DNA of 64,000 nt, from assembly GCF_025685545.1 (NCBI RefSeq), contig NZ_JAGSYC010000022.1, forward strand, positions 124,001 through 188,000. The letters are read 5' to 3'. This DNA comes from Granulicella paludicola. GTDB taxonomy: Bacteria > Acidobacteriota > Terriglobia > Terriglobales > Acidobacteriaceae. Shown one piece after another: positions 1 to 64,000 of this stretch. Position 1 is the first letter of the stretch. Each line of letters begins with the position of its first letter. The notes under the pieces were generated by a model, which saw only the letters and a program-made list of their open reading frames with translations, searched no databases and was not told the origin of the DNA. A program made the translations under genes and the position numbers.

Positions 1-855
1 AACGGAGTCCTGCCGAGCATCGACATAGGCGCTCAGCAGCTCGATCAGCCTCTGTTTCTCTTCAAGCGCCGACAGCATCGCACGCAGACGCTCGCGATCT
101 TCCGGCAGGCCGATCAGGTTCGTCACACCGCCAATATAGACCGCCTGCTGCGTGCTGCCAGGAGGTACCGCCTGCGACCATAGTGCGCTGGCATCAGCAA
201 GTTGCTGATAGGCATTGCGCTCCTGCTCGATGCGGCGCGATAGCTCCGAGCGAACGCGATCGATGTTCCAGCCGCGAAAGTGCTCGTTCAAGAAATTAGC
301 GGCCGTCTCCAGCTGCACGCTCGATAAGTCCTGATCGAGCGCCAGCACGCGATCACGGACCATGCCGCTGCGCGTGACGACCACCGCGAGCACACGCTGC
401 GCGGTGAGGCGACTGAAGTGGATGTGCTCCAGAAGATCCGTCGACGCAGCAGCACCGATAGCGAGACCTACTCCGCTCGAGAGCGCGGCAAGTACATGCG
501 AGGTGCGTTCGAGCAGCGCCGACGCGCCTGCAACGCCCGCAAAGGAGGTGTCGATCTGAGAGTGCAACTGCGTCTGCAGCGCGGTGTGCGGCGCCGCTTG
601 CCGGCCGGTGAGATTGGCTACATAGAGGCGAAACGCCGCCGCCGATGGAATCCGCCCGGCGGAAGTGTGTGGTTGCTCGAGCAGCCCTGCGTCGGCCAGC
701 TCGGCCATCTCATTACGGATAGTGGCCGAACTGATCGATCCGGCAAAGACCGTCTGCGCAAGGGTGCCGGAGCTCACAGGCTCGCCAGTGGCAATGTAGC
801 TGTCGATGATCGCGGTAAGGATCTCGCGCTGCCGGGTTGTGATGGGTCTCGCCAT
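1..855 (-). CDS. hrcA: Heat-inducible transcription repressor HrcA (3' end off window)
   Basis: HrcA represses class I heat-shock operons (dnaK, groE) by binding CIRCE operators. I translated the minus strand from the ATG at 855: it begins MARPITTRQREILTAIID and continues with TIRNEMAELADAGLLEQPHTSAGR, the winged-helix region typical of HrcA, followed by a long GAF-like segment. The frame is open for 285 codons to position 1, so only the last part of a family of about 340-350 residues is missing. It lies 40 bp downstream of mrp on the same strand, so the thioesterase, mrp and hrcA may be co-transcribed. I see no CIRCE (TTAGCACTC-N9-GAGTGCTAA) in the 40 bp before its start. By the usual order grpE and dnaK could follow beyond the window edge (inference). 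Confidence 0.93.
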   Translation of the reverse strand, partial: MARPITTRQREILTAIIDSYIATGEPVSSGTLAQTVFAGSISSATIRNEMAELADAGLLEQPHTSAGRIPSAAAFRLYVANLTGRQAAPHTALQTQLHSQIDTSFAGVAGASALLERTSHVLAALSSGVGLAIGAAASTDLLEHIHFSRLTAQRVLAVVVTRSGMVRDRVLALDQDLSSVQLETAANFLNEHFRGWNIDRVRSELSRRIEQERNAYQQLADASALWSQAVPPGSTQQAVYIGGVTNLIGLPEDRERLRAMLSALEEKQRLIELLSAYVDARQDSV

Positions 856-895
856 ACCTGATTAAAGCTTACGCTCCTCGTCAAGTGGCTACGGC

Positions 896-1726
896 CTAGC
901 TGATCTCGAAAACGTCCTCGGAGTTCGCTGCGATCTGCTCGGCGCGGGCAACAACCTTCTCCGCAATGGCGAGGAACTCCCTGCCGCGGGCCGAGCTATC
1001 GCCAGCGAGCGATGCAGGCAAGCCACGATCACCGCCTTCGCGCACAGCGGGGTCCATATCGATCGAGCCGAGGAACGGCAGCTTGTACTGCTTCGCCGTC
1101 TGCTCCGTCGAGCCAGCGCCAAAGACATCGAGTACGGTGCCATCGGGCAGCGTCATCTGGCTCATGTTCTCCACGAGACCGATGACCTCAACGTTCACCT
1201 GGTGGAACATCTCCAGGGCCTTGCGCGCATCCTGCAGCGCGACGGACGAGCCTGTCGAGACGACGACAGCTCCAGTGAGCGGCACAGTCTGCACGAGCGA
1301 GATCACGACATCCCCGGTTCCCGGAGGCAGGTCGACGACGAGGTAATCGAGTTCTCCCCAGAGCACCTGCTGCAGGAACTGGCGGATGATCTGATGCAGC
1401 ATCGGCCCACGCATCACCATAGGCTTGTCGCCGGGGCTGATGAGCGCCATCGAGATGAACTTCACACCGTGGCCGACGAGCGGCTCGATCATGTTGCCTT
1501 CGAGGATGTTCGGCTGACGCGTCTGTCCAAGCATGGTCGGCACATTCGGGCCGTAGATGTCCGCGTCGATCACGCCTACACGATGACCCAGCTTGGCGAG
1601 CGAGATGGCAAGGTTTACCGCGACGGTCGTCTTACCGACTCCGCCCTTGCCTGAACCGACGGCGATAACGTGCTGAATTCCGGGCAGAGCCTGCGGGCCC
1701 GGCGCTGCTGCTTGCGAATGTGCCAT
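896..1726 (-). CDS. mrp: Mrp/NBP35-family P-loop ATPase, probable Fe-S carrier, without DUF59 or CxxC
   Basis: Mrp/ApbC proteins are deviant-Walker ATPases that carry Fe-S clusters to apo-proteins in the cytoplasm. This 276-residue protein has the deviant Walker A GSGKGGVGKTT near residue 28, the DADIYGPNVP switch segment, and VVDLPPGTGD. The ATG at 1726 is chosen because AAGAGG lies just upstream and an earlier start would run into the thioesterase gene. Two things are odd. The N-terminal DUF59 domain of many bacterial Mrp proteins is absent. The segment after GLVENMS, where the family usually has a CxxC pair, reads QMTLPDGTVLDVFGAG and has no cysteine. Family membership is clear; Fe-S carrier activity is doubtful. 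It lies between the thioesterase (31 bp) and hrcA (40 bp) on the same strand. Confidence 0.92.
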   Translation of the reverse strand: MAHSQAAAPGPQALPGIQHVIAVGSGKGGVGKTTVAVNLAISLAKLGHRVGVIDADIYGPNVPTMLGQTRQPNILEGNMIEPLVGHGVKFISMALISPGDKPMVMRGPMLHQIIRQFLQQVLWGELDYLVVDLPPGTGDVVISLVQTVPLTGAVVVSTGSSVALQDARKALEMFHQVNVEVIGLVENMSQMTLPDGTVLDVFGAGSTEQTAKQYKLPFLGSIDMDPAVREGGDRGLPASLAGDSSARGREFLAIAEKVVARAEQIAANSEDVFEIS

Positions 1727-1757
1727 GCGTTGCCTCTTCTTTAGTTCTGAATGCTGT

Positions 1758-2279
1758 TTAGATGTGCCACTCGGGGGTGAGCGTCGCGCGGTTTTCTTTC
1801 TTGCGCGCAACCTCGCCGGAGCGCATCTCGCGGCGGTTGCCTGCATCTTCGAAACGTCGCTTCTGGTGCTCGGTCTCAGGAATGATGTGCGGCACGGTGA
1901 GGCGCTTACCGGTATGATCGAGCGCTACAAAGGTGAGATAAGCGGAGGCCACGTGGCGATAGGTCTGCTCGCGGACATCCTCGACCATGGCCTTCACACC
2001 GATCTCCATCGAGGTGTTGAAGGCGCGATTGACGCTGGCCTTCAGGATCAGGATGTCGCCGAGTTTCACCGGCGCGACGAAGTCGATGTGATCCATCGAG
2101 ACGGTGACAGGAATGCCGCGAGCGTGGCGCGTGGCGGACATCGCCGCCACAAGATCGATGAACTGCATAAGGCGACCGCCAAAGAGGTTGCCGAGGGGGT
2201 TGGTGTCGCCCGGAAAGATGATCTCGGAACGCTCGGACTGCGAGGCGGAGACGGGCCGGGCTGGGTATTCTTCACTCAT
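1758..2279 (-). CDS. Acyl-CoA thioesterase, hotdog fold (YciA-like)
   Basis: This 173-residue protein belongs to the cytoplasmic acyl-CoA thioesterases that release free fatty acids and CoA. The hotdog signature is clear: GNLFGGRLMQFIDLVAAMSATRHA, followed by VTVSMDHIDFVAPVKLGD, the usual strand pairing with the central helix. Start is the ATG at 2279; the upstream purine run is a weak ribosome site. The C-terminal 40 residues are charged and rich in Arg and Lys (REMRSGEVARKKENR) and extend past the core fold. It is the first gene of a probable minus-strand unit with mrp and hrcA and is divergent from the small TPR gene at 2339, 59 bp away. The chain-length preference of the substrate cannot be told. 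Confidence 0.9.
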   Translation of the reverse strand: MSEEYPARPVSASQSERSEIIFPGDTNPLGNLFGGRLMQFIDLVAAMSATRHARGIPVTVSMDHIDFVAPVKLGDILILKASVNRAFNTSMEIGVKAMVEDVREQTYRHVASAYLTFVALDHTGKRLTVPHIIPETEHQKRRFEDAGNRREMRSGEVARKKENRATLTPEWHI

Positions 2280-2338
2280 GTCTCTATTCTAAATGGCCGT
2301 GATTGAGGCGGTGAGACAGGGACAGCTAAGATGGAACC

Positions 2339-2647
2339 ATGGACAAGATTGGAATGTTGACCGAGATACTGCAGCAAAACCCCGCAGACTCCTTCGCACG
2401 GTATGGATTGGCGATGGCGTATGTCGCCGATGGGAAGAGCGACGAGGCGCTGCGCGAGTTTGCCGAGACGATCGAGCGCAACCCGGATTATGTGCCTGCG
2501 TACCAGATGTCGGCACAGCAGCTGATGAAGGCCGGCCGCGTGGAGGAAGCGAAAGCGCGGCTCGAAGCCGGTCTCGCTGCGTGCGACCGCACCGGCAACA
2601 GCCACGCCGCGAGCGAGATGGGCGGCATGCTCGACGAGATCGGCTAG
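2339..2647 (+). CDS. Small tetratricopeptide-repeat protein
   Basis: A 102-residue cytoplasmic protein made of about two TPR-like helix pairs: ILQQNPADSFARYGLAMAYVADGKSDEALREF and IERNPDYVPAYQMSAQQLMKAGRVEEAKARLEAG. The canonical small and large residues (A8, G/A20-type, P32) are recognisable. There is no signal peptide and no catalytic motif, so it is likely a protein-interaction module. The ATG at 2339 has GGA close upstream. It stands alone on the plus strand between the minus-strand thioesterase and ribE, and its stop is only 10 bp from the ribE stop. No partner can be named from context. Confidence 0.85.
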   Translation: MDKIGMLTEILQQNPADSFARYGLAMAYVADGKSDEALREFAETIERNPDYVPAYQMSAQQLMKAGRVEEAKARLEAGLAACDRTGNSHAASEMGGMLDEIG

Positions 2648-2656
2648 ACGCTCTCC

Positions 2657-3310
2657 TTAGTATCCATTCGCCAGCAGATACGCTGGCGTCAGCCAGCCGT
2701 CGTCGATCGGCTTGTGCTGTGCGGCTGCATACTTCGCAAGTACATCCGTTTCCACGTTGATCTTTGCGCCTGGTTTCAGGCTGTGCAGGTTGGTCGCAGC
2801 GTAGGTGTGCGGAATCACGGCGATCTCGATGCGCAGACCGCTAACCCGAGCGACGGTAAGGCTGATGCCGTCGAGTGTAATCGAGCCCTGCGAGATGACC
2901 TGCGTTGCGAGCTGCGCGGGCAGCTCCACCGTCATGCGCCAGTCGCTCGTGGCGAGGTCATGATGTAGCGGCAGCAGCGAGACGAGCGTAGCCGTGGCAT
3001 CGACATGACCCTGCACGACGTGTCCACCCAGCGGCGAGCCAGCGGGTGTCGGCAGTTCGAGATTCACAACGGTTCCAGTGGCGAACGAGCCGAGCGTTGT
3101 GCGTTCAAGAGTCTCGGTTGCGAGGTCAGCAGCGAAGTGCTCGGGATTGCCCGCATCGAGCGCGGTGAGACAGACGCCGTTGACGGCGATGCTGTCGCCG
3201 ACGCGCCAGCGATGGGCTAGATCGGGGGCGTTGAGGATGAGCCGCGTTGCTCCTTCTCCAGGAGTGAGCGAGACGACGTTGCCGGTGGCTTCGATGAGGC
3301 CTGTGAACAT
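2657..3310 (-). CDS. ribE: Riboflavin synthase alpha chain
   Basis: Riboflavin synthase dismutates two 6,7-dimethyl-8-ribityllumazines into riboflavin and a pyrimidinedione. The 217-residue protein begins MFTGLIEATGNV, the family hallmark. It has two lumazine-binding barrels: the first with SIAVNGVCLTAL and LPTPAGSPLGGHVVQGHVDATA, the second with SQGSITLDGISLTVARV and VIPHTYAATNL. Length is normal. It starts at the ATG at 3310, 17 bp after the ribD stop on the same strand, so the two form a small riboflavin unit. No lumazine synthase or ribBA gene is in view. Confidence 0.96.
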   Translation of the reverse strand: MFTGLIEATGNVVSLTPGEGATRLILNAPDLAHRWRVGDSIAVNGVCLTALDAGNPEHFAADLATETLERTTLGSFATGTVVNLELPTPAGSPLGGHVVQGHVDATATLVSLLPLHHDLATSDWRMTVELPAQLATQVISQGSITLDGISLTVARVSGLRIEIAVIPHTYAATNLHSLKPGAKINVETDVLAKYAAAQHKPIDDGWLTPAYLLANGY

Positions 3311-3327
3311 GGCTCTAGTTTACGGTC

Positions 3328-4494
3328 TCATTCCATCCTAGACCAGGGATCGTGCAGGTAGCCGATGATGCGGATGTCTTCCGTGGGCTCGTTCGCAAAG
3401 GTCTCGCGGCGGGAGCGAGTGAGCCGTTGCTGCATGATATAGGGAGATTCGAAGCCTTCGGCAAATGGGATGCCATCGAGCCCGAACTCCTGCTCGGAGT
3501 AATAGAGGACCAGCTTGTCGACGAGGTCGGCGCGAAGCAGAGCGCCATTCAGCGCAGCTCCGGCTTCGATGAGAACACTTAGAAGTTGGCGGCTCGCCAG
3601 CTCTGCGAAGAGAGCGTTGAGATCGAGGTGGTCATTGCTTAGATTGATGCGAAGGACCTCTGCTCCGCAGGCTGTGAGCGCTGCTTCGCGCTCAGCCGGT
3701 GCGCTTGCAGCAGCGACGAGAAGAAGATTCTTCGCTGCTGAGGTGACGAGCGCGCTCTCGACTGGCGTGCGCAGCTGGCTGTCGAGCACGATGCGCAGCA
3801 GAGGTCTACGGCGCGGAAAGCCGCTGCGATCGGTGAGCGAGGGATTGTCCGCTAGGACCGTTCCGATGCCCGTGAGGATTGCGTCCGATGCGTGCCGCAG
3901 CGGCTGAACACTGGCTCTCGCAGCTGACCCGGTGACCCAATGCGGTGCGGTTTCAGTGCGTGCAGACGCGGGGGGAGCGAGCTTGCCGTCAACGGAAAGC
4001 GCGGCCTTCAAGGTGACGAAAGGGCGCTTGTGCTGGATGAAGTGAGCGAAGGCATCGTTGAGATGACGTGCTGCGAGCGCCAGCGCTGATGTGGGAGCAG
4101 CGATGATGGTTTCGATTCCTGCTGCGCGGAGCTTCGCGATGCCACTTCCTCGCACGAGCGGATTGGGATCGATGGTGGCAATGACGCAGCGCGCGATGCC
4201 CACGGCGATGAGGGCATCGGCACAAGGGCCGGTGCGACCATGATGCGAACAGGGTTCAAGCGTGACGTAGGCAGTCGCGTTGCGGAGGTCGTGGTGCTGG
4301 GCAGCAGCCTGTTTAAGCGCTGCGATTTCGGCGTGGTCGCGAGCGTCGTAGTGATGCGCGCCCTTGCCGAGAACCGTTTCGCCGTGCGCCAGAACGCAGC
4401 CGACGGTCGGGTTTGGGGAGGCGAGACCTACCGCTGCGCGCGCAAGATCAACTGCGGTTGCGAGATGGCGTTCGTCGAGCGGCAGGAGGCACAT
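3328..4494 (-). CDS. ribD: Bifunctional riboflavin deaminase/reductase RibD
   Basis: RibD deaminates the GTP-derived pyrimidine and then reduces its ribosyl side chain. The 388-residue protein has an N-terminal deaminase with the zinc ligands in DHAEIAALKQA and EPCSHHGRTGPCADAL. The C-terminal reductase begins at about residue 150 (RPFVTLKAALSVDGKLA) and contains SDAILTGIGTVLADNPSLT. Both halves look intact and length is normal. The ATG at 4494 is used (MCLLPLDERHL). It is upstream of ribE with 17 bp between them. I looked for an FMN riboswitch in the 340 bp ahead of it and saw none of the conserved core. Confidence 0.96.
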   Translation of the reverse strand: MCLLPLDERHLATAVDLARAAVGLASPNPTVGCVLAHGETVLGKGAHHYDARDHAEIAALKQAAAQHHDLRNATAYVTLEPCSHHGRTGPCADALIAVGIARCVIATIDPNPLVRGSGIAKLRAAGIETIIAAPTSALALAARHLNDAFAHFIQHKRPFVTLKAALSVDGKLAPPASARTETAPHWVTGSAARASVQPLRHASDAILTGIGTVLADNPSLTDRSGFPRRRPLLRIVLDSQLRTPVESALVTSAAKNLLLVAAASAPAEREAALTACGAEVLRINLSNDHLDLNALFAELASRQLLSVLIEAGAALNGALLRADLVDKLVLYYSEQEFGLDGIPFAEGFESPYIMQQRLTRSRRETFANEPTEDIRIIGYLHDPWSRME

Positions 4495-4837
4495 GCATCT
4501 TCAGAATAGCTGTTGAAAGCACCATGGCGCGCGAGCGAGTCGTGATGAGAGACCGGAACCTCGAAGCCAGCACTGACAGAATCGGCTGGCGGAACGAACG
4601 GGTCGTTGTGATGCGCGGCGTTGGTGCTGCAGCGTCCGAACGAACAGATCATAGCGAAGAGCACGGTGATGAGGTGGCCCAAGGTAGTTCTCCCTGTGGT
4701 GATGCTGATTGCTAGAGAGAGAATCGGCCACGCAGACCGCGGTGTAGATACCACTTTCGGGGTGTAGTTGTCGCTTTCTAATACAGAGACAGGTTGCCGT
4801 TCCAGATTGGAGAAACGAAGGTCATAGGCTGCGGCAG
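4495..4837. other. Intergenic stretch between ftsY and ribD with one doubtful small ORF
   Basis: No recognisable gene lies in this 343-bp stretch. A minus-strand frame 4428..4754 (108 codons) starts with a hydrophobic stretch (LGHLITVLFAMICSFG) and then a His/Ser-rich tail, but it overlaps the ribD start by 67 bp, has no family resemblance and lacks a clear ribosome site, so I do not call it. The stretch should contain the ribD promoter. No riboswitch core was seen. Confidence 0.4.
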
Positions 4838-5821
4838 TTAATCGATCAGCGAGTCGACAAAGGATGCAGGATCGAAGGGGATTATGTCTTCGAGCTTCTC
4901 TCCAACGCCCGCGTAGCGGACCGGAAGGCCGAGTTCGTGGGCGATGGCGACGACGATTCCGCCCTTGGCCGAGCCGTCGAGCTTGGTGAGCACGATGCCG
5001 GTGACGTGCGCGGCTTCGGTGAAGATGCGGGCTTGCTGGAGGCCGTTCTGGCCTGTCGTGGCGTCGATGACGAGCAGCGTCTGGTGCGGCGCGCCGGGAA
5101 TGAGCTTCTCGGCGGTGCGGCGCATCTTGTCGAGCTCCTTCATCAGGTCGGATTTTGTGTGCAAGCGACCTGCGGTATCGACGAGAAGGATTCCAGTGCT
5201 GCGGGCTTTTGCTGCGGCGAGCGCGTCGTAGAGCGCGGCGGAAGGATCTCCGCCTTGCTTGGTCTTGATGAGATCGACGCCGGAGCGATCGGCCCAGACT
5301 TGCAGCTGCTCGATGGCGGCGGCGCGGAAGGTGTCTGCCGCGCAGAGCAAGACTGTGTGGCCTTCGCGGCGATATTGCGCGGCGAGCTTGCCGCTGGTGG
5401 TGGTTTTGCCTGCTCCGTTGACGCCGACCATCATGATGACTTCTGGCGGCGCTGAAGGATGCTTGATCGGCATTTCGACCGAGTTCAGGATGCGGAGCAG
5501 CTCGGCCTTGAGCAGCGACTTGAGCTCTGCGCCGTCGCTGATTCCCTGGCGAAGCGCGCGGTCGCGCAGGCTGGTAATGATCTGCTGCGTGGTCGCAGAG
5601 CCGATGTCGGAGGCGAGCAGGGCGAGTTCGAGGTCGTCGAGCGAGGCGTCGTCGACTTCGCGGGTGAGCGCGACGACGGAGGAGATCGAGTTTGAGAGCG
5701 ATTCACGCGTGCGCGTGACCGCTTGCTTCATGCGGTCGAAGAGACCGCGCGGCTGCTCGGGCTGTTCTGCTGGTTCAGGAGTTTCCGGGGTGTTGCGCTT
5801 GCCGAAGATCGAAAAAGCCAT
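4838..5821 (-). CDS. ftsY: Signal recognition particle receptor FtsY
   Basis: FtsY is the membrane-associated SRP receptor GTPase that delivers nascent inner-membrane proteins to the Sec translocon. The 327-residue protein has a short acidic A region (PETPEPAEQPEQP), the N-domain helices, and a full G domain. G1 is GVNGAGKTTTSGKLA, the SRP-specific DTFRAAAIEQLQVW insertion follows, G3 is DTAGRLHTK, and G4 is TKLDGSAKGG. It ends with PVRYAGVGEKLEDIIPFDPASFVDSLID, typical of FtsY. Length is near the short end of the family because of the small A domain. It starts at the ATG at 5821. A C-rich tract lies just upstream on the plus strand at 5862-5878. Confidence 0.97.
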   Translation of the reverse strand: MAFSIFGKRNTPETPEPAEQPEQPRGLFDRMKQAVTRTRESLSNSISSVVALTREVDDASLDDLELALLASDIGSATTQQIITSLRDRALRQGISDGAELKSLLKAELLRILNSVEMPIKHPSAPPEVIMMVGVNGAGKTTTSGKLAAQYRREGHTVLLCAADTFRAAAIEQLQVWADRSGVDLIKTKQGGDPSAALYDALAAAKARSTGILLVDTAGRLHTKSDLMKELDKMRRTAEKLIPGAPHQTLLVIDATTGQNGLQQARIFTEAAHVTGIVLTKLDGSAKGGIVVAIAHELGLPVRYAGVGEKLEDIIPFDPASFVDSLID

Positions 5822-6260
5822 CGTGACTTCAGTCTAGCGGAGGCGGCTGATACCGGGGTACCCCCCTTCCCCCCTCTACTTTTTGAGGCAAAGTCTTGAA
5901 AACAAAAGAGAAGAGTGGCAATGTTGCGCGAAAGTATTGAAAAGGATGGAGTTACACGACGAACGGAGCGAATGCGGTGGCTCGAGCTTTGAGTTTCCGC
6001 GGCGTCGTCCATTTGTGCGCGGATTCTTTTCTTCTATCTCTATGTTATCAAGCGGGGCACAGCAAACATGCAAATACTTTTCGTGGCTTAAATGTTTTAT
6101 TTTGTGTTGTTTGCGAAAGATGCGGTCGCCCTGGGGCTTGACACCTTTTCCCTAGTGAACAGCTCGTCGCCGCGGCAGTTCGGCGATGCATAGAAGCTTT
6201 CTATCAACGGCATGAGGTGTCGCATACAGGGGAGCAGCGACTGCTAGGCTTACTAGCAAT
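5822..6260. other. Intergenic region between ftsY and the esterase-like gene
   Basis: This 439-bp stretch between divergent genes has lower GC than its surroundings in the part 5880-6125. A plus-strand frame of 90 codons (5883..6155) has no family resemblance and unusual amino-acid content, so it is not called. A TTGACA hexamer sits at 6138-6143 but no good -10 follows at 16-18 bp. I see no hairpin terminator or tRNA. Confidence 0.4.
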
Positions 6261-8024
6261 ATGCCCAACCCTTTCAAGCTTTCTCTGGCCGCTCTCGCCT
6301 TCGTTGCGTTTCCCTTCTACGGCTTCTCGCAGTCGCCGCTGCGGATTGAGGTGACCGTTCCTTCCGATGCGCCGCTCAATGGGCATCTGATTCTGGCGAT
6401 TGCGAAGGTTGAGGGAGCAGCGGCTGGTCGGGGTGGGCGTGCCGGTGGTGTGCGGGAGCCAAGGATGATGCTGTCGGAGACGTATACCTCGGCGCAGGGG
6501 TTTGGTGTGGATGCGGTCGATGCCGCGCCCGGCAAGCCGCTGGTGGTGGATGCGAAGACGATCGGGTATCCGTTGCCGAACCTTGGGGTACTGCCCGCTG
6601 GCGACTATCTCGTGCAGGCCGTCTTCAATAAGTACGAGAGGTTCAACCTGGCCGATGGCCGCAAGCTGCTGCTACCTCCCGACCAGGGCGAAGGCCAGCA
6701 CTGGAACCGCAAGCCGGGCAATCCCTATAACGAGCCGGTGACGGTGCATCTTGACCCGGCTTCAAAGACCCCGATCAAGATCACGCTGGACAAGGTGATC
6801 CCTCCGATTGCGGGGACGGACGACGACCCCGAGGTGATTGCCAAGCGCGATCCTGAGGCAGCGAAGTATCTGAAGTACATGCGATTCAAGAGCGAGAAGT
6901 TGAGCAAGTTCTGGGGCCGCGATATGTATCTGGGAGCGTGGGTGCTGTTGCCTGCGGGCTATGACGAGCATCCCGATGCGCACTATCCGCTGGTGGTGTA
7001 CCAGGACCACTTTCATGCCGGCTCGATTGCATTCAACAGCAAGCCGATGGCTGGCGGTCGTGGACGGCGCGGTGGGGGCGCGGACCGTGGCTATGTGCTG
7101 TACCAGGACTGGACGAACGGGACGATGCCACACGTGATTCTGCTGTATGTGCAGAATCCGAATCCGTACTACGACGACTCGTATGCGGTGGATTCAGCGA
7201 ATGTGGGGCCGTATGGATCAGCCATCAACGAGGAGCTAATTCCGGCGGTGGAGAAGCAGTACCGCGGCATTGCACAGGGATGGGCGCGGGCGACGTATGG
7301 TGGGTCGACAGGTGGATGGGAGTCGCTCGCGACGCAGGTGTTCTATCCGGAGATGTACAACGGCGTGTGGTCGGCTTGCCCAGACCCGGTGGACTTTCAC
7401 GCGTATCAGAACATCAATCTGTATGACGATCCGAATGCGTTCTACCGGCGCGGGGACTTTGGCGAGGTGCCGGTGGGCGGCGATCGCAAGCCGGATGGTT
7501 CGCTGACGGCGACGGCTGAGGGTGAGTTCCGGTTCGAGTACGTGCTGGGCACGCACACGCGGTCGACGGAGCAGTGGGCGATCTGGCAGGCGGTGTTCTC
7601 TCCGGTGGGAGCGGATGGATATCCGGCCGATGTGCTCGATCCGCTGACGGGCAAGATCGATCCGAAGGTGGTCGCATACTGGCATGACCACTGGGACCTG
7701 AATGCAATTCTGCAGCGCGACTGGAAGACGCTGGGGCCGAAGCTCGAAGGCAAGATCCATGTGGCGGTGGGCGATGGGGACACGTACTTTCTGAATAACG
7801 CGGTGCATCTGTTACAGAGGTCGCTGGACACGACGAGCGATCCACATTCGGATGCGCAGTTTCAGTACGGTGCGGGGGAGCCGCACTGCTATACCGGTGG
7901 GCCGACGGAATACACGATGCAGCAGAACAGTGCGAACTGGCTACAGCGGATTCTGCCGCAGATGACGGCGCATATGGTGGCGACGGCGCCTGCGGGGGCG
8001 GATACGAAGAGCTGGAGTTATTAG
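6261..8024 (+). CDS. Secreted alpha/beta-hydrolase, putative esterase
   Basis: A 587-residue exported protein with a signal peptide (LSLAALAFVAFPFYGFSQS, cleavage near residue 24). The N-terminal 200 residues look like a beta-sandwich or Ig-type region. From about residue 235 there is an esterase-D-like alpha/beta-hydrolase core: GAWVLLPAGYDEHPDAHYPLVVYQDHF, the nucleophile elbow ATYGGSTGGWESLATQ with Ser in GGSTGG, and a C-terminal candidate His in GEPHCYTGG. These fit the catalytic Ser and His; the Asp I cannot place with certainty. The substrate is unknown. Such enzymes often deacetylate plant polysaccharides or act on peptides. The ATG at 6261 has no strong ribosome site, but the signal peptide begins right there. 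It stands alone between ftsY and the convergent mscS-type gene. Confidence 0.82.
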   Translation: MPNPFKLSLAALAFVAFPFYGFSQSPLRIEVTVPSDAPLNGHLILAIAKVEGAAAGRGGRAGGVREPRMMLSETYTSAQGFGVDAVDAAPGKPLVVDAKTIGYPLPNLGVLPAGDYLVQAVFNKYERFNLADGRKLLLPPDQGEGQHWNRKPGNPYNEPVTVHLDPASKTPIKITLDKVIPPIAGTDDDPEVIAKRDPEAAKYLKYMRFKSEKLSKFWGRDMYLGAWVLLPAGYDEHPDAHYPLVVYQDHFHAGSIAFNSKPMAGGRGRRGGGADRGYVLYQDWTNGTMPHVILLYVQNPNPYYDDSYAVDSANVGPYGSAINEELIPAVEKQYRGIAQGWARATYGGSTGGWESLATQVFYPEMYNGVWSACPDPVDFHAYQNINLYDDPNAFYRRGDFGEVPVGGDRKPDGSLTATAEGEFRFEYVLGTHTRSTEQWAIWQAVFSPVGADGYPADVLDPLTGKIDPKVVAYWHDHWDLNAILQRDWKTLGPKLEGKIHVAVGDGDTYFLNNAVHLLQRSLDTTSDPHSDAQFQYGAGEPHCYTGGPTEYTMQQNSANWLQRILPQMTAHMVATAPAGADTKSWSY

Positions 8025-8059
8025 TGTTGTGGAGCGGAGAGAGTTGTGGGGTTCAACTG

Positions 8060-8099
8060 CAGGTCTCTCCGCTACGCTGCGCTTCGGTCGAGACGACAA
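8060..8099. repeat. Possible dispersed intergenic repeat
   Basis: The gap between two convergent genes holds GTCTCTCCGCTACGCTGCGC followed by TTCGGTCGAGACGAC. It begins with GTCTC and ends with GAGAC, an imperfect inverted repeat. Similar 'ctccgctacgc-ttcggtcgaga' strings are common between genes in this group of bacteria as I recall them, but only one copy is in the window, so dispersal cannot be shown here. It could also act as a hairpin terminator for the convergent genes. Confidence 0.35.
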
Positions 8100-8125
8100 A
8101 GTTATGGGTGGGGGTCAGGCTGCTG

Positions 8126-9229
8126 CTAGATTCGGGGCTTTGCAGCGGCGTCCAGCGGGATGCTGCCTGATGAGCCATCGGGGATGCCGGCGAGGCGGGT
8201 GGTGGGCAGGGCTGTTGGGTGGTGTTCGCGAACGTAGGACATCATGGCTTCACGGACGAGGCAGCGGAGGTCGAAGCTTTCGCTGGAGTTGCGGGAGCTC
8301 ATGAGGCAGCGGAGTTCCATGGATCTTTCGGTGAGGTTGGTGACCTGCAGGCCGAGCACCTTGCCGTCCCAGAGAGGGGAGGCACGGACGATGCGGTCGA
8401 GTTCGGCGCGGAGTTCTTCGACGGGGATGGTGTAGTCGACGTAGAGGAAGGCCGTGCCGAGGATGTCGGAGCTTTCGCGGGTCCAGTTGGCGAAGCTGTT
8501 TTCGATGAACCAGCTGAGCGGGACGATGAGGCGGCGGAGGTCCCAGATGCGGATGACGACGTAGGCCGAGGTGATCTCTTCGATCTTGCCCCACTCGCCC
8601 TGCACGACGACGACATCGTCGATGCGGATGGGTTCGGTCATGGCGATCTGCAGGCCGGCGAGGAAGTTTTCTGCGGTGGACTTCGCGGCGGCGGCGAGGA
8701 TCAACGAGGCGACGCCTGCGGAGGCGAGCAGACCGCTGCCGTAGTGCCAGATGCGGGGGTCGTTGAAGGTCCAGAGCAGCGCGCCGATGGTGAGGACGAT
8801 GACGAAGGTGACAGCGATGCGGCGGAAGACGGCGAACTGCGTGTGGACACGGCGGGCCTGGAAGTTGTTTTCGGATTTGAGGTCGTATTTGCGGGTGAGG
8901 TAGACCTGCACGACGTACACGATGCCAACGCAGAACCAGCCCAGCGCCGCGACGATGGCGAGCACGAGCCCCTGGCGAATGATGCCTTCGTAGCGATCGG
9001 GAAGATCGGGCACAAAGGGCAGAGCGATGGCGATGCAGGTGAGGAGAAAGATGGCCCGCGCGGGGCGGCCGAGGTAGGTCTGCAGGCCCCAGCCGAGGCC
9101 GGGTTTGTCCTCCTGGCTTTTGCGCAGGAAGCGAAAGATGACGAAGTGAACGAGGTTCGCGAGGACAAGCGCGGCGCAGAACAGGAAGATGGCGAAGAAC
9201 CATCTGTGATGCAACTGCAGGGTATGCAT
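8126..9229 (-). CDS. MscS-family mechanosensitive ion channel
   Basis: An inner-membrane channel protein of 367 residues that probably releases osmolytes on hypo-osmotic shock. It has four to five hydrophobic segments in the first 190 residues (FFAIFLFCAALVLANLVHFVIF, AIFLLTCIAIALPFV, VLAIVAALGWFCVGIVYVV, IAVTFVIVLTIGALLWTF). The pore helix region LLASAGVASLILAAAAKSTAENFLAGLQIAMTEPIRIDDVVVV is classic MscS, followed by the beta domain GEWGKIEEITSAYVVIRIWDLRRLIVPLSWFIENSF. I start at the ATG at 9229, which has GGAG 12 bp upstream; a TTG at 9247 in the same frame is less likely. It is convergent with the esterase gene and divergent from the PL4 lyase gene. Confidence 0.92.
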   Translation of the reverse strand: MHTLQLHHRWFFAIFLFCAALVLANLVHFVIFRFLRKSQEDKPGLGWGLQTYLGRPARAIFLLTCIAIALPFVPDLPDRYEGIIRQGLVLAIVAALGWFCVGIVYVVQVYLTRKYDLKSENNFQARRVHTQFAVFRRIAVTFVIVLTIGALLWTFNDPRIWHYGSGLLASAGVASLILAAAAKSTAENFLAGLQIAMTEPIRIDDVVVVQGEWGKIEEITSAYVVIRIWDLRRLIVPLSWFIENSFANWTRESSDILGTAFLYVDYTIPVEELRAELDRIVRASPLWDGKVLGLQVTNLTERSMELRCLMSSRNSSESFDLRCLVREAMMSYVREHHPTALPTTRLAGIPDGSSGSIPLDAAAKPRI

Positions 9230-9325
9230 ACTTTGATCGATCTCCAAAGAAGGTTGGTTATGCCGACCTGCGGCTTCCCTGTTTTGATGCGATTCAACGA
9301 GCGGCGACGAGCGGAGTTTCCTCTA

Positions 9326-9355
9326 TTGACAGCTTTAGGTCGTATGCCCTATGTT
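9326..9355 (+). promoter_or_regulatory. Sigma-70-like promoter of the PL4 lyase gene
   Basis: TTGACA at 9326-9331 and TATGTT at 9350-9355 are separated by 18 bp. The -35 matches the consensus exactly and the -10 is fair. The start codon is 62 bp downstream, leaving room for the palindromes at 9359-9404 at and just after the likely transcription start. Confidence 0.55.
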
Positions 9356-9358
9356 ATC

Positions 9359-9404
9359 GTTCCGCAACAGAAACTAATTCTGATTCGGAACGAAAATTTG
9401 TTCC
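9359..9404 (+). promoter_or_regulatory. Two overlapping palindromes, probable operator of the PL4 lyase gene
   Basis: The first dyad is GTTCCG (9359-9364), CAGAA (9368-9372), five bases, TTCTG (9378-9382), CGGAAC (9386-9391), with a 3-bp gap on each side, so it is fully symmetric over 33 bp. The second shares its left arm: GGAAC (9387-9391), eight bases, GTTCC (9400-9404). It lies between the promoter and the ribosome site GGAGA at 9406-9410. A repressor that reads GTTCC/GGAAC half-sites, such as an IclR- or GntR-type sugar-acid regulator, would fit, but the family is a guess. Confidence 0.6.
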
Positions 9405-9416
9405 TGGAGATGTGCC

Positions 9417-12224
9417 ATGCTGCGTTCTTTGGCGATGAAATCCTGCGTTTTCACCTTCGGGCTGGCCTCGGCGCTGGCCCTCACAGCGACGGGCTGCGGC
9501 TCGGGCAACAGTTCACAACGCGCCCTGCTGATCAGCGGCGCGCTTGGCTTTACAGCACTGACTACAACGCCAAGCGCGACCCAGACGACCCAGATTGAGA
9601 ACATTGGAACGCAGACGGTGCATGTCTCTTCGGTGTCGATTACGGGCACGAATGCGGCGGACTTTACGCAGACGAGCAGCTGCGGCGATATTGCTCCGGG
9701 AGCTGCATGCAATGTCTCGGTGACGTTTGCTTCGAGCACTGCGGGGAGCTTTCTGGCGTACCTGAACGTGGCGAGCAATGCGGGTGGTGGCGGGTCGCTG
9801 CAGGTGGCACTGACGGGGACGGCCACGGTGCCGGTTCCGGGCGCGACGCTCTCGACGACGACGCTGAATGTGGGCTCGGTGACGGCGGGGACCTCGACGA
9901 CGGCGATGGTCACGCTAACCGATAGCGGCACGGCCCCGCTGACGGTGGGTACGATTTCGCTCTCGGGTACGGGCGCGAACCTGTTTGCGGATACGACGAC
10001 CTGCGGAGCGACGGTGGCGGTGAACGCGTCGTGCACGTTCAACGTGAGCTTTACGCCGCAGGTACCGGGCGCGTATGCAGCGACGCTGAATGTGCCGAAC
10101 AATGCGACGGGCGCGCAGAGTGTGTCGCTGGCGGGCACGGCGACGGCGGCGGGGATCACGATCGATACGACGGTGGCCGGGGACTGGAAGATCTCGAACG
10201 GCATCCTGAACATCGACTTCGATTCGACGCGCAGCAACATCTGGAGCATGGTGATGGCGGGAACGACGGACCAGCTGGTGGATACGACAGTGACGAACAG
10301 CAGCGGGCACCCCTCGGGCTTCTACATGGACAACTCGGGATTTGGAACGGTGACGGGAGTTCCGGGGTACACGAATGTGCCTGCGACGGCAACGACGCCT
10401 GCGTATCTCGACTGGTGGGTGACGTATCCGTCGAGCGCGGCGAATGCGTATACGTATAGCGAGCACTGGATCGTGACGGCGAGCGATCCGGGGCTGCATG
10501 TTTACTTTGTGGCGAACCATGCGACGACGGACATTGCGGGGAGCATCGGGCAGGTGCAGTGGGTGTTCCGCGATTCGTTGAGCGCGTTTCCGAATACATA
10601 CTCGGTGGATGCTTCAGTGAACAATCCTGGCGTGACGACGGTGCCGCTGCCGACGGCGGCGCAGGACTTTTCGACCGATCCGGGGCGTGCCGTGCAGGAT
10701 GCGACGGTTGATCTGCATGGGTTTGCGCTGCCTGCCGGATTTACACGCGAGTTTTATACGAAGTACGACCACGACGGCTATGAGTATCTGCACAAGGCGC
10801 ATGGTCTGTACGGATCGCAGTACGGGATATGGACGGTGTTTCCGAGCCACGAATCGATGGTGGGCGGGCCGACGAAGCAGGACCTGTATTTCACCGGGAA
10901 CCTCGACATGATTGAGGCGTACTCCAACCATCTGGACAATCCGCTGACGCTGACGACTGCTTCGGGCACGGCGAGCTCCCGTCTGTTCGGGCCGTTCTAT
11001 GTGCGGTTCAACAAGCTGGGGACGGCGTTCACCACGACGGGCAACACGCTGGCGACACCGGATGATCTGTATGCCGATGCCCTGACGGCGGGCAACAGCT
11101 TTGGAACGTTTTACAACAACGAGGCGCAGTTGCTGACGGCAGGGTATGTGCCGACGACGAACCGCGGCTCGCTCAGCGTGTCGGTAAATGGGATCAGCGG
11201 GCTGGGTTCGACGGCGACGAAGGCTGCCTGGGCGGTGCTGAGCGATCCGGGCAAGAACTTTCAGTTCTCGAGCGCGGGAGCGCAGTACTGGGCGGATGTG
11301 ACGACGACGGGAACGGCGACGTTCAACAATGTGATTCCGGGAACGTATCGGCTGTCGGTGTTTGTGCTGGGGCAGTTTGGCGAGTACCGGAAGGACGGCA
11401 TTGTGGTGAATGCGGGAGGGACGACGAATGTGCCAGCGGTGACGTTTGTGCCGGAGAACTTCGGGACGACGGTGTGGACGATCGGCACGCCGGACCGCTC
11501 GTCGCATGAGTTTCTGCACGGGCACGATGCGAAGGGATTCGACGACAAGGAGTACTGGGGCACGTGGAACTACTGGTCGGATTTTGCGGCGAACAAGGGA
11601 TCGGTGGTCTATAACGCGACCTCCGGTCCGGCGGGTGCGGCGACGAATGATCCGAACCAGTGGAACTACAACCACTGGGGCACGTTCGATCCGGGTCTGT
11701 ATGACGCAGCGAACGACACCACCGACAACTACACGCACACGATTCCGACGTACGTAGCTTCGTTGAGCACAGCTGCGGGGACGAATGGTGTGACGACTCG
11801 CACGCCGACATGGACCGTGCATTTTGCAACGCCGCAAAATGTGACGAACTACACGTATGCGGTGCTATCGGTGGCGCTGGCCTGCGACTACGGGTCGTAT
11901 GTGACGACGCTCAACACGACGTCGCGGACCTGGGGGTATCGGACGGGTGTAGCTTCGGACTGCTCGATTCGGAGCGGGCTTTCGGGGTACTACCAGTGGA
12001 TTGCGCTGCAGTTTCCGATCAGTGCGCTGAACCCGGCGGGGCAGGATAACGTGCTGACGCTGGGCGTGAGCCAGACGTATGGCGCGATGGACGACGCTCT
12101 TCGATTTGAACTCACCAACAATCCGGCTACGCCTTCCACAACGGGATGGAGCGACTACGAGTTCGTTCCCACGTCGAGTACGTCGGGGAACATTCCGGCG
12201 AACGATTCTGTGGCGAATCCATAG
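9417..12224 (+). CDS. Rhamnogalacturonan lyase (PL4-like) lipoprotein with two choice-of-anchor-D domains
   Basis: PL4 enzymes cleave rhamnogalacturonan I by beta-elimination. This 935-residue protein starts with a lipoprotein signal (LASALALTATGCGSG, Cys near residue 27). Two choice-of-anchor-D/ASPM-SPD2-Hydin-like domains follow (to about residue 240) with the typical ITGTNAADFTQTSSCG and SFTPQVPGAYAATL patterns. The catalytic-like domain runs from about 245 (WKISNGILNIDFDSTRSNIWSM) and includes FYTKYDHDGYEYLHKAHG, GIWTVFPSHESMVGGP and DLYFTGNLDMIEAYSNH. An FnIII/CBM-like part has GTYRLSVFVLGQFGEYRKDG, then the PL4 C-terminal signature VWTIGTPDRSSHEFLHG. The Lys in FYTKYD is a candidate catalytic Lys. 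ATG 9417 has GGAGA 6 bp upstream. The domain fusion is unusual. It is a single gene with its own promoter and operator-like dyads. Confidence 0.85.
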   Translation: MLRSLAMKSCVFTFGLASALALTATGCGSGNSSQRALLISGALGFTALTTTPSATQTTQIENIGTQTVHVSSVSITGTNAADFTQTSSCGDIAPGAACNVSVTFASSTAGSFLAYLNVASNAGGGGSLQVALTGTATVPVPGATLSTTTLNVGSVTAGTSTTAMVTLTDSGTAPLTVGTISLSGTGANLFADTTTCGATVAVNASCTFNVSFTPQVPGAYAATLNVPNNATGAQSVSLAGTATAAGITIDTTVAGDWKISNGILNIDFDSTRSNIWSMVMAGTTDQLVDTTVTNSSGHPSGFYMDNSGFGTVTGVPGYTNVPATATTPAYLDWWVTYPSSAANAYTYSEHWIVTASDPGLHVYFVANHATTDIAGSIGQVQWVFRDSLSAFPNTYSVDASVNNPGVTTVPLPTAAQDFSTDPGRAVQDATVDLHGFALPAGFTREFYTKYDHDGYEYLHKAHGLYGSQYGIWTVFPSHESMVGGPTKQDLYFTGNLDMIEAYSNHLDNPLTLTTASGTASSRLFGPFYVRFNKLGTAFTTTGNTLATPDDLYADALTAGNSFGTFYNNEAQLLTAGYVPTTNRGSLSVSVNGISGLGSTATKAAWAVLSDPGKNFQFSSAGAQYWADVTTTGTATFNNVIPGTYRLSVFVLGQFGEYRKDGIVVNAGGTTNVPAVTFVPENFGTTVWTIGTPDRSSHEFLHGHDAKGFDDKEYWGTWNYWSDFAANKGSVVYNATSGPAGAATNDPNQWNYNHWGTFDPGLYDAANDTTDNYTHTIPTYVASLSTAAGTNGVTTRTPTWTVHFATPQNVTNYTYAVLSVALACDYGSYVTTLNTTSRTWGYRTGVASDCSIRSGLSGYYQWIALQFPISALNPAGQDNVLTLGVSQTYGAMDDALRFELTNNPATPSTTGWSDYEFVPTSSTSGNIPANDSVANP

Positions 12225-12230
12225 GACTTA

Positions 12231-12265
12231 GCCGCCAGCTGTTGCATTTTGCGGGGGCTGGCGGC
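12231..12265 (+). terminator. Hairpin after the PL4 lyase gene
   Basis: GCCGCCAGC (12231-12239) pairs with GCTGGCGGC (12257-12265) around a 17-nt loop, starting 6 bp after the stop codon. There is no T-run, so an intrinsic terminator is only probable. Confidence 0.5.
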
Positions 12266-12323
12266 GGTTCTGCTGCGCATTAGGAGGAGCGAGGGGTTGC
12301 GACCTTCGCGGCTGACGAACATC

Positions 12324-12329
12324 TATACT
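12324..12329 (+). promoter_or_regulatory. -10-like element immediately before the MoxR gene; possible leaderless transcript
   Basis: TATACT ends 7 bp before the ATG at 12337, and no Shine-Dalgarno-like sequence lies between. A transcript starting at this spacing would begin at or next to the start codon. No convincing -35 is seen at 16-18 bp. Confidence 0.35.
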
Positions 12330-12336
12330 CAGATAT

Positions 12337-13914
12337 ATGTCGGAAACCACCCTACCGCGCACACTCGGCCAGCTTCGCTCTTCTGAGTTCACCCCTGAAC
12401 GCGTCAGCCGCAGCGTGAAGGACGAGATTCGTGACAACCTGATCGTGCGGCTGCGGGAGATTGCTCCCGGTGGTAAGCGCGAGGGCGAGTCGCTCTTTCC
12501 GGGCATCGTGGGCTATGACGATACCGTGGTGCCGCAGGTGGTGAACGCGCTGCTGTCGCGGCACAACTTCATCCTGCTGGGACTGCGTGGACAGGCGAAG
12601 AGCCGTATTCTGCGCGCGCTGACCACGCTGCTCGATACGCATTGCCCGTATGTGGCGGGATCGGAGTTGCGGGACAATCCGTATGCTCCGCTCAGCAGGT
12701 TCAGCAAGGATTTGATTGCCTCCTTGGGCGATGACACGCCGATTGCGTGGATGACGCCGGTGGAGCGCTATGTGGAGAAGCTCGCGACGCCCGATGTAAC
12801 GGTGGCTGATTTGATTGGTGACGTCGATCCGATCAAGGCGGCACGCAGTGGACATGAGCTCGGCAGCGAGTTGACGATGCACTATGGCCTGCTGCCGCGA
12901 GCGAACCGTGGCATCTTCGCTATCAACGAGGTGCCTGATCTCGCGGGCAAGATCCAGGTGGCGCTGTTCAACATCATGCAGGAAGGCGACGTTCAGATTA
13001 AGGGCTACCCTGTGCGGCTCGAGCTGGATGTCGCGATCGTATTCAGCGCGAACCCTGAGGACTACACGGCGCGCGGCAAAATCGTGACCCCGCTGAAGGA
13101 CCGCATCGGTTCGGAGATTCGCACTCACTATCCGGAGAGCGTGGATGAGGCGATCAGCATTACGGAGCAGGAGGCCTGGACGGCTCGCACGTATGCACCG
13201 GGCGATACGGCGATCCAGAATATCGTGATTCCGCATTACATTCGCCAGATTGTGGAGCAGATCGCATTCATCGCACGTGAGGACAAGAAGGTCGACAAGC
13301 GGTCGGGTGTGTCGCAGCGCCTGCCGATCTCGACGATGGAGCTGGTGCTTTCGAATGCCGAGCGCCGCGCGTTGATGCATGGCGAATCGCTGGTGGTGCC
13401 GCGCGTGGGCGATCTTTTCGCTGCGCTGCCGGGCATCAGCGGCAAGATCGAGCTGGAGTACGAAGGCGAGATGAAGGGCGCGGATGTAGTGATCCGCGAG
13501 ATCATTCGCCAGTCCGTCGCGGCGATCTATGACACGTACTTTGCGGACACAAACACGCAGCAGATCGAGCAGTGGTTCAACCTAGGCGGTGCGGTGGAGT
13601 TGAACGACAAGCAGCCTTCGCAGACGGTGTTTACCGAGATGAAGGGTATCCAGGGGCTGATGGAGAAGCTGTCGCCGCTGAAGGTGAACTCGCGCACGCC
13701 GGTCGAGGTGGCTGTGTCGGCTGCGGAGTTTCTGCTGGAAGGCATGACGGCGCATAAGAAGATCTCGCGCTCGGAGGCCCGCACGTTCACGGCTGGCGAG
13801 AAGCGGCGTCGGAATGAAGATGCTGCGGAGATGGCAAGCCGGATGCGGGATAAGCTGCAGGAGCGGGATACGGATGATCTGCCACGGAATCGGACTCGGC
13901 GGGGATTCAATTAA
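12337..13914 (+). CDS. MoxR/ChlI-like AAA+ ATPase
   Basis: A 525-residue cytoplasmic AAA+ protein of the MoxR/magnesium-chelatase-I type, which usually acts as a chaperone with a VWA-domain partner. Walker A is GLRGQAKS at residues 82-89 (HNFILLGLRGQAKSRILRAL). The Walker B region reads RGIFAINEVPDL, with Asn-Glu in place of the usual Asp-Glu. The ChlI-type insert KIQVALFNIMQEGDVQIKGYPVRL and sensor 1 IVFSANPEDYTARGKIVTPLKDRIGSEIRTHYP follow. The C-terminal part is a helical lid ending in a basic tail (RNRTRRGFN). The VWA gene at 15876 on the same strand is the likely partner. There is no clear ribosome site before the ATG. Substrate is unknown. Confidence 0.9.
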   Translation: MSETTLPRTLGQLRSSEFTPERVSRSVKDEIRDNLIVRLREIAPGGKREGESLFPGIVGYDDTVVPQVVNALLSRHNFILLGLRGQAKSRILRALTTLLDTHCPYVAGSELRDNPYAPLSRFSKDLIASLGDDTPIAWMTPVERYVEKLATPDVTVADLIGDVDPIKAARSGHELGSELTMHYGLLPRANRGIFAINEVPDLAGKIQVALFNIMQEGDVQIKGYPVRLELDVAIVFSANPEDYTARGKIVTPLKDRIGSEIRTHYPESVDEAISITEQEAWTARTYAPGDTAIQNIVIPHYIRQIVEQIAFIAREDKKVDKRSGVSQRLPISTMELVLSNAERRALMHGESLVVPRVGDLFAALPGISGKIELEYEGEMKGADVVIREIIRQSVAAIYDTYFADTNTQQIEQWFNLGGAVELNDKQPSQTVFTEMKGIQGLMEKLSPLKVNSRTPVEVAVSAAEFLLEGMTAHKKISRSEARTFTAGEKRRRNEDAAEMASRMRDKLQERDTDDLPRNRTRRGFN

Positions 13915-13932
13915 GCCTTACAATCTCATTTC

Positions 13933-14157
13933 ATGTGGGATGAGAACGACTCTTTCGGGCGGTGGTTTCAAGGAGTTCTGGCATTGATCCTTGTGCCGAT
14001 TGGGCTGGCTGCCGAGTACTACGACTGGACACGGCTGTCTGGGAGCTCTTACCGATACGGTATTGGCGGAATTTTTGGCGGCGCACTTTATCTGGGCTAT
14101 CGCTGTGCTCGCTACGCTATTACGGGGCGAGGCAACATCAATCGCGATAACTACTAA
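13933..14157 (+). CDS. Small membrane protein of unknown function
   Basis: A 74-residue protein with two hydrophobic stretches, [20 protein letters not shown] and [22 protein letters not shown], joined by a short polar loop. It is probably an inner-membrane hairpin. I recognise no family. It lies 18 bp after the MoxR gene and ends 2 bp before the glycosylase gene on the same strand, so it is probably translated from the same mRNA. Codon use does not look foreign. Confidence 0.68.
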
Positions 14158-14159
14158 CT

Positions 14160-15074
14160 ATGCCCGAGCTGCCCGACATTACGGCATATCTCACAGCGCT
14201 TGAGCCGCGCGTTGTGGGGCGGGTGTTGGAAGGGCTTCGGATTACTTCGCCGCTGCTGTTGCGGACCGCTGTGCCTCGGATTGATACGGTAGAAGGCAAG
14301 ACAGTGCTGTCGCTGCGAAGGATTGGCAAGAGGATCGTGTTTGTTTTCGACGATGAGCTGTTTCTGGTGCTGCACCTGATGATTGCGGGGCGGCTGCACT
14401 GGCGGGAGCTGGATGCCAAGAAGGGGCGGCCTTCGCTGGGTGGGCGGAGCAATCTAGCTGCGTTCGATTTTCCAAATGGCACGCTTACGCTGACCGAGGC
14501 CGGAACGAAGCGGCGGGCATCCCTGCACCTGGTGCAGGGTGAGGCGGCGCTGGCGGAGCTTGATCCGGGTGGGCTCGATGTTCTTTCGCTGAGCGAAGAG
14601 GCGTTTGTGCAGACGCTTTCGGCGGATAACCGGACGCTGAAGCGTGCGCTGACCGATCCTCGGGTGCTGTCGGGGATTGGCAATGCGTACTCCGATGAGA
14701 TTCTGTGGGCGGCGCGACTCTCGCCGCTGGCGCAGACACGTAAGCTGAAGGCGGAGGAGTCTGCGCGGCTGTATGCGGCGACGCGGGACACACTGCGGCT
14801 GTGGATCGATCGGTTCGACGCAGAGGCAGCGCAGGCGTTTCCGGAGAAGGTGACCGCGTTTCGGCCAGAGATGGCGACGCATGGGCGATTCAACCTGCCG
14901 TGTCCGCGGTGCGGGACGCCGATCCAGCGGATTCGGTATGCGGACAATGAGACGAACTACTGCCCTACGTGCCAGACGGGCGGCAAGGTGCTGGCGGACC
15001 GCAGCCTGTCACGACTGCTGGGGGCGGACTGGCCGCGGACGCTGGATGAACTCGAGGCGCTGAAGCGGAAATAG
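14160..15074 (+). CDS. Fpg/Nei-family DNA glycosylase
   Basis: Base-excision-repair glycosylase/AP lyase of 304 residues. After Met removal the N-terminus is [10 protein letters not shown]: the Pro nucleophile and the catalytic Glu are present, and PELPD replaces the PELPE of classical MutM. The core Lys is in [10 protein letters not shown]. The helix-two-turn-helix is [22 protein letters not shown]. The C-terminal zinc finger [25 protein letters not shown] has all four cysteines, but the finger Arg that contacts phosphate in MutM appears to be Asn (DNETNYCP). It therefore belongs to a side branch of the family and its lesion preference is open. The start codon is 2 bp after the small membrane protein's stop. 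Confidence 0.9.
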
Positions 15075-15133
15075 CAATATCAATTCTGCTTATATGAATT
15101 GCGTATCACATCAGCGAGTCTTATGGTCTAACT

Positions 15134-15808
15134 ATGAGACCGAACAATACGCAAGCCGTCTTCGATGCCACTGCTGCCACCTATGACCGCGACCGGATGA
15201 AGCTGATTCCGGGGCATGAGGGGTTCTATGCTGCGGCACTGGAGCTGATTCCTGCGGATGCAAAGACGATTGTCGACCTGGGTGCGGGGAGTGGGTTGTT
15301 TTCTGCAATGCTGCATGCGGCGTTTCCTGCGGCGGGGCTGTATCTGATCGATTTCTCAGAGGCGATGCTGGAGCTGGCGAAGAAGCGGCTGGGCGATGCG
15401 CCCAATCTTCACTATGTGCTGGCGGACTACTCAACCGTGGCGCTGCCAGAGGCTTGCGATGCGGTGGTCTCGGCGCTGTCGATTCATCATCTTGAAGATG
15501 AAGGCAAGCGGGCGATCCTGGGGAACATCTACTCTGCTCTGCGGCCGGGTGGGGTGTTTGTGAACGCCGATCACATTGCGGGGCCGACGGCAGAGCTGGA
15601 GGTGACGTATCAGCAGCGGTGGCTGGCTGAGATTCGGCGGCTGGGAGCGACGGAGCAGCAGATTACGGACTCGCTGTATCGGCAGCAGGAGGACCGCCGG
15701 ACGCCGGCGGAGCTGCAGCTGGCATGGCTGCGGGAGGCTGGGTTTGCGGATGTGGATTGCTGGTTCAAATATTCGAGCTTCGCGGTGATGACAGGCACAC
15801 GGGCATGA
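15134..15808 (+). CDS. Class I SAM-dependent methyltransferase
   Basis: A 224-residue cytoplasmic methyltransferase of unknown substrate. Motif I is TIVDLGAGSGLFSAML, followed by the acidic strand end LIDFSEAMLELAKKRL, motif II/III LADYSTVALPEACDAVVSALSIHHLED, and IYSALRPGGVFVNADHI. This is a Rossmann-fold, ubiquinone/trans-aconitate-methylase-like layout. The C-terminal part (LGATEQQITDSLYRQQEDRRTPAELQLAWLREAGF) is common in small-molecule methyltransferases. It starts at the ATG at 15134, 59 bp after the glycosylase gene; the gap contains CAATTC (15081-15086) and GAATTG (15096-15101) as a weak dyad. Confidence 0.9.
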   Translation: MRPNNTQAVFDATAATYDRDRMKLIPGHEGFYAAALELIPADAKTIVDLGAGSGLFSAMLHAAFPAAGLYLIDFSEAMLELAKKRLGDAPNLHYVLADYSTVALPEACDAVVSALSIHHLEDEGKRAILGNIYSALRPGGVFVNADHIAGPTAELEVTYQQRWLAEIRRLGATEQQITDSLYRQQEDRRTPAELQLAWLREAGFADVDCWFKYSSFAVMTGTRA

Positions 15809-15875
15809 CATCGTGGCCGTCTACGCATCCAAGCGAGCCTCCGACCATCTAAGCTAGTAGGTGACGGAGACCTGC

Positions 15876-17099
15876 ATGAAACTGACCCGCTACACGAAGT
15901 TCACCGGCGATCTTTCCTCGAGTATTGACCTCGAGGACCTGATGCAGGCGCTGTCTGATTTCCTGCTGGATTCCGGGTTCGACGATCCGTACTCGCCGTT
16001 CCAGGCGAATGATGACTCGATGGAGGGCCTGCGGGAGTCGATACGGCAGGCGCTGGAGTCGGGCGAACTGCTGGATGAGGATGCGCAGGAGCATTTCGAC
16101 AAGCTGGAAGAGCCGCAGGTGGAAGAGTTGATCGACAAGATCATCCAGCGGATGAAGGACGAGGCGTACCTGAACGCAGAAGAGCCTAGCGCAGGCCAAG
16201 GCGAGCAGGGTGACGGCGAAGGTGAGGCCCGGTTCGAGGTGACGGACAAGGGCATGGACTTTTTGGGTTTCAAGGCGCTGCGTGAGTTGCTGGGGCCTTT
16301 GGGCAAGTCTTCACTGGGTCGGCATGACACGCTGCATGAAGCAGCGGGCGTGGAGACGAATGGCAGCTCGAAGCTGTATGAGTTTGGGGACTCGCTGAAT
16401 CTCGACATTACGGCGACGCTGAACAGCGTGTTTGCGCGTGAGGGCGGGCCGAACAGCTCGGGCACGATCAACCTGGAGTATAGCGATCTACATGTGCAGC
16501 AGGCGGACTATCAGTCGTCGTGCGCGACGGTGGTGCTGCTGGACTGTTCGCACTCGATGATTCTGTATGGCGAGGACCGGTTTACACCTGCGAAGCGCGT
16601 GGCGATGGCGTTGTCACACCTGATTCGCACGCAGTATCCGGGGGATTCGCTGTCGCTGGTGCTGTTTCATGATTCGGCGGAGGAGATTCCGATCTCGCAG
16701 CTGCCGCGCGTGAAAGTGGGCCCGCACTATACGAATACGCGCGAAGGTCTGCGTGTGGCGCAGAGGATTTTGAAGTCGAGCGGCAAGGACATGAAGCAGA
16801 TCGTGATGATTACCGACGGAAAGCCTTCGGCGCTGACGATGGAGGACGGTCGCATTTATAAGAATGCGTTCGGGCTCGATCCGATCGTGATTGCAGAGAC
16901 GTTGGAAGAGGTAGGTCGCTGCAAGCGGTCGGGCATCATGATCAACACGTTCATGCTGGCGCAGGATTTCCAGCTGGTGCAATTTGTGCAGAAGATGTCT
17001 GCGATGTGCCGAGGCAAGGCGTATTTCACCACGCCTGAGACGCTTGGGAATTATCTGCTGATGGACTTCATGTCGCGGCGCAGCAAGCACATCAACTGA
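15876..17099 (+). CDS. VWA-domain protein, likely partner of the MoxR-like ATPase
   Basis: A 407-residue cytoplasmic protein. The N-terminal 200 residues are acidic and helical ([25 protein letters not shown] and a Glu-rich linker). The C-terminal half is a von Willebrand A domain with an intact [28 protein letters not shown] gives DxSxS, then [20 protein letters not shown], and [16 protein letters not shown] gives the TDG motif. I start at ATG 15876 because GGAGA lies 6 bp ahead; a GTG at 15861 in frame has no such site. MoxR-VWA pairs typically assemble or insert metal into protein complexes. Here the two genes are separated by repair and methyltransferase genes rather than adjacent. Confidence 0.88.
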
Positions 17100-17112
17100 A
17101 GCCAACAAAGAC

Positions 17113-17148
17113 ACAACGCCCTCCTTCGAATAACAAGGAGGGCGTTGT
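17113..17148. terminator. Bidirectional hairpin between convergent genes
   Basis: ACAACGCCCTCCTT (17113-17126) and AAGGAGGGCGTTGT (17135-17148) form a perfect 14-bp stem with an 8-nt loop. It lies 14 bp after the VWA stop and 17 bp before the stop of the convergent gene, so it can serve both. Confidence 0.85.
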
Positions 17149-17164
17149 TCCACGAGACTGCAAC

Positions 17165-18049
17165 TTACGACAGCTTGGGTGGTCCCGACGGTGGCGTGGG
17201 TAGGTTCTTTTTTGCAGCGTAGGCCTCATAGGCAGTGATCAGGTCGTTCATCTCCACCTGCGAGAGAAAACCTTCCTGCACACACTTTTTGAGGGCTGCC
17301 TGCTCGTTGGTCCATTCTTCGACGGTGAACAAGGGTCCGGGGATTCCGATTTGAATTAAGGAGCGCAGGCCAGCCACTGTCTGATTGCAGGAGGCTTGAG
17401 CTGCGGATGGAGCTGGAGGAGACTTGTAGAAGGCGAGCGCAGACATCGAGACGCCCTTCCCTACCGCGAGGTTTGCCGAGGTACTGGACGCGGCCGGAAG
17501 GAGAGTTACCCACTTGTCGAAGATTGCGCCGCTCGACGTGGGGGTGATCGCCGTGATCGTCTCAGCAGTCGAGGTGGTGTTGACGTAGCCGTCGACGTTG
17601 GCCTCTGTGGTTGCAGAGCCTGCAGGATTGTCAGGCGCGACTTTCACGAAGGTATCGTTGATCAGCGCACCTGTTGTCTCATTAAATTGATCGATCGTGG
17701 CGCCGGAGCCGCCTTCCAAACCGCCGCCTCCAACGGGAACGTAGACCACGAGCACAGATATGTCTGCTGTACCGACGGTGACACTGGGCGGTGGAATTGT
17801 GTTCTTTGTGGAACTCTCGCCGCCCTGCGTTCCTCCACTGACGTTTACAAAGGAAAAGTCATACTGAGAGGTTCCTGCAGTGAAAGTGGCAGGCTGGACA
17901 CCGGCCTGGAAGGTATCACCGGCAGATAAAGTTCCGCCGGACAGTGTTTGAAGCGATTCAAAGCCTCCTGAGGAAGATCGTGGCTGACGCGTGTGGGGCC
18001 CGCTGGCGAAGAAGACGTAATCGTACGTTAGCTTGGGCATAGCAGCCAT
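17165..18049 (-). CDS. Protein of unknown function, Gly/Ser/Thr-rich N-terminal part
   Basis: I do not recognise this 294-residue protein. The first 200 residues are low-complexity and beta-rich (SGGTLSAGDTFQAGVQPATF; DISVLVVYVPVGGGGLEGGSG; TTSTAETITAITPTSS). The last 90 residues are different: AQASCNQTVAGLRSLIQIG, two Cys, then a helical segment EEWTNEQAALKKCVQEGFLSQVEMNDLITAYEAYAAKK. No signal peptide is seen. The ATG at 18049 is chosen because GGAG lies 4-7 bp upstream; a TTG further out (18076) is less likely. It is downstream of the NUDIX gene on the same strand with 45 bp between. Confidence 0.7.
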   Translation of the reverse strand: MAAMPKLTYDYVFFASGPHTRQPRSSSGGFESLQTLSGGTLSAGDTFQAGVQPATFTAGTSQYDFSFVNVSGGTQGGESSTKNTIPPPSVTVGTADISVLVVYVPVGGGGLEGGSGATIDQFNETTGALINDTFVKVAPDNPAGSATTEANVDGYVNTTSTAETITAITPTSSGAIFDKWVTLLPAASSTSANLAVGKGVSMSALAFYKSPPAPSAAQASCNQTVAGLRSLIQIGIPGPLFTVEEWTNEQAALKKCVQEGFLSQVEMNDLITAYEAYAAKKNLPTPPSGPPKLS

Positions 18050-18094
18050 GCTGCTCCGCCGTGGGTATCTCGTCAAGATTTTTTTGCGTTAAAT

Positions 18095-18661
18095 TTAGTG
18101 GCTCACCGCAGCGTACTGTCGATCGCGCCAGATGCGGTAGACGCCCCATGCAGAGACGGTGCAGTTATCCCGGATACGGCCGTCGAGGATCATGGATTCG
18201 AACTCTGTCACGCTGACGCGATGGACGGTCATGCCGTGCTCTTCGGGCTCACGGTTGGTCTCTCCCTGCGTGAGATCTTCGGCGAGATAGATGTGGTGCA
18301 GCTGGCGCATGGCACCGTAGGCGATCCAGAGGTCAGTGAGCGGGGTCATCTTTCCGGCACGTAGGCCGGTCTCTTCGGCAAGTTCTCCGCGCGCGAGCTC
18401 TTCAGGGATGACATTGCCCTGCTCCCAGCCACCCTGCGGAAGTTCGAAGTAGCTTTCTCCGACGGTGTAACGGAACTGGTGGACGAGCCAGAGGAACTCA
18501 CCATCAGGAGTCTTCTCAAGAGGGATGACGATGACGGCTGGATCTTTGTCCAATACCCCATACATTCCTCGGTGGCCGTCGGGATATTCGATGATGTCCT
18601 CGCGGACGCGGGACCATTTGTTCCGGTAGACCTCGCGGCTGCTGATGGTGCGGATCGTCAT
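18095..18661 (-). CDS. NUDIX hydrolase, ADP-ribose-pyrophosphatase-like
   Basis: A 188-residue cytoplasmic NUDIX enzyme that probably splits ADP-sugars or related dinucleotides. The NUDIX box is ELPQGGWEQGNVIPEELARGELAEETGL. The strict consensus Arg of REUxEExGU is Gly (RGELAEETG), which is the rule in one subfamily of these proteins, and both metal-binding Glu of AEE are present. The upstream fold VIVIPLEKTPDGEFLWLVHQFRYTVGESYFELPQG is typical of the NudF/ADPRase branch. It starts at the ATG at 18661. It is divergent from glgE, 129 bp away, so a link to sugar-nucleotide turnover is possible. Confidence 0.9.
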   Translation of the reverse strand: MTIRTISSREVYRNKWSRVREDIIEYPDGHRGMYGVLDKDPAVIVIPLEKTPDGEFLWLVHQFRYTVGESYFELPQGGWEQGNVIPEELARGELAEETGLRAGKMTPLTDLWIAYGAMRQLHHIYLAEDLTQGETNREPEEHGMTVHRVSVTEFESMILDGRIRDNCTVSAWGVYRIWRDRQYAAVSH

Positions 18662-18790
18662 GCTCTTTCCTCAGACTTCATGGTATGCGAACGGCATAGC
18701 TTCGCTCTGCATCTAAAACGGTGTAAGGTGGAGAGCGCGATTGCAGCCACCATCCCCCCTGAATTATTTGCATAGGAGTATGTCCCGGTT

Positions 18791-20824
18791 ATGAAGCCAC
18801 AAGAAGGTCGCAAACGAGTCATCATTGAAGAGATCCAGCCCAGCGTCGATGCGGGCCGCTATCCTGCCAAGCGCGTTCTCGGCGACCAAGTGGAGGTGAC
18901 CGCTGCGATCTTCGGCGACGGACACGATCACCTGGGAGGACGGCTACTGTTTCGACACAGCTCGGAGCGCACGTGGCAGAACCAGTACTCGACGTTCAAG
19001 GAGATGGGCAACGATCTGTGGTCGGCTAGCTTTACGGTGGACCGTGCGGGCTTGTGGTACTTCACGATCGAGGCGTGGGTGGACCACTTCGACACGTGGC
19101 TGAGTGATTTTGGCAAACGGCTTGCGGCGCAGCGGGATTCCGAGCAGGACATACCGCTGGCTCTGGAGATTGGTGCAGGTCACCTTGAGACTCTGAGCAG
19201 CCGTGCGAAGGGCGATGATAAGAAGCTGCTGAAGGAAGCGGCGACGAGTTTGCGAGGATTGGCTGCGGAGAAGTGGGCGACGTATGATCTGCCTCTCGTG
19301 GGAACGGCTGAGGGTGCGGGGATGCTGCAGTCCTCGGTTATTGAGACGGCGGCGAAGTATCCGAACCTGCCTTTTGCGACGCGCTATGAAAAGGAGATTC
19401 CGCTGTGGGTGGATCGCAAGCGCGCGCAGTACTCGAGCTGGTATGAACTGTTTCCGCGATCGTGTTCACCTGTCGCCGGACAGCACGGCACGTTCCGCGA
19501 TGTGGAGGCTCGCGTGCCGGAGATTGCGGCAATGGGGTTCGACGTGCTCTATCTGCCGCCGATCCATCCGATTGGCGTGAACTTCCGCAAGGGTAAGAAC
19601 AACGCGGTGAGTGCGCAGCCGGGTGATGTGGGCAGTCCATGGGCTGTAGGCGCTATCGAAGGCGGGCATACGGAGATTCTGCCGGAGCTCGGCACGTTTA
19701 ATGATTTCGATGCGTTGTTGAAGACTGCTAAGCAGAACGGCATGGAACTGGCCCTGGATATTGCCTTCCAATGCGCGCCGGATCATCCGTGGGTGAAGGC
19801 GCATCCGGCGTGGTTTATCCAGCGGCCCGATGGCTCGATTCAATATGCGGAAAATCCGCCGAAGAAGTACCAGGACATCTATCCGCTGAACTTTGAATCG
19901 AGCGACTGGCGCGGGCTTTGGGATGCGTTGTACAAGGTGTTCAAGTTCTGGGTCGACCGTGGCGTACGCATCTTCCGCGTAGATAATCCGCATACCAAGG
20001 CGCTGCCTTTCTGGGAGTGGTGCATCGCGGAGATTCACGAGACGGCGCCGGATGCGTTGTTCCTTGCTGAAGCGTTCACACGTCCGCACGTGATGTATTC
20101 GCTGGCAAAGGGGGGGTTCACGCAAAGCTATACCTATTTCACGTGGCGCAACACGAAGGCGGACCTGCAGGAGTATTTCGAGGAGATATGTAACGCGCCG
20201 GTGGCTGATTTCTTTCGACCGAACGTGTGGCCGAATACGCCGGACATCCTTCATGCTCAGCTGCAGATTGAAGAGCCGGTGGAGCGGCGGTCGATGTTTA
20301 TGCAGCGCGTGATCCTGGCGGCAACGCTTTCGGCGAACTATGGCATCTATGGGCCGTCGTACGAGTTGTGCGACTGGAGACCAGCGAAGCCGGCTGCGGG
20401 TAAGACGAGCAGCGAAGAGTACATGGACAGCGAGAAGTATCAGATTCGGGCGTGGGACTTGAAAGATCCTATCTCGATCGCTCCCTTGATTATGCAGCTA
20501 AACCAGATACGCAAAGCTAACGTGGCGCTGCAGGCGAACAGTGGGCTGCATTTTCACGATGCGGAGAACGATCAGATTCTCTGCTATTCGAAGACGACGG
20601 CGGATAAAGCGAACTCGATTCTTGTGGCGGTGAACCTGGATGCGAAGAACGAGCAGGCGTGTTTCGTCGAGCTCGATCTAGTGGCGCTGGGGCTGCAGGA
20701 GGGGACGCCGTTCGAGGTGGAAGACCTGCTGACTGGGGCGAGGTATGAGTGGAACGGGACGCGCAACTATGTTGCGCTGAAGCCCGCTCTGCCTGCGCAT
20801 ATCTTCCGCATCAATAGAACGTAA
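18791..20824 (+). CDS. glgE: Alpha-1,4-glucan:maltose-1-phosphate maltosyltransferase
   Basis: GlgE extends alpha-1,4-glucan with maltosyl units from maltose-1-phosphate. The 677-residue protein is full length: an N-terminal beta-sandwich (VEVTAAIFGDGHDHLGGRLLFR), an insertion domain, and a GH13_3 barrel. Marker segments are GFDVLYLPPIHPIGVNFRKGKNN, LALDIAFQCAPDHPWVKAHPAWF, RIFRVDNPHTKALPFWEW with the catalytic Asp, and FLAEAFTRPHVMYSLAKGGFTQSYTYFTWR with the catalytic Glu. The ATG at 18791 overlaps the end of a 4-codon frame (18780-18794) that begins at an ATG right after TAGGAG; this may be chance or weak coupling. No treS, mak or glgB gene is in the window. Confidence 0.95.
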   Translation: MKPQEGRKRVIIEEIQPSVDAGRYPAKRVLGDQVEVTAAIFGDGHDHLGGRLLFRHSSERTWQNQYSTFKEMGNDLWSASFTVDRAGLWYFTIEAWVDHFDTWLSDFGKRLAAQRDSEQDIPLALEIGAGHLETLSSRAKGDDKKLLKEAATSLRGLAAEKWATYDLPLVGTAEGAGMLQSSVIETAAKYPNLPFATRYEKEIPLWVDRKRAQYSSWYELFPRSCSPVAGQHGTFRDVEARVPEIAAMGFDVLYLPPIHPIGVNFRKGKNNAVSAQPGDVGSPWAVGAIEGGHTEILPELGTFNDFDALLKTAKQNGMELALDIAFQCAPDHPWVKAHPAWFIQRPDGSIQYAENPPKKYQDIYPLNFESSDWRGLWDALYKVFKFWVDRGVRIFRVDNPHTKALPFWEWCIAEIHETAPDALFLAEAFTRPHVMYSLAKGGFTQSYTYFTWRNTKADLQEYFEEICNAPVADFFRPNVWPNTPDILHAQLQIEEPVERRSMFMQRVILAATLSANYGIYGPSYELCDWRPAKPAAGKTSSEEYMDSEKYQIRAWDLKDPISIAPLIMQLNQIRKANVALQANSGLHFHDAENDQILCYSKTTADKANSILVAVNLDAKNEQACFVELDLVALGLQEGTPFEVEDLLTGARYEWNGTRNYVALKPALPAHIFRINRT

Positions 20825-20846
20825 TGCGAGTGCGAAGCTCGCAGGT

Positions 20847-21764
20847 TCATTGCCACGCGTGCGGCAGTGAGCCTGCGGGCTTTCCGGACTTGATCTCTGC
20901 GTAGATGATGCCTATGTGCTGCGACATGTCCGGTCGCGTCCAGTTCGCATCGCGCTGCGGCAATGTAACCTTGAGCTGGTTCAATGGCAGATTGATCTGA
21001 GCTTTCACGGCGGCATAGAGGTCGCGGAGGAACGTGGCCTGACCCGTGACGATCTCAACCCCGCCAGCCGCGCCGTGGCCGGGCAAAACAATCTTCGGGC
21101 CCAGAGCTGCGGCCTTGCCTAACACCTTCGGCCAGTTGGCTACGTTGGCATCCCACAGCTTGTTGCGCGGGCCATTCACGGCGGCGTCGCCGGTGCAGAG
21201 GATCTTCTCTTTGGGTAGCCACACGTAGCCATCGCCCTGGGTGTGTCCCCAGCCGAGATGCAGGAAGTCGACCTCGCGATGGCTGTCTCTGAGTACGAAC
21301 TTTCGTCCTTTGAACACCTGCATCGGTGGCTGCACAGCCGGCTCGTGGAGGGCGCGCACATCCTCGCGCTTCTCCATCGCAGCTTGCCAGCGTTGCGGCT
21401 CATAGCGAAGCATCTCGTTGCGCACGCCGACGTACGCGAGGGTGGTAGCTCCGGCCTTGGTCCAGAGGGCGTTGCCGTAGGCGTGGTCGCCGTGGGCGTG
21501 CGTGTCGAAGACGTACTTAACGGGTTTGGGCGAGAGCTTCGGGATCTCGTCCATGAGTTCGCGCGTGCGACCGGGATAACTCGGATCGACCAGCACGAGA
21601 TAGGTATCCATCTCAATCAGAATGGAGTTGCAGTAGCCCGCGTGGGCATCGCCTTCGAGAAACCATACGCCCGGCGCGACCAGCTTTGGCGGCAGCGACT
21701 GAGCCGAGGCCACGCCGGACGCAGTGATTATCAGGGCTATTACCGTCCGCAGCAATCGATGCAT
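20847..21764 (-). CDS. Exported metallo-beta-lactamase-fold hydrolase
   Basis: A 305-residue exported zinc hydrolase. The signal peptide is LLRTVIALIITASGVASAQS. The metal-binding motifs are complete: FDTHAHGDHAYGNALW (HxHxDH), LHLGWGHTQGDGYVWLP (His), LCTGDAAVNGP (bridging Asp) and IVLPGHGAAGG (last His). This is the general MBL fold and could act on beta-lactams, but the sequence does not single out a class B lactamase; many such periplasmic proteins have other or unknown substrates. The ATG at 21764 has GGAG 10 bp upstream; a GTG one codon earlier is possible. It is divergent from the molybdenum-hydroxylase operon (63 bp), so the two may share control. Confidence 0.87.
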   Translation of the reverse strand: MHRLLRTVIALIITASGVASAQSLPPKLVAPGVWFLEGDAHAGYCNSILIEMDTYLVLVDPSYPGRTRELMDEIPKLSPKPVKYVFDTHAHGDHAYGNALWTKAGATTLAYVGVRNEMLRYEPQRWQAAMEKREDVRALHEPAVQPPMQVFKGRKFVLRDSHREVDFLHLGWGHTQGDGYVWLPKEKILCTGDAAVNGPRNKLWDANVANWPKVLGKAAALGPKIVLPGHGAAGGVEIVTGQATFLRDLYAAVKAQINLPLNQLKVTLPQRDANWTRPDMSQHIGIIYAEIKSGKPAGSLPHAWQ

Positions 21765-21827
21765 CACAAAAAGACTCCACTTGTACTATTCTCTTCTGAT
21801 ACCTGAATCCGCAAGGCGAACCAGCTT

Positions 21828-24221
21828 ATGCCTCAACGCAACGCCATTCTCGGAGCCTCTCCCATTCGTAAGGAGGGCCGCGCCAAGGTCCTTGGTGCCG
21901 CACAATATACGGATGATCTGGCGCTGCCGGACATGTGGCACGGAGCGACGGTACGGTCGACGGTTGCGCGTGGATATATCCGCAACATCACGTTTGCGCA
22001 CGAGGTGAACTGGGACGAGTTCTGCATCGTGCGGGCGTCGGATATTCCGGGTAAGAATGTGATTGTGCATCTGATGCAGGACCATCCGTGCCTGGCGAAT
22101 GGCTACGTGAATCATCCCGATGAGCCGATCCTGCTGATCGCGCATCCGGAGAAGGCGGCGCTGCTGCGTGCGCTTAAAAATATTCACATCGACTACGACG
22201 AACTGCCGGGTGTCTTCACGATCGAAGAGTCCGAAGCGGCGGTGAAGGCGCTGGTAGAGAAGAACGATGATTCGCGCATCATCTGGCCGACGCCGAAGGC
22301 TGATTATGAGGGCGGACCGAACTGCTTCAAGACCTATGAGATGTACTCGGGCGATGCGGAGAAGACCGAGACGGGGCTGGAGGCTGCGTTTGAGACGGCG
22401 GACTTTATCGTAGAAGGCGAGTACGCGACCGGCGCGCAGGAGCAGTTGTACATCGAGAACAATGGCGTGATCGCCGAATGCTTTTACACGCAGCAGGGCG
22501 AGGTGGAATCGGTGTGTGTGCGCGGGTCGATGCAGTGCCCGTTCTATCTTGTTCATGCGCTGACGCTGGTGTTTGGACTGCCCGATGACAAGTGCCGCGT
22601 GATTCAGGTGGAGACCGGTGGAGCTTTTGGCGGCAAGGAGGACTTCCCTTCCGTGATCGGCTCCCACGCTGCGCTGCTGGCGATGAAAAGCAAGCATCCG
22701 GTGAAGATCATCTACGACCGCGCCGAGGACATGGCGGGAACGACCAAGCGGCATCCTTCGCGCACGCGACATCGTACGGCAGTGCGCAAGGATGGAACGT
22801 TGCTGGGTGGAACGATTGAGGTGACGCTCGATGGCGGAGCGTATGCAACGCTGTCGTCGACGGTGCTTTCGCGTGCGACGATCCATGCCTCGGGGCCGTA
22901 TAAGTGGCCGCATCTGCGTGTGCGTTCGAAGGCGATGGCAACGAACCTTCCGCCGCACGGCGCGTTCCGCGGCTTCGGTGCGCCGCAGTCGCTGTTTGGT
23001 GTGGAACGGCACATGGACCGCATCGCGCATACGCTCGGACTTACGCCGGAAGAGGTGCGCCGCAAGAACTTTCTGGGTACGGGCGATACGACGGCGACGG
23101 GACAGCCGCTGGTCGATAAAGTGGACATGCAGCACATGTTGACGCGGGCGCTCAATGAGGCTGGCTATCACGAGAAGGTCGCGCGGTTTGCGGAGGAAAA
23201 CAAGCACTCGCTGATCAAGCGTGGCGTGGGCTTCGCTGCGTTCATGCATGGCACGGGCTTTACGGGGTCGGGCGAGCGTCGCTTGAACTCGCTGGTGTAT
23301 CTGGATGTGCTGGAGGATGGGCTGCCACAGATTCTGGTGTCGTCCACTGAATTTGGACAGGGGACGAATACGATTCTTTCGCAGGTGGCCGCGCAGACGT
23401 TGAACCTTCCATACGAGGACATTCGACTGGCTCAGCCGGATACTAGCGTGGTGCCGAACTCCGGGCCGACGGTCGCGAGTCGCACGGCGATGATTGTGGG
23501 CAAGCTGGTGGAGCGCGCGAGCCTGCAGATGCTGGAGACCCTGCGGCTGCAGGTGCATCTGCCTGCGGATCACACACGCGAGGAGTTTATTGCAGCAGCG
23601 AAGGCGTATCGCGCACAGTATGGAACGCTGCGCGCTTCGGCTCGATATGAACCGCCGGCTCCGATCTTCTGGGACGATGAGAAGTATCGAGGCGATGCCT
23701 ATCCCGGCTATGCGTGGGCTGTGTATGTTGCCGAGGTCGCCGTCGATATGAGGACGTATATGGCCACCTGCACGCGTTTCGATGCGCTGCAGGAGGTGGG
23801 CAAGGTGATGCATCCGGTGCTTGCGAAGGGACAGGTGGAAGGCGGCGTGGCGCAGGGTATCGGCTATGCGCTGTACGAGAAGTGCGTGTGGAAGGATGGA
23901 CATTTGGCGAACAACCAGATGACGAACTACATCATGCCGACGAGCGCGGACCTGCCGCCGATCCATGTGCACTTTGAAGAGGTGCCAAGCATCCACGGGC
24001 CGATGGGAGCGAAGGGTATCGGCGAGCTGCCGATGGATGGGCCTGCTCCAGCGATCATGAATGCGATCGAGAACGCGACGGGGATTTCGTTCTGTACGAT
24101 TCCGCTGCTGCCGGAGGATATCTTCGAGCGCGTGCAATCGCTGGGACATCCGCATGGCGGGACGGAAGATCTCGATCCGAGCGTCGACCGCGATACGCGC
24201 GTGGAAGAGGTGAGCGCATGA
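21828..24221 (+). CDS. Xanthine-dehydrogenase-type molybdopterin-binding subunit
   Basis: Catalytic large subunit (797 residues) of a three-subunit molybdenum hydroxylase of the xanthine oxidase family. It starts with the a/b-hammerhead (RKEGRAKVLGAAQYTDDLALPDMWHGATVRS). Mo-pterin contacts include QVETGGAFGGKEDFPSVIGSHAALLA, PHGAFRGFGAPQSLFGVERHMDRIA, and the C-terminal active-site Glu in GPMGAKGIGELPMDGPAP. No Tat signal is seen, so it is cytoplasmic. The substrate may be xanthine or another purine or N-heterocycle; the sequence does not settle it. Its stop overlaps the next start as ATGA (24218-24221). XdhC and a MocA-type protein lie convergent just downstream, which supports a sulfurated MCD- or MPT-type cofactor. 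Confidence 0.93.
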   Translation: MPQRNAILGASPIRKEGRAKVLGAAQYTDDLALPDMWHGATVRSTVARGYIRNITFAHEVNWDEFCIVRASDIPGKNVIVHLMQDHPCLANGYVNHPDEPILLIAHPEKAALLRALKNIHIDYDELPGVFTIEESEAAVKALVEKNDDSRIIWPTPKADYEGGPNCFKTYEMYSGDAEKTETGLEAAFETADFIVEGEYATGAQEQLYIENNGVIAECFYTQQGEVESVCVRGSMQCPFYLVHALTLVFGLPDDKCRVIQVETGGAFGGKEDFPSVIGSHAALLAMKSKHPVKIIYDRAEDMAGTTKRHPSRTRHRTAVRKDGTLLGGTIEVTLDGGAYATLSSTVLSRATIHASGPYKWPHLRVRSKAMATNLPPHGAFRGFGAPQSLFGVERHMDRIAHTLGLTPEEVRRKNFLGTGDTTATGQPLVDKVDMQHMLTRALNEAGYHEKVARFAEENKHSLIKRGVGFAAFMHGTGFTGSGERRLNSLVYLDVLEDGLPQILVSSTEFGQGTNTILSQVAAQTLNLPYEDIRLAQPDTSVVPNSGPTVASRTAMIVGKLVERASLQMLETLRLQVHLPADHTREEFIAAAKAYRAQYGTLRASARYEPPAPIFWDDEKYRGDAYPGYAWAVYVAEVAVDMRTYMATCTRFDALQEVGKVMHPVLAKGQVEGGVAQGIGYALYEKCVWKDGHLANNQMTNYIMPTSADLPPIHVHFEEVPSIHGPMGAKGIGELPMDGPAPAIMNAIENATGISFCTIPLLPEDIFERVQSLGHPHGGTEDLDPSVDRDTRVEEVSA

Positions 24222-24697
24222 GTCTGGTCCACCTTACGATCAACGGTGAAAACAAGAGTGTAGAAGTGCCGCCGATGAAGCGGTTGCTCGATGTGCTGCG
24301 CGAAGACCTGCACCTGACCGGGACAAAGGAAGGCTGCGGCGAGGGCGAGTGCGGAGCCTGCGCGGTGCTGCTGAATGGCGAGCTCGTGAACTCATGCCTC
24401 ATCCCTGCACTACAAGCCAATGGCACGAGCCTGTGCACGATTGAGGGTGTGAGTACGGAGGGACATCTGCATCCGATTCAGCAATGCTTTTTGGAGAAGG
24501 GTGGAGCGCAGTGCGGCATCTGCACGCCCGGCATGATTCTGGCGACGCAGCATCTGCTGAACAAGTATCCGAATCCGACGATGGAGCAGATTCAGGAAGG
24601 CCTCGCCGGGAATCTGTGTCGCTGCACGGGGTATATGCGCATCTTCGAATCGGTGCAGGAAGCGGCCAAGCTGCAGAACGCGGGAGCCGGGGCTTAG
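24218..24697 (+). CDS. Molybdenum hydroxylase 2Fe-2S subunit
   Basis: Small iron-sulfur subunit (159 residues). The plant-type ferredoxin cluster is KEGCGEGECGACAVLLNGELVNSC with four Cys. The second all-helical cluster is CGICTPGMILATQHLL and NLCRCTGYMRIFESV. It transfers electrons from the Mo centre to the FAD subunit. Length and spacing are normal for this family. It overlaps the large-subunit gene by 4 bp (ATGA), indicating translational coupling, and is followed 5 bp later by the FAD subunit gene. Confidence 0.95.
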   Translation: MSLVHLTINGENKSVEVPPMKRLLDVLREDLHLTGTKEGCGEGECGACAVLLNGELVNSCLIPALQANGTSLCTIEGVSTEGHLHPIQQCFLEKGGAQCGICTPGMILATQHLLNKYPNPTMEQIQEGLAGNLCRCTGYMRIFESVQEAAKLQNAGAGA

Positions 24698-24702
24698 ATT
24701 TC

Positions 24703-25578
24703 ATGCATTCAGACGTGACACAGTTCGATCTTGCGGCGCCGCCTTCTCTACAGGCTGTGCTGAAGCAGCTGGCGGCCGAGCCAGGTAAGCACGCTCCGAT
24801 TGCCGGAGGCACGGAGATGATGGTGGCGCTCGGCGCGGGGCGACTGCAACAGAGGTCGCTGCTGTCGATCCAGCATCTGCGGGAGCTGCGGTTTATTCGC
24901 GTGGAGGATCGCCTCCTCCACATCGGATCGGGGACGACGTTCACGGACATTCGCCGCAGCGCGGAGATCGCGAAGCATCTGCCGCTGCTGGTGCAGTCGG
25001 CATCGTGGACGGGGTCGGTCGCGAACCAGAACCGCGGCACGATCGGCGGCAATATCTGCAATGCGTCGCCTGCTGCGGACACGCCGCCTGCCTTGCTGGC
25101 GTATGGTGCGACGGTGACGCTTGTGAGTGCGAGTGGCGAGCGCACGATGCGCTATGTCGACTTCCATCTGGGCTACAAAAAGACGGCGCTGCGACCGGAT
25201 GAGTTGCTGCATAGCATCCACGTGCCGCTAGTGTTTGGCGATCATCGGCAGTACATCCGCAAGGTAGGAACGCGGAATGCGCAGGCGATCTCGAAGATTG
25301 CGCTGGCGGCCGTTGCGAAGGTGGAGGAGCAAAGGCTTGCAGATGTGCGGCTCGGTGCGGCTTCACTGACGGACCGGCCTGTGCGTTGCTCTGCGACGGA
25401 GGCTGTGCTCAGCGGTGCTTCGCTTGCGTCGGATGCGCTGGAAGAGACGATTCGCCTTGCACGCGCGGCGCTTGCGGGCGAGACGCATGCGATCGACGAC
25501 ATCCGCTCGACGGCGCGTTATCGGGGGGCGGTTGCTGGCAATTTACTGGAGGAGTTTCTTCGGTCGCTGGCCGGGTAG
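24703..25578 (+). CDS. Molybdenum hydroxylase FAD-binding subunit
   Basis: Medium subunit (291 residues) that holds FAD and passes electrons to NAD+ or another acceptor. The FAD-binding PCMH motifs are APIAGGTEMMVALGAGRL and QNRGTIGGNICNASPAADTPPALLAYGA. The CO-dehydrogenase flavoprotein C-terminal domain is RPDELLHSIHVPLVFGDHRQYIRKVGTRNAQAISKIALAA. The start is the ATG at 24703, 5 bp after the previous stop; an open frame extends upstream but only by overlapping the 2Fe-2S gene. It is the last gene of the operon, followed by the hairpin terminator at 25607. Confidence 0.94.
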   Translation: MHSDVTQFDLAAPPSLQAVLKQLAAEPGKHAPIAGGTEMMVALGAGRLQQRSLLSIQHLRELRFIRVEDRLLHIGSGTTFTDIRRSAEIAKHLPLLVQSASWTGSVANQNRGTIGGNICNASPAADTPPALLAYGATVTLVSASGERTMRYVDFHLGYKKTALRPDELLHSIHVPLVFGDHRQYIRKVGTRNAQAISKIALAAVAKVEEQRLADVRLGAASLTDRPVRCSATEAVLSGASLASDALEETIRLARAALAGETHAIDDIRSTARYRGAVAGNLLEEFLRSLAG

Positions 25579-25606
25579 TTTTTCAGTTTGAAGATCCGCA
25601 GCCTCC

Positions 25607-25628
25607 GGGGCTAAAGCCCCTTATTTTT
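25607..25628 (+). terminator. Rho-independent terminator of the molybdenum-hydroxylase operon
   Basis: GGGGCTAAAGCCCC (25607-25620) is a self-complementary hairpin followed at once by TTATTTTT. It lies 28 bp after the FAD subunit stop. The same GGGCTNAAGCCC core recurs at 25647 and 25721. Confidence 0.75.
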
Positions 25629-25646
25629 AGACCTGACTTTACGTAC

Positions 25647-25776
25647 GGGCTGAAGCCCATACCCTTCAAAGCAGATTTGTTCATGAACTTTCAGGGCGCG
25701 ACGGGTAGCTTCCTTGTACTGGCTAAAGCCCGTGACCTTCAAAGCAGATTTGTTCAGAGCTTCTTCAGGGCGCGCT
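25647..25776. repeat. Two direct-repeat units, each with a GGCTNAAGCCC hairpin, overlapping the mocA-like 3' end
   Basis: Unit 1 has GGGCTGAAGCCC (25647-25658), then CCTTCAAAGCAGATTTGTTCA (25663-25683), then TTTCAGGGCGCG. Unit 2 has GGCTAAAGCCC (25721-25731), the same 21-mer (25736-25756), then CTTCAGGGCGCG. The offset is 73 bp. The end of unit 2 is the 3' end of the mocA-like gene: the last TCA of the 21-mer is its stop codon. Unit 1 therefore looks like a decayed duplicate of the gene end plus hairpin. Confidence 0.8.
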
Positions 25777-26311
25777 GCAGGTCCTGCTCGGTATCGATGT
25801 CGAGTGCCAGATCCTCGTTGTCGAGCGCGGCGGCGTTCCGTAACAGATCACGCGCGCCTGCATCGCCTTGCAACTTCAGGAGGTCTGCAAAGACGGCTGC
25901 GGGAAAATAGGCGGGGACGCCGATCCTGCCCGCGTAGTGCGAGCCTGTAACGACCTCCACATCCTTGCAGAGAGCTTCGAGGTGCTGCGGTGTCAGCAGC
26001 ACCTGATCGCAGGTCATCACTACGGCGCCGGTTGCGTTCTGCTGCTGTGCTACCTGGATGCCGAGGCGAAGGGATGAGGCCATGCCTTCCGCGGCTTGAT
26101 CGTTCTGGATCACGATGAGGCCTGTTTGGTGCGGCGCGTCGATGGGAATGCTGGTGGGGCGAACGACGACGAGGATGGGATGAAGAGCGGCTTCGATGGC
26201 GACTCGAATGGCACGAGCCAGCAGCGTTTCACCGTTGAGGACGACGTCCTGCTTGGGCCGGCCAAGCCTTGTAGACGCACCAGCCGCGAGGATGATGCCG
26301 GCGATGCTCAC
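25754..26311 (-). CDS. MocA/MobA-type molybdenum cofactor nucleotidyltransferase
   Basis: A 185-residue NTP transferase that probably adds CMP (or GMP) to molybdopterin for the neighbouring hydroxylase. The signature loop is GIILAAGASTRLGRPKQDVVLNGETLLARA, followed by ILVVVRP and the metal-binding region VVMTCDQVLLTPQHLEAL. Length is normal for MocA. I choose the GTG at 26311, which gives a 4-bp GTGA overlap with the xdhC stop; an in-frame GTG at 26320 is also possible. It is co-transcribed with xdhC and convergent to the hydroxylase operon. Its 3' end is part of the direct repeat at 25647-25776. Confidence 0.9.
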   Translation of the reverse strand: MSIAGIILAAGASTRLGRPKQDVVLNGETLLARAIRVAIEAALHPILVVVRPTSIPIDAPHQTGLIVIQNDQAAEGMASSLRLGIQVAQQQNATGAVVMTCDQVLLTPQHLEALCKDVEVVTGSHYAGRIGVPAYFPAAVFADLLKLQGDAGARDLLRNAAALDNEDLALDIDTEQDLQRALKKL

Positions 26312-27393
26312 AAGGCGCACTGTGCCTGGAGATATTGCGAGGCTCCGCCTTTGGCGATCAGCTCTGCGACGGTGGCTGGCGTCATACGGCCACCCTTGGG
26401 AATCTGGCAGACACCGAGTTTCCCCTCGCAGCAGGCCTGGATTTCGGCGACGGTGGCGAGCGCGATAGCCTCGGCTCCGTCCCCACCTAGATCGAGGCCG
26501 ATGGGAGCGAATACGCGTTCGCAGACCTGCTCTACGTCCCAGCCGAGTATCACAGCCGATTCGCTGAGCAGCAGAGCGCTGCGATGGCGAGCTCCCAGCA
26601 GACCGAGGTAGCGGGGGGATCGGGGCAGAACCTCCGTCAGCCAGGCGCGGTCCTGTTCGTAACTGTGGGTCATGATGACGACCGCATCGTGGTCTGTCAC
26701 GGAGATGCCGTTGAGAGTGGTTGCAACCAAAACCTGCTCGGCCTGAGGAAACCGCTCCGGCCTCGCCCAGCTTGTGCGCCCATCGACGACGGTCACGGTC
26801 CAGCCCATCTGCGCGGCGAAGCTGACCATGGGCTGCGCGTCATTCCCTGCTCCCAGCAGCAGCAGACGCTGCGGCGGCTCCATCCGTTCGGTGAACGTCT
26901 GCGCGGCGTCGGATAACGGCAGAATGTTTCCTGCGATCAGGCGTCCGGTAGCGTCCTGCACGAAGCGGTTGAGAGGTGTCCCATTTCCAGGCAGAAGGGT
27001 GACGACCTCACGCGCTTCGCCATGTCGACTTCCATCGGGCAGCGAGGCTTCGATGGCCTCCATCAGCGCGGCGAACTCTGGCGTATCGGCCGGCTCCAGC
27101 AACAGATACAGCGTGCCGCCGCACCCCAGGCCGTAGGGAATCTCCTCGGTGTCGTCGAAGAGCGTGGAAAACCGTTCGACGACAGCGCCGGCGCGCACCC
27201 TCCAGGCAGCGCGGCGGAGCAAATCCGCTTCGAGACAGCCGCCGGAGATCCCGCCGACGTAGGTGCCGTCCTCGCAGATCAGCATGCGGGCGCCGACGCG
27301 ACGATAGCTCGATCCCTCGACGCGCACCAAGGTGACCAGCGCACGGGCTGTACCGCTGCGCCACGCCTCCAACAGTCTGCGCCTCTCGAGCAT
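26308..27393 (-). CDS. xdhC: XdhC/CoxI-family molybdenum hydroxylase maturation protein
   Basis: XdhC-type proteins bind Mo cofactor, promote its sulfuration and insert it into the hydroxylase. The 361-residue protein has the N-terminal XdhC/CoxI domain (ALVTLVRVEGSSYRRVGARMLICEDGTYVGGISGGCLEADLLRRA) and a C-terminal Rossmann domain (RLLLLGAGNDAQPMVSFAAQMGWTVTVVDGR, then YLGLLGARHRSALLL). Conserved Cys in GGISGGCLE and PYGLGCGGTLYLLLEP are present. The ATG at 27393 fits the domain start. It overlaps the mocA-like gene by 4 bp. Confidence 0.93.
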   Translation of the reverse strand: MLERRRLLEAWRSGTARALVTLVRVEGSSYRRVGARMLICEDGTYVGGISGGCLEADLLRRAAWRVRAGAVVERFSTLFDDTEEIPYGLGCGGTLYLLLEPADTPEFAALMEAIEASLPDGSRHGEAREVVTLLPGNGTPLNRFVQDATGRLIAGNILPLSDAAQTFTERMEPPQRLLLLGAGNDAQPMVSFAAQMGWTVTVVDGRTSWARPERFPQAEQVLVATTLNGISVTDHDAVVIMTHSYEQDRAWLTEVLPRSPRYLGLLGARHRSALLLSESAVILGWDVEQVCERVFAPIGLDLGGDGAEAIALATVAEIQACCEGKLGVCQIPKGGRMTPATVAELIAKGGASQYLQAQCAL

Positions 27394-27766
27394 CCGACTC
27401 CTTCTCGCTTGGTACGGACCGTCCTCTTAGACAGAAGCGGACGTCGCCCAGCGTTATCTGCAAGGTTAATAGACGATGCATCACCCCGTCATCTTTCGCG
27501 CGGACTCGACATTGATATCACTACGCCGCACGGACACTTTGCGATACACTTCTATGGAAATACACCTGTTTTTTTGATCCCTGCCTCGCTCAGCGGAGAT
27601 GAAGCTTGACCGACTCTGCGGTGCCGGGACTGATCTTCTCCAGCTTCCGGTCTCGCACGCTGGATGACAAAAAGGCTTTAGGAATCAAACAAATCCATTC
27701 AAGTAATGGCTCGACACGAGTAGTATCAAACTGTCACCAATAGTGCATTTTGGAGGAATTAGTATC
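27394..27766. other. Intergenic region between xdhC and the OmpA-like gene
   Basis: No gene is called in this 373-bp stretch between divergent genes. It should carry both promoters. GGAGG at 27752-27756 is the ribosome site of the OmpA-like gene. A poly-T run (TGTTTTTTTGA) is at 27568-27578. I see no convincing hairpin or paired -35/-10. Confidence 0.4.
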
Positions 27767-29443
27767 ATGCGTCTCCTCAGCCGGCGTTCTCGCCTTGCTT
27801 TAACTCTTCTCTGCCTGCAGTTCGCAGTGGCTGCAGCCTGCTTCGGTCAGGCCAAGCCCCAGGCGGCACGGCACTTCGATTCCGGGATCGATATCTATGG
27901 TGGATACGGTCTCTATCAGCCGCTGAACTCGTATGTGAACGGGTACCAGTACCATGCCATCTCCAGCCCGAACGTGACTGCCAGCTTCGCGGACTACATA
28001 ACGCCGAGCTTCGGCGTTCAGGTGGAAGGTAGCTACTTTACGGGTAACAACAATGTAAACGGCCAGTATGGCGCGTGCGGCACCATCACCTGCAACCAGC
28101 GCATCTACACCGCTGAGGCCGGCCCGATCTATCGCTGGGTAGAAGGCCCGTTCGTCCCGTTTGTGCATGTACTTGGCGGCGGCGTTCGTATGAACGGCCC
28201 CGCGCAGCAGTCGCTCACCTGGGGTGAGGGAGCTACGGTCGGCGCAGGTGTCGATTATGTTCTGCCGATCCTGCACCATCACTTCGCCATCCGTCCGGCG
28301 CAGGTGGACTATCAGTACGCACACATCAGCTATCCCGGTGCCGCGCCCCTCAAGGGCGGCGAAGCCAACATCAACGCCGTGAAGATCTCAGCCGGCCTGG
28401 TCTTCCACCTCCGCGAAGCAGACGAGCACATCACACCCCTGGTGTACGGATGCTCGGCCTCGCCGATCGACGTCTTCCCTGGCGAAACCGTCACCGTCAC
28501 CGGCAGCACGGTTGGTCTGCGCAGCAAGCGCACACCGGACTACAGCTGGGCGACCAAGGGCGGCGTCCTGACCTCGAATGGCCAGATCGCGACCATCGAC
28601 ACGACAGGTCTCGATGCCGGACAGTATGACGTCATCGGCCGCATCTCCGTCGGCAGCCAGCCCGGCCAGCAGTCGTACTGCTCGGCTCCGTTCAACGTGA
28701 AGGCTTACAGCGCTCCGACGATTGCCTGCACCGGCTCGACGGAACAGGCTGAGGCCGGTACGACGCTCGAGGTCGATTGCACTGGACGCAGTGAGCAGAA
28801 CCGCCAGCTCACCTACTCGTTCACCACCTCGGCCGGACAGCTCGCCGTCGATCGCAACAAGGCGATGCTCTCCACCGCAGGTCTGCCTCCGGGCAATATC
28901 ACGGTCACGGGCACAGTCAAGGACGATAAGGGCAAGTCGGCTACCTCCACGGTCGTCTTCGTCATCACCGCTCCGAAGCCGCCGCCGGTCTCGCCGGTCA
29001 CTCAGCTCTGCGTCCTCAACTACTCGCGTGACGTTCATCGTCCGGCTCGTGTAGACAACGAGGCAAAGGGCTGCCTGGATCAGATGGCACTGGCTCTCAA
29101 CCGCGAGTCTTCCTCCAAGCTCGTCGTAGTCGGTAACTCCGACCCTGCCGAGAAGCCCGAGGTCGCTGCTGAGCGTGCGATGAATGCTCGCCAGTACCTG
29201 GTCAACGAGAAGGGCATAGATTCGGCTCGCATCAGCGTCCGCGTCGGTGAAACCTCCGGTAAGACGGTCAAGAGCTACCTGGTACCTGCAGGCGCGACCT
29301 TCGCTGAACCGAACACGCAGCGTTTCGATGAGAAGCGGATCGTGCGTCACGGTCAGGCGTACGGCGTGCCCCGCAAGCCGGGCAGCAAGCCGGTTCACCA
29401 TAAGGCAGCAGCGAAGAAGGCTGCGGCACCCGCAACCAAGTAA
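27767..29443 (+). CDS. Outer-membrane beta-barrel protein with Ig-like repeats and OmpA-like C-terminus
   Basis: A 558-residue exported protein. Signal peptide: LALTLLCLQFAVAAACFGQ. Residues 30-220 look like an eight-strand OmpA-type barrel (GIDIYGGYGLYQPLNSYVNG, FGVQVEGSYFTGNNNVNGQ, VGAGVDYVLPILHHHFAIRPAQVDYQYAHIS). Two Ig-like segments follow (IDVFPGETVTVTGSTVGLR and TIACTGSTEQAEAGTTLEVDCTGR). The C-terminal OmpA-like region has LVVVGNSDPAEKPEVAAERAMNARQYLVNEKGIDSARISVRVGE, which fits peptidoglycan binding. The tail is Lys/Ala-rich (HHKAAAKKAAAPATK). The ATG at 27767 has GGAGG 10 bp upstream. Likely role: tether between outer membrane and wall. Confidence 0.83.
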   Translation: MRLLSRRSRLALTLLCLQFAVAAACFGQAKPQAARHFDSGIDIYGGYGLYQPLNSYVNGYQYHAISSPNVTASFADYITPSFGVQVEGSYFTGNNNVNGQYGACGTITCNQRIYTAEAGPIYRWVEGPFVPFVHVLGGGVRMNGPAQQSLTWGEGATVGAGVDYVLPILHHHFAIRPAQVDYQYAHISYPGAAPLKGGEANINAVKISAGLVFHLREADEHITPLVYGCSASPIDVFPGETVTVTGSTVGLRSKRTPDYSWATKGGVLTSNGQIATIDTTGLDAGQYDVIGRISVGSQPGQQSYCSAPFNVKAYSAPTIACTGSTEQAEAGTTLEVDCTGRSEQNRQLTYSFTTSAGQLAVDRNKAMLSTAGLPPGNITVTGTVKDDKGKSATSTVVFVITAPKPPPVSPVTQLCVLNYSRDVHRPARVDNEAKGCLDQMALALNRESSSKLVVVGNSDPAEKPEVAAERAMNARQYLVNEKGIDSARISVRVGETSGKTVKSYLVPAGATFAEPNTQRFDEKRIVRHGQAYGVPRKPGSKPVHHKAAAKKAAAPATK

Positions 29444-29466
29444 CTCACACAGACAGCTGTAAAAAC

Positions 29467-29510
29467 GAGGGCCGTAGGGGATCAGGAAAACCTGATCATC
29501 TACGGCCCTC
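29467..29510 (+). terminator. Long hairpin terminator after the OmpA-like gene
   Basis: A 20-bp arm from GAGGGCCGTA to GATCAGG (29467-29486) pairs with CCTGATC to TACGGCCCTC (29491-29510), 18 of 20 positions matching, with an AAAA loop. It begins 23 bp after the stop codon. Confidence 0.85.
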
Positions 29511-29662
29511 AAACTTCTGGTAAACTAAATTTCGTTGGCAACCAGCGGGAAGTTCCTCAGCTGGTCAGCGGACGGTTCGGCTCAAGCATCTTCCCGGAGC
29601 CTGCAACCTCCTCTCTTAGGCTGGCATACCACCTCATCCGAAGTTCTTCGGTTGCATGGCGT

Positions 29663-29793
<131 letters not shown>

Positions 29794-30024
29794 CCTGATA
29801 GTTAGAACACCGATTGAATCGTTCGAAAGGCCGCCTAGCGGTCTGGCCTCCTATTACGATCTCTCCCTAAAGCTAAGTAATTATGCCCCAATCGCGAGTT
29901 CGAAATAGCTCCCACCGGCTATCCGCGCTTGCGCCTCGAGAGCCATCAAGAGACGATTTAAACTGCTGCTCGCTCGTCTCACGGTAGTTGATCTTTTGCT
30001 TCCAGAAGTCACTCTGGGTTCTTT
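29794..30024. other. Non-coding stretch between the att-like repeat and the island operon's end
   Basis: No gene is seen. It contains the second similarity block to the distal repeat at 29897-29913. It is the downstream end of the minus-strand operon but has no clear terminator hairpin. Confidence 0.4.
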
Positions 30025-31134
30025 TCAGAGAGCTTTAGACAAGCCCACCCCACCGCGGCGAACACTCTTGAAGACCAGGCGAAGCTTACGGATACAAGCA
30101 ATTAGCCATTGGTTTTCGATGTGAAACCTGGCTGCAAGCGCACGATCCTCACTGCTGTTTGCTCCCAACACATAGAGCAAATAGCGCACCTGAGCCACTC
30201 GGGTCGGTCTCAAGATAAAAAAGAGCCGCCTTGGAGAACACCAGAAATTCTGCGTGTTTGAGGACTCAAAGAAACGTGACCAGAGACTCTCAGCAATACG
30301 GTCTATCCGAATCGCCGCCTTTGAATTGAGACTCAATTCCGCGCTGGTTTCTAAGCTATATAACTTTCGCGCCATAGCGTATCCGAGTTCCAAGATAGGT
30401 GCGACGAATTCTATGTCGCCCGCACGCACGGCACAAGCTGATGGGGTTCCCCACTTCTCGATCGCAAGAGCTACATCGAGGATGTAGCACAACTGCTCAT
30501 AGGAGTGCTTGATGCCGTGAACACACAAGAAAAGCAACTCATCCGACGGTGAGAGGACGTAAGCAGGCTGTCCGGCGAACGTGACAGGGGTCGAGTTCGC
30601 GAAGATGCGATCAAGATCGATACATAAGTCCTCCTGGCAGATGAGATCGAAATGAAGTTCGACCATGGTCGCGCCCCGTATCCATGTCTGATGTCGCCCT
30701 TCATCGTCGATGCCACGGATAAACCCTAGGGCAGTGAAGACATCCCCCGCTATTGCAAGGTCTCTATGCCGGACCAGCAGGTCGATATCTCGGCTCGTCC
30801 GCAGATTGGTGCCTCCATACAAACGTTCCGCCATGCTGGTTCCCTTGAGCAGAATGACCGGTAAGAACTCGGCAGCGAGCGCTTGCAGGATAGCTTTCAC
30901 TTGAGAGGTCCACCAGAAGTTGCTGATGGTTATTTCGCGCTCAGCAGCGGCGCACCGGAGGTCGAACTCTTGGGGCAGAGCAAAGTCGGCGCTTCGTAAT
31001 TTGAAAAGGAAGAACGGGAGAACTCTTTCCAGTTCGGCGCGATCAAAAGCCTCCTGTAGCTGCACAGGAAGGAGCGTCGAGACATCTTCGCCTTCGCGCA
31101 ATACAGAGAGAAGTGCTTCCATTCCTCGTGTCAT
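30025..31134 (-). CDS. Nucleotidyltransferase family protein (NTP_transf_5-like), last gene of the PqqD operon
   Basis: A 369-residue cytoplasmic protein of the uncharacterised nucleotidyltransferase family found beside HprK-like kinases and PqqD-like proteins in peptide-modification and exopolysaccharide loci. The core motif at residues 95-121 is LLKGTSMAERLYGG followed by LRTSRDIDLLV: a Gly/Ser loop and the DxD metal-binding pair (Asp116, Asp118). Further family marks are WIRGATMVELHFDL and LSPSDELLFLCVHGIKHSYEQLCYILDVALAIEKW. There is no signal peptide. Its ATG overlaps the kinase-like gene's stop by 4 bp (ATGA), so the two are translationally coupled. The substrate is not known; nucleotidylation of a peptide or protein is one possibility. 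Confidence 0.85.
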   Translation of the reverse strand: MTRGMEALLSVLREGEDVSTLLPVQLQEAFDRAELERVLPFFLFKLRSADFALPQEFDLRCAAAEREITISNFWWTSQVKAILQALAAEFLPVILLKGTSMAERLYGGTNLRTSRDIDLLVRHRDLAIAGDVFTALGFIRGIDDEGRHQTWIRGATMVELHFDLICQEDLCIDLDRIFANSTPVTFAGQPAYVLSPSDELLFLCVHGIKHSYEQLCYILDVALAIEKWGTPSACAVRAGDIEFVAPILELGYAMARKLYSLETSAELSLNSKAAIRIDRIAESLWSRFFESSNTQNFWCSPRRLFFILRPTRVAQVRYLLYVLGANSSEDRALAARFHIENQWLIACIRKLRLVFKSVRRGGVGLSKAL

Positions 31135-31955
31135 CGAAGGCCCTGAATATTGTTGTTGTTATGTGCACATGAAAGGCTTGCAAGCAACGCAGCGCTCGTC
31201 GCATCCGCCTCGCCTCGGGAAGAAGTCCATGCCGTGGCGTTGCGCAGCATGGCGGCGAGCGTTGCCATTACGCGGATCGGGGTTCGCTGAACGGGTATGG
31301 AATGCTTGAGCATCTCGAGCAACGCCAGGCCGTGGCTGACGCTCTGCGCGGACCAGTGAGAGCCTTTTACATAATGAGTGAAGACGATCATGGATACAGG
31401 CAAACGGCCCGCACCAATCGAGCCGCCTAGTTCTGAAACAGGCATACTTCGTTGCAGGGCATCGCCCGGTTTCCGCATGGACAGGTCTCGGGCATAGGGG
31501 TGCACAAAGCCCTCATCGTCGAGGACGGCGTACTCGTCCGAGTAATACGCTGCACCAGCACGAACGAGCGCGGCAGTCAGGGTGCTCTTGCCCGCAAAGC
31601 TTGTACCAGGAAGAACGAGAGCTTTGCCATTGAGAGCAACCACGCCTGCGTGCACGAAGACATATCCTTCAGCGTAGTTGGCGACGTGAATCATCAGCGC
31701 CTGCCTAAGGGCATCGCAGACAGAGGTCAAGTCTTGCGACTCGAGAAGGACCTCTGTTCCCTCGCAGCAGCGAAAGCGAGTAACTTCTCCGAATGATGAT
31801 AGGGAGAAGCTTTGCGCAGCTGGATTTGCACTCGAGCCCATTTCTGTCCCGAAAGGTAAAAGCGAGGACAGCTCTGCGAACAACTCGGGAGTCTCCGCAG
31901 CGAGGCACATAGGCACGCCATAGGCGGTACAGTGCAGTAGGTTCGCCAATATCAT
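31131..31955 (-). CDS. HPr kinase-like P-loop protein (lasso-peptide-kinase-like)
   Basis: A 274-residue cytoplasmic protein that resembles the C-terminal half of HPr kinase/phosphorylase. From residue 99 it reads VFVHAGVVALNGKALVLPGTSFAGKSTLTAALVRAG with Walker A at 116-125, then YYSDEYAVLDDEG (139-148), the HprK-type acidic motif. The HPr-binding N-terminal half of true HprK is absent, and no ptsH-like gene is near. In paeninodin-type lasso clusters, proteins of this kind phosphorylate a C-terminal Ser of the precursor (known of that family). Here the likely target is a neighbouring product, for example the Ser-rich tail of the PqqD fusion (inference). The ATG at 31955 is 10 bp after the upstream NHL gene's stop; the next gene overlaps by 4 bp. 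Confidence 0.86.
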   Translation of the reverse strand: MILANLLHCTAYGVPMCLAAETPELFAELSSLLPFGTEMGSSANPAAQSFSLSSFGEVTRFRCCEGTEVLLESQDLTSVCDALRQALMIHVANYAEGYVFVHAGVVALNGKALVLPGTSFAGKSTLTAALVRAGAAYYSDEYAVLDDEGFVHPYARDLSMRKPGDALQRSMPVSELGGSIGAGRLPVSMIVFTHYVKGSHWSAQSVSHGLALLEMLKHSIPVQRTPIRVMATLAAMLRNATAWTSSRGEADATSAALLASLSCAHNNNNIQGLR

Positions 31956-31965
31956 GGGTAATAGC

Positions 31966-33831
31966 TCACGGTTGAGAGGGTGGCCCCAACAGAGGTGTCT
32001 TTACAGGACTTGCCAGCCCGACGAACTCGGTCATTGTGTTGCTGCCCGAGTTAGATAGCCATAGGTTGCCGCTGGCGTCGATGGCGATACCATACGGCTC
32101 ATGCAAGGGAGCGTCCAACCCAAAACCCGCGGCAGGCGAACGAAGCGTTGCCGTGTTCGCAGTGAGTGCCGTGATGCTGTTACCGAAGTAGTTTGCGGCC
32201 CATACGGTTCCGGCGCTGTCGATGGCGATGCCCTTTGGAGAAACGCCGGTGCTTGCGGTACTGATCGTCGCGACAGTCTGACCTGCCGACGAAAGCTCGA
32301 TGACACTGTACGCTCCGTAGTCTGCTATCCATACGTCGCCGGACGGGTCGACTGCTATGCCTTCGGGATCAACACAGCAGGAGTAGGTGCTGACGTCGCC
32401 GAGAGGAGTTACATGCGCGATTCCCTTTTGCAAGGCGAACCAGGCGTTCTGCGAAGCGTCGATGGCTACCGCGGACGTAAACGGAAGTTGCGAAGCTGCG
32501 TATCCGGATGCGCCAGAGACAGCAGTACCATCGGATGCAAGCAGGCTTGCCGAAGAGCTGCCGTAGTCCGCAACCCAGATAGATCCACTGGACGTCGCCG
32601 CGACTGACAGTGGATAGTAAACCCCACCAGCGGTGTAGCCAAGGCCGGACAGCTCCGCACCCAAGGAGCTGAATTTACTGATGCTTCCGGAGTATCCGTT
32701 TGTCGGGGTGAAACTCTGCTGGTTCGTGACCCATGCGTTATCGGAGCCGTCTACCGTTATCCCATAGGACGCGTATAGTCCCGCACCATGAAATCCATCG
32801 GGCGCAGCTGGAACGCCGGTAGAGGAGAACTTCGAGACAGCACCGCCAGCGTAGTTGGCGACCCACACGCTTCCACTCGAGTCGATCGCGATACTTCCTG
32901 GAGTGGATAACCCCCCGCAGCCAGAGGTGCAGTTGCCGTAGGTCACGGACAGTGTCCAGTCCTGTGGCGCGGCACTGAGTTTCGGCTGAAACGTGGTCTG
33001 CCCTGCGCTAGCCATGAACACAGCTGCGACATTTCGAGCGGGATTACGAATGATATTCAGGACTGCCTGCAGGATCGTCGAGGGCGCCGATCCTCCTTGC
33101 GTGGCGCCTGCGAAGAGCGATCCACAAGACGTTCCACCATTAGACCCAGTGCACCCCGCCAGCGCATCCGCGAGCGTATTGATCTTGGCCGTCTCGAGTT
33201 TCGCGGCGACGGGCAGACTTGCTCCTGGCGAGAGTCCGGTTGACGTGTTGGCGAGGTTTTCCGCGAGGGCGAATGCATTGCGCAGACCCATAGCGTTGGT
33301 GGCGGATGCGCCGATACTTGCATCCGTCCCGAAGAAGGATGTCAGAGCCCAGGCCGCAGCTGCCGTTGTTGCCTCATTCACGACAGTGTTCCCTGCTGTT
33401 GATATGTTGCCACAGTCCCCCAACACAGCGACAAGCACGATGGCCTGATTCGTTGTGCCGCTCGCTGGTCCCGGAATGCCGCCTCGCGCTACGAAATAGG
33501 TCTGTGTCGTGGCGGTGGAACAGGTGAAGCTCTCAGCGATGCTGAACAGCCCCGAGCTATCGGTGAGGGGTGCCTGCCCAGACAGCAGAGCGACCGCACC
33601 CATTCCGTTACCTGAGGCTCCAGCAGCAAAGAGCATCACAGAGGCTCCGATCACCGGTTGCCCCGCTGCGTACACATGACCAGTCAACGTGCTACCCAGA
33701 GGGGTGACAGGACTGACCACCGTGCCAGGCGCGGCCCCGCAACCCGAGAGAGCCGCGATGACACAGAGAGCTATGATCGCTGTTACTGCGCTTAGCCATC
33801 GTCTAGTTGGATTCGTCAGCGATGCATACAT
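31966..33831 (-). CDS. NHL-repeat beta-propeller lipoprotein (paralogue 1)
   Basis: A 621-residue exported lipoprotein with lipobox IALCVIAALSGCG. Residues 45-130 are a carboxypeptidase-regulatory-like Ig fold (LTGHVYAAGQPVIGASVMLFAAG). A region shared with the protein at 34386 follows: AAAAWALTSFFGTDASIGASATNAMGLRNAFA and KINTLADALAGC. From about residue 310 an NHL/Vgb-like propeller has repeated blades of the form PGSIAIDSSGSVWVANYAGGAVSKFSS, PEGIAVDPSGDVWIADYGAYSVIELSS and PYGIAIDASGNLWLSNSGSNTMTEF. I start at ATG 33831 with AAAGG upstream rather than the in-frame TTG at 33837. No catalytic residues can be assigned. It is the fourth gene of the island operon, 34 bp after the PqqD fusion gene. 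Confidence 0.85.
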   Translation of the reverse strand: MYASLTNPTRRWLSAVTAIIALCVIAALSGCGAAPGTVVSPVTPLGSTLTGHVYAAGQPVIGASVMLFAAGASGNGMGAVALLSGQAPLTDSSGLFSIAESFTCSTATTQTYFVARGGIPGPASGTTNQAIVLVAVLGDCGNISTAGNTVVNEATTAAAAWALTSFFGTDASIGASATNAMGLRNAFALAENLANTSTGLSPGASLPVAAKLETAKINTLADALAGCTGSNGGTSCGSLFAGATQGGSAPSTILQAVLNIIRNPARNVAAVFMASAGQTTFQPKLSAAPQDWTLSVTYGNCTSGCGGLSTPGSIAIDSSGSVWVANYAGGAVSKFSSTGVPAAPDGFHGAGLYASYGITVDGSDNAWVTNQQSFTPTNGYSGSISKFSSLGAELSGLGYTAGGVYYPLSVAATSSGSIWVADYGSSSASLLASDGTAVSGASGYAASQLPFTSAVAIDASQNAWFALQKGIAHVTPLGDVSTYSCCVDPEGIAVDPSGDVWIADYGAYSVIELSSAGQTVATISTASTGVSPKGIAIDSAGTVWAANYFGNSITALTANTATLRSPAAGFGLDAPLHEPYGIAIDASGNLWLSNSGSNTMTEFVGLASPVKTPLLGPPSQP

Positions 33832-33865
33832 GGTCAACCTTTCCCATCGGTTTAGCCGTGCTTCA

Positions 33866-34354
33866 CTACTGAGAGACGCCCGACGAGGAGCCGCCGTCCT
33901 TCGTGGAAAAGATATCAGTGTTGGGATTGGCGCGATTGGGTGCTGGCGCAGTGCAATTTGCGCATCCGCTGTAGGCCTGCGCCGCAGTGGGGGCGGTGAT
34001 GGCTATGACGACAGGCAACAGCATGGCGGCACGGGCTCCTAGCTTGAGCATGGCATCGCGGCGGGAGAGAGTCACCGAAGCAAGATGTGCGTTTGACTCG
34101 AGCAGGCCATCGCGCATCAAGTCCGCGAGTGCGTACTGCACGAGTTCTTCGGTGACAGGCATAGCCAGAGCGAGCGAAGCTGCAGCTGCGATCACAGCTG
34201 CAGTCGTCGCGCCGTCGCAGCAGCTCCAGATGGCCGCGGCAACAGGGTTCAGGCAGTATGCCTTGTGCGTTTGTTCGTCGTAAATCAGCGTCTCCTGGCC
34301 TACCTGCTGGATGGACAGTTGCAGCGTTCTGCGGCGTGGTAGCGGGTTCGACAT
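33866..34354 (-). CDS. PqqD-domain protein fused to a Tat-like signal segment and a Cys/Ser-rich tail
   Basis: A 162-residue protein in three parts. Residues 7-92 are a PqqD/RRE-type winged helix (LIYDEQTHKAYCLNPVAAAIWSCCDG, then LVQYALADLMRDGLLES). Residues 97-127 are a twin-arginine-like export segment: SRRDAMLKLG, hydrophobic AAMLLPVVIAITAPT, and a peptidase-like AAQA. Residues 128-162 are a 35-residue tail with CANC (Cys131, Cys134), Pro/Asn-rich middle and the end KDGGSSSGVSQ. PqqD domains bind leader peptides of ribosomally made, modified peptides (known); a fusion to its own secreted tail suggests leader and product in one chain (inference). ATG 34354 has GGAG 8 bp upstream. It lies between two NHL lipoprotein genes. 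Confidence 0.85.
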   Translation of the reverse strand: MSNPLPRRRTLQLSIQQVGQETLIYDEQTHKAYCLNPVAAAIWSCCDGATTAAVIAAAASLALAMPVTEELVQYALADLMRDGLLESNAHLASVTLSRRDAMLKLGARAAMLLPVVIAITAPTAAQAYSGCANCTAPAPNRANPNTDIFSTKDGGSSSGVSQ

Positions 34355-34385
34355 TGGTATCTCCTTGGCCCAGCTTGCGGATCGT

Positions 34386-35717
34386 TTACTTGGGGTTGAT
34401 CGCGATGGCGAGCGGTGTCGTGATGCCGCTGCCTGTGTAGGGTGAGCCGGTGAGCGCTGCTCCCGAAGAACTGAACGCGCTCACGCTGGCGTTGCCGCTG
34501 TTACTCACCCACACGTTGCCCGTGCCGTCGATGGCGATGCCCTTTGGCGCGTTGAGCTGTGCACTGCTGCCATATGATGTGCTGGAGGTGCCGAGCGGAG
34601 CGAGCTTCGTGATCGTGTTGCCGCCGCTATTCGCGACCCAGGCGTTGCCGCTCTGATCAATCGCCAGTGCGTACGGCACGCTAATGTTCTGCGTGAACCC
34701 TGTTGCCGTCGAGAGCGCAGTGCCAAGCGGATTGAACTCGGAGACACTGCTGTTGCCCGCGTTCGCAACCCATATATTGCCCTCCTGGTCGGTCGCGATG
34801 CCCTGCGGATTGCTCAGACCTCCGCCCGAGTGCGTGATCACGATCGACCACGATAGCGGCGGTAAGTTCACATCAAGTGCCGGCGAAAACACCGGCGAAG
34901 CCGAGCGAAGCATATTCAGCGACGCAACATTCGTCGAAGGATGCTGCGCGATGAACAGCGCTGCTGAGATCGTGTCCGACGTGCCGCCCGTAAGATAGAA
35001 CAGCTTATCGCAACCGTTGCCCGTCGACGTTCCGTTCGAGGCAACACCATCGCTTCCGCCGGAGTTGATGCACTGCTCGAGGATGTCGGCGAGCGTGTTG
35101 ATCTGCGCAAGAGGCAGCACCGCGCCGCTCGGCAACGATGGTCCGGAGACAGCGCCAGTCGCCGTGTTGACCATCTTGTTGATGTTCGCGAACGCGTTTG
35201 CGATGCCGACTGTATTTGTTGCTGAAGAACCGATATGCGTTGCGTTCGTCATGAACGGAGACAGCGCCCAGACTGTAGCGACGGTTGTCACTTCATTCAT
35301 GTCGATGAAGTTATTCGCGATCGTTGAGCACTTCCCAAGGCCGACCATCAGCGCAAGGTTCGTATTCGTCACCGCCGGCGTGCTGCCAACCGCCGCGATC
35401 GGCTGGCCACCTGTGCCGACAATATACGTCATTGCATCGCCTGGGCAGGTGTACGCAGGCAGGTTGAAGTTGCCATACGCTGTGGTCACGAACGGAGCTC
35501 CAAGCGGAGTCGCCGCCGAACCATAGCCCGTCATGCCAACGGTGTATAGCTGCAACGAGATCCCGCCTACCGGCTGCTGGCCACCCATCACGATTCCGTT
35601 CACCTTCGTCGATGCTGGAACCGTGATAGGCGACGTGCTTGTAGACGAGAGAGTGCCAAGACCGCAACCCGTCGTGAGAAGAAGAACTGCGCTGACTACA
35701 AGAAGCTTCATGTTCAT
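34386..35717 (-). CDS. NHL-repeat beta-propeller lipoprotein (paralogue 2)
   Basis: A 443-residue exported lipoprotein with lipobox VSAVLLLTTGCG. It has the same plan as the protein at 31966: an Ig-like N-terminal fold (VNGIVMGGQQPVGGISLQLYTVG), a shared middle region (TVATVWALSPFMTNATHIGSSATNTVGIANAFA; LAQINTLADILEQC), then four NHL blades (PQGIATDQEGNIWVANAGNSSVSEF, PYALAIDQSGNAWVANSGGNTITKL, PKGIAIDGTGNVWVSNSGNASVSAF). The propeller is shorter and may be incomplete without a partner. The ATG at 35717 has AGGAG 7 bp upstream and overlaps the giant gene's stop by 4 bp (ATGA), so translation is coupled. It ends 31 bp before the PqqD fusion gene. Confidence 0.85.
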   Translation of the reverse strand: MNMKLLVVSAVLLLTTGCGLGTLSSTSTSPITVPASTKVNGIVMGGQQPVGGISLQLYTVGMTGYGSAATPLGAPFVTTAYGNFNLPAYTCPGDAMTYIVGTGGQPIAAVGSTPAVTNTNLALMVGLGKCSTIANNFIDMNEVTTVATVWALSPFMTNATHIGSSATNTVGIANAFANINKMVNTATGAVSGPSLPSGAVLPLAQINTLADILEQCINSGGSDGVASNGTSTGNGCDKLFYLTGGTSDTISAALFIAQHPSTNVASLNMLRSASPVFSPALDVNLPPLSWSIVITHSGGGLSNPQGIATDQEGNIWVANAGNSSVSEFNPLGTALSTATGFTQNISVPYALAIDQSGNAWVANSGGNTITKLAPLGTSSTSYGSSAQLNAPKGIAIDGTGNVWVSNSGNASVSAFSSSGAALTGSPYTGSGITTPLAIAINPK

Positions 35718-38700
35718 GGACGTGCTCCTGGGGTACCGCTCGTGACCGCTGTAGACAGTGGCGCTGCCGGTCCAGCTCCGCCGATGATCTCGTCAACCGT
35801 ATTGGTCGTAGGGTTGGCGATCCACACATCGCCAGAAAGGTCGATCGCGATGGAGGATGGTGCAGCCGTCGTGCTGCCTTGCGCAACAGAGGCGACAGCA
35901 CCGGCATTCGACAGCAGCGTAAACTTGCCGCTGCTGTTGGTCACCCATATCTGGGAGTTGCCATCGATAGCCAGCGCCGACGCCCCAACCAAGCCAACAT
36001 TGTTGTATTCGTTGACCCCTGCGCCCAGAGACGAGAAGCGCGAAATACTCGTGCCGGTGTTCACGATGGACCACATGTGCCCAGAGGAATCGACGGCCGC
36101 GCCCACCCCACCGTAGGCCGTTCCCGGGGATGTCAAGCTGCCGTTGTTGGCGAACGATTCGATTTTGCCGCTACCCGCAACAAAGACGAGTGGAACGAGA
36201 ACGGCGTAGCTTTGCGAGACCTGCGTCGCTGCGGCGTAGTTGCCGCTGGCAGCCTGCGATGCCGTGATGCTGCAGGTGCCTCCCGCAACGTCGGTGATAA
36301 CACCCGATGCCACGGTGCAGACCGATGTCGTGGTTGACGTGTAGGTGATCGCCGCGGGCGAGTTGGAGGCGGCGGCGAGTACCGGAGGCGTTGCCGAAAT
36401 CACCGTGTCGGCGAGTGCGGGAAAGGTGATCGTGGAGGCGATTGCCGTATAAGTGAACTTATCGGCCGTGACGACTGGCGACGTACCGGCTGCGGTGGTA
36501 ACGGTGATGTCAACAACGCCAATATCACCAGGGGGCGAGACTGCAGTAACTCGAGTTGCGCTGACATACGTAACGCTGCTTGCCGCCGCACCGCCAAACG
36601 ATACCGTCGCGCCACTTGCAAACTTCGTTCCTGTAATCGTCACGGTGGTGCCTCCGGCAGCCGACCCGCTCGTCGGAGAGATCGCCGTCACCGTCGGTGG
36701 CAGATAGGTGAACTGGTCAGCCGGAGTCGTTGTGCTGGTGCCTTGGTAGGTCACGGTGATGTCCACCGTGCCCGAACTATGGGCAGGCGCCGTTACGGTT
36801 ATCGAAGTCGTACCATTCACCGTCACTGTAGTAGCCGCTGTTGTGCCAAACGACACTGTCGCTCCGGTGAAGAACTTGGTGCCTGTGATCGTCACAGTCG
36901 TGCCAGCAGATCCACTCGCTGGCGAGACCTTAGTCACGGTGGGTGGCCCATAAGCATAGCCGGTCAGGTTGATTGCCTGGGTGGCAGAGACAGCATTCAG
37001 ATTATTGTTCGTGAGAGTGAGCGTCCCGGTAGTTGTGCCATCGGCGGGAACGACCGGTGCAAATATGATCGGCAGGTTGCAGGTGGCGCCGGACGCAAGC
37101 GAGGCCGTCGTGGAAGAGGAGGTGAGCACAGGACATTCTCCAGAGTCGCCAACCTGCAGACCGAAGTTTGTGGACGCGCTGGGGTTGACGCCGCTCGAAG
37201 GAACACTAAAGATAAGCGGCTGGGTGCCGTAGTTGGTAATCGAGGTTGTCAGCGGTTGCGAGGAAGATCCATCATTTTCTTGGAATTCAAAGGACAAGGT
37301 GGGTGGGCTTGAGCGAGTGAGTTCGAAGATACCGGCCACTCCGCCGGTGGTAAATCCATCACTGGAGACATACATATTTCCTTGTTCGTCCAGGCTAATC
37401 CCGAACTGTGACGTGATCTGAAAGATGCTCTGGACACAGGAAGAACTGAAGCAGTTCGGCGGCATTATGTCGATGCTGCCGGTTCCGTAGTCGGCGATGT
37501 AGACATTTCCGTTGGGATCGACTGCCACTCCCATTGCACTCGCGAAGCTGCCGCCTCCCAGCGCGGTGACGCAGCTTGCCGAAAGGCAGTCCGGAGACAG
37601 CATATCGACGACGGGTGTGCCGGGAACGACGAAGTAAACATTTCCCGCGAAGTCGATCGTCATTGTCTGGTAGGTGGAGAGACTGCCGACGCCACCGCCC
37701 AGATTCTCATAGCAACTGGAAGACAAACAGTCCACTGGAATCTCCGTAAGGCCCTTCGTGCCGGGGACATAGATATTGCCGCTCATGTCTACGGCAAGCC
37801 CTGTTCCACCCGTAACGGTTGCGCGTGTGGAGGCACAGGAGCCGCGACATCCGGGTGGCAGGACGACCACATCCGTGGAGCTCAATACATATATGTTGCC
37901 GATTCCATCGACCGCCAGAGCCGTCGGCTGCAGACTGGGCAAAGAGATCTGCGACTGGCAACCAGAGCCCAGGCAGCCTGCCGGGATGACGGTGATGTAG
38001 TATGCGTTTGTGCCATTGGATGATGGCAAATACAACGTACCGGCGCCATCCATCGCAAAACCTTGCTGCGATCCATAGATCTGGGTAGGCGACGACGCTG
38101 GATAGATGATCTGGGGTCCCATCCCCTGGCCGGCGATATAGGCACTCGCGACGATTGCCGCGGATGTTCCGGAACCTGTCGAAAGCGCAATGCCTCCGCT
38201 GCGAATACCTGGATAAAGCGGTTTGAAGGTGTAGTTGACGGTGCAGGTCGCGCCTACGGCATAGGCCTTGCCGCTCACGCAGCTACCGCCTGTGGCGAGG
38301 TTGTAGTCCAAGCCGCTGGCGCCCATAGTCGTCACGCTTGTGGTCAAGGCCGCACCCGCGCTTACCGCTGTGGTAAAGGTCAGGGTTGCGGTCAGCGTGG
38401 GGCTCGAGGTTCCGACGTTCTCTACCAGAACCACCTGGAAGCTCTGTGGCACAGACGCAGCCGCTCCATAGTGTCCCGTTGCACTCTGCGATGCTGTGAT
38501 GGTGCAGGTGCCCAGCTTGAGATCGGTAATAGAGGTTCCAGCGACCGTGCAGACCGCCGGTGTATTTGTGGTGTAGGTAACCGGCTGACCCGAGGTAGCG
38601 GTGGCCGTGAGTGCCGGAGGAGCGCCTCCTAGAGACGCGTCCGCCAACACCGGAAAGGTGATCACATTCAACAGTGTGTTCGTGTAGGTGAACTGATCGC

Positions 38701-40540
38701 CTGCGGTTTTGATGCTCTCACCCTGTGCGTTGGTGGCTTGGATATCAACGACGCCGACCGCCTCGGCGGGTGCAACGGCGGTCATCTGGGTGGCACTCAC
38801 CAGATGAAAACTACTCGCGGGCGCGCTGCCGAATTTGACTGCGTTCACCGCACCCAGGAAAGTACCATTGAGGGTGACCGTCGTTCCCCCTGCGGGCAAG
38901 CCGTCGGTAGGCGAGATAGAGGTGATGGCAGGAACGGTCGTGGTGGCGCTTCCGCTCAACGCAATCGTCTGTGTCGATGCCGAGACATTAGCATTGTTGT
39001 CGGTCAGGACCACGCTCCCAGCCACCGTGCCGCTTTCCGGCAAAACTGGGGCGAAGTTGATGGTGAGTGTGCAACTCGCATTGGCGAGCAGAGTTGCCGC
39101 GGAGCCACCGGCGCTGACAGAAGGACAAGCACCCGTGCCACCGGTTGCCAGTGTGAAGCTCGAGGAGACACTTGGATTCACGCCCGAAGACGGCTCGGAG
39201 ATAGTGAGCGGTTCGTTGCCAAAGTTGGTCAACGTGACGGTCTGAGGCGTTCCAGTCGAGCCGTCGTATACGTTTGGAAATGTCACGGATGGCACGGTTG
39301 CCCGAAGGATCTCGCTTATCGTGGTGTTACCGTCATCCGCAACATAAAGATTTCCACTTCCATCCAGGGTTACACCGATGGGATTGCTGAACGCGCTGCT
39401 AATGGTCGTGACACAAGTACTCGCGTCAGCAGGAGTGCAGTTGGGCGTCATCACCTTGACTTCGCTGTTGCCCGAGTCGCCGACGTAGACGTTTCCGTTG
39501 GCGTCCACGGCCACCCCCGAGGGGCCGTTGAAACCACCCCCAAGCGTCGTGATAGCACAGCCGCTGATGCAGTTTGCAGGCGTTGATTTGATGGCATTGT
39601 GGCCGTAGTCCACGATGTAGATAATCCCATTGGCGTCCACCGCAATGTCCTGGGGGTCCAGGAAGCCGTATTCTATCGTCAACACGCAGGAAGAGGACGT
39701 ACAGCCGCCCGGAATCTCCTTAATCGCGTTGTTTCCGGAGTCCGCAATGTAGACCAGTCCATTCGCATCCACCTTGACGCTTGTGGGTTTGTAGAATCCG
39801 CCCGCCAGGGGCAACGCACAAGTTGCGACGGCGCAATCAGGTGCCATCTCTTTGACAAGGCTGGCGGTATAGTCCGCAACGTAGATGTTTCCGGCACCAT
39901 CCAGGGCGACGGAAGCTGGTCCTTCAAATCCTCCGCCTACAGTCGTCACGCAACTCGCGGTCGTGCAGCCCACAGGAATCTTCAAGACGTTTCCGCCTCC
40001 GAAGTTGGCGACATAGATATCGCCAGCACCGTCTATAGCTAAGTTTTTAGGGCGGCTGTAAGTTCCCGGCAATGTGTTGGTCGTCGTCTGCGGAAAGATC
40101 GTTTGTGGGCCGGTACCTATGGCGGAGATGAGCGTCGTCGCCATCACCGCGCCTCCGTTCGAAATCAGTTCCACCGCGCCGTAGCGTATACCGGAATACT
40201 TCGGCTTGAAGGTGTACTTGATAGTGCAAATAAAACCACTGTCTTCGACAGTCGAGACCGGACAGGTGCCTCCACTCGCATAACTGAACTCCTGATTTGG
40301 CGACCCCTCCGTCAATACAACGAACGCGGTTGCCGGTGTCGTGCCGGTTGTATTCGATAGCGAGACCGAGACTTCGACGGTAGCAGTTTGCACCGCGCTG
40401 GTCGTCCCGATCGGCACGGTCAACTGCGCCATGGTGGTTTGCGCCGCACCCGCCAGCAGCACCAGCGTGGCAAGTCCCGTGACCATAGAAACCTTTGAGC
40501 GGTGAAGAATAGAACCTGATGATGGGGAGACGTGGATCAT
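35714..40540 (-). CDS. Giant secreted NHL-propeller/IPT protein, first gene of the PqqD operon
   Basis: A 1608-residue secreted protein. Signal peptide: MVTGLATLVLLAGAAQTTMAQ. Order of modules: a choice-of-anchor-like domain; a six-blade NHL propeller (PKNLAIDGAGDIYVANFGGGNVLKI and repeats); choice-of-anchor-D; an IPT/TIG domain (ITSISPTDGLPAGGTTVTLNG); an MBG-like domain; a second anchor domain and propeller; anchor-D again; two IPT/TIG domains; a second MBG-like domain; and a C-terminal region with NHL-like strands similar to the two lipoproteins. Nearly every propeller blade carries a Cys pair 3-8 residues apart (GCTTASC, CTSSSC, CLSSSC, CFSSSC). I start at ATG 40540 with GAGG about 8 bp upstream; the open frame continues to 40660 without a better start. 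Likely a surface or released scaffold. The following gene overlaps by 4 bp. Confidence 0.82.
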   Translation of the reverse strand: MIHVSPSSGSILHRSKVSMVTGLATLVLLAGAAQTTMAQLTVPIGTTSAVQTATVEVSVSLSNTTGTTPATAFVVLTEGSPNQEFSYASGGTCPVSTVEDSGFICTIKYTFKPKYSGIRYGAVELISNGGAVMATTLISAIGTGPQTIFPQTTTNTLPGTYSRPKNLAIDGAGDIYVANFGGGNVLKIPVGCTTASCVTTVGGGFEGPASVALDGAGNIYVADYTASLVKEMAPDCAVATCALPLAGGFYKPTSVKVDANGLVYIADSGNNAIKEIPGGCTSSSCVLTIEYGFLDPQDIAVDANGIIYIVDYGHNAIKSTPANCISGCAITTLGGGFNGPSGVAVDANGNVYVGDSGNSEVKVMTPNCTPADASTCVTTISSAFSNPIGVTLDGSGNLYVADDGNTTISEILRATVPSVTFPNVYDGSTGTPQTVTLTNFGNEPLTISEPSSGVNPSVSSSFTLATGGTGACPSVSAGGSAATLLANASCTLTINFAPVLPESGTVAGSVVLTDNNANVSASTQTIALSGSATTTVPAITSISPTDGLPAGGTTVTLNGTFLGAVNAVKFGSAPASSFHLVSATQMTAVAPAEAVGVVDIQATNAQGESIKTAGDQFTYTNTLLNVITFPVLADASLGGAPPALTATATSGQPVTYTTNTPAVCTVAGTSITDLKLGTCTITASQSATGHYGAAASVPQSFQVVLVENVGTSSPTLTATLTFTTAVSAGAALTTSVTTMGASGLDYNLATGGSCVSGKAYAVGATCTVNYTFKPLYPGIRSGGIALSTGSGTSAAIVASAYIAGQGMGPQIIYPASSPTQIYGSQQGFAMDGAGTLYLPSSNGTNAYYITVIPAGCLGSGCQSQISLPSLQPTALAVDGIGNIYVLSSTDVVVLPPGCRGSCASTRATVTGGTGLAVDMSGNIYVPGTKGLTEIPVDCLSSSCYENLGGGVGSLSTYQTMTIDFAGNVYFVVPGTPVVDMLSPDCLSASCVTALGGGSFASAMGVAVDPNGNVYIADYGTGSIDIMPPNCFSSSCVQSIFQITSQFGISLDEQGNMYVSSDGFTTGGVAGIFELTRSSPPTLSFEFQENDGSSSQPLTTSITNYGTQPLIFSVPSSGVNPSASTNFGLQVGDSGECPVLTSSSTTASLASGATCNLPIIFAPVVPADGTTTGTLTLTNNNLNAVSATQAINLTGYAYGPPTVTKVSPASGSAGTTVTITGTKFFTGATVSFGTTAATTVTVNGTTSITVTAPAHSSGTVDITVTYQGTSTTTPADQFTYLPPTVTAISPTSGSAAGGTTVTITGTKFASGATVSFGGAAASSVTYVSATRVTAVSPPGDIGVVDITVTTAAGTSPVVTADKFTYTAIASTITFPALADTVISATPPVLAAASNSPAAITYTSTTTSVCTVASGVITDVAGGTCSITASQAASGNYAAATQVSQSYAVLVPLVFVAGSGKIESFANNGSLTSPGTAYGGVGAAVDSSGHMWSIVNTGTSISRFSSLGAGVNEYNNVGLVGASALAIDGNSQIWVTNSSGKFTLLSNAGAVASVAQGSTTAAPSSIAIDLSGDVWIANPTTNTVDEIIGGAGPAAPLSTAVTSGTPGARP

Positions 40541-40857
40541 GACGTGGGCCTCAGACTGGTTGAGAACGCGGGTGACCGGTTGCTTTGTACAAGTCATTGC
40601 GCTCGGCGGACAGACGCTCACGAAAAATGCGAGCGCAGAAGGAGTTAAACCAACTGGCACTGCTGAGGGAACCGGCAGTTATGCAGTTCAGATTCCCGGT
40701 GATATGGCGCTGAAAGAATCTCTGTAGACGAACCTTAGGCGATTGCGCGCGACAGGACGATGTATTCCAGCTAAAATCGGTCTAACTTCGACATAACGGT
40801 CCAACCGCATTCTTTTCAACGCCAGACTCAACGCCTTAGGGCCCATGACTCGGATTT
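40541..40857. other. Divergent promoter region of the island operon and its regulator
   Basis: This 317-bp stretch separates the start of the six-gene operon (minus) from the regulator gene (plus), so both promoters should lie here. An 11-codon frame at 40844-40879 (starting MTRIYGH) overlaps the regulator start in another frame and might be a leader peptide, but support is weak. I cannot assign -35/-10 boxes with confidence. Confidence 0.45.
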
Positions 40858-43113
40858 ATGGCCACGCACGTGAACGATGACTCCTCTTCGAAGCAGAACA
40901 GGGTACGCTTCGGGGCATTCGACTTCGACCTTCGACGCCAGGAACTACGCAGGCAGGGGCACCTCATCCGGCTGCCAGCCGCTCAACTTCGCCTGCTCAA
41001 TCTGTTCCTGGAGCGGCCCGGCGATCTGATCACGCGTGAGCAGATCAGCTCCCACCTGTGGAACGATACCGGCACAATCGATGTGTCGAGCGGCATCAAC
41101 ACCTCCATCAATCGGCTGCGTGGCAACCTCAGCGACCCACTGAACTCTGCCGAATACATTGAGACAGTGATTGGTCTCGGCTATCGCTTCGTAGCCGAAG
41201 TGGTGCCCGTATCTGCGCCTAGGGCCGAGTCGCACGAAGCTGCAACGCCACCCCCAACAACGCTCGATATGGCGCCACCTGCACCGGCTGCTCTTCACGA
41301 ATTCGCGGAGACGTCTGCCGCGGCACAGCGCCGATCATTTTCACATCGACAACGGCTGGCGGTGGGGAGCCTCCTGCTTCTGGTTGTCGCCGGTTCAGTC
41401 GCACTGTGGCGCAGGGGCCGATCCAGGCCGAGCATTGTCGCCTTGTCCGCAACGAGGCCCTCTCCGCTCTTTCACCTTAGGCCTGTGACTTCGACCGCCC
41501 CGGGTGAGGCGATCTCCGCAGTCGCCGTATCGCCGGACGGAAGATCCGTGGCTTTCAGCAACCGCGCGGGCGTCTCCGTGCATACATTTGGAGGCGGGGA
41601 CATACTGCTGCCCTCGCGACCGTTCTTTCAGGTCAGCCGCATCTCATGGTTTCCGGATGGAACTCACTTATTGCTGAGTGGAATGGATACCCAGACGCAT
41701 CGGCATCAGGTATGGGGTGTACGCCTCGGAGAAGGTTATCTGCGATTCTTTGCGGATGATGCCGATCTGGCGACGGTCTCTCAGGATGGAAGCTCCGTTG
41801 CCTATACGCGGCAGAACGGCATGGAACTTTGGGTGGCAGGTGCTGGCAACGACGGCGCGCATCAGCTTCTGGCTGATCCTCGAGGCAGCTTTCCCTACCT
41901 GATCTGGTCTTCGGCGGGCGATCATCTGCTGGTCGACCATCGAGCAGCATCCCCGGGCTCCGACAGCTATGAATCAATCGACGCCCGAAACGGAATAGTG
42001 CTGGCCCGCGAGAGCCACATGGTCTTCTCGTCGGGCTACCTGCTTCAGGATGGACGGCTCTACTTCCCGCTCACGGAGTCGGCTAATCCTGCAGCTGGGC
42101 AGACACAGTTAATGCTGGTTCACACCGATCCTAAAACGGGGAAGGCGCTGGATAAACCGCAGATGCAGCAACTCTTCAGCGGATACGGCAGAGCCCTTTC
42201 GGCCTCACTTGACGGCAAAAGAATCGCGCTTGCGCTCGATTACGCCACGGTAAACGTCTTCGTTGCGGACCTTCGTCGGCCCGGCCCTACGCTTGAGAAC
42301 GTTAGAGAGTTGCCGCACAAAGTAGAAGAGAGCTATCCCCATGCATGGACGTCCGACAGTCGAGCTGTTTTGTCCGAAAGCAGCGCGCTGGGTGTATGGG
42401 CCATCTTCAAGCAACCTCTGGACGCTGCAGAATCCCAGCTTGTTGCGAAGCTTCCTACCGGCGCCGCCATGGCCCAAATCTCTCCGGATGGGCGCTGGAT
42501 ATTGTTCCTTCAGTTCGCGAAAAGCAACACCCCGCCAATTGGCTTCTTTCGGGTCCCGGTAACCGGGGGCGTGGTCTCGCAGGTCCCGGTCAGCACCCAG
42601 CTTGAAGACTTTGTGTGTTCTGTCTCCGCCAACGGGAGCTGTGTCGTACGTGAAACAATCGGCAACACGGAATTGGTTTACTCTGCGCTCGATCCTCTCA
42701 CGGGCGTCGGACGGGAACTGGCGCGAACTCCCTGGCATCCTATCGTGCTGGGTGACTGGGGTCTCTCGCCGGATGGCTCCACTCTCTCAATAACCGATCA
42801 CGACGTCGTTCACCCTAGCATCCACCTGGTAAGTCTGGCCGGCCGACGCGCGGAAGGCCCCAGCGAACTACCGCTCCGCGGACATGGGACGCTGTGGGGC
42901 TCAAACTGGGCTGCCGACGGGCGTTCGCTCTTCGTTGAGTGCAGAACCAAGGATGGCTTTGAGCTGGTGAACCTAGATCTCGGCGGTAAAGCCGTCGTGC
43001 TACGCAAGAGTTCCGTAACGCTGTGGGGCATTCCATCACGAGATGGAAAGAAACTTACTTTCCCCGACCGAACTAGCAGCAACAATGTATGGGCCTCTGA
43101 CACCATGCAGTGA
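40858..43113 (+). CDS. Membrane transcription regulator: OmpR-type winged helix fused to a TolB-like propeller
   Basis: A 751-residue one-component regulator of the CadC/ToxR layout. Residues 15-115 are a Trans_reg_C winged helix (VRFGAFDFDLRRQELRRQG; LITREQISSHLWNDTGTIDVSSGINTSINRLRGNLSD; YIETVIGLGYRFVAEV). A Pro/Ala linker and one membrane helix (LAVGSLLLLVVAGSVALW, about 167-184) follow. The outer part is a WD40/TolB-like propeller with repeated DG turns (ISAVAVSPDGRSVAFSNR, RISWFPDGTHLLLSG, MAQISPDGRWILFLQ, WGLSPDGSTLSITDHD). It would read a periplasmic signal and bind DNA directly. The gene is divergent from the operon of NHL proteins, PqqD fusion and kinase, the obvious candidate target (inference). 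The start codon has no clear ribosome site. Confidence 0.88.
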   Translation: MATHVNDDSSSKQNRVRFGAFDFDLRRQELRRQGHLIRLPAAQLRLLNLFLERPGDLITREQISSHLWNDTGTIDVSSGINTSINRLRGNLSDPLNSAEYIETVIGLGYRFVAEVVPVSAPRAESHEAATPPPTTLDMAPPAPAALHEFAETSAAAQRRSFSHRQRLAVGSLLLLVVAGSVALWRRGRSRPSIVALSATRPSPLFHLRPVTSTAPGEAISAVAVSPDGRSVAFSNRAGVSVHTFGGGDILLPSRPFFQVSRISWFPDGTHLLLSGMDTQTHRHQVWGVRLGEGYLRFFADDADLATVSQDGSSVAYTRQNGMELWVAGAGNDGAHQLLADPRGSFPYLIWSSAGDHLLVDHRAASPGSDSYESIDARNGIVLARESHMVFSSGYLLQDGRLYFPLTESANPAAGQTQLMLVHTDPKTGKALDKPQMQQLFSGYGRALSASLDGKRIALALDYATVNVFVADLRRPGPTLENVRELPHKVEESYPHAWTSDSRAVLSESSALGVWAIFKQPLDAAESQLVAKLPTGAAMAQISPDGRWILFLQFAKSNTPPIGFFRVPVTGGVVSQVPVSTQLEDFVCSVSANGSCVVRETIGNTELVYSALDPLTGVGRELARTPWHPIVLGDWGLSPDGSTLSITDHDVVHPSIHLVSLAGRRAEGPSELPLRGHGTLWGSNWAADGRSLFVECRTKDGFELVNLDLGGKAVVLRKSSVTLWGIPSRDGKKLTFPDRTSSNNVWASDTMQ

Positions 43114-43630
43114 TCGAAGCATCACAATCAAGTAAGGACCGCCCACACACGCTAAAGGGCATGGGCTGCAATGCTGGTTTCTGCTCGTACAGCGACTGCC
43201 GAGCCAGAGTGGGACCAGCAATTCTTCTCATGCGTGTACTGACTTAATTTTAATTACCACCGATGCTCTAGCTGGGACTGTGTGGAATGGGTCAGGAAGT
43301 TCGAACCTGCGCCCTATCCGTCAGACCGCGCAAGCCGAAAAATTCGAAAATCGTCCACCAGGGCCGACCATTTCATCATGTTGGCCCTTTCGTAGATCAT
43401 ATCGAACGGGTAACGAATGAAGGTTCACCCTTTAAGCACCCACTGAAAAGTCCGAAACAGCTCCCGCTCCTATGCTGTCGCGCATGAGAAGACGAAGGTA
43501 GCCACAAGCTTGTCGGCGTACAAGAGCCTGTTAGCGTAGCAGGGCCGAAATGGCAGGTTGGCCACTTTCCTTCGCGACCTAAAATCCCTCTGTCACTGCG
43601 GACCCTACGTCTTCCCCCATCGTCGGCGTC
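43114..43630. other. Non-coding region holding the distal island boundary
   Basis: No gene is seen in these 517 bp. It contains the distal att-like repeat at 43364-43422 and a second short similarity block at 43449-43465. A GTTCGAA heptamer at 43299-43305 recalls a tRNA T-loop but no foldable tRNA surrounds it. No integrase remnant is readable in any frame. Confidence 0.45.
43364..43422. repeat. Att-like direct repeat, copy 2 (distal island end)
   Basis: Starts CCGACCATTTC like the tRNA-Pro tail and matches 29733-29793 with about six differences over 59-61 bp. The bases just before CCGACCA (CCACCAGGG) do not match the tRNA, so only the last seven tRNA bases are duplicated. The degree of decay suggests an old event. 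Confidence 0.7.
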
Positions 43631-44251
43631 TCAGTGTTTCGTGGAAAAGAGTGAGAAAATCACGCCGCTACTGAGACGCAGGTCATTCTGATGATCCGTG
43701 TCACCATTTGCGTAGTTTGTGGTCAGGTACTCGATGTCGATCAATTTGAAGGATAGGCGGTGATGCAGTTTAAGGTTGATGCCTCCGCCGACCGTCGCTG
43801 CGAACGAATTACCGATGCCATCGCCAGCCAGACTTGGAGCTTTGGATAGACTGCCGCTAGCATACGCGCCGCCGATCGCGAGCTCGCCGTAAGGCTGCAA
43901 GTACGTATGCCTAAGCCGAGGTGAATAGCGTGCACCCGCCGTGTAGGTGAGGAGCGTGAGATCGTAATTGAGCGTACCGATCCCGCCCGCGTGTGTCGCT
44001 CCAACTTGAGCGACCAAAGAAACGGTCGAATCGTGTACAGGGCGCACATACGCAACACCGCCACCATTGAGATGAATGCATCCGCAGTTGCCGGGAGGGC
44101 CGTTGGTCCGCGTGTAGTCGTAAGTCAACTCGAGCGCGGAGGGTGTGCCGTGCCTGGGCTCTGCTTGTTGAGCCACCGCGAGGCGGAGCGCTGGCACGGC
44201 AAGACCAAGCAAAACGAGGGTGACGGGGCGAATGGCTCTTGTTATCTGCAT
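43631..44251 (-). CDS. Outer-membrane beta-barrel protein
   Basis: A 206-residue exported protein with signal peptide VTLVLLGLAVPALRLAVAQQ. The mature part has alternating strands of an OmpA/OmpW-type barrel: SALELTYDYTRTNGPPG, GGVAYVRPVHDSTVSLVAQVGATHAG, LTLLTYTAGARYSPRL, TYLQPYGELAIGGAYASG, FAATVGGGINLKLHHRLSFKLIDIEYLTTNYANG, and RLSSGVIFSLF at the C-terminus. A GNCGC pair of Cys in the first loop is unusual. ATG 44251 has AAGGA 5 bp upstream. It starts 9 bp after the giant beta-helix gene on the same strand, so they are probably one transcript and may work together at the surface. Confidence 0.85.
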   Translation of the reverse strand: MQITRAIRPVTLVLLGLAVPALRLAVAQQAEPRHGTPSALELTYDYTRTNGPPGNCGCIHLNGGGVAYVRPVHDSTVSLVAQVGATHAGGIGTLNYDLTLLTYTAGARYSPRLRHTYLQPYGELAIGGAYASGSLSKAPSLAGDGIGNSFAATVGGGINLKLHHRLSFKLIDIEYLTTNYANGDTDHQNDLRLSSGVIFSLFSTKH

Positions 44252-44260
44252 AGAAATCCT

Positions 44261-47200
44261 TTAGTAGTTCACCGTGATCCTGATTGTGGTGGATTGCTGC
44301 GTGGTCCCGCTGGTGCCGGTCACGGTGACGTTGTAAGTCTGCGGATGATCGCCGAAGTACGAGATGCCACCATTGCAGCCAACCAAACCAATGCTTCCGA
44401 TCAGCGCAAAGAAAATCAGCAACAGCCTCTGAAGGCGTTTTCTCTTCGCCGCAAGCAGAAAGGTGAGGAGCGGGAGGGCGGATGCAAGAATAGAGATGCC
44501 CGGAGCGCGGTGCGCTGTGGCAACCGCCTGCGCTGTCTGAATGGTGAGCGTGGAGGATACGGCGGTGCTTCCCGGAGTGAGGGAAGCCGGCGCGAAGAGT
44601 GCGGTAGCGCCGCTAGGTAGTCCGCTCGCGGAAAGTGCGATCGGGTTTGTATATGTGCCATTTACCGCAGTCACCATGATCGAGTACTGCGCAGAGCCGC
44701 CCGGGAAGATCGTCTGCGGAGCAGTGTTGGAGGACAGCGCGAAGCTAGCCGCAGACGGACTGGAGATCGCGAAAGAGATCGCGTTCGACGTTCCCCCACC
44801 TGGCGCCGGGTTCGTGACGGTCACGGGGACATTTCCTGCGGTAGCTACATCCGATGCAAGGATCGCTGCCGTAAGCTGCGTGGCGCTAATGACCGTCGTT
44901 GCGCGGGACACGCCGTTGAAGTTGACGATAGCTCCAGCCGCGAAGCCCGTTCCGTTGACCGTTATGGGGAACGCTGCCGACCCAGCCGCCACACTGGACG
45001 GCTGCAGAAGAGTCACCGTCGGGAGCGGGTTCGTTGCGATGGCGTTGATAGTGAACGTGACTGCGTTCGAAGTGCCGCCGCCCGGCGCTGGGTTAGTCAC
45101 TGTTATTGGGACTGTGCCAGCGGCCGCTACATCCGTTGCAAGGATGGACGCCGTGATTTGGGTAGCGCTGACGAACGTTGTCGTGTGCGCGGTTCCATTG
45201 AAGTTGACGACAGCTCCACTCACAAAGCCGGTGCCGGTCACATCCAACGTGAACGCGGCTGCACCCGCCGTCACACTGGAAGGCTGCAGAATAGTCACTG
45301 TCGGGGTCGGATTCGTTGCGATGGCGTTGATGATGAACGCCACTGCGTTCGAAGTGCCGCCGGCCGGCGCTGGGTTCGTCACCGTTATAGGGACTGTACC
45401 TGCGGCCGCTACATCCGTAGCAGGGATGGACGCCGTGACTTGGGTAGCGCTGACGAATGTCGTCGCGCGTGCCGTTCCGTTGAAGTTGACGACAGCTCCG
45501 TTCACAAAGCCGGTGCCGGTCACTGTCAGCGTAAATCCAGCCGAACCCGCATTCGCGCTCGACGGCAGTAGCGAACTGAGTACGGGCAAGGGATTGCCAG
45601 GGGCATTAATGGTGAAGGTAAGAGCGTTCGAGGTGCCGCCGCCAGGTGTAGGATTCGTCACTGTCACAGGAATAGTGCCAGTGTTGGCCACATCCGCTGC
45701 GAGAACTGATGCCGTGAGCTGGGTGGCACTGAGGAAGGTGGTCGCGCGCGCTGTCCCATTGAAGTTGATGACAGCTCCGCTCACGAAACCGGAACCGTTC
45801 ACAGTGAGTGTGAATGCGGCCGAACCTGCCAGTGTGCTGGAAGGCTGCAGGGAGGTCAGCACGGGCGTCGGATTGCTGCTGATGTTCGCCGCTGACTGAT
45901 TCACGGTAAAGGTCTGGCAGCCAGCAGTAATCGTGAGCGTGCGTGCGGCTCCACTGTTCTGCGCGACGCTGTAATATACCGCACCCGTGCCAGTGCCGGA
46001 GACGCCGCCAGTGATGTCGAGGCTATCCGGATTGTTGGACGCTGCTGTCCACTTGCAGAAGCTAAAGGAAGCCGTGACGGTGAAGTAACTGGAGAGGCCA
46101 CTGGAGGTAACAGATAGGGGAGAGGGCGTGATCGCAAAAGTGCAGGTATTCGCTGAGGCTTGGTTAATGGTGAAAGTTGACGTCGCGATAGAGTTACCGA
46201 TGTTGATGGATGTTGCGGTCGGGCCTAGTGTGTTTTTTGCAACGGTGTAGTTCACTGTTCCAACCCCGGTACCGGAAGCGCCTGAGGTGACTGTCACTTG
46301 CGAAGGATTGCTGGAAGTAGCAGTCCACGCGCAGCTGGAAGGGGTAGGAGTAACCGTCACCGATCCCGTGCCTCCGGATGCAGCTTCAATCGACGCGCTA
46401 GAGCTAAGTACGAAGTAGCAGGCTGGAGCCTCCTGATTGATTAGCGTGACGTTGCCGCCGACCGTGATGCTGCCTAGGCGCGCAGGCCCGGTGTTCGGAG
46501 CGACTTTGTAGGTGACAGGGCCGCTCGCCACGAGCAGATTGGAGTTGTTCGTGATAGTGATCCAATTACTCTGCGGATAGGCCTCAACGAAAGGAGCACA
46601 GCTGGAGTTTGAGAGGGAGGCATTGATCGTGCCGCTGCCGCCTGTTGCATCCAATGCAATCGTCGACGGCGAGAGCGCAACGCTGCAGACGGAGCTCGAA
46701 CCGGCGTCCTGCGTGAAGTTGAATGTCTGACCAGCAACGGTGATGCTGCCGGATCGAGTGCTTGCCGAAGTGTTTGGAGCAAAGGCGACATCCACCTGTC
46801 CGGTGCCCTGCGCAGACGCCTCGTCGAGTACGACGGCCCACGGAACCGTCGAGGTGGCCGTCCAAGAGCAACTGGGCACATTGGTGGTCACGTCGACGCT
46901 CTGCGCAATCAGATTTGTGCCCGTGTTTTCTACGCTTGTGTCGAGTAGAGAAAAGACAGAGTAGGTGCAGGCACTGGCGATGTTGAAGGTTGCGTTCCCT
47001 GAGTATGTTCCCGGATTGGTGACTGAAACGTACACCGACCCTGTCGAAGTCAACAGCGATGCCGGAACCGATACCTGCAAAGCACTACAGAAGCTTGGCT
47101 GGAAGGTGTTGCCGCAAGTCTGATTGTCGATAAGCCCCAGAACAGGCAAGGTCGTTCCGTTGAAGGTCACGGTGGAGTCCGTGGTGAAGCCGAGACCGTA

Positions 47201-49634
47201 GATGTTCATCGGTAGCGCCGGGCCGTTCGCAAGAGCAGCAGCAGGATCTACATGGTCGATCGACGGATAGGGATAGGAGGCAGTAGCTGTGGAGCTCGAG
47301 ACGTTGTTGAGAAGATTCGGATCGGTCTCTGTTGCTGTGACGTTTGCCACGTTTGTGATGCTACCTGCCGTCAGAACTTGCACCGGAATTGAAAGGTTGA
47401 CCGAAGCTCCCGTTGCGATGGCCCCGAGGTTGCAAGTGATGCTGTTGCCATTGACGGCGCAGATGCCCTGGGAAGTAACGATGGGCGATTGGCAAACTCC
47501 GACGTTGCAGTAGGTGCCGCTCAGCTGCAGTTGAGCAGGCAGTACATCCGTGAAGGTGACGTTATGTGCTGTTGCCGGGCCATTGTTGGCTACGACGGCG
47601 GTGTAGGCGGTAAGTCCAAAGTCCGCTCCAAGTTGGAGACCTGAGGTTGGCTTGGTCAGAATGACACTCACGTCTGCCTGTGTGAGGTCGACCGGATCCG
47701 CGATCGTGCCGGAGCAGTTAGCGTCCGTGGTGATAGCCGTAGAGCCCAGGTAGGTCTTGCCCTGACCATAACCGCTGGGATCATTCGAGGGGTTCGAAAA
47801 GAACTCGATTGTAAAGGTGGTGCTGGGCAGGCCATCGAAGGAGCCAAGCAGATTGAGAGCATTCGCTGCCTGTGTCGCCGCGACAGCTTTGGAGAACTCG
47901 GAAGTGTTTCCGTTGGGATCGGTCGCAGTCGCGGTGATGTAGGTGCCGCCCGTTCCCGCGGTCAACACCGGATAATTTTGCAGAAGATTCGCCCCTGCAC
48001 TCGTCGCATTGCAATGGCTGTTCGTACCAGGGCCTGCAGCATCGAGATCGATACCCAGGGCTGCATTGCCGAAGATGGAGTTTGCGCTGATGCGATTGCC
48101 AGACCCTGTCTTCACCCGGACACCGGCACCTCCGTTGGAGGCGATGACATTGGCAATCGTCACGTTCCCTGTGCCGGGGCCGCCGCTCGTGCCGGGATCA
48201 ATAAGAACTCCGTTGAGGGCGTTGTACGCGATGAGGTTTCCGGCACTAATAGAGTTGTTAGTCCCGCCCAATGCGATGGAGACACCATTGCCCTGATTCG
48301 GCAATGCCTTCGTTCCCGTGGTGTCCGTGCCAATGGAGTTGCCTTGCACCGTGCTGCCGATGTACGGCGTGTAACCGGGCGAGCTTTGTGAGGTGCCGTT
48401 AATCAGCACACCGTCCAGCAAATTTCCGGAGATGACATTGCCCGCGCCTGCCGTGGTGCCACCGACCGTGGTGTATCCGGCAGGCACACTTGTGCTGCCG
48501 CTTTGTTGCCCACTAAGAAAGCCCTGAGTCGTGTTAGGAACGGCAAAGGTTCCCGTGACATCCGTGCCGATGTAGTTGCCCTGAACCAGGTTGTAGAAGG
48601 CGTTGTCGTATATGGCAACACCAACCTTATTGCCAGACAGCAGATTCCGTGCGGAAGGCGTTGTGCCGCCTATGAGATAGTTCGTCGGATTGTGATCGAT
48701 GATGACGCCGAAATTTGTCGGCGAGAGCACCTTGGTTCCGCTCGCATCGGTGCCGATGTAATTCCCTTGAACATACGATCCGGTTGCCGCGCCGTTATTC
48801 GTGAGATCGTTGATGTCCACGTTGTTGTAGCCGTTGCCTGCGATGTAATTTCTGGCTCCTGCCAGCGTGCCGCCAATGGTAATGGTCGATCCGTTCATGC
48901 CGACCCCGTCCTGTACGTTCCCCATCACGGTGGCTCCCGAGCTATCCAGGCCAACGAAGTTGCCTTGCAACTGTGCCTCATACGCCGTGGAAAGAAAGGC
49001 GATGCCGTAAATGGTGTTGGCAGAGATGATGTTCCTGGCTTGCGGAGAGGTCCCGCCAATGATGTTGCCGGTACCCGAGCCAAAGAGTGGGCCGTTATCC
49101 GCGAAGATGCCGATACGGTTGGGCGATGGCGTCTTACCATCAGCCGTACCAAAGAAGTTGCCTTCAATAAAGTCACCGACTCCGTTTGCTTCGATGCCTT
49201 CAGCACCCGAGGCTGTGCCGTTTGACGCAATGTTTGGATTCGTCCAGCCCGTGAAAGCGAGGCCGCGTATCACCGTGCCGGAATCATCGAAGGGGACGAG
49301 ACCTGCGCCGCCGGGTGTCGTCGCCTTTCCGCCGTCGATCTGGATCACGATCTTCGCATTGTCACCAGCCGTCAGAGTGTTTGGGCTTGCGCCCGGCTGC
49401 GTGTATCCGTCGATCGTGACGGCGTAGTTGATTGGCGGGAGTGCGAAGTAATCGAGGCTGTTTGGGACGTTCTCGGAGAGCGGTTGAATCGTATAGATGC
49501 CGGTCGCTGCGTTGTATCCCGGATCGCTGGTGGGAATATTGAAGACGATGCTGTAGACTCCGCCGTTCGCAGCCGCCGCGTTCTGTGAGTTCTCGATGGC
49601 TGCACGAAGAGACCCGCGGGCGGAGAGTCCTTTT
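44261..49634 (-). CDS. Giant secreted beta-helix/BACON/TIG protein, 3' part after a frameshift
   Basis: About 1790 codons in the frame that follows the break near 49630. It begins [26 protein letters not shown], the usual GSLR-AI start of parallel beta-helix regions, then about eight helix repeats ([44 protein letters not shown]). Next are a DUF11-like domain ([22 protein letters not shown]), BACON-like repeats with paired Cys ([48 protein letters not shown]), four IPT/TIG repeats, and a C-terminal hydrophobic stretch with a basic cluster ([23 protein letters not shown]), followed by [13 protein letters not shown]. An upstream open frame to 50041 is only the shadow of the 5' part. Probably an adhesin-like surface protein. 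Confidence 0.8.
44762..45875 (-). repeat. Four tandem IPT/TIG-coding repeats
   Basis: Four near-identical units of about 280 bp encode domains of the form PTVTxLQPSSVxAGxAAFTL...[26 protein letters not shown]...[20 protein letters not shown]. The DNA of neighbouring units is alike enough to suggest recent tandem duplication or gene conversion. Copy number may vary between strains. Confidence 0.8.
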
Positions 49635-51228
49635 GACTGATATCGGTGATGTCGAGCGTGTTTGTGACCGTGAAGACTGCGGTCGGCGCGACATCCTGGG
49701 GCGTCACAACCGGAACACTCGAATTGCTTTGCAGCGTGACCAGACCACTGAGACCGTGCTGACTGAGGCGCATCGGGAGCGCAGCCACAGGGGAACTGCT
49801 CGCGCTGAGTGTCCCCAGCAGGTTCATCTGCGGAACACTGCCGGTTGCTACGCCGCTCGTCGCTGCGCTTAGCTTTTTCTGTCTGGCGCTTGCGAGTGTG
49901 GATAAGACGTGAACAGCACTGCCCTGGCTGTCGATAACTACCAGATCCTCTTGCGCTGAGCCGCTGATGCGGGCAGCTGTTAGTGAGTGTGCGGTCGCGC
50001 CTGTGGCTGTGGGAAGCGAAACCACGCTCTGCTCTGTCCACTCTGCAGAAAGCGTCGGAGTCGCCCGCCGCAAGGCTGACGCGCGGGCCTGACCGCCGCT
50101 CACAAGGGCGCTTCCGAAGGCGGCAGGCGTGAGGTCACTCCTCCCGCCGGCGACCATCATCGTGGGCACGGCATTCGAGTTACCCAGGAGGCTCGCAGCT
50201 GCAGTGGGCGAGACCGAGTGCTCAAATATGTGAATGTTCCCATCATCGCCAAGGACGGCGAGGCTCGGTCGTTGTCCCGTGAAATCTCCAGAGGCAAGTG
50301 CCGCGACCCCGAAGCTGAGCGATTGTGTCGAAAGCTCAGCAGCAGGCACACCGGCGGCGGCAGTCGTCGAAAGCTTTCTGTCTCTGCCACGAATCAGAAC
50401 AAGCTCGTTGCCTGCTCCGACAGCGAGATCGCGCAAGGCGCTCCCGGAAAATTTGCCGAGTGCCAGCGAGGTGGCAACCTGTTTCGTCGCGAAGGTCTCT
50501 GGCTGTCCACGAAGAGCACCGAGCGGCGACTGGTAGACCGCAACGGCACCGCCGCTGCTTGCGGTCATTGCAACGATCAGGTCGCTCAGCCCATCCGGCT
50601 GGTTCATTTCACCTGCAATCAGGTCCGTTATACGACCAGCGACTTCAACGCGCTTCGCAGCTGCAAAACCACCGTGGCCATCGCCTTTCAAAAGACAAAG
50701 AGCCGTGCTGCCCCGCTTTGCGACCACAATGTCGAGGTGACCGTCAGCATCGAAGTCCCCCGTAGCAATAAAATCTGGAGACTCTGGGGTCGCGAAAGAG
50801 CGTGGATTCGAAAGGAATGCAGCCGGGGTGCCGTACTGCGCTGCCACGCCGTAAGGCCAGAGCGCGGCAATGTTTCCCCGGTAGATCGTCACGCTTCCAC
50901 CGTTTCCAGCAGCTGAAGCGCTCACGAGGTCGGGCACACCATCCTCGTCGAAGTCCGCGGATGCAAGGGCAAGCGGTGTGCCGGAGCCAACGTTAGCAGA
51001 GGTCAGCGGATGACCGTCGCAGAGCGAGAGCAAGGGATTTGCAGCGGGGGCTCGCAATGCCACCAGCCCCTGCGTGCCTGTCACCGTACAGGAGCTGCCG
51101 CGGCTGGTCACTGCCACGTTTCCTCTCTGCGCACAGGCGACGGAGCCGCCAGCAAGACCAATAAGACCCACTGTAAACAGGAAGACGTCGGCAGAGAACA
51201 GGCGAAAGATGCGTGTCGAGGTAAACAT
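49372..51228 (-). CDS. Giant secreted protein, 5' part with signal peptide and FG-GAP repeats (frameshifted)
   Basis: The start of the same giant protein. Signal peptide: [34 protein letters not shown]-type propeller repeats carry Ca-binding DxDxDG loops ([41 protein letters not shown]). The meaningful sequence ends at [17 protein letters not shown] near 49631; beyond it this frame reads Ser/Arg/Thr-rich nonsense to the stop at 49372, while the -1 frame continues with [12 protein letters not shown]. Joining the two gives about 2320 residues. The break is at CAAAAGG (minus strand; 49630-49636 on plus), which could be a real mutation, a sequencing error or a programmed -1 shift. ATG 51228 has AAGGAG 6 bp ahead. 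It is divergent from the sigma factor gene. Confidence 0.8.
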
Positions 51229-51554
51229 CATGAACTCCTTGGAAGCTTCCGCTCTCAGGCGGTTTTTGAATCGGACAACGACGTGGAGGCAAGCGAATCG
51301 ACGAGGGCCCGGGATAAGCGCTTACAGACTCCACGTGCCTTCGGCACGCGTTCGTGGGGTGTGTATATCCATATGGCGTAGAGCGCCCGGAAAGTGCGTC
51401 ATAAGAATTTCCGTTTAGCGAACTCCTCGTAAGCAGACTTATCTTGGCTTTGAAAAATCATCATCAGCCGCTGCGAGCGCTGGTACACTCGGGAGCAATC
51501 CCAAAATTGAACCGCAGCTGCGTAGAGCAACTTTCCGGCTGAAATGGAGTCCGC
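51229..51554. other. Divergent promoter region between the giant surface gene and the sigma factor
   Basis: About 320 bp without a gene. It holds the ribosome site AAGGAG of the giant gene at one end and GGAG of the sigma gene at the other. Both promoters should be here. No clear hairpin or dyad was found. Confidence 0.4.
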
Positions 51555-52136
51555 GTGGCGGATATTACGATTCTGCTTCGCAAATGGGAAGCCGGCGAAG
51601 CAGACGCCCTGGAACAGCTAATCCCCCTCGTCTACCCTCAACTGCGCCAGGTGGCCGCAGCCTACATGGGACGCGAGAAACGGAAAGACCTGCTGCAGCC
51701 TACGGCTCTGGTGCATGAGCTTTACCTAAAATTGATTCAGCAGAAACGCGTGGCATGGGAAGACCGTCGCCACTTCTATGTCTTTTCCGCGCGCTCGATG
51801 AGAATGATTCTGATCGACCATGCTCGCAGCCAGCAAGCTCAATCCCGTGGCTCGGGCATCGTCCCGGTGCCGCTGAACGAAGCTCTGGCGTGGGTAGAGA
51901 TTGGAAGTCCTGAACTTATAGAGCTGGATATGGCGCTGGAAGAGTTGCACGCTATCGATCCTGCAAAGGTGAGACTCGTAGAGATGCGCTATTTTCTCGG
52001 CTGCACCGCTGAAGAAACGGCCGCACTGCTTGATATTTCCAAAGCTACTGTCGATCGCGAGTTGCGCTTCATCAAGGCGTGGCTCTTTCAGCGCCTATAC
52101 CCGGACCGTCCAACACCGAAAGCAATTGAACATTGA
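51555..52136 (+). CDS. ECF-family RNA polymerase sigma factor
   Basis: A 193-residue sigma-70-family factor of the ECF group common beside Pkn-type kinases. Region 2 includes LEQLIPLVYPQLRQVAAAYMGREK, LLQPTALVHELYLKLIQQKRVAWEDRRHFYVFSARSMRMILIDHAR. Region 4 is ELHAIDPAKVRLVEMRYFLGCTAEETAALLDISKATVDRELRFIKAWLFQRL, with the helix-turn-helix in EETAALLDISKATVDREL. No anti-sigma factor gene of usual type is next to it; the following kinase gene may take that role. The start is GTG at 51555, with GGAG 5 bp upstream. The kinase gene follows after about 65 bp. Confidence 0.93.
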   Translation: MADITILLRKWEAGEADALEQLIPLVYPQLRQVAAAYMGREKRKDLLQPTALVHELYLKLIQQKRVAWEDRRHFYVFSARSMRMILIDHARSQQAQSRGSGIVPVPLNEALAWVEIGSPELIELDMALEELHAIDPAKVRLVEMRYFLGCTAEETAALLDISKATVDRELRFIKAWLFQRLYPDRPTPKAIEH

Positions 52137-52200
52137 GGCACTTTGCCACCTCTTCACGCTATATAAGTCGAGCTATCTATTCTTAGTGCCGAAGGTACGA

Positions 52201-54966
52201 TTGCCTGCCACCGCCTCCAACGACGACTTCTCCCGGCTTGAAGAGCTGTTTGATCAAGCGCTCTCCCTGCCGCAGCAGGACCGTGAAACGTACCTGTTGG
52301 ATACGTGTGCGGGCGACACGGATCTGCTTGCGCGTCTACGCGCTCTCCTCGCGGCCCACGAAGACGAGGAGCAGGTCAGCGATTTGCATCGCCAGACCCA
52401 AAAAGAGGAGAACACCTTTCAAGGCCGCCGACTTGGTCCCTACGAGCTGGAGTCGCTGCTGGGGCGCGGAGGCATGGGAGCTGTCTATCTAGCACATCGC
52501 GCCGATGGCCAGTATGAAAGCAAAGTCGCCATCAAGGTAGTTGATTTACCGTTGGCTACCGACGCTTTCTACGACCGTTTTAAACAAGAGCGCCAGATTC
52601 TCGCGAGGCTCACCCACCCGCACATCGCGCGCTTGCTGGATGGCGGCGTCAGCGAGGATGGCATCCTCTTCCTGGTGATGGAGCACGTCGAAGGAACACG
52701 CATCGACGATTACTGTCGTTCACACAAAATGACAGCGGAAGCGAAGCTACGCCTCTTCGTCGCCGTTTGCGGAGCTGTTCAGTTCGCTCATCAAAGCCTC
52801 GTTATCCATCGCGACCTCAAGCCCGACAACGTGCTTGTCAGTGAGGATGGCGCGCCTCATCTACTCGACTTTGGCACGGCAAAGCTGATGTCGAGCGATG
52901 GCACGGCCGACACGCGCGGGCTCACACGAGAAGGGTTTCTTTCATTCACGCCTGCGTACGCCAGCCCTGAGCAGGTGTTAGGAAGGTCCGTTACGACCAG
53001 CAGCGACACATACTCGCTCGGCGTGTTGCTCTACCAGATGCTGACGGAACGTCTCCCGTACGAGCTCAACGACTTCACTGCTGAGGAGATGATTCGTGTC
53101 ATCTGCGAGCAGGAGATAAGCCCTCCTACGTCCGCAGATCGCACCTTCCCCGATAAAGACCTTGAGGCGATTCTTGCCAAGGCGCTGCGCAAGGAACCTG
53201 AACAGCGTTATCAGACGGCCGATGCCTTTGCTGCAGATGTCCAGGCCTATCTGGATCATCTGCCGGTGTCGGCTCGCAGAGGCAACCTACGATATCGCGC
53301 ACGGAAGTTTTCACGGCGCCATCGTCTCGCGCTTTCCTTCACCGCGGCGCTCGCGCTGACGCTGCTTATGGGGGTGTTTGCGGTACTTCGGCAAACTCAC
53401 GCTGCCAGAGTGGCAGAGCAGAACTCCGAAGCGAGTGCAAAGGACCTGAGCCAGCTCAGCGACACGTTGCTCACAGAGCTGGATGATGCCATCAAGCAGC
53501 TCCCAGGATCGACAGGTGCGCAACAACTCCTGGTGGCCCGAGTTCTCGAACATCTGGATCGTATGGCGCAGAATCCGCGCAGCAACAGCTTCACAAAGGT
53601 CAGCCTTGCCAATGCGTATGTGCGGCTTGCCAGCCTCCAGGCAAGCCCCTACGAACAGAACATTGACGATGTGCCTGGAGCGCTGCACAGCCTGGAGAAG
53701 GCGACAACTATCCTGACGACACTTGCAGCCGCCACGCCATCGGACGCGACCGTCTTGTTGGCCCTGGCCCGCGCACAGGATGCGCGAGGCGAAATCTTAA
53801 GCTTTGCAGACGACAGTGCTGGTGCTGCCAAGAACCTTAACGATTCCGTCAAGACCTACGAGGGCTTGCTGAAGAGCCCTGCCGCATCACCGGCCCTCTT
53901 CTTCGAAGCGGGTAGCGTCATCGACACACTGGGAGACGTCATGGGGCAGGACACCGGGTTTGCCGATCCCGAGGCCGCTCTTCGCGACTATCGTCTCGCC
54001 ATCGATTTCGATCGTCGTGCCCTGGCGATGAATCCGGACTTCAAGCCTTCTCGTCGAGGGCTCGCTACCATGCAGATGAAAATCGGCAACGTCGAGCTAG
54101 ACGAGCAACCTGCGGTAGCTCTCATCGACTTCAAGGCCGCCATGACGATGCTGGATGCCTTGCCCGCGGTCGAGCGCTCGCGACTCGACCTTACGCGATT
54201 ACGAGCTCTTTTATTGAGAAAGCAGGCGCTATCGCTGTCAGAGCTTGGCAGATATGCCGAGGCTGACTCTCTCTTCGCTCAGTCCACCGCGATTTACATG
54301 CAGATTGCCGCCGCTGATCCGAAAGACCTGCGAGCACTGAGAGATCTCGACAGACTACTTACGAATGAGACCTTCAGTGTTGAGAATGAAGCCGACCCAA
54401 GTCTTACAGTTCCAGCGGCTGCGCAGCAGCAGGAAAGCTCCAGTCGTCAAGCATTAGCGAGGGCTGAAGAGTTGGAAGCCCAACGTGCGGTCACGCTTGA
54501 AAAATTGCTGCAGGTAAGTCCCGGCGACGTTATCCCTTCACAGGAGTTGGCGGCGGTGCGCGTGCGACTCGAAACTCTGCGCCTGGCGAGACGTTCGCCC
54601 GATGATCTCACACTGCGGCGCGATAGAGAGGCGCTTGATACTTTGCGATCGGCTGCGTCAAAAGAAGCAGCATCGACGTTAGTGTTAGACATGGCAGGTC
54701 ATGCCTTCATGGACGTTCGGCCTACTTCCCTTCGCGATACAGCATTCGCTCTTCAATGCATGGAGCGAGGCACAGCCCTTACGCATCGCAAGGTACCCTC
54801 GTGGCTTCTCTCACTCGCGCAGGCATATCGTGCGTCCGGTGATCCAGTACGAGCTTTGGCGTCGGCCCGCGAAGGCTTAGCTCTGTTGCCTCAAGATAAC
54901 GCCGATAGGAACTTTCGCCTCCGCAGGCAGCTGGAGTATGAGCTGAAGTTTTCTCGGAAACAATGA
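52201..54966 (+). CDS. Membrane Ser/Thr protein kinase with C-terminal TPR-like region
   Basis: A Pkn2-type kinase of about 921 residues. The N-terminal segment (LEELFDQALSLPQQDRETYLLDTCAGD) is standard for this group. The kinase domain has the Gly loop LGRGGMGAVYLAHR, catalytic Lys in VAIKVVDL, HRDLKPDNVLV, a DFG triplet in LLDFGTAKL and ASPEQ; all catalytic residues are present. One membrane helix (LSFTAALALTLLMGVFAVL) is followed by about 500 residues of helical TPR-like repeats outside the membrane. I start at TTG 52201, which has GAAGG 5 bp upstream; GTG 52186 in frame is the alternative, and a longer frame would overlap the sigma gene. It probably acts with the ECF sigma factor upstream (known pairing; inference here). 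Confidence 0.88.
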   Translation: MPATASNDDFSRLEELFDQALSLPQQDRETYLLDTCAGDTDLLARLRALLAAHEDEEQVSDLHRQTQKEENTFQGRRLGPYELESLLGRGGMGAVYLAHRADGQYESKVAIKVVDLPLATDAFYDRFKQERQILARLTHPHIARLLDGGVSEDGILFLVMEHVEGTRIDDYCRSHKMTAEAKLRLFVAVCGAVQFAHQSLVIHRDLKPDNVLVSEDGAPHLLDFGTAKLMSSDGTADTRGLTREGFLSFTPAYASPEQVLGRSVTTSSDTYSLGVLLYQMLTERLPYELNDFTAEEMIRVICEQEISPPTSADRTFPDKDLEAILAKALRKEPEQRYQTADAFAADVQAYLDHLPVSARRGNLRYRARKFSRRHRLALSFTAALALTLLMGVFAVLRQTHAARVAEQNSEASAKDLSQLSDTLLTELDDAIKQLPGSTGAQQLLVARVLEHLDRMAQNPRSNSFTKVSLANAYVRLASLQASPYEQNIDDVPGALHSLEKATTILTTLAAATPSDATVLLALARAQDARGEILSFADDSAGAAKNLNDSVKTYEGLLKSPAASPALFFEAGSVIDTLGDVMGQDTGFADPEAALRDYRLAIDFDRRALAMNPDFKPSRRGLATMQMKIGNVELDEQPAVALIDFKAAMTMLDALPAVERSRLDLTRLRALLLRKQALSLSELGRYAEADSLFAQSTAIYMQIAAADPKDLRALRDLDRLLTNETFSVENEADPSLTVPAAAQQQESSSRQALARAEELEAQRAVTLEKLLQVSPGDVIPSQELAAVRVRLETLRLARRSPDDLTLRRDREALDTLRSAASKEAASTLVLDMAGHAFMDVRPTSLRDTAFALQCMERGTALTHRKVPSWLLSLAQAYRASGDPVRALASAREGLALLPQDNADRNFRLRRQLEYELKFSRKQ

Positions 54967-55068
54967 GCATTGCGCTTACAGCATGCAACGTTCGAGTGAT
55001 GATCGTTTGGAGTTTCTTACTTTATAACGCCGATGAGTTTGGCTGGTGCTTGAACTAGATTCGTCTTT

Positions 55069-58000
55069 TCACGCGCGTTCAAGCGTAACCCCCAGCAACG
55101 CAAAGACAACACCATAGAGTTCGACTCTAAACTCGACAGATGCCAACTCTCTTGTGGGGTCTAATGCAAGATAAAGTGCAGTGGCTGCGCCTCCTGGAAC
55201 CAAACGACCTTTGCCTTTAAAGTCGCCTACCGTGATCATCCGAGTTTCTCCACTCATAAGATCAACGCGAGGGGGCAAGGGATCTTCTCCGTAGAACAGG
55301 TAGTCATCGAACAGATAGTCCTGTTCAATAGGCCACCATGTTTGAGGGCTACGCATCTCCAGCTTCTGCGTTACGCCATCTACATGTCGAATGGTCATGG
55401 TCGCATGCACCATGTGGCTGCATTGCGGCACAGTGGTGCCGGTGACGAGGATATAGATCCCTTTGGCGGAGCCTTGCAGGGGCACGCTCCTAACGGCGGC
55501 ATCCGGCTCAAAACGAGATAAGAAGAAACAGTTCTCATGACCGTCCGCATGCATCTGGAAGGGAACGCTGTCGGCAACCATCAGCGTTGACGACGCTCGG
55601 ATACCACGATCGTCAATGACGAATGGCTCACTGATGTCGGCCCATCCACCCAGCAGCGTGTCTGGAATCGCCAGGGAACAGTATGGAGATCGAGGGCTCG
55701 TATATCTGCGTGTGAAGATGGTCGAGAGATGGCTCGCCATGAACGGCGATAGATCGACACATTCCAGACTGGTGTTCTGAGCGGGCCGTTGGAAAACCGA
55801 CCGTGAAGCTGATGGCTTCCCTGTAAAGCTGATAGGTATGAGCCAATGTGCATCGCCGCTCTTTCTCCGTGCAAAGACTGTGTGTACACCTGTGTTCCTG
55901 ATGTGACCATCATGCAGGCAACCCTGCGGATCTTCGATCTGTTGGAACGTAAGGCCAGAAGGCAGCTGCAACAAGTCGCCGACTGTATACGTTTTGTGCA
56001 CGGGGGGAGCTGCTGGACTCTCGCCTCGCCAATGAATCTCGATATGTGACGCCAGATCCTGCTCTACTTCGAAAACCAGCCACGGGCGTCCGATAGACTC
56101 TTCATCGAATGAACCCACGATAATGCTCGCTTGCGCAGATATAACTGGAAGCACCGTGCTTCGCGCTGGCAGGACAAAACGCACCCTGACACGCTTTCTA
56201 AACTTGCACGTGAGCGCATAGACTTCCTTTTGCCCCTCACGATCCCATTTCAAAGAGAAGTCGCGATGCGTCATCGAAGCCCTGTTCCACTCTTCAGGGA
56301 AGCCTGGCATCCACGTTACTGTACCTTCCAGCAAGTTCGGCCTGATCCCGTACAGCCCTTCGAGCATCGCACGCGCGGTGATACCGATTGGGTCGCCAAA
56401 GTCTCTTTGCGCTTCCTGCCGATGGACGTCGAGTTGCGACGTCATATGAAAGTTCCCCGGACACAAACCTTGATACATGGAATCAAGAAGGTTGCCCTTG
56501 AACAAGCGGAAAGCTTCCTCCTTCATCCCGATCTGCCACATGGCAAGAGCCATGTGCGAGTTCTCCGCCATGAGCAGAAGATTCAGAGACCACATATAGG
56601 GAAACCAGTTTGAACAGGACAGGATGTAGTGACCACCCCCTGGGACACCATCACCTTCGATGGGAACCGGCTTATATGAAGAAAGGCGATTCGTTGCCAT
56701 CTGCCATGCCTGCTGCTTGTTCAATACTTCGGAATCGATCGCGTGATACAGGGTCCAGAGCGCAGCGTTATCGTAGACAGTCTGCGGTTCCATCAGATCT
56801 TTGGTCTCGGCTAGTTCGCCCTTCTCCGAAATCCAGAGGAGGCGTTGTATGGCGTCATCAATTTGCCGCGCTTCCAAGGAGAACGGTTCCGAATCTTCTC
56901 CCAGCATCTTCGCTATCTCTGCCGCTCGATGGAATGAGAACGCGTTGTAGGCCGTGGAATGTGCGGTACCACCGCCGTTGTATTGGAGATTGTCACTCGC
57001 CCAGATCGCTGCGTACGCCTCATACAATGGCAGCTTTTTATTTTCGAAGAGAAACTCACGGCGAAAGAGCCGTTGTTCCCAATGAAGATGGCGTTGATAG
57101 GCTGGCCACATCTCTTTTGCGAACTGCAGGTCTCCTGTCCACCGCAGATGACGCAGTAGAACATCGAAGAAGACAAGATTCATATCGTAGTGATTGTGAG
57201 AAAGATCTCCATTGGAGTGGAGCAGACTCTCCTTTCGAGACATGCCTTTATTTGGATCGAAGGGCCCTGTCGCAGGCGAGTCCGCGCTCACGGCGTTGGT
57301 ATTCTGACGAGCTATCCAGCGGCGAAAGTGTGTCTGCGCTTTATCGTGCTCGCCCAAAATATCCAGGACGTAAGGTCCTCGCCAACCGGCCAATGGCGAG
57401 CGCCACGCAACTGCTCCATGCATGACACAGCCCTGGGTTTCATCCCATATGCCTGTTTCTGCAGAGCACAGCGCGACCGCAGCAGCATTTACGTATGGGT
57501 CTGGGCAGTCAAGGACGAGGCGCGAAGACGCGGCAAGGAAGAAATCCCCAGCTCTAAGGAACGACGCCTCTGGAGAAAGATCAGTAATTTTTGCGTCTGG
57601 CTTTTCATGACTAATTCGAATGTAAAGCGCCTGCTTGTTCAAAGATGCCGATCCAACCAGAATCGATGAGGCATCTTGCTCGTTGCTCGCGACAGAAAAG
57701 ATTTTCTCTGGAGCCCGCAGCCACCGGCCATAGGAAGAGATCGCGAGTGCCGAATGCTCTGGAAATTCCATGCGAAACTTCCCCGCCGGACTTTCCAGTC
57801 TCGCGGACTCCACGCCAAGTGTCGACTCCAGTGAAAAGTGGTTCTGCGTGCAGTCTTGTTCGCTGACCTGGAAAAGTTCTGACACAGGCCGCGACTCGCA
57901 ACCGATGTCCCCACCACGCTTTCCTTTGCGCCCGCTTGCGCCGCCGAAGGCCCAGGCCAGATGAACGTTATCTCGCGGCTCGGAAAGCGCAGCACTCACG

Positions 58001-58494
58001 ATCAAAGACGCATCATCATAGCCGGTCAACGTTTCGAGATGTAAGGTCGCTCCTCCCAGCAGTTTGTCACGAATCTCATACATCATCCGGCCACGCTCAT
58101 AGCGAGCAAGGACACTTTCAGCCTCAGATGCCCACGTGGAAGCTTCGTTCACGACGATGCCTAATTTGAGATTGCCTCCATGGCCGGGTAAGTAAAGTGA
58201 GAACTCCGGAAGATCACCTGCGTCCACGCGAAACGCACTTGTCGAATAAAGTGGCCGGTTGAAGAACTCCTTACCGTTACGAATTACAAAGCCGCTGCCC
58301 TCAGGGACATAACGTAGGGGTCGGGAGGTCGCACCTCGGAGCAGGGGTTGAATCGTCCCAGAGGTAATCTCTGGCGGCGGGCCCACTGCACTTGCCTGGA
58401 TACCGAATGCGCCGAGGCGCCGGAGGCTCGGCCATGAGGTTGCCGCAGTGAGTTGTAGTAGAAAGTCTCTGCGCGTCGAAGCCGAATGAGTCAT
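55069..58494 (-). CDS. Large Tat-exported DUF4450-like protein, probable glycoside hydrolase
   Basis: A 1141-residue protein with a twin-arginine signal: STRRDFLLQLTAATSW. The N-terminal 350 residues are a beta-sandwich (SGFVIRNGKEFFNRPLYSTSAFRVD). From about 370 to 800 there is an (alpha/alpha)6-barrel-like region (HGAVAWRSPLAGWRGPYVLDILGEHDKAQTHFRRW; SHNHYDMNLVFFDVLLRHLRWTGDLQFAKEMWPAYQRHLHWE; IWASDNLQYNGGGTAHSTAYNAFSFHRAAEIAK). C-terminal beta domains follow. This is the layout of the DUF4450 proteins of pectin loci; I am fairly but not fully sure of the family. Catalytic residues cannot be named. I use ATG 58494; GTG 58500 is in frame. It follows the pectate lyase gene (173 bp) on the same strand. 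Confidence 0.78.
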   Translation of the reverse strand: MTHSASTRRDFLLQLTAATSWPSLRRLGAFGIQASAVGPPPEITSGTIQPLLRGATSRPLRYVPEGSGFVIRNGKEFFNRPLYSTSAFRVDAGDLPEFSLYLPGHGGNLKLGIVVNEASTWASEAESVLARYERGRMMYEIRDKLLGGATLHLETLTGYDDASLIVSAALSEPRDNVHLAWAFGGASGRKGKRGGDIGCESRPVSELFQVSEQDCTQNHFSLESTLGVESARLESPAGKFRMEFPEHSALAISSYGRWLRAPEKIFSVASNEQDASSILVGSASLNKQALYIRISHEKPDAKITDLSPEASFLRAGDFFLAASSRLVLDCPDPYVNAAAVALCSAETGIWDETQGCVMHGAVAWRSPLAGWRGPYVLDILGEHDKAQTHFRRWIARQNTNAVSADSPATGPFDPNKGMSRKESLLHSNGDLSHNHYDMNLVFFDVLLRHLRWTGDLQFAKEMWPAYQRHLHWEQRLFRREFLFENKKLPLYEAYAAIWASDNLQYNGGGTAHSTAYNAFSFHRAAEIAKMLGEDSEPFSLEARQIDDAIQRLLWISEKGELAETKDLMEPQTVYDNAALWTLYHAIDSEVLNKQQAWQMATNRLSSYKPVPIEGDGVPGGGHYILSCSNWFPYMWSLNLLLMAENSHMALAMWQIGMKEEAFRLFKGNLLDSMYQGLCPGNFHMTSQLDVHRQEAQRDFGDPIGITARAMLEGLYGIRPNLLEGTVTWMPGFPEEWNRASMTHRDFSLKWDREGQKEVYALTCKFRKRVRVRFVLPARSTVLPVISAQASIIVGSFDEESIGRPWLVFEVEQDLASHIEIHWRGESPAAPPVHKTYTVGDLLQLPSGLTFQQIEDPQGCLHDGHIRNTGVHTVFARRKSGDAHWLIPISFTGKPSASRSVFQRPAQNTSLECVDLSPFMASHLSTIFTRRYTSPRSPYCSLAIPDTLLGGWADISEPFVIDDRGIRASSTLMVADSVPFQMHADGHENCFFLSRFEPDAAVRSVPLQGSAKGIYILVTGTTVPQCSHMVHATMTIRHVDGVTQKLEMRSPQTWWPIEQDYLFDDYLFYGEDPLPPRVDLMSGETRMITVGDFKGKGRLVPGGAATALYLALDPTRELASVEFRVELYGVVFALLGVTLERA

Positions 58495-58667
58495 GTTCAC
58501 CTATTGTTGGTGTGTCGAGGCATCAGTACAACGGCGATGTATTCCCGATTCTCTTGAAGTTGAAGTTCCTGCGCACTCTCTATCGTCGCACTTTGAAGCC
58601 CAGTCCGCCTTTTGCGTGTGGAAGTGAGTATGCCATCTGCCATGGGGATCCTTGCTTCTGTTCGAGA
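58495..58667. other. Spacer between the pectate lyase and DUF4450-like genes
   Basis: 173 bp without a recognisable gene. A plus-strand frame that begins here (58512..59198) is the antisense shadow of the pectate lyase and is not called. No strong hairpin is seen, so read-through from the lyase gene is possible. Confidence 0.35.
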
Positions 58668-59963
58668 TCAGTTACAGCTCTTGTTCTTCTGGGTTCTCTT
58701 CGTCGCAAGTTCGTTCAGGTACATCTCAAGGTGGCTGTAGCCTGTTCGTGCGTCGATGCTTTGGCCGTCGCTGGGATCGTGCGGATTCAGATGATGATTC
58801 CGCTCCCATACATCTGGAAGGCCATCGCCATCACTGTCTTTGATCGGCGTAAAGGTCACAGCCAGAGGGTGTCCCCCATCCGCCGACTCGTCGGCAATGA
58901 GAGCACCAAGCATGCCGAAAGAGGTCAACTCCTCGATCAGCTTTTGGTCGACCGCATCGCGGCATATGGAATCTCCGGCGTCACGGGAGATTTCGCCAAC
59001 GATCCCTTCAGCATCGCTCAAACGCACGGGCACATCGGGCTTGGCAAAGGGTTCAGGTACGACGTCCGCTTTCATCTGTTCGAAGTCATCTTGCTGTACA
59101 AGCCTTCCATCGAGCTTGCCATTCCGATTCAGGTCAACAAAATTTTCGGACTGGTAGACATGGTCCGTCCTGGTGAACTCGCCGATGAAGTTATCTGAAG
59201 AGCTGGGCCCTTTGATGAAATAGTTGCCAACGATATCTGCGTAGTGAGGCTCGGCTCCGTGCCCGCCCACGTAGCCGTCGACGCCCCAATTGTAGACAAC
59301 GTTGTTTACATACTGAATGTGACCCTTGCCTTTTGGGTTGCGGCTCTTGTTGTCGATCCAAAGGTTGTGGCTCAATGTGAGGTAATCGCTCTCGCACAAG
59401 CAACCGAAGCGTTGCGGCACTATCCCCTGGCCAATGATGGAGTGCTGAATGGTGGAGTAGCTGTTGCCGTTGGTTTGAATGTTGTCCCACCGCCCCCATT
59501 CGATCGAGAGATGATCCAGCATCACATGCGAGGCATCCGCCAGGTTGAGCGAACTTACCTTCGGTGACTCTGCGATACCGCCGCGGAACCTTAGATAGCG
59601 GATGATGATGTTGTGCTGATGAGTCATCGATACCTTGGCATCGGCGATCGTGATGCCGGACCCACCCGCAGTCTGTCCTGCAATGGTGAGGTTACTGCCG
59701 AGCACCACATCGGATCTCAGATGAACTACACCGCTTACCGCAAAGAGAACCATCGCGTTCGAGCTACCGGCAGCGACTCGAAACGAACCCGGGCCATCGT
59801 CGTCCAGGTTGGAGACGACAAGCACCCGTTGTCCCCGACCTCCTGACGCCGTCGCCCCGAAGCCTTCAGCACCAGGAAAGGCAAGCTGCTGCGACGAGGC
59901 GAGAGGGGCAGCCGTAAAGCAAAGCACAGCGAAGGAGAGGATTGGTGCAGCACGCCAAAGCAT
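58668..59963 (-). CDS. Secreted pectate lyase-like protein (parallel beta-helix)
   Basis: A 431-residue exported lyase that should cleave polygalacturonate by beta-elimination. Signal peptide: PILSFAVLCFTAAPLASSQQ. The mature N-terminus LAFPGAEGFGATASGGRGQRVLVVSNLDDDGPGSFRVA is the mark of bacterial pectate lyase-like proteins. Beta-helix turns follow (SNLTIAGQTAGGSGITIADAKV, NIIIRYLRFRGG, ADASHVMLDHLSIEWGRWDNIQ, LTLSHNLWIDNKSRNPKGKGHIQYVNNVVYNWGVDGY). Near the C-terminus a DSDGDGLPDVWERNHHLNPHDPSDG loop is a Ca-binding thrombospondin-type-3-like motif. I start at ATG 59963 with AAGG 9 bp upstream; ATG 59972 is possible. It is the second gene after the TonB receptor on the minus strand. Confidence 0.87.
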   Translation of the reverse strand: MLWRAAPILSFAVLCFTAAPLASSQQLAFPGAEGFGATASGGRGQRVLVVSNLDDDGPGSFRVAAGSSNAMVLFAVSGVVHLRSDVVLGSNLTIAGQTAGGSGITIADAKVSMTHQHNIIIRYLRFRGGIAESPKVSSLNLADASHVMLDHLSIEWGRWDNIQTNGNSYSTIQHSIIGQGIVPQRFGCLCESDYLTLSHNLWIDNKSRNPKGKGHIQYVNNVVYNWGVDGYVGGHGAEPHYADIVGNYFIKGPSSSDNFIGEFTRTDHVYQSENFVDLNRNGKLDGRLVQQDDFEQMKADVVPEPFAKPDVPVRLSDAEGIVGEISRDAGDSICRDAVDQKLIEELTSFGMLGALIADESADGGHPLAVTFTPIKDSDGDGLPDVWERNHHLNPHDPSDGQSIDARTGYSHLEMYLNELATKRTQKNKSCN

Positions 59964-59994
59964 TAGGTACATCCTTGAAAGACGAAAGATAATG

Positions 59995-60027
59995 AGCGGG
60001 AAGCCTCGGAAACATCGGCTTCCCGCT
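59995..60027 (-). terminator. Hairpin between the TonB receptor and the pectate lyase genes
   Basis: AGCGGGAAGCC (59995-60005) and GGCTTCCCGCT (60017-60027) form a perfect 11-bp stem with an 11-nt loop, 11 bp after the TonB stop. No T-run follows in the minus direction, so it may protect the 3' end or reduce rather than stop transcription into the lyase gene. Confidence 0.6.
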
Positions 60028-60038
60028 TTGCGAGGTGA

Positions 60039-63000
60039 TTAGAAGTTGAACTTGCCTGCGAACTGAACGCTGCGTGCAGAGTTTCCTTGCGATGTGAGAA
60101 TACCGAAGGCTTGAGGCGACCCTGTAGCAACGCCCAACCCTCCGAATTGCACGTGGTTGGTCAGGTTGAAGATATCCGCCTGAAAGGTGAATTTCAGAGT
60201 GCGGTAGATGGGAAAGCTCCTCTTGAGGCCTGTGTCCACATCGTAGGTGCCCAGGTTGAAGAGGTGATACGGCTGCGTGCGTGGACCATTGCTGAAGTTA
60301 TAGCCAGCATTCCCTGGAGTTGCCACAAATGCATTGATATCCAAATAGTGCGTGCTTGCCAGGGTCGCCACTGTCTTGCCCTTTCCGTAGGACCCATTGA
60401 TGTGAGGATCGCCCGTGTAACCGGGAGTTTCCTCAGCAAAACAGCTGTCTGGCGTCTTGCAGTTGAGGCCACTGATGGTCAACGGCGAGCCGGACGTCTT
60501 GGTATAGATGAAAGAGACCGCCCATCCGCCAAGAACGTTCCGGGTAAGGAAGTGCTTTCCTCCCCACTGGTCTCTTGCGCCTATAGGCAACGCATAAAGA
60601 CCATACAGGTGCAGATTGTTGGGAATGTCCGTGGTACTCACCGTGCGGTCAAGGCGGTAAGCCTTAGTGACACCGACACCGCCATCGATCACATTCGCGG
60701 GGATGGGATAACGGCTACGGATAGCCAGGTCATCGATGGTTTTAGCGAAGGTATAGTTCAGCGTTGCCGAAAGTCCGTGCCACTCAAGCTGCTTCAGCGT
60801 GAGCTGTAGAGAGTTGTAGTTCGCGCTTCCAGTGTTACCCCAGGTATCGGAGACGCTGGAATACTGCGGATATGCCTTAAGCATTTGGCCGATCGTAGCC
60901 GAAGGTCCCCCGTAGTTGCTGTAAGGAATGTTGATGCCAGGCAAGATGGCCTGCGCTTCGGCCAGGTAGGTCTGGCCCGTCTTAGTGTCAATACCGCCGG
61001 GGAGCTGAGCGAGCAGGGGGCCCAGGATTTCATATTTGGCATCAAGTTCGTTGTTCTGCGGGCCTCGCAATCCGGCTGCGAGAAAGTGCGATTGATTGCC
61101 AACGTAGTCCACGCTGAGCGTGAGCTTATTGGTGAAGGCATGTTGAAGACCGAAGTTATACGCCTCCGTGTAGGGAGGCCGTCCTGATAGGTAAGGATCT
61201 GCGTAGCTGATGGAGTTGGCCGTGACAGCCACTCCGGCTGTATTGATGTAGTTGCCAGCGTTAGCCGTGGAGGAGAACGTCGGCACCGCGCTGTACGACG
61301 GAATGCTCGTGTTGGAGTAGGCACCGAGGTTGGGATTCAAATAGAACGCCGGCTGCTCGCCCTGCACGCTGCTTGCAAAAGCAGCACTGCCGGTAAGACC
61401 GACTTGCCCCGTACCGTTGTAAGCGCCTGTGGAACCGCCAACACCGCCGTTGTGGGTGTACATCAGAGAGAAGGAGGCACGCACGACATCTTTGGGCGTG
61501 TACTGGTATGCCACTCCTACGCGTGGGCCGACGTTAGTGTAGTGGGTATGCACAACGGTATCGCAGTTGCAGGTTCCGTTGCCGTGGCCGATGAACTCGA
61601 GGGCGCCGGGAGTGCCAGTGGCCGGGTTGGTCAACGTGGAGCTTAGGGTCGACCAGTGATCGTGGACCTCTTTATACGGCGTGTACAAATCCCAACGCAG
61701 CCCGAGGTTGAAGGTCAGATTCCTGGTCACCTTCCAGTCGTCCTGCACATACGGCGAGAACGCCTTGAACCGCCCGCCGAGGGTAGAGAAGTTCTGGGAG
61801 TAAATAGAGGTAGAACTCACTGCTCCGATCAAGTAGCTTGCGTAGGAGCCGCCCGAAGCCGGATTCAGCGTTCCGATCAACTTGCTGGACGGAGCATCGG
61901 CCGCCGTATAGAACTCACCCGTGCTCGCAGCTGCCATGGTGTAGGTCATCGGTGTAGACGCGCTGTCGGCGACCGACTGGTTGAACTGCAACCATTGAAA
62001 GTCTCCACCGATGGTGAGGTTGTGCTGGCCCTTGGTCCAGGTAAAGTCGTCAGCAATGGTGTAGGTATTGACGCCCTCATGAAAGCCACTCGGTGAGGAG
62101 TAGCCGGTGGTGCCGTCGATGCCACCCGAGAAGCTAATGGCCGGAGCGTTGTCGCTGGCCTGACCGGCAGGCGTGTTGCCGATACCCAGCGCTGCGTTGC
62201 TGAATGTCTTATCGCCTGCAGTAGGCGCTTTCACCGGGGCCCAGAAGCGGGTCAAACCGTAGCGCAGCTGGTTCACCTTATTAGGGGAAATCGTCCAAGT
62301 GTGCTTGATGATATCGGTCGTCGTGAGTTCCGTAACGATCGTGCCGTTCACATACGGATAGGGCAGCACAGTCGTGGAGCCATAGTCATACGGTCCGATG
62401 ATCTTCTTACCACTGGTAGAGATCAGGGCTATGGAGTGCCGGGGACTGAGGGTGTAGTCCAACCGTCCTGTTAATCCCCAGTTGTTGTCATTCGTGGGAT
62501 AGCCATAAAGATAGTTGTTGGTGAGATTGGTGTTGATGGGCTGCGGCAAATTCTTTTGGAAGGTGTTCCAGATAGGCGAGATCTCGGACGCCGGGATCAC
62601 GTTCAGTGTGGGAATGCCATTGAGCATTCCATCGAACTGCTTCACACAGGGCACGCCGCCATTGCTGGCCGTGCAGCTGGCATAGGTGGTGGGGTCGTAG
62701 ATCTTGTAAGGGAAGGCTGTGAAGTTGCCAGCGCGCTCCTGCAGCGTCGGGATCGACTGATATTTGGGGTTTGCGGTGTTGGAGTAGTGGTACTTGTCGT
62801 AATTGACGAAGAAGAACAGCTTGTTATGCACCACAGGACCGCCGAGTGAGAAAGACATCTCGGTCTGATGGTCTGGCGCCTTCGGCGCGGGCGCGGTCCC
62901 ACCGGTGACCGTAGGGACCGTCGTGGCCTTCGCAAAGAAGCTCCAGGCATCGAGAGCGCCATTGCGCATGAAGAGGTTGGCGTTGCCGTGGAACTTGTTG

Positions 63001-63761
63001 GTGCCTTGCTTGATGGAGAAGTTTTCCGAGCCCACGCCCTGGTACTGCGCGCCTGCGCCGGAGGTCTGTACCTGCGTCTGCTCGACCGCCTCGATGGAGA
63101 GATTCTGGTTCAGCTTACGGTTATCGCCCTGCGAGTCGACGGTGGTCATCGGCACGCCTTCGACGTACATCTCGTTCTCGTTCGCGTTGGTGCCATCGAA
63201 GTCGCCGGAGCGGCCGCCGCTTTGCACACCATTCTGGAGTGCAGCAAAGGCGGTCGGGTCGCGGGCGACGCCGCTCCCCAAAGTGACGGGTAGCTCAGAA
63301 TAGACACGATTTTCGATGACGCCTCCCAACGTGGCGTTGGATGTCTGAAGATTCGGAGGGGCCGTGGTTACATCTACCGTTTCGTTCGCTGAGCCGATCT
63401 TCAGCACCGGATTCACGGTGGTTACGGCAATGGCGTTCACGGTAATGTGCTCCTGCTTCAACGCCTCGAACCCCGGAGCCTTCACGGTCAGGACATATTC
63501 GCCCGGAGGGAGAGGCGAAATCGTGTAGTAACCAGAGCTGGTCGTATTGCGCGTAGTCACCACATTTGTGGTCGTATCCCGGGCTTCGACGACAGCCGAC
63601 GGAACGACCGCACTTGTGGGATCGGTAACCGTGCCTGAGATGGCGCCCTGGCCAGTGATTTGGGCAAAGGCCGGGCGTACCGCAAGCGCAAGAACGAACA
63701 GAAACGCGACGCCTTTAGCAATGGAAGAAAAGGGAACCTTCCGTACTGAGAGCAGACTCAT
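60039..63761 (-). CDS. Oar-like TonB-dependent outer-membrane receptor with carboxypeptidase-regulatory N-domain
   Basis: A 1240-residue outer-membrane transporter that probably imports oligosaccharides released by the two neighbouring enzymes. Signal peptide: IAKGVAFLFVLALAVRPAFAQ. A carboxypeptidase-regulatory domain follows (GAISGTVTDPTSAVVPSAVVEARDTTTNVVTTRNTTSSGYYTISPLPPGEYVLTVKAPGFE). The plug includes LGGVIENRVYSELPVTLGSG and NENEMYVEGVPMTTVDSQGDNRKL. The rest is a large beta-barrel (LDYTLSPRHSIALISTSGKK; GRFKAFSPYVQDDWKVTRNLTFNLGLRWDLYTPY) ending in Phe (VQFAGKFNF). This is the Oar/Cna-B type abundant in Acidobacteriota. ATG 63761 has GGAGG just upstream; an open frame to 63851 adds no better start. 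Confidence 0.93.
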   Translation of the reverse strand: MSLLSVRKVPFSSIAKGVAFLFVLALAVRPAFAQITGQGAISGTVTDPTSAVVPSAVVEARDTTTNVVTTRNTTSSGYYTISPLPPGEYVLTVKAPGFEALKQEHITVNAIAVTTVNPVLKIGSANETVDVTTAPPNLQTSNATLGGVIENRVYSELPVTLGSGVARDPTAFAALQNGVQSGGRSGDFDGTNANENEMYVEGVPMTTVDSQGDNRKLNQNLSIEAVEQTQVQTSGAGAQYQGVGSENFSIKQGTNKFHGNANLFMRNGALDAWSFFAKATTVPTVTGGTAPAPKAPDHQTEMSFSLGGPVVHNKLFFFVNYDKYHYSNTANPKYQSIPTLQERAGNFTAFPYKIYDPTTYASCTASNGGVPCVKQFDGMLNGIPTLNVIPASEISPIWNTFQKNLPQPINTNLTNNYLYGYPTNDNNWGLTGRLDYTLSPRHSIALISTSGKKIIGPYDYGSTTVLPYPYVNGTIVTELTTTDIIKHTWTISPNKVNQLRYGLTRFWAPVKAPTAGDKTFSNAALGIGNTPAGQASDNAPAISFSGGIDGTTGYSSPSGFHEGVNTYTIADDFTWTKGQHNLTIGGDFQWLQFNQSVADSASTPMTYTMAAASTGEFYTAADAPSSKLIGTLNPASGGSYASYLIGAVSSTSIYSQNFSTLGGRFKAFSPYVQDDWKVTRNLTFNLGLRWDLYTPYKEVHDHWSTLSSTLTNPATGTPGALEFIGHGNGTCNCDTVVHTHYTNVGPRVGVAYQYTPKDVVRASFSLMYTHNGGVGGSTGAYNGTGQVGLTGSAAFASSVQGEQPAFYLNPNLGAYSNTSIPSYSAVPTFSSTANAGNYINTAGVAVTANSISYADPYLSGRPPYTEAYNFGLQHAFTNKLTLSVDYVGNQSHFLAAGLRGPQNNELDAKYEILGPLLAQLPGGIDTKTGQTYLAEAQAILPGINIPYSNYGGPSATIGQMLKAYPQYSSVSDTWGNTGSANYNSLQLTLKQLEWHGLSATLNYTFAKTIDDLAIRSRYPIPANVIDGGVGVTKAYRLDRTVSTTDIPNNLHLYGLYALPIGARDQWGGKHFLTRNVLGGWAVSFIYTKTSGSPLTISGLNCKTPDSCFAEETPGYTGDPHINGSYGKGKTVATLASTHYLDINAFVATPGNAGYNFSNGPRTQPYHLFNLGTYDVDTGLKRSFPIYRTLKFTFQADIFNLTNHVQFGGLGVATGSPQAFGILTSQGNSARSVQFAGKFNF

Positions 63762-63880
63762 AATTGTGAAGCCTCCATAAAGAGTTACCGTCGAACGGGA
63801 GGAATTCGCTTCCAAGAAGGTCGAGGATTCGCTCAAACGCGCAACAATCACCTATCGAAAAACGTTGCCATTTGAACATC

Positions 63881-63995
63881 GCGTTTGCGAGACTGAACAC
63901 GCTACTAACGGCTTGCTTGCACGTTTGCGCACGAACTACCTTGATTTTTCAACTATTTAGCAGGGCGTTTGTTCGCTCTAACCGAAGCGCAAACG
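63881..63995. promoter_or_regulatory. Repeated CGTTTGCG half-sites upstream of the TonB-lyase locus
   Basis: CGTTTGCG occurs at 63882-63889 and 63922-63929, CGTTTGTTCGC at 63966-63976, and the reverse complement CGCAAACG at 63988-63995. The last two face each other. They lie 120-235 bp before the TonB receptor start. Spaced copies like this suggest a transcription-factor array, but no promoter boxes can be assigned and the window ends at 64000. Confidence 0.5.
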
Positions 63996-64000
63996 GTACG

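What the first reader, a model, noticed from the sequence alone, without database searches (positions are those of the whole stretch)
30025..40540. Six-gene operon pairing a PqqD fusion, an HprK-like kinase and a nucleotidyltransferase with three secreted NHL-propeller proteins
Seen: six minus-strand genes with gaps or overlaps of -4, 31, 34, 10 and -4 bp, so almost certainly one transcript. Three encode cytoplasmic, modification-type proteins (PqqD/RRE, HprK-like P-loop, NTP_transf_5-type) and three encode exported proteins with NHL propellers. Known: PqqD-type domains present peptides to modifying enzymes, and HprK-like and nucleotidyltransferase genes accompany paeninodin-type lasso peptides. 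Inference: a small RiPP-like or protein-tailoring system whose product or scaffold works outside the cell. I know of no described system with this composition, and the usual lasso cyclase, protease and exporter are absent.
Basis: partly seen in the sequence, partly recalled or inferred. Interest (0 to 1): 0.9.

Follow-up and report, generated by a model that had tools for sequence, protein, structure and literature searches.

The report
Self-carried precursor for exported phosphopeptides
The six-gene operon is real, but its core is a widespread three-gene set in which one protein seems to carry its own recognition domain, its own export signal and a short peptide to be modified, probably by a dedicated kinase, before leaving the cell.

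Summary
In detail: six close minus-strand genes, NHL1-NHL2-PqqD-NHL3-HprK-NTP. The order recurs in G040 and G690, most genes 32-68% identical. It is rare: found in three of 398 sampled family genomes.

The recurrent unit is the triad. Of 65 distinct HprK loci from several phyla, 53 have a PqqD protein within 5 kb, 45 the nucleotidyltransferase, 42 both; no fourth gene family appeared in more than 7. The NHL proteins are a separate paralogous family.

The PqqD protein is probably the precursor. After an RRE-fold domain come an internal twin-arginine signal (58 of 63), an AxA site and a hypervariable tail. In one branch a tail Ser is fixed: 29 of 29, then 5 of 5 newly fetched sequences. The window's own three-member subtype lacks that Ser.

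Closest known: linear polyphosphorylated peptides (PMC13381572) and the lasso kinase BsfK (PMC10368454), where HprK-like kinases phosphorylate core Ser3; both pathways use a separate RRE protein. New here is an RRE fused to an apparent exported substrate. No modification has been shown.

The parts
33866..34354 (-). PqqD fusion, 162 aa: RRE domain, internal twin-arginine signal, 35-residue tail; proposed self-carrying precursor
   Evidence: PF05402 31 bits; predicted RRE fold, 82 residues at pLDDT 90 or more, best solved matches lasso B1 proteins TbiB1 5v1u and 6jx3; 51 of 51 aligned members match PF05402
34109..34294 (-). PqqD/RRE domain, residues 21-82
33974..34066 (-). internal Tat-like signal, residues 97-127, SRR to AQA
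   Evidence: R98 and R99 invariant in the 51 aligned; RR before the hydrophobic stretch in 58 of 63 (56 by script, two by eye); TatC present in the genome
33869..33973 (-). predicted exported tail beginning YSGCANCTAP
   Evidence: G040 has YTGCVNCTAP and G690 YNGCFDCTTP; position +2 is S, T, N; Thr at +8 and two Cys are shared
31131..31955 (-). HprK-like kinase, 274 aa
30025..31134 (-). NTP_transf_5 nucleotidyltransferase, 369 aa; candidate for sugar or nucleotide addition to the phosphate
   Evidence: PF14907 E 5e-40; DxD motif RTSRDIDLLV read by eye
31966..33837 (-). NHL3, lipoprotein with NHL propeller
   Evidence: NHL 69.7 bits; N-terminal domain family in 48 of 150 order genomes, 5 matches in this genome
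34386..35717 (-). NHL2, lipoprotein with NHL propeller
   Evidence: NHL 51.5 bits; 60% and 53% to G040 and G690
35714..40540 (-). NHL1, large secreted protein with NHL and TIG domains
40858..43113 (+). divergent regulator with Trans_reg_C domain, transmembrane segment by eye and PD40 propeller repeat; possible regulator of the operon
   Evidence: 72% identical and in the same place in G040; not upstream of the operon in G690, where an NHL3-like gene lies instead

Best explanation
The core is a three-gene phosphopeptide tailoring set, here placed inside an operon of NHL surface proteins. The PqqD fusion is both recognition element and substrate: its RRE domain stays in the cytoplasm, holds the kinase (and perhaps the NTP transferase) and brings the attached tail to them. 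The HprK-like kinase phosphorylates a Ser or Thr in the tail, and the NTP_transf_5 protein adds a sugar or nucleotide to that phosphate. The whole is exported through Tat by the internal RR signal, signal peptidase cuts after AxA, and the modified tail is left in the periplasm or on the surface, where in this operon the NHL lipoproteins may hold it. Shown by sequence: the three-gene association, RRE fold, internal RR-AxA signal, hypervariable tails, the fixed tail Ser in the main Terriglobia branch, and kinase catalytic residues. Inferred: docking in cis, phosphorylation, the second step, Tat export, cleavage and any NHL role.
For: Triad: PqqD within 5 kb in 53 of 65 distinct HprK loci, NTP in 45, both in 42; no further family in more than 7 of 65. 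Architecture: RR before a hydrophobic stretch in 58 of 63 PqqD-family ORFs (56 by script, 2 by eye); R98 and R99 invariant in the 51 aligned. Control: 32 loci with other PqqD genes (two in this genome, 30 strong PF05402 loci of the order); 30 could be read and none ends in such a signal and tail; L123 and L127 were not recovered. Tail: Ser at +5 in 28 of 28 branch members found by a QKAHA-type pattern, all four TCN codons used, while +1, +2, +4 and +6 to +14 have about 2.5 to 3.7 bits of entropy. With a register set only by the signal's Pro it is 29 of 29, then 5 of 5 in sequences fetched later. A basic residue at -4 in 27 of 28 fits Tat rather than Sec (recalled). More than one tail gene beside a kinase in L032, L036, L051, L069, L072 (four), L074 and L185, as RiPP precursors often are. 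Precedent: BsfK phosphorylates core Ser3 efficiently only with its RRE and accepts Thr (PMC10368454, section 23); LppK phosphorylates Ser3 of a linear core (PMC13381572, passages); PsmN is needed for hexoses on phospho-Ser (PMC9266682, passage). Kinase motif at the spacing of BsfK H148-G163-G168-K169-S170-D186 (against PMC10368454). In L073 a glycosyltransferase-2 domain is joined to the kinase beside a tail gene.
Against: No modification, export or cleavage has been observed. In the window's own subtype the residue at +2 is S, T and N in three genomes and there is no Ser +5; only Thr +8 is shared, so the acceptor there is unclear. In the other tails Ser/Thr at +2 is 21 of 30 (shuffle mean 5.6, maximum 14), but I chose the cleavage register by hand, sequences fetched later were not added, and an automatic control was badly framed and settles nothing. 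LppK did not accept Thr at its site (PMC13381572, passage), unlike BsfK. Twelve of 65 HprK loci have no PqqD within 5 kb; the script flagged RR-AxA in L067, L093 and L094, in ORFs that look spurious to me, and L093 and L095 hold PqqD-like stretches by eye that the profile missed. L051 tails lack RR; L108 and L192 end without a tail; L178 has RR without an in-frame hydrophobic stretch. NCBIfam's Tat model matches 2 of 51. The model shows no confident intramolecular leader strand and the tail is low-confidence. The second acidic residue of the kinase is Glu, not Asp.
Confidence: 0.5

Rival explanations
1. Membrane-tethered RRE: the RR segment anchors the PqqD domain at the membrane as a docking platform, the tail is a spacer without function, and the kinase acts on another protein, for example an NHL protein of the operon.
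For: Tails are hypervariable; the six-gene order is kept in three genomes, tying the NHL proteins to the triad.
Against: Few triads have an NHL-type neighbour: hits in WIN, L030, L031 (a TIG/fn3 protein by Pfam) and L173 only. A spacer would not be expected to keep one fixed Ser. Several tail genes can lie beside one kinase.
Confidence: 0.2
2. Six-gene system: triad and NHL proteins form one obligate machine.
For: Same order in three genomes of two genera, although the NTP gene has diverged to 32-34%.
Against: Triads without NHL are the rule; NHL2 and NHL3 occur without the triad behind a kumamolisin-like gene in L109, from a genome without kinase or PqqD matches; found in 3 of 398 family genomes.
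Confidence: 0.12
3. A remnant lasso pathway: the separate precursor, cyclase and B2 are encoded elsewhere and this set works on lasso peptides in trans.
For: The genome has a lasso-type cluster on another contig with PqqD, HprK-like, transglutaminase-like B2, NTP and Asn synthase genes (L048).
Against: That cluster has its own kinase and RRE; Asn-synthase homologues lie in 3 of the 65 kinase stretches and no homologue of that B2 was found at E 1e-5; the RRE here is fused to an export signal.
Confidence: 0.08
4. The HprK-like protein is a regulator that phosphorylates the PqqD domain or another cytoplasmic protein in response to metabolites; export of the tail is incidental.
For: HprK/P is a metabolic regulator kinase (recalled) and the fold match is to HprK/P and PEPCK.
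Against: HprK-like kinases described beside an RRE are peptide kinases (PMC10368454, PMC13381572).
Confidence: 0.1

Closest known systems
Linear polyphosphorylated peptides (LPP), Bacillota, PMC13381572 (section 6 and passages read)
   Same: RRE, HprK-like kinase and NTP transferase without lasso cyclase; precursors with a conserved N-terminal part and highly variable C termini, one to three per cluster; the kinase acts near the start of the core.
   Different: There the RRE is a separate protein, the precursor has a YxxPx leader motif, and the cluster has its own SipW-like peptidase and MsbA-like transporter. Here the RRE is fused to the likely substrate through an RR-type signal, and no such peptidase, transporter or leader was found in the operon.
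Phosphorylated lasso peptides (paeninodin, pseudomycoidin PsmK/PsmN, BsfA/BsfK/BsfB1)
   Same: HprK-like kinase, for BsfK helped by an RRE; an annotated nucleotidyltransferase, shown for PsmN to be needed for hexose on phospho-Ser (PMC9266682, PMC10368454).
   Different: No cyclase, B2 protease or lasso precursor in this operon.
HPr-rel-A system (TIGR04352 and TIGR04353, NCBIfam)
   Same: HprK-related kinase with a PqqD-family protein.
   Different: Both window proteins score far below the family cut-offs (69 against 200, 19 against 35 bits). What true TIGR04353 proteins look like after the domain was not tested (one search failed).
Vgb-lyase-like and NHL-propeller lipoproteins of Acidobacteriaceae
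   Same: NHL2 and NHL3 belong to this expanded paralogous group (48 of 150 order genomes, up to 18 matches in one).
   Different: Joined to the triad in this order only in the window genome, G040 and G690, among the places I looked at.

Membership tests
LPP (PMC13381572) | HprK-like kinase and NTP transferase | tested here: met
LPP (PMC13381572) | discrete RRE protein | tested here: not met
   RRE is the N-terminal domain of a 162-aa fusion with signal and tail
LPP (PMC13381572) | archaeal-type signal peptidase SpI in the cluster | tested here: not met
   no such domain in the six genes or the regulator; no such recurrent neighbour among the families listed, though single neighbours were not annotated
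LPP (PMC13381572) | MsbA-like transporter in the cluster | tested here: not met
   none among the six genes or the regulator; in relatives an ABC ATPase-like family (named by its sequence start) in 6 of 65 stretches
LPP (PMC13381572) | separate precursor with YxxPx leader motif | tested here: not met
   4 of 213 small ORFs (22-100 aa) at 27000-45000 hold the short motif; by position three overlap larger genes and one lies 3 kb away; none looks like a precursor to me
Paeninodin-type lasso peptides | lasso cyclase (Asn synthase) and B2 protease | tested here: not met
   absent from the operon; among relatives Asn synthase in 3 of 65 stretches, B2 in none at E 1e-5
HPr-rel-A system | TIGR04352 and TIGR04353 over cut-off | tested here: not met
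   69.1 of 200 and 19 of 35 bits
SynChlorMet cassette (ScmC, ScmD) | TIGR04249 and TIGR04248 over cut-off | tested here: not met
   13.6 of 125 and 21.5 of 100 bits
RRE / PqqD domain | PF05402 and beta3-alpha3 fold | tested here: met
   31 bits over cut-off 23.4; model strands 13-18, 21-26, 31-35 and helices 37-45, 52-63, 69-81; TbiB1 5v1u Foldseek E 1.1e-3, prob 1.00
RRE / PqqD domain | binds a leader peptide between beta3 and alpha3 | not testable with these tools
   no complex could be modelled
HprK-like peptide kinases | catalytic His, Walker A Lys-Ser/Thr and acidic pair | tested here: met
   H102, G117, G122, K123, S/T124, D140 at BsfK spacing; the second acid is E141 (PMC10368454 section 23)
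HprK-like peptide kinases | phosphorylates a peptide Ser or Thr | not testable with these tools
   needs experiment
Tat substrates | twin arginine, hydrophobic stretch, AxA site | tested here: met
   RR in 58 of 63; TatC in the genome
Tat substrates | curated Tat model TIGR01409 | tested here: inconclusive
   2 of 51 at E 0.01 or better
Tat substrates | export by TatC | not testable with these tools
   needs experiment

The most novel reading that the evidence does not exclude
A RiPP-like class spread over several phyla in which each precursor carries its own RRE in cis, followed by an internal Tat signal: a self-presenting, self-exporting substrate whose hypervariable cargo (Pro-rich, Gly-rich, cystine-knot-like or longer) is phosphorylated, and perhaps glycosylated on that phosphate, before export. 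In three Acidobacteriaceae genomes it is wired into an operon of NHL surface lipoproteins that display or anchor it.
Probability: 0.4. Interest if true: 0.82.

Novelty: new variant of a known kind. Interest (0 to 1): 0.64.

Why it matters
RREs are described as separate proteins or as parts of larger proteins, typically modifying enzymes (PMC7470986, PMC12710340, passages). One fused to its substrate and to an export signal would be a new way to run a RiPP-like pathway, with presentation and secretion built into one chain. It would give an identity to some of the unexplained long PF05402 proteins: the 2025 RRE survey counts 21% of proteins matching PF05402 as above the discrete size with no other Pfam annotation (PMC12710340, section 6). 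It also predicts modified residues that can be tested by mass spectrometry; named strains holding such sets include Silvibacterium bohemicum S15 (L077) and Edaphobacter lichenicola X5P2 (L078).

Tried and rejected
Single-protein scan of genome contigs with the window HprK found no relative; the profile scan found 47 loci. Sequence search of solved structures: no hit for the kinase profile, only weak chance-level rows for the PqqD fusion and the NTP. A hidden short precursor beside the operon: 213 small ORFs, 4 with the short leader motif, none convincing. A fourth conserved gene: none beyond 7 of 65 loci (crude ORF calling from 80 aa, so short genes could be missed). Promoter and terminator scans found no more than shuffles do. 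The automatic control for Ser/Thr after AxA misplaced the site and used mostly improper controls; discarded as uninformative. One search counted Ser +5 in new sequences with a pattern that itself demanded that Ser, so it proves nothing; I repeated it with a register set by the signal's Pro alone. There the rule also flagged L058 and L062, which have another signal type (PQNALA) and Cys at +5; they are not counted in the 29.

Literature: the listings and passages seen showed no description of a PqqD/RRE domain followed by a Tat signal or of an RRE fused to its substrate. Only open-licence PMC papers are held and most listed papers were not opened, so this is no proof of novelty. Read: PMC13381572 section 6 and passages; PMC10368454 sections 23 and 26 and passages; PMC12710340 section 6 and passages; PMC7470986 and PMC9266682 passages; all others only as search listings.

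Rows left out: alignment A2 holds 51 PqqD-family ORFs; L051 (two), L060, L066, L075, L088, L090, L092, L097, L108 and the two L076 pieces were not put in, nor were the sequences. Alignment A1 holds 13 kinases.
Full report
What is there. Six minus-strand genes lie at 30025-40540 with gaps of -4 to 34 bases. From upstream to downstream they encode NHL1 (secreted, NHL and TIG domains), NHL2 (lipoprotein, NHL), a PqqD fusion of 162 aa, NHL3 (lipoprotein, NHL), an HprK-like kinase and an NTP_transf_5 protein. A divergent regulator gene with a Trans_reg_C domain and a PD40 repeat lies upstream at 40858-43113.

Is the six-gene order conserved? In the order sample of 150 genomes only G040 had a close PqqD fusion (66%; the next best 33%). 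L030 from it shows all six genes in order plus the regulator. In 398 family genomes 33 had the kinase family at E 1e-15 or better (at most six candidates a genome were scored). The stretches around these kinases were all looked at, 13 from the window, though several are cut by contig ends. One more, G690 (L173), shows the six genes in the same order. G533 and G570 carry kinases 48% and 45% identical to the window's. In L174 (G533) the order is HprK-NTP-PqqD and the contig ends just upstream of the kinase, so an NHL link there is open; in L175 (G570) the 2.5 kb upstream of the kinase hold no NHL or PqqD match and the contig ends inside or just after the kinase. Identity between the window and the other two operons runs from 32% (NTP) to 68% (NHL3), with NHL1 of G690 alike only in part. 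Keeping the order through such divergence speaks for a functional link, but it is a rare form.

The recurrent unit. A kinase profile (A1) gave 47 named loci and, in 399 class genomes, 22 places at E 4.2e-21 or better, with a long series of weaker and shorter matches to other P-loop proteins (a lower bound, as few candidates a genome were scored). After removing duplicates I had 65 distinct kinase loci. Within 5 kb, 53 have a PqqD-family gene, 45 the NTP gene, 42 both; 11 PqqD only, 3 NTP only, 9 neither; 17 of the 65 kinases lie within 3 kb of a stretch end. Clustering the neighbouring ORFs showed no further family in more than 7 of 65. Hosts named include Acidobacteriota, Alphaproteobacteria, Gemmatimonadota, Planctomycetota, Verrucomicrobiota, Eremiobacterota and Actinomycetota, mostly metagenome assemblies.

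NHL proteins are a separate module. The N-terminal domain of NHL3 is found in 48 of 150 order genomes, with five matches in this genome and up to 18 in others. In G034 (L109) an NHL2-NHL3 pair with tight spacing follows a kumamolisin-like gene and has no PqqD, HprK or NTP match in the 19.9 kb fetched; G034 is listed without kinase and without PqqD matches. L110, L111 and L112 each show one NHL3-like gene without the triad. At the kinase loci NHL-type hits were seen in the window, L030, L031 (and its duplicate L077; a TIG/fn3 protein by Pfam) and L173.

Architecture of the PqqD fusion. 51 of 51 aligned members match PF05402, and the arginines R98 and R99 are invariant among them. In the wider set of 63 PqqD-family ORFs at kinase loci a script found RR just before the hydrophobic stretch in 56, and two more (the second gene of L069, and L092) show it by eye; the five without are two of L051, two pieces of the broken L076 gene, and L108. 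The signal ends in AxA or the like and is followed by a tail, 12 to 151 residues long in the Terriglobia branch: Pro-rich, Gly-rich, Cys-rich or larger. Two of 51 match Pfam Toxin_29 and one Toxin_18 weakly, both small Cys-rich folds; I read this as a cystine-knot-like pattern and not as a function. As a control I took 32 loci with other PqqD genes, two in this genome and 30 among the strongest PF05402 hits of the order. 27 were placed by the profile and three read directly; none has a signal and tail after the domain, and two were not recovered. The predicted structure has the beta3-alpha3 RRE order with 82 residues at pLDDT 90 or more and a low-confidence tail. Its best solved matches are lasso B1 proteins.

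A fixed serine in a free tail. In the Terriglobia branch the signal ends in QKAHA or the like. Ser stands at +5 in 28 of 28 found by that pattern, with TCG 14, TCC 6, TCT 5, TCA 3; position +3 is Ala in 22; the other tail positions vary freely. With the register set only by the signal's Pro it is 29 of 29 (L092 added), and 5 of 5 in sequences fetched afterwards. In the remaining types Ser or Thr is at +2 in 21 of 30, against a shuffle mean of 5.6 and maximum of 14 in 5000; this depends on a cleavage site chosen by eye. The window subtype does not keep it: YSGCANCTAP, YTGCVNCTAP and YNGCFDCTTP share Thr +8 and two Cys, not the residue at +2. So the acceptor in the window protein is open.

How it probably works. 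In the Bradymonas lasso pathway the HprK-like BsfK phosphorylates core Ser3 poorly alone and well with the RRE protein BsfB1, and accepts Thr (PMC10368454, sections 23 and 26). In LPP the kinase LppK phosphorylates Ser3 of a linear core, without a cyclase, and does not accept Thr there (PMC13381572, passages). PsmN, an annotated nucleotidyltransferase, is needed for hexoses on the phospho-Ser of pseudomycoidin (PMC9266682, passage). The triad here has relatives of the same three parts, but the RRE is joined to the likely substrate and to an export signal. I propose presentation in cis, phosphorylation of the tail, a second step on the phosphate, Tat export and cleavage. Each step after the anatomy is inference.

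Verdict. Known parts in an unusual joining: a new variant of the kinase/RRE/NTP peptide-tailoring systems, with a cis-RRE precursor that I did not see described in the listings and passages of eight literature searches of an open-licence library. The six-gene operon is a rare, conserved extension of it into an NHL surface-protein operon.

Noticed in passing
G000 contig C22, L048 about 7600-13200: A lasso-type cluster in the same genome: Asn synthase, PqqD, HprK-like, transglutaminase-like B2 and NTP_transf genes.
   Followed up: partly
L073:6252-8345 and L076:6556-8646: Kinase with a glycosyltransferase family 2 domain in front (shown for L073 only) beside a PqqD-tail gene; hints that a sugar is involved.
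   Followed up: partly
L098:9949-10416, L099:10350-10838, L101:3438-4121: Tails with a Cys pattern like inhibitor cystine knots behind the signal (read by eye).
   Followed up: no
L072:7282-9752: Four tandem PqqD-signal-tail genes with different tails before one kinase.
   Followed up: partly
L034 and L042, about 12-19 kb: Triad near NusG-like, polysaccharide export and chain-length genes (names recalled from the ORF starts, not scanned), recalling the capsule setting of LPP clusters.
   Followed up: no
window 29663-29739: tRNA-Pro gene on the plus strand just beyond the 3' end of the operon; a possible integration site.
   Followed up: no
window 44261-50041: Another very large ORF with Ig-like repeats by eye near the operon; its link to the triad was not tested.
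   Followed up: no
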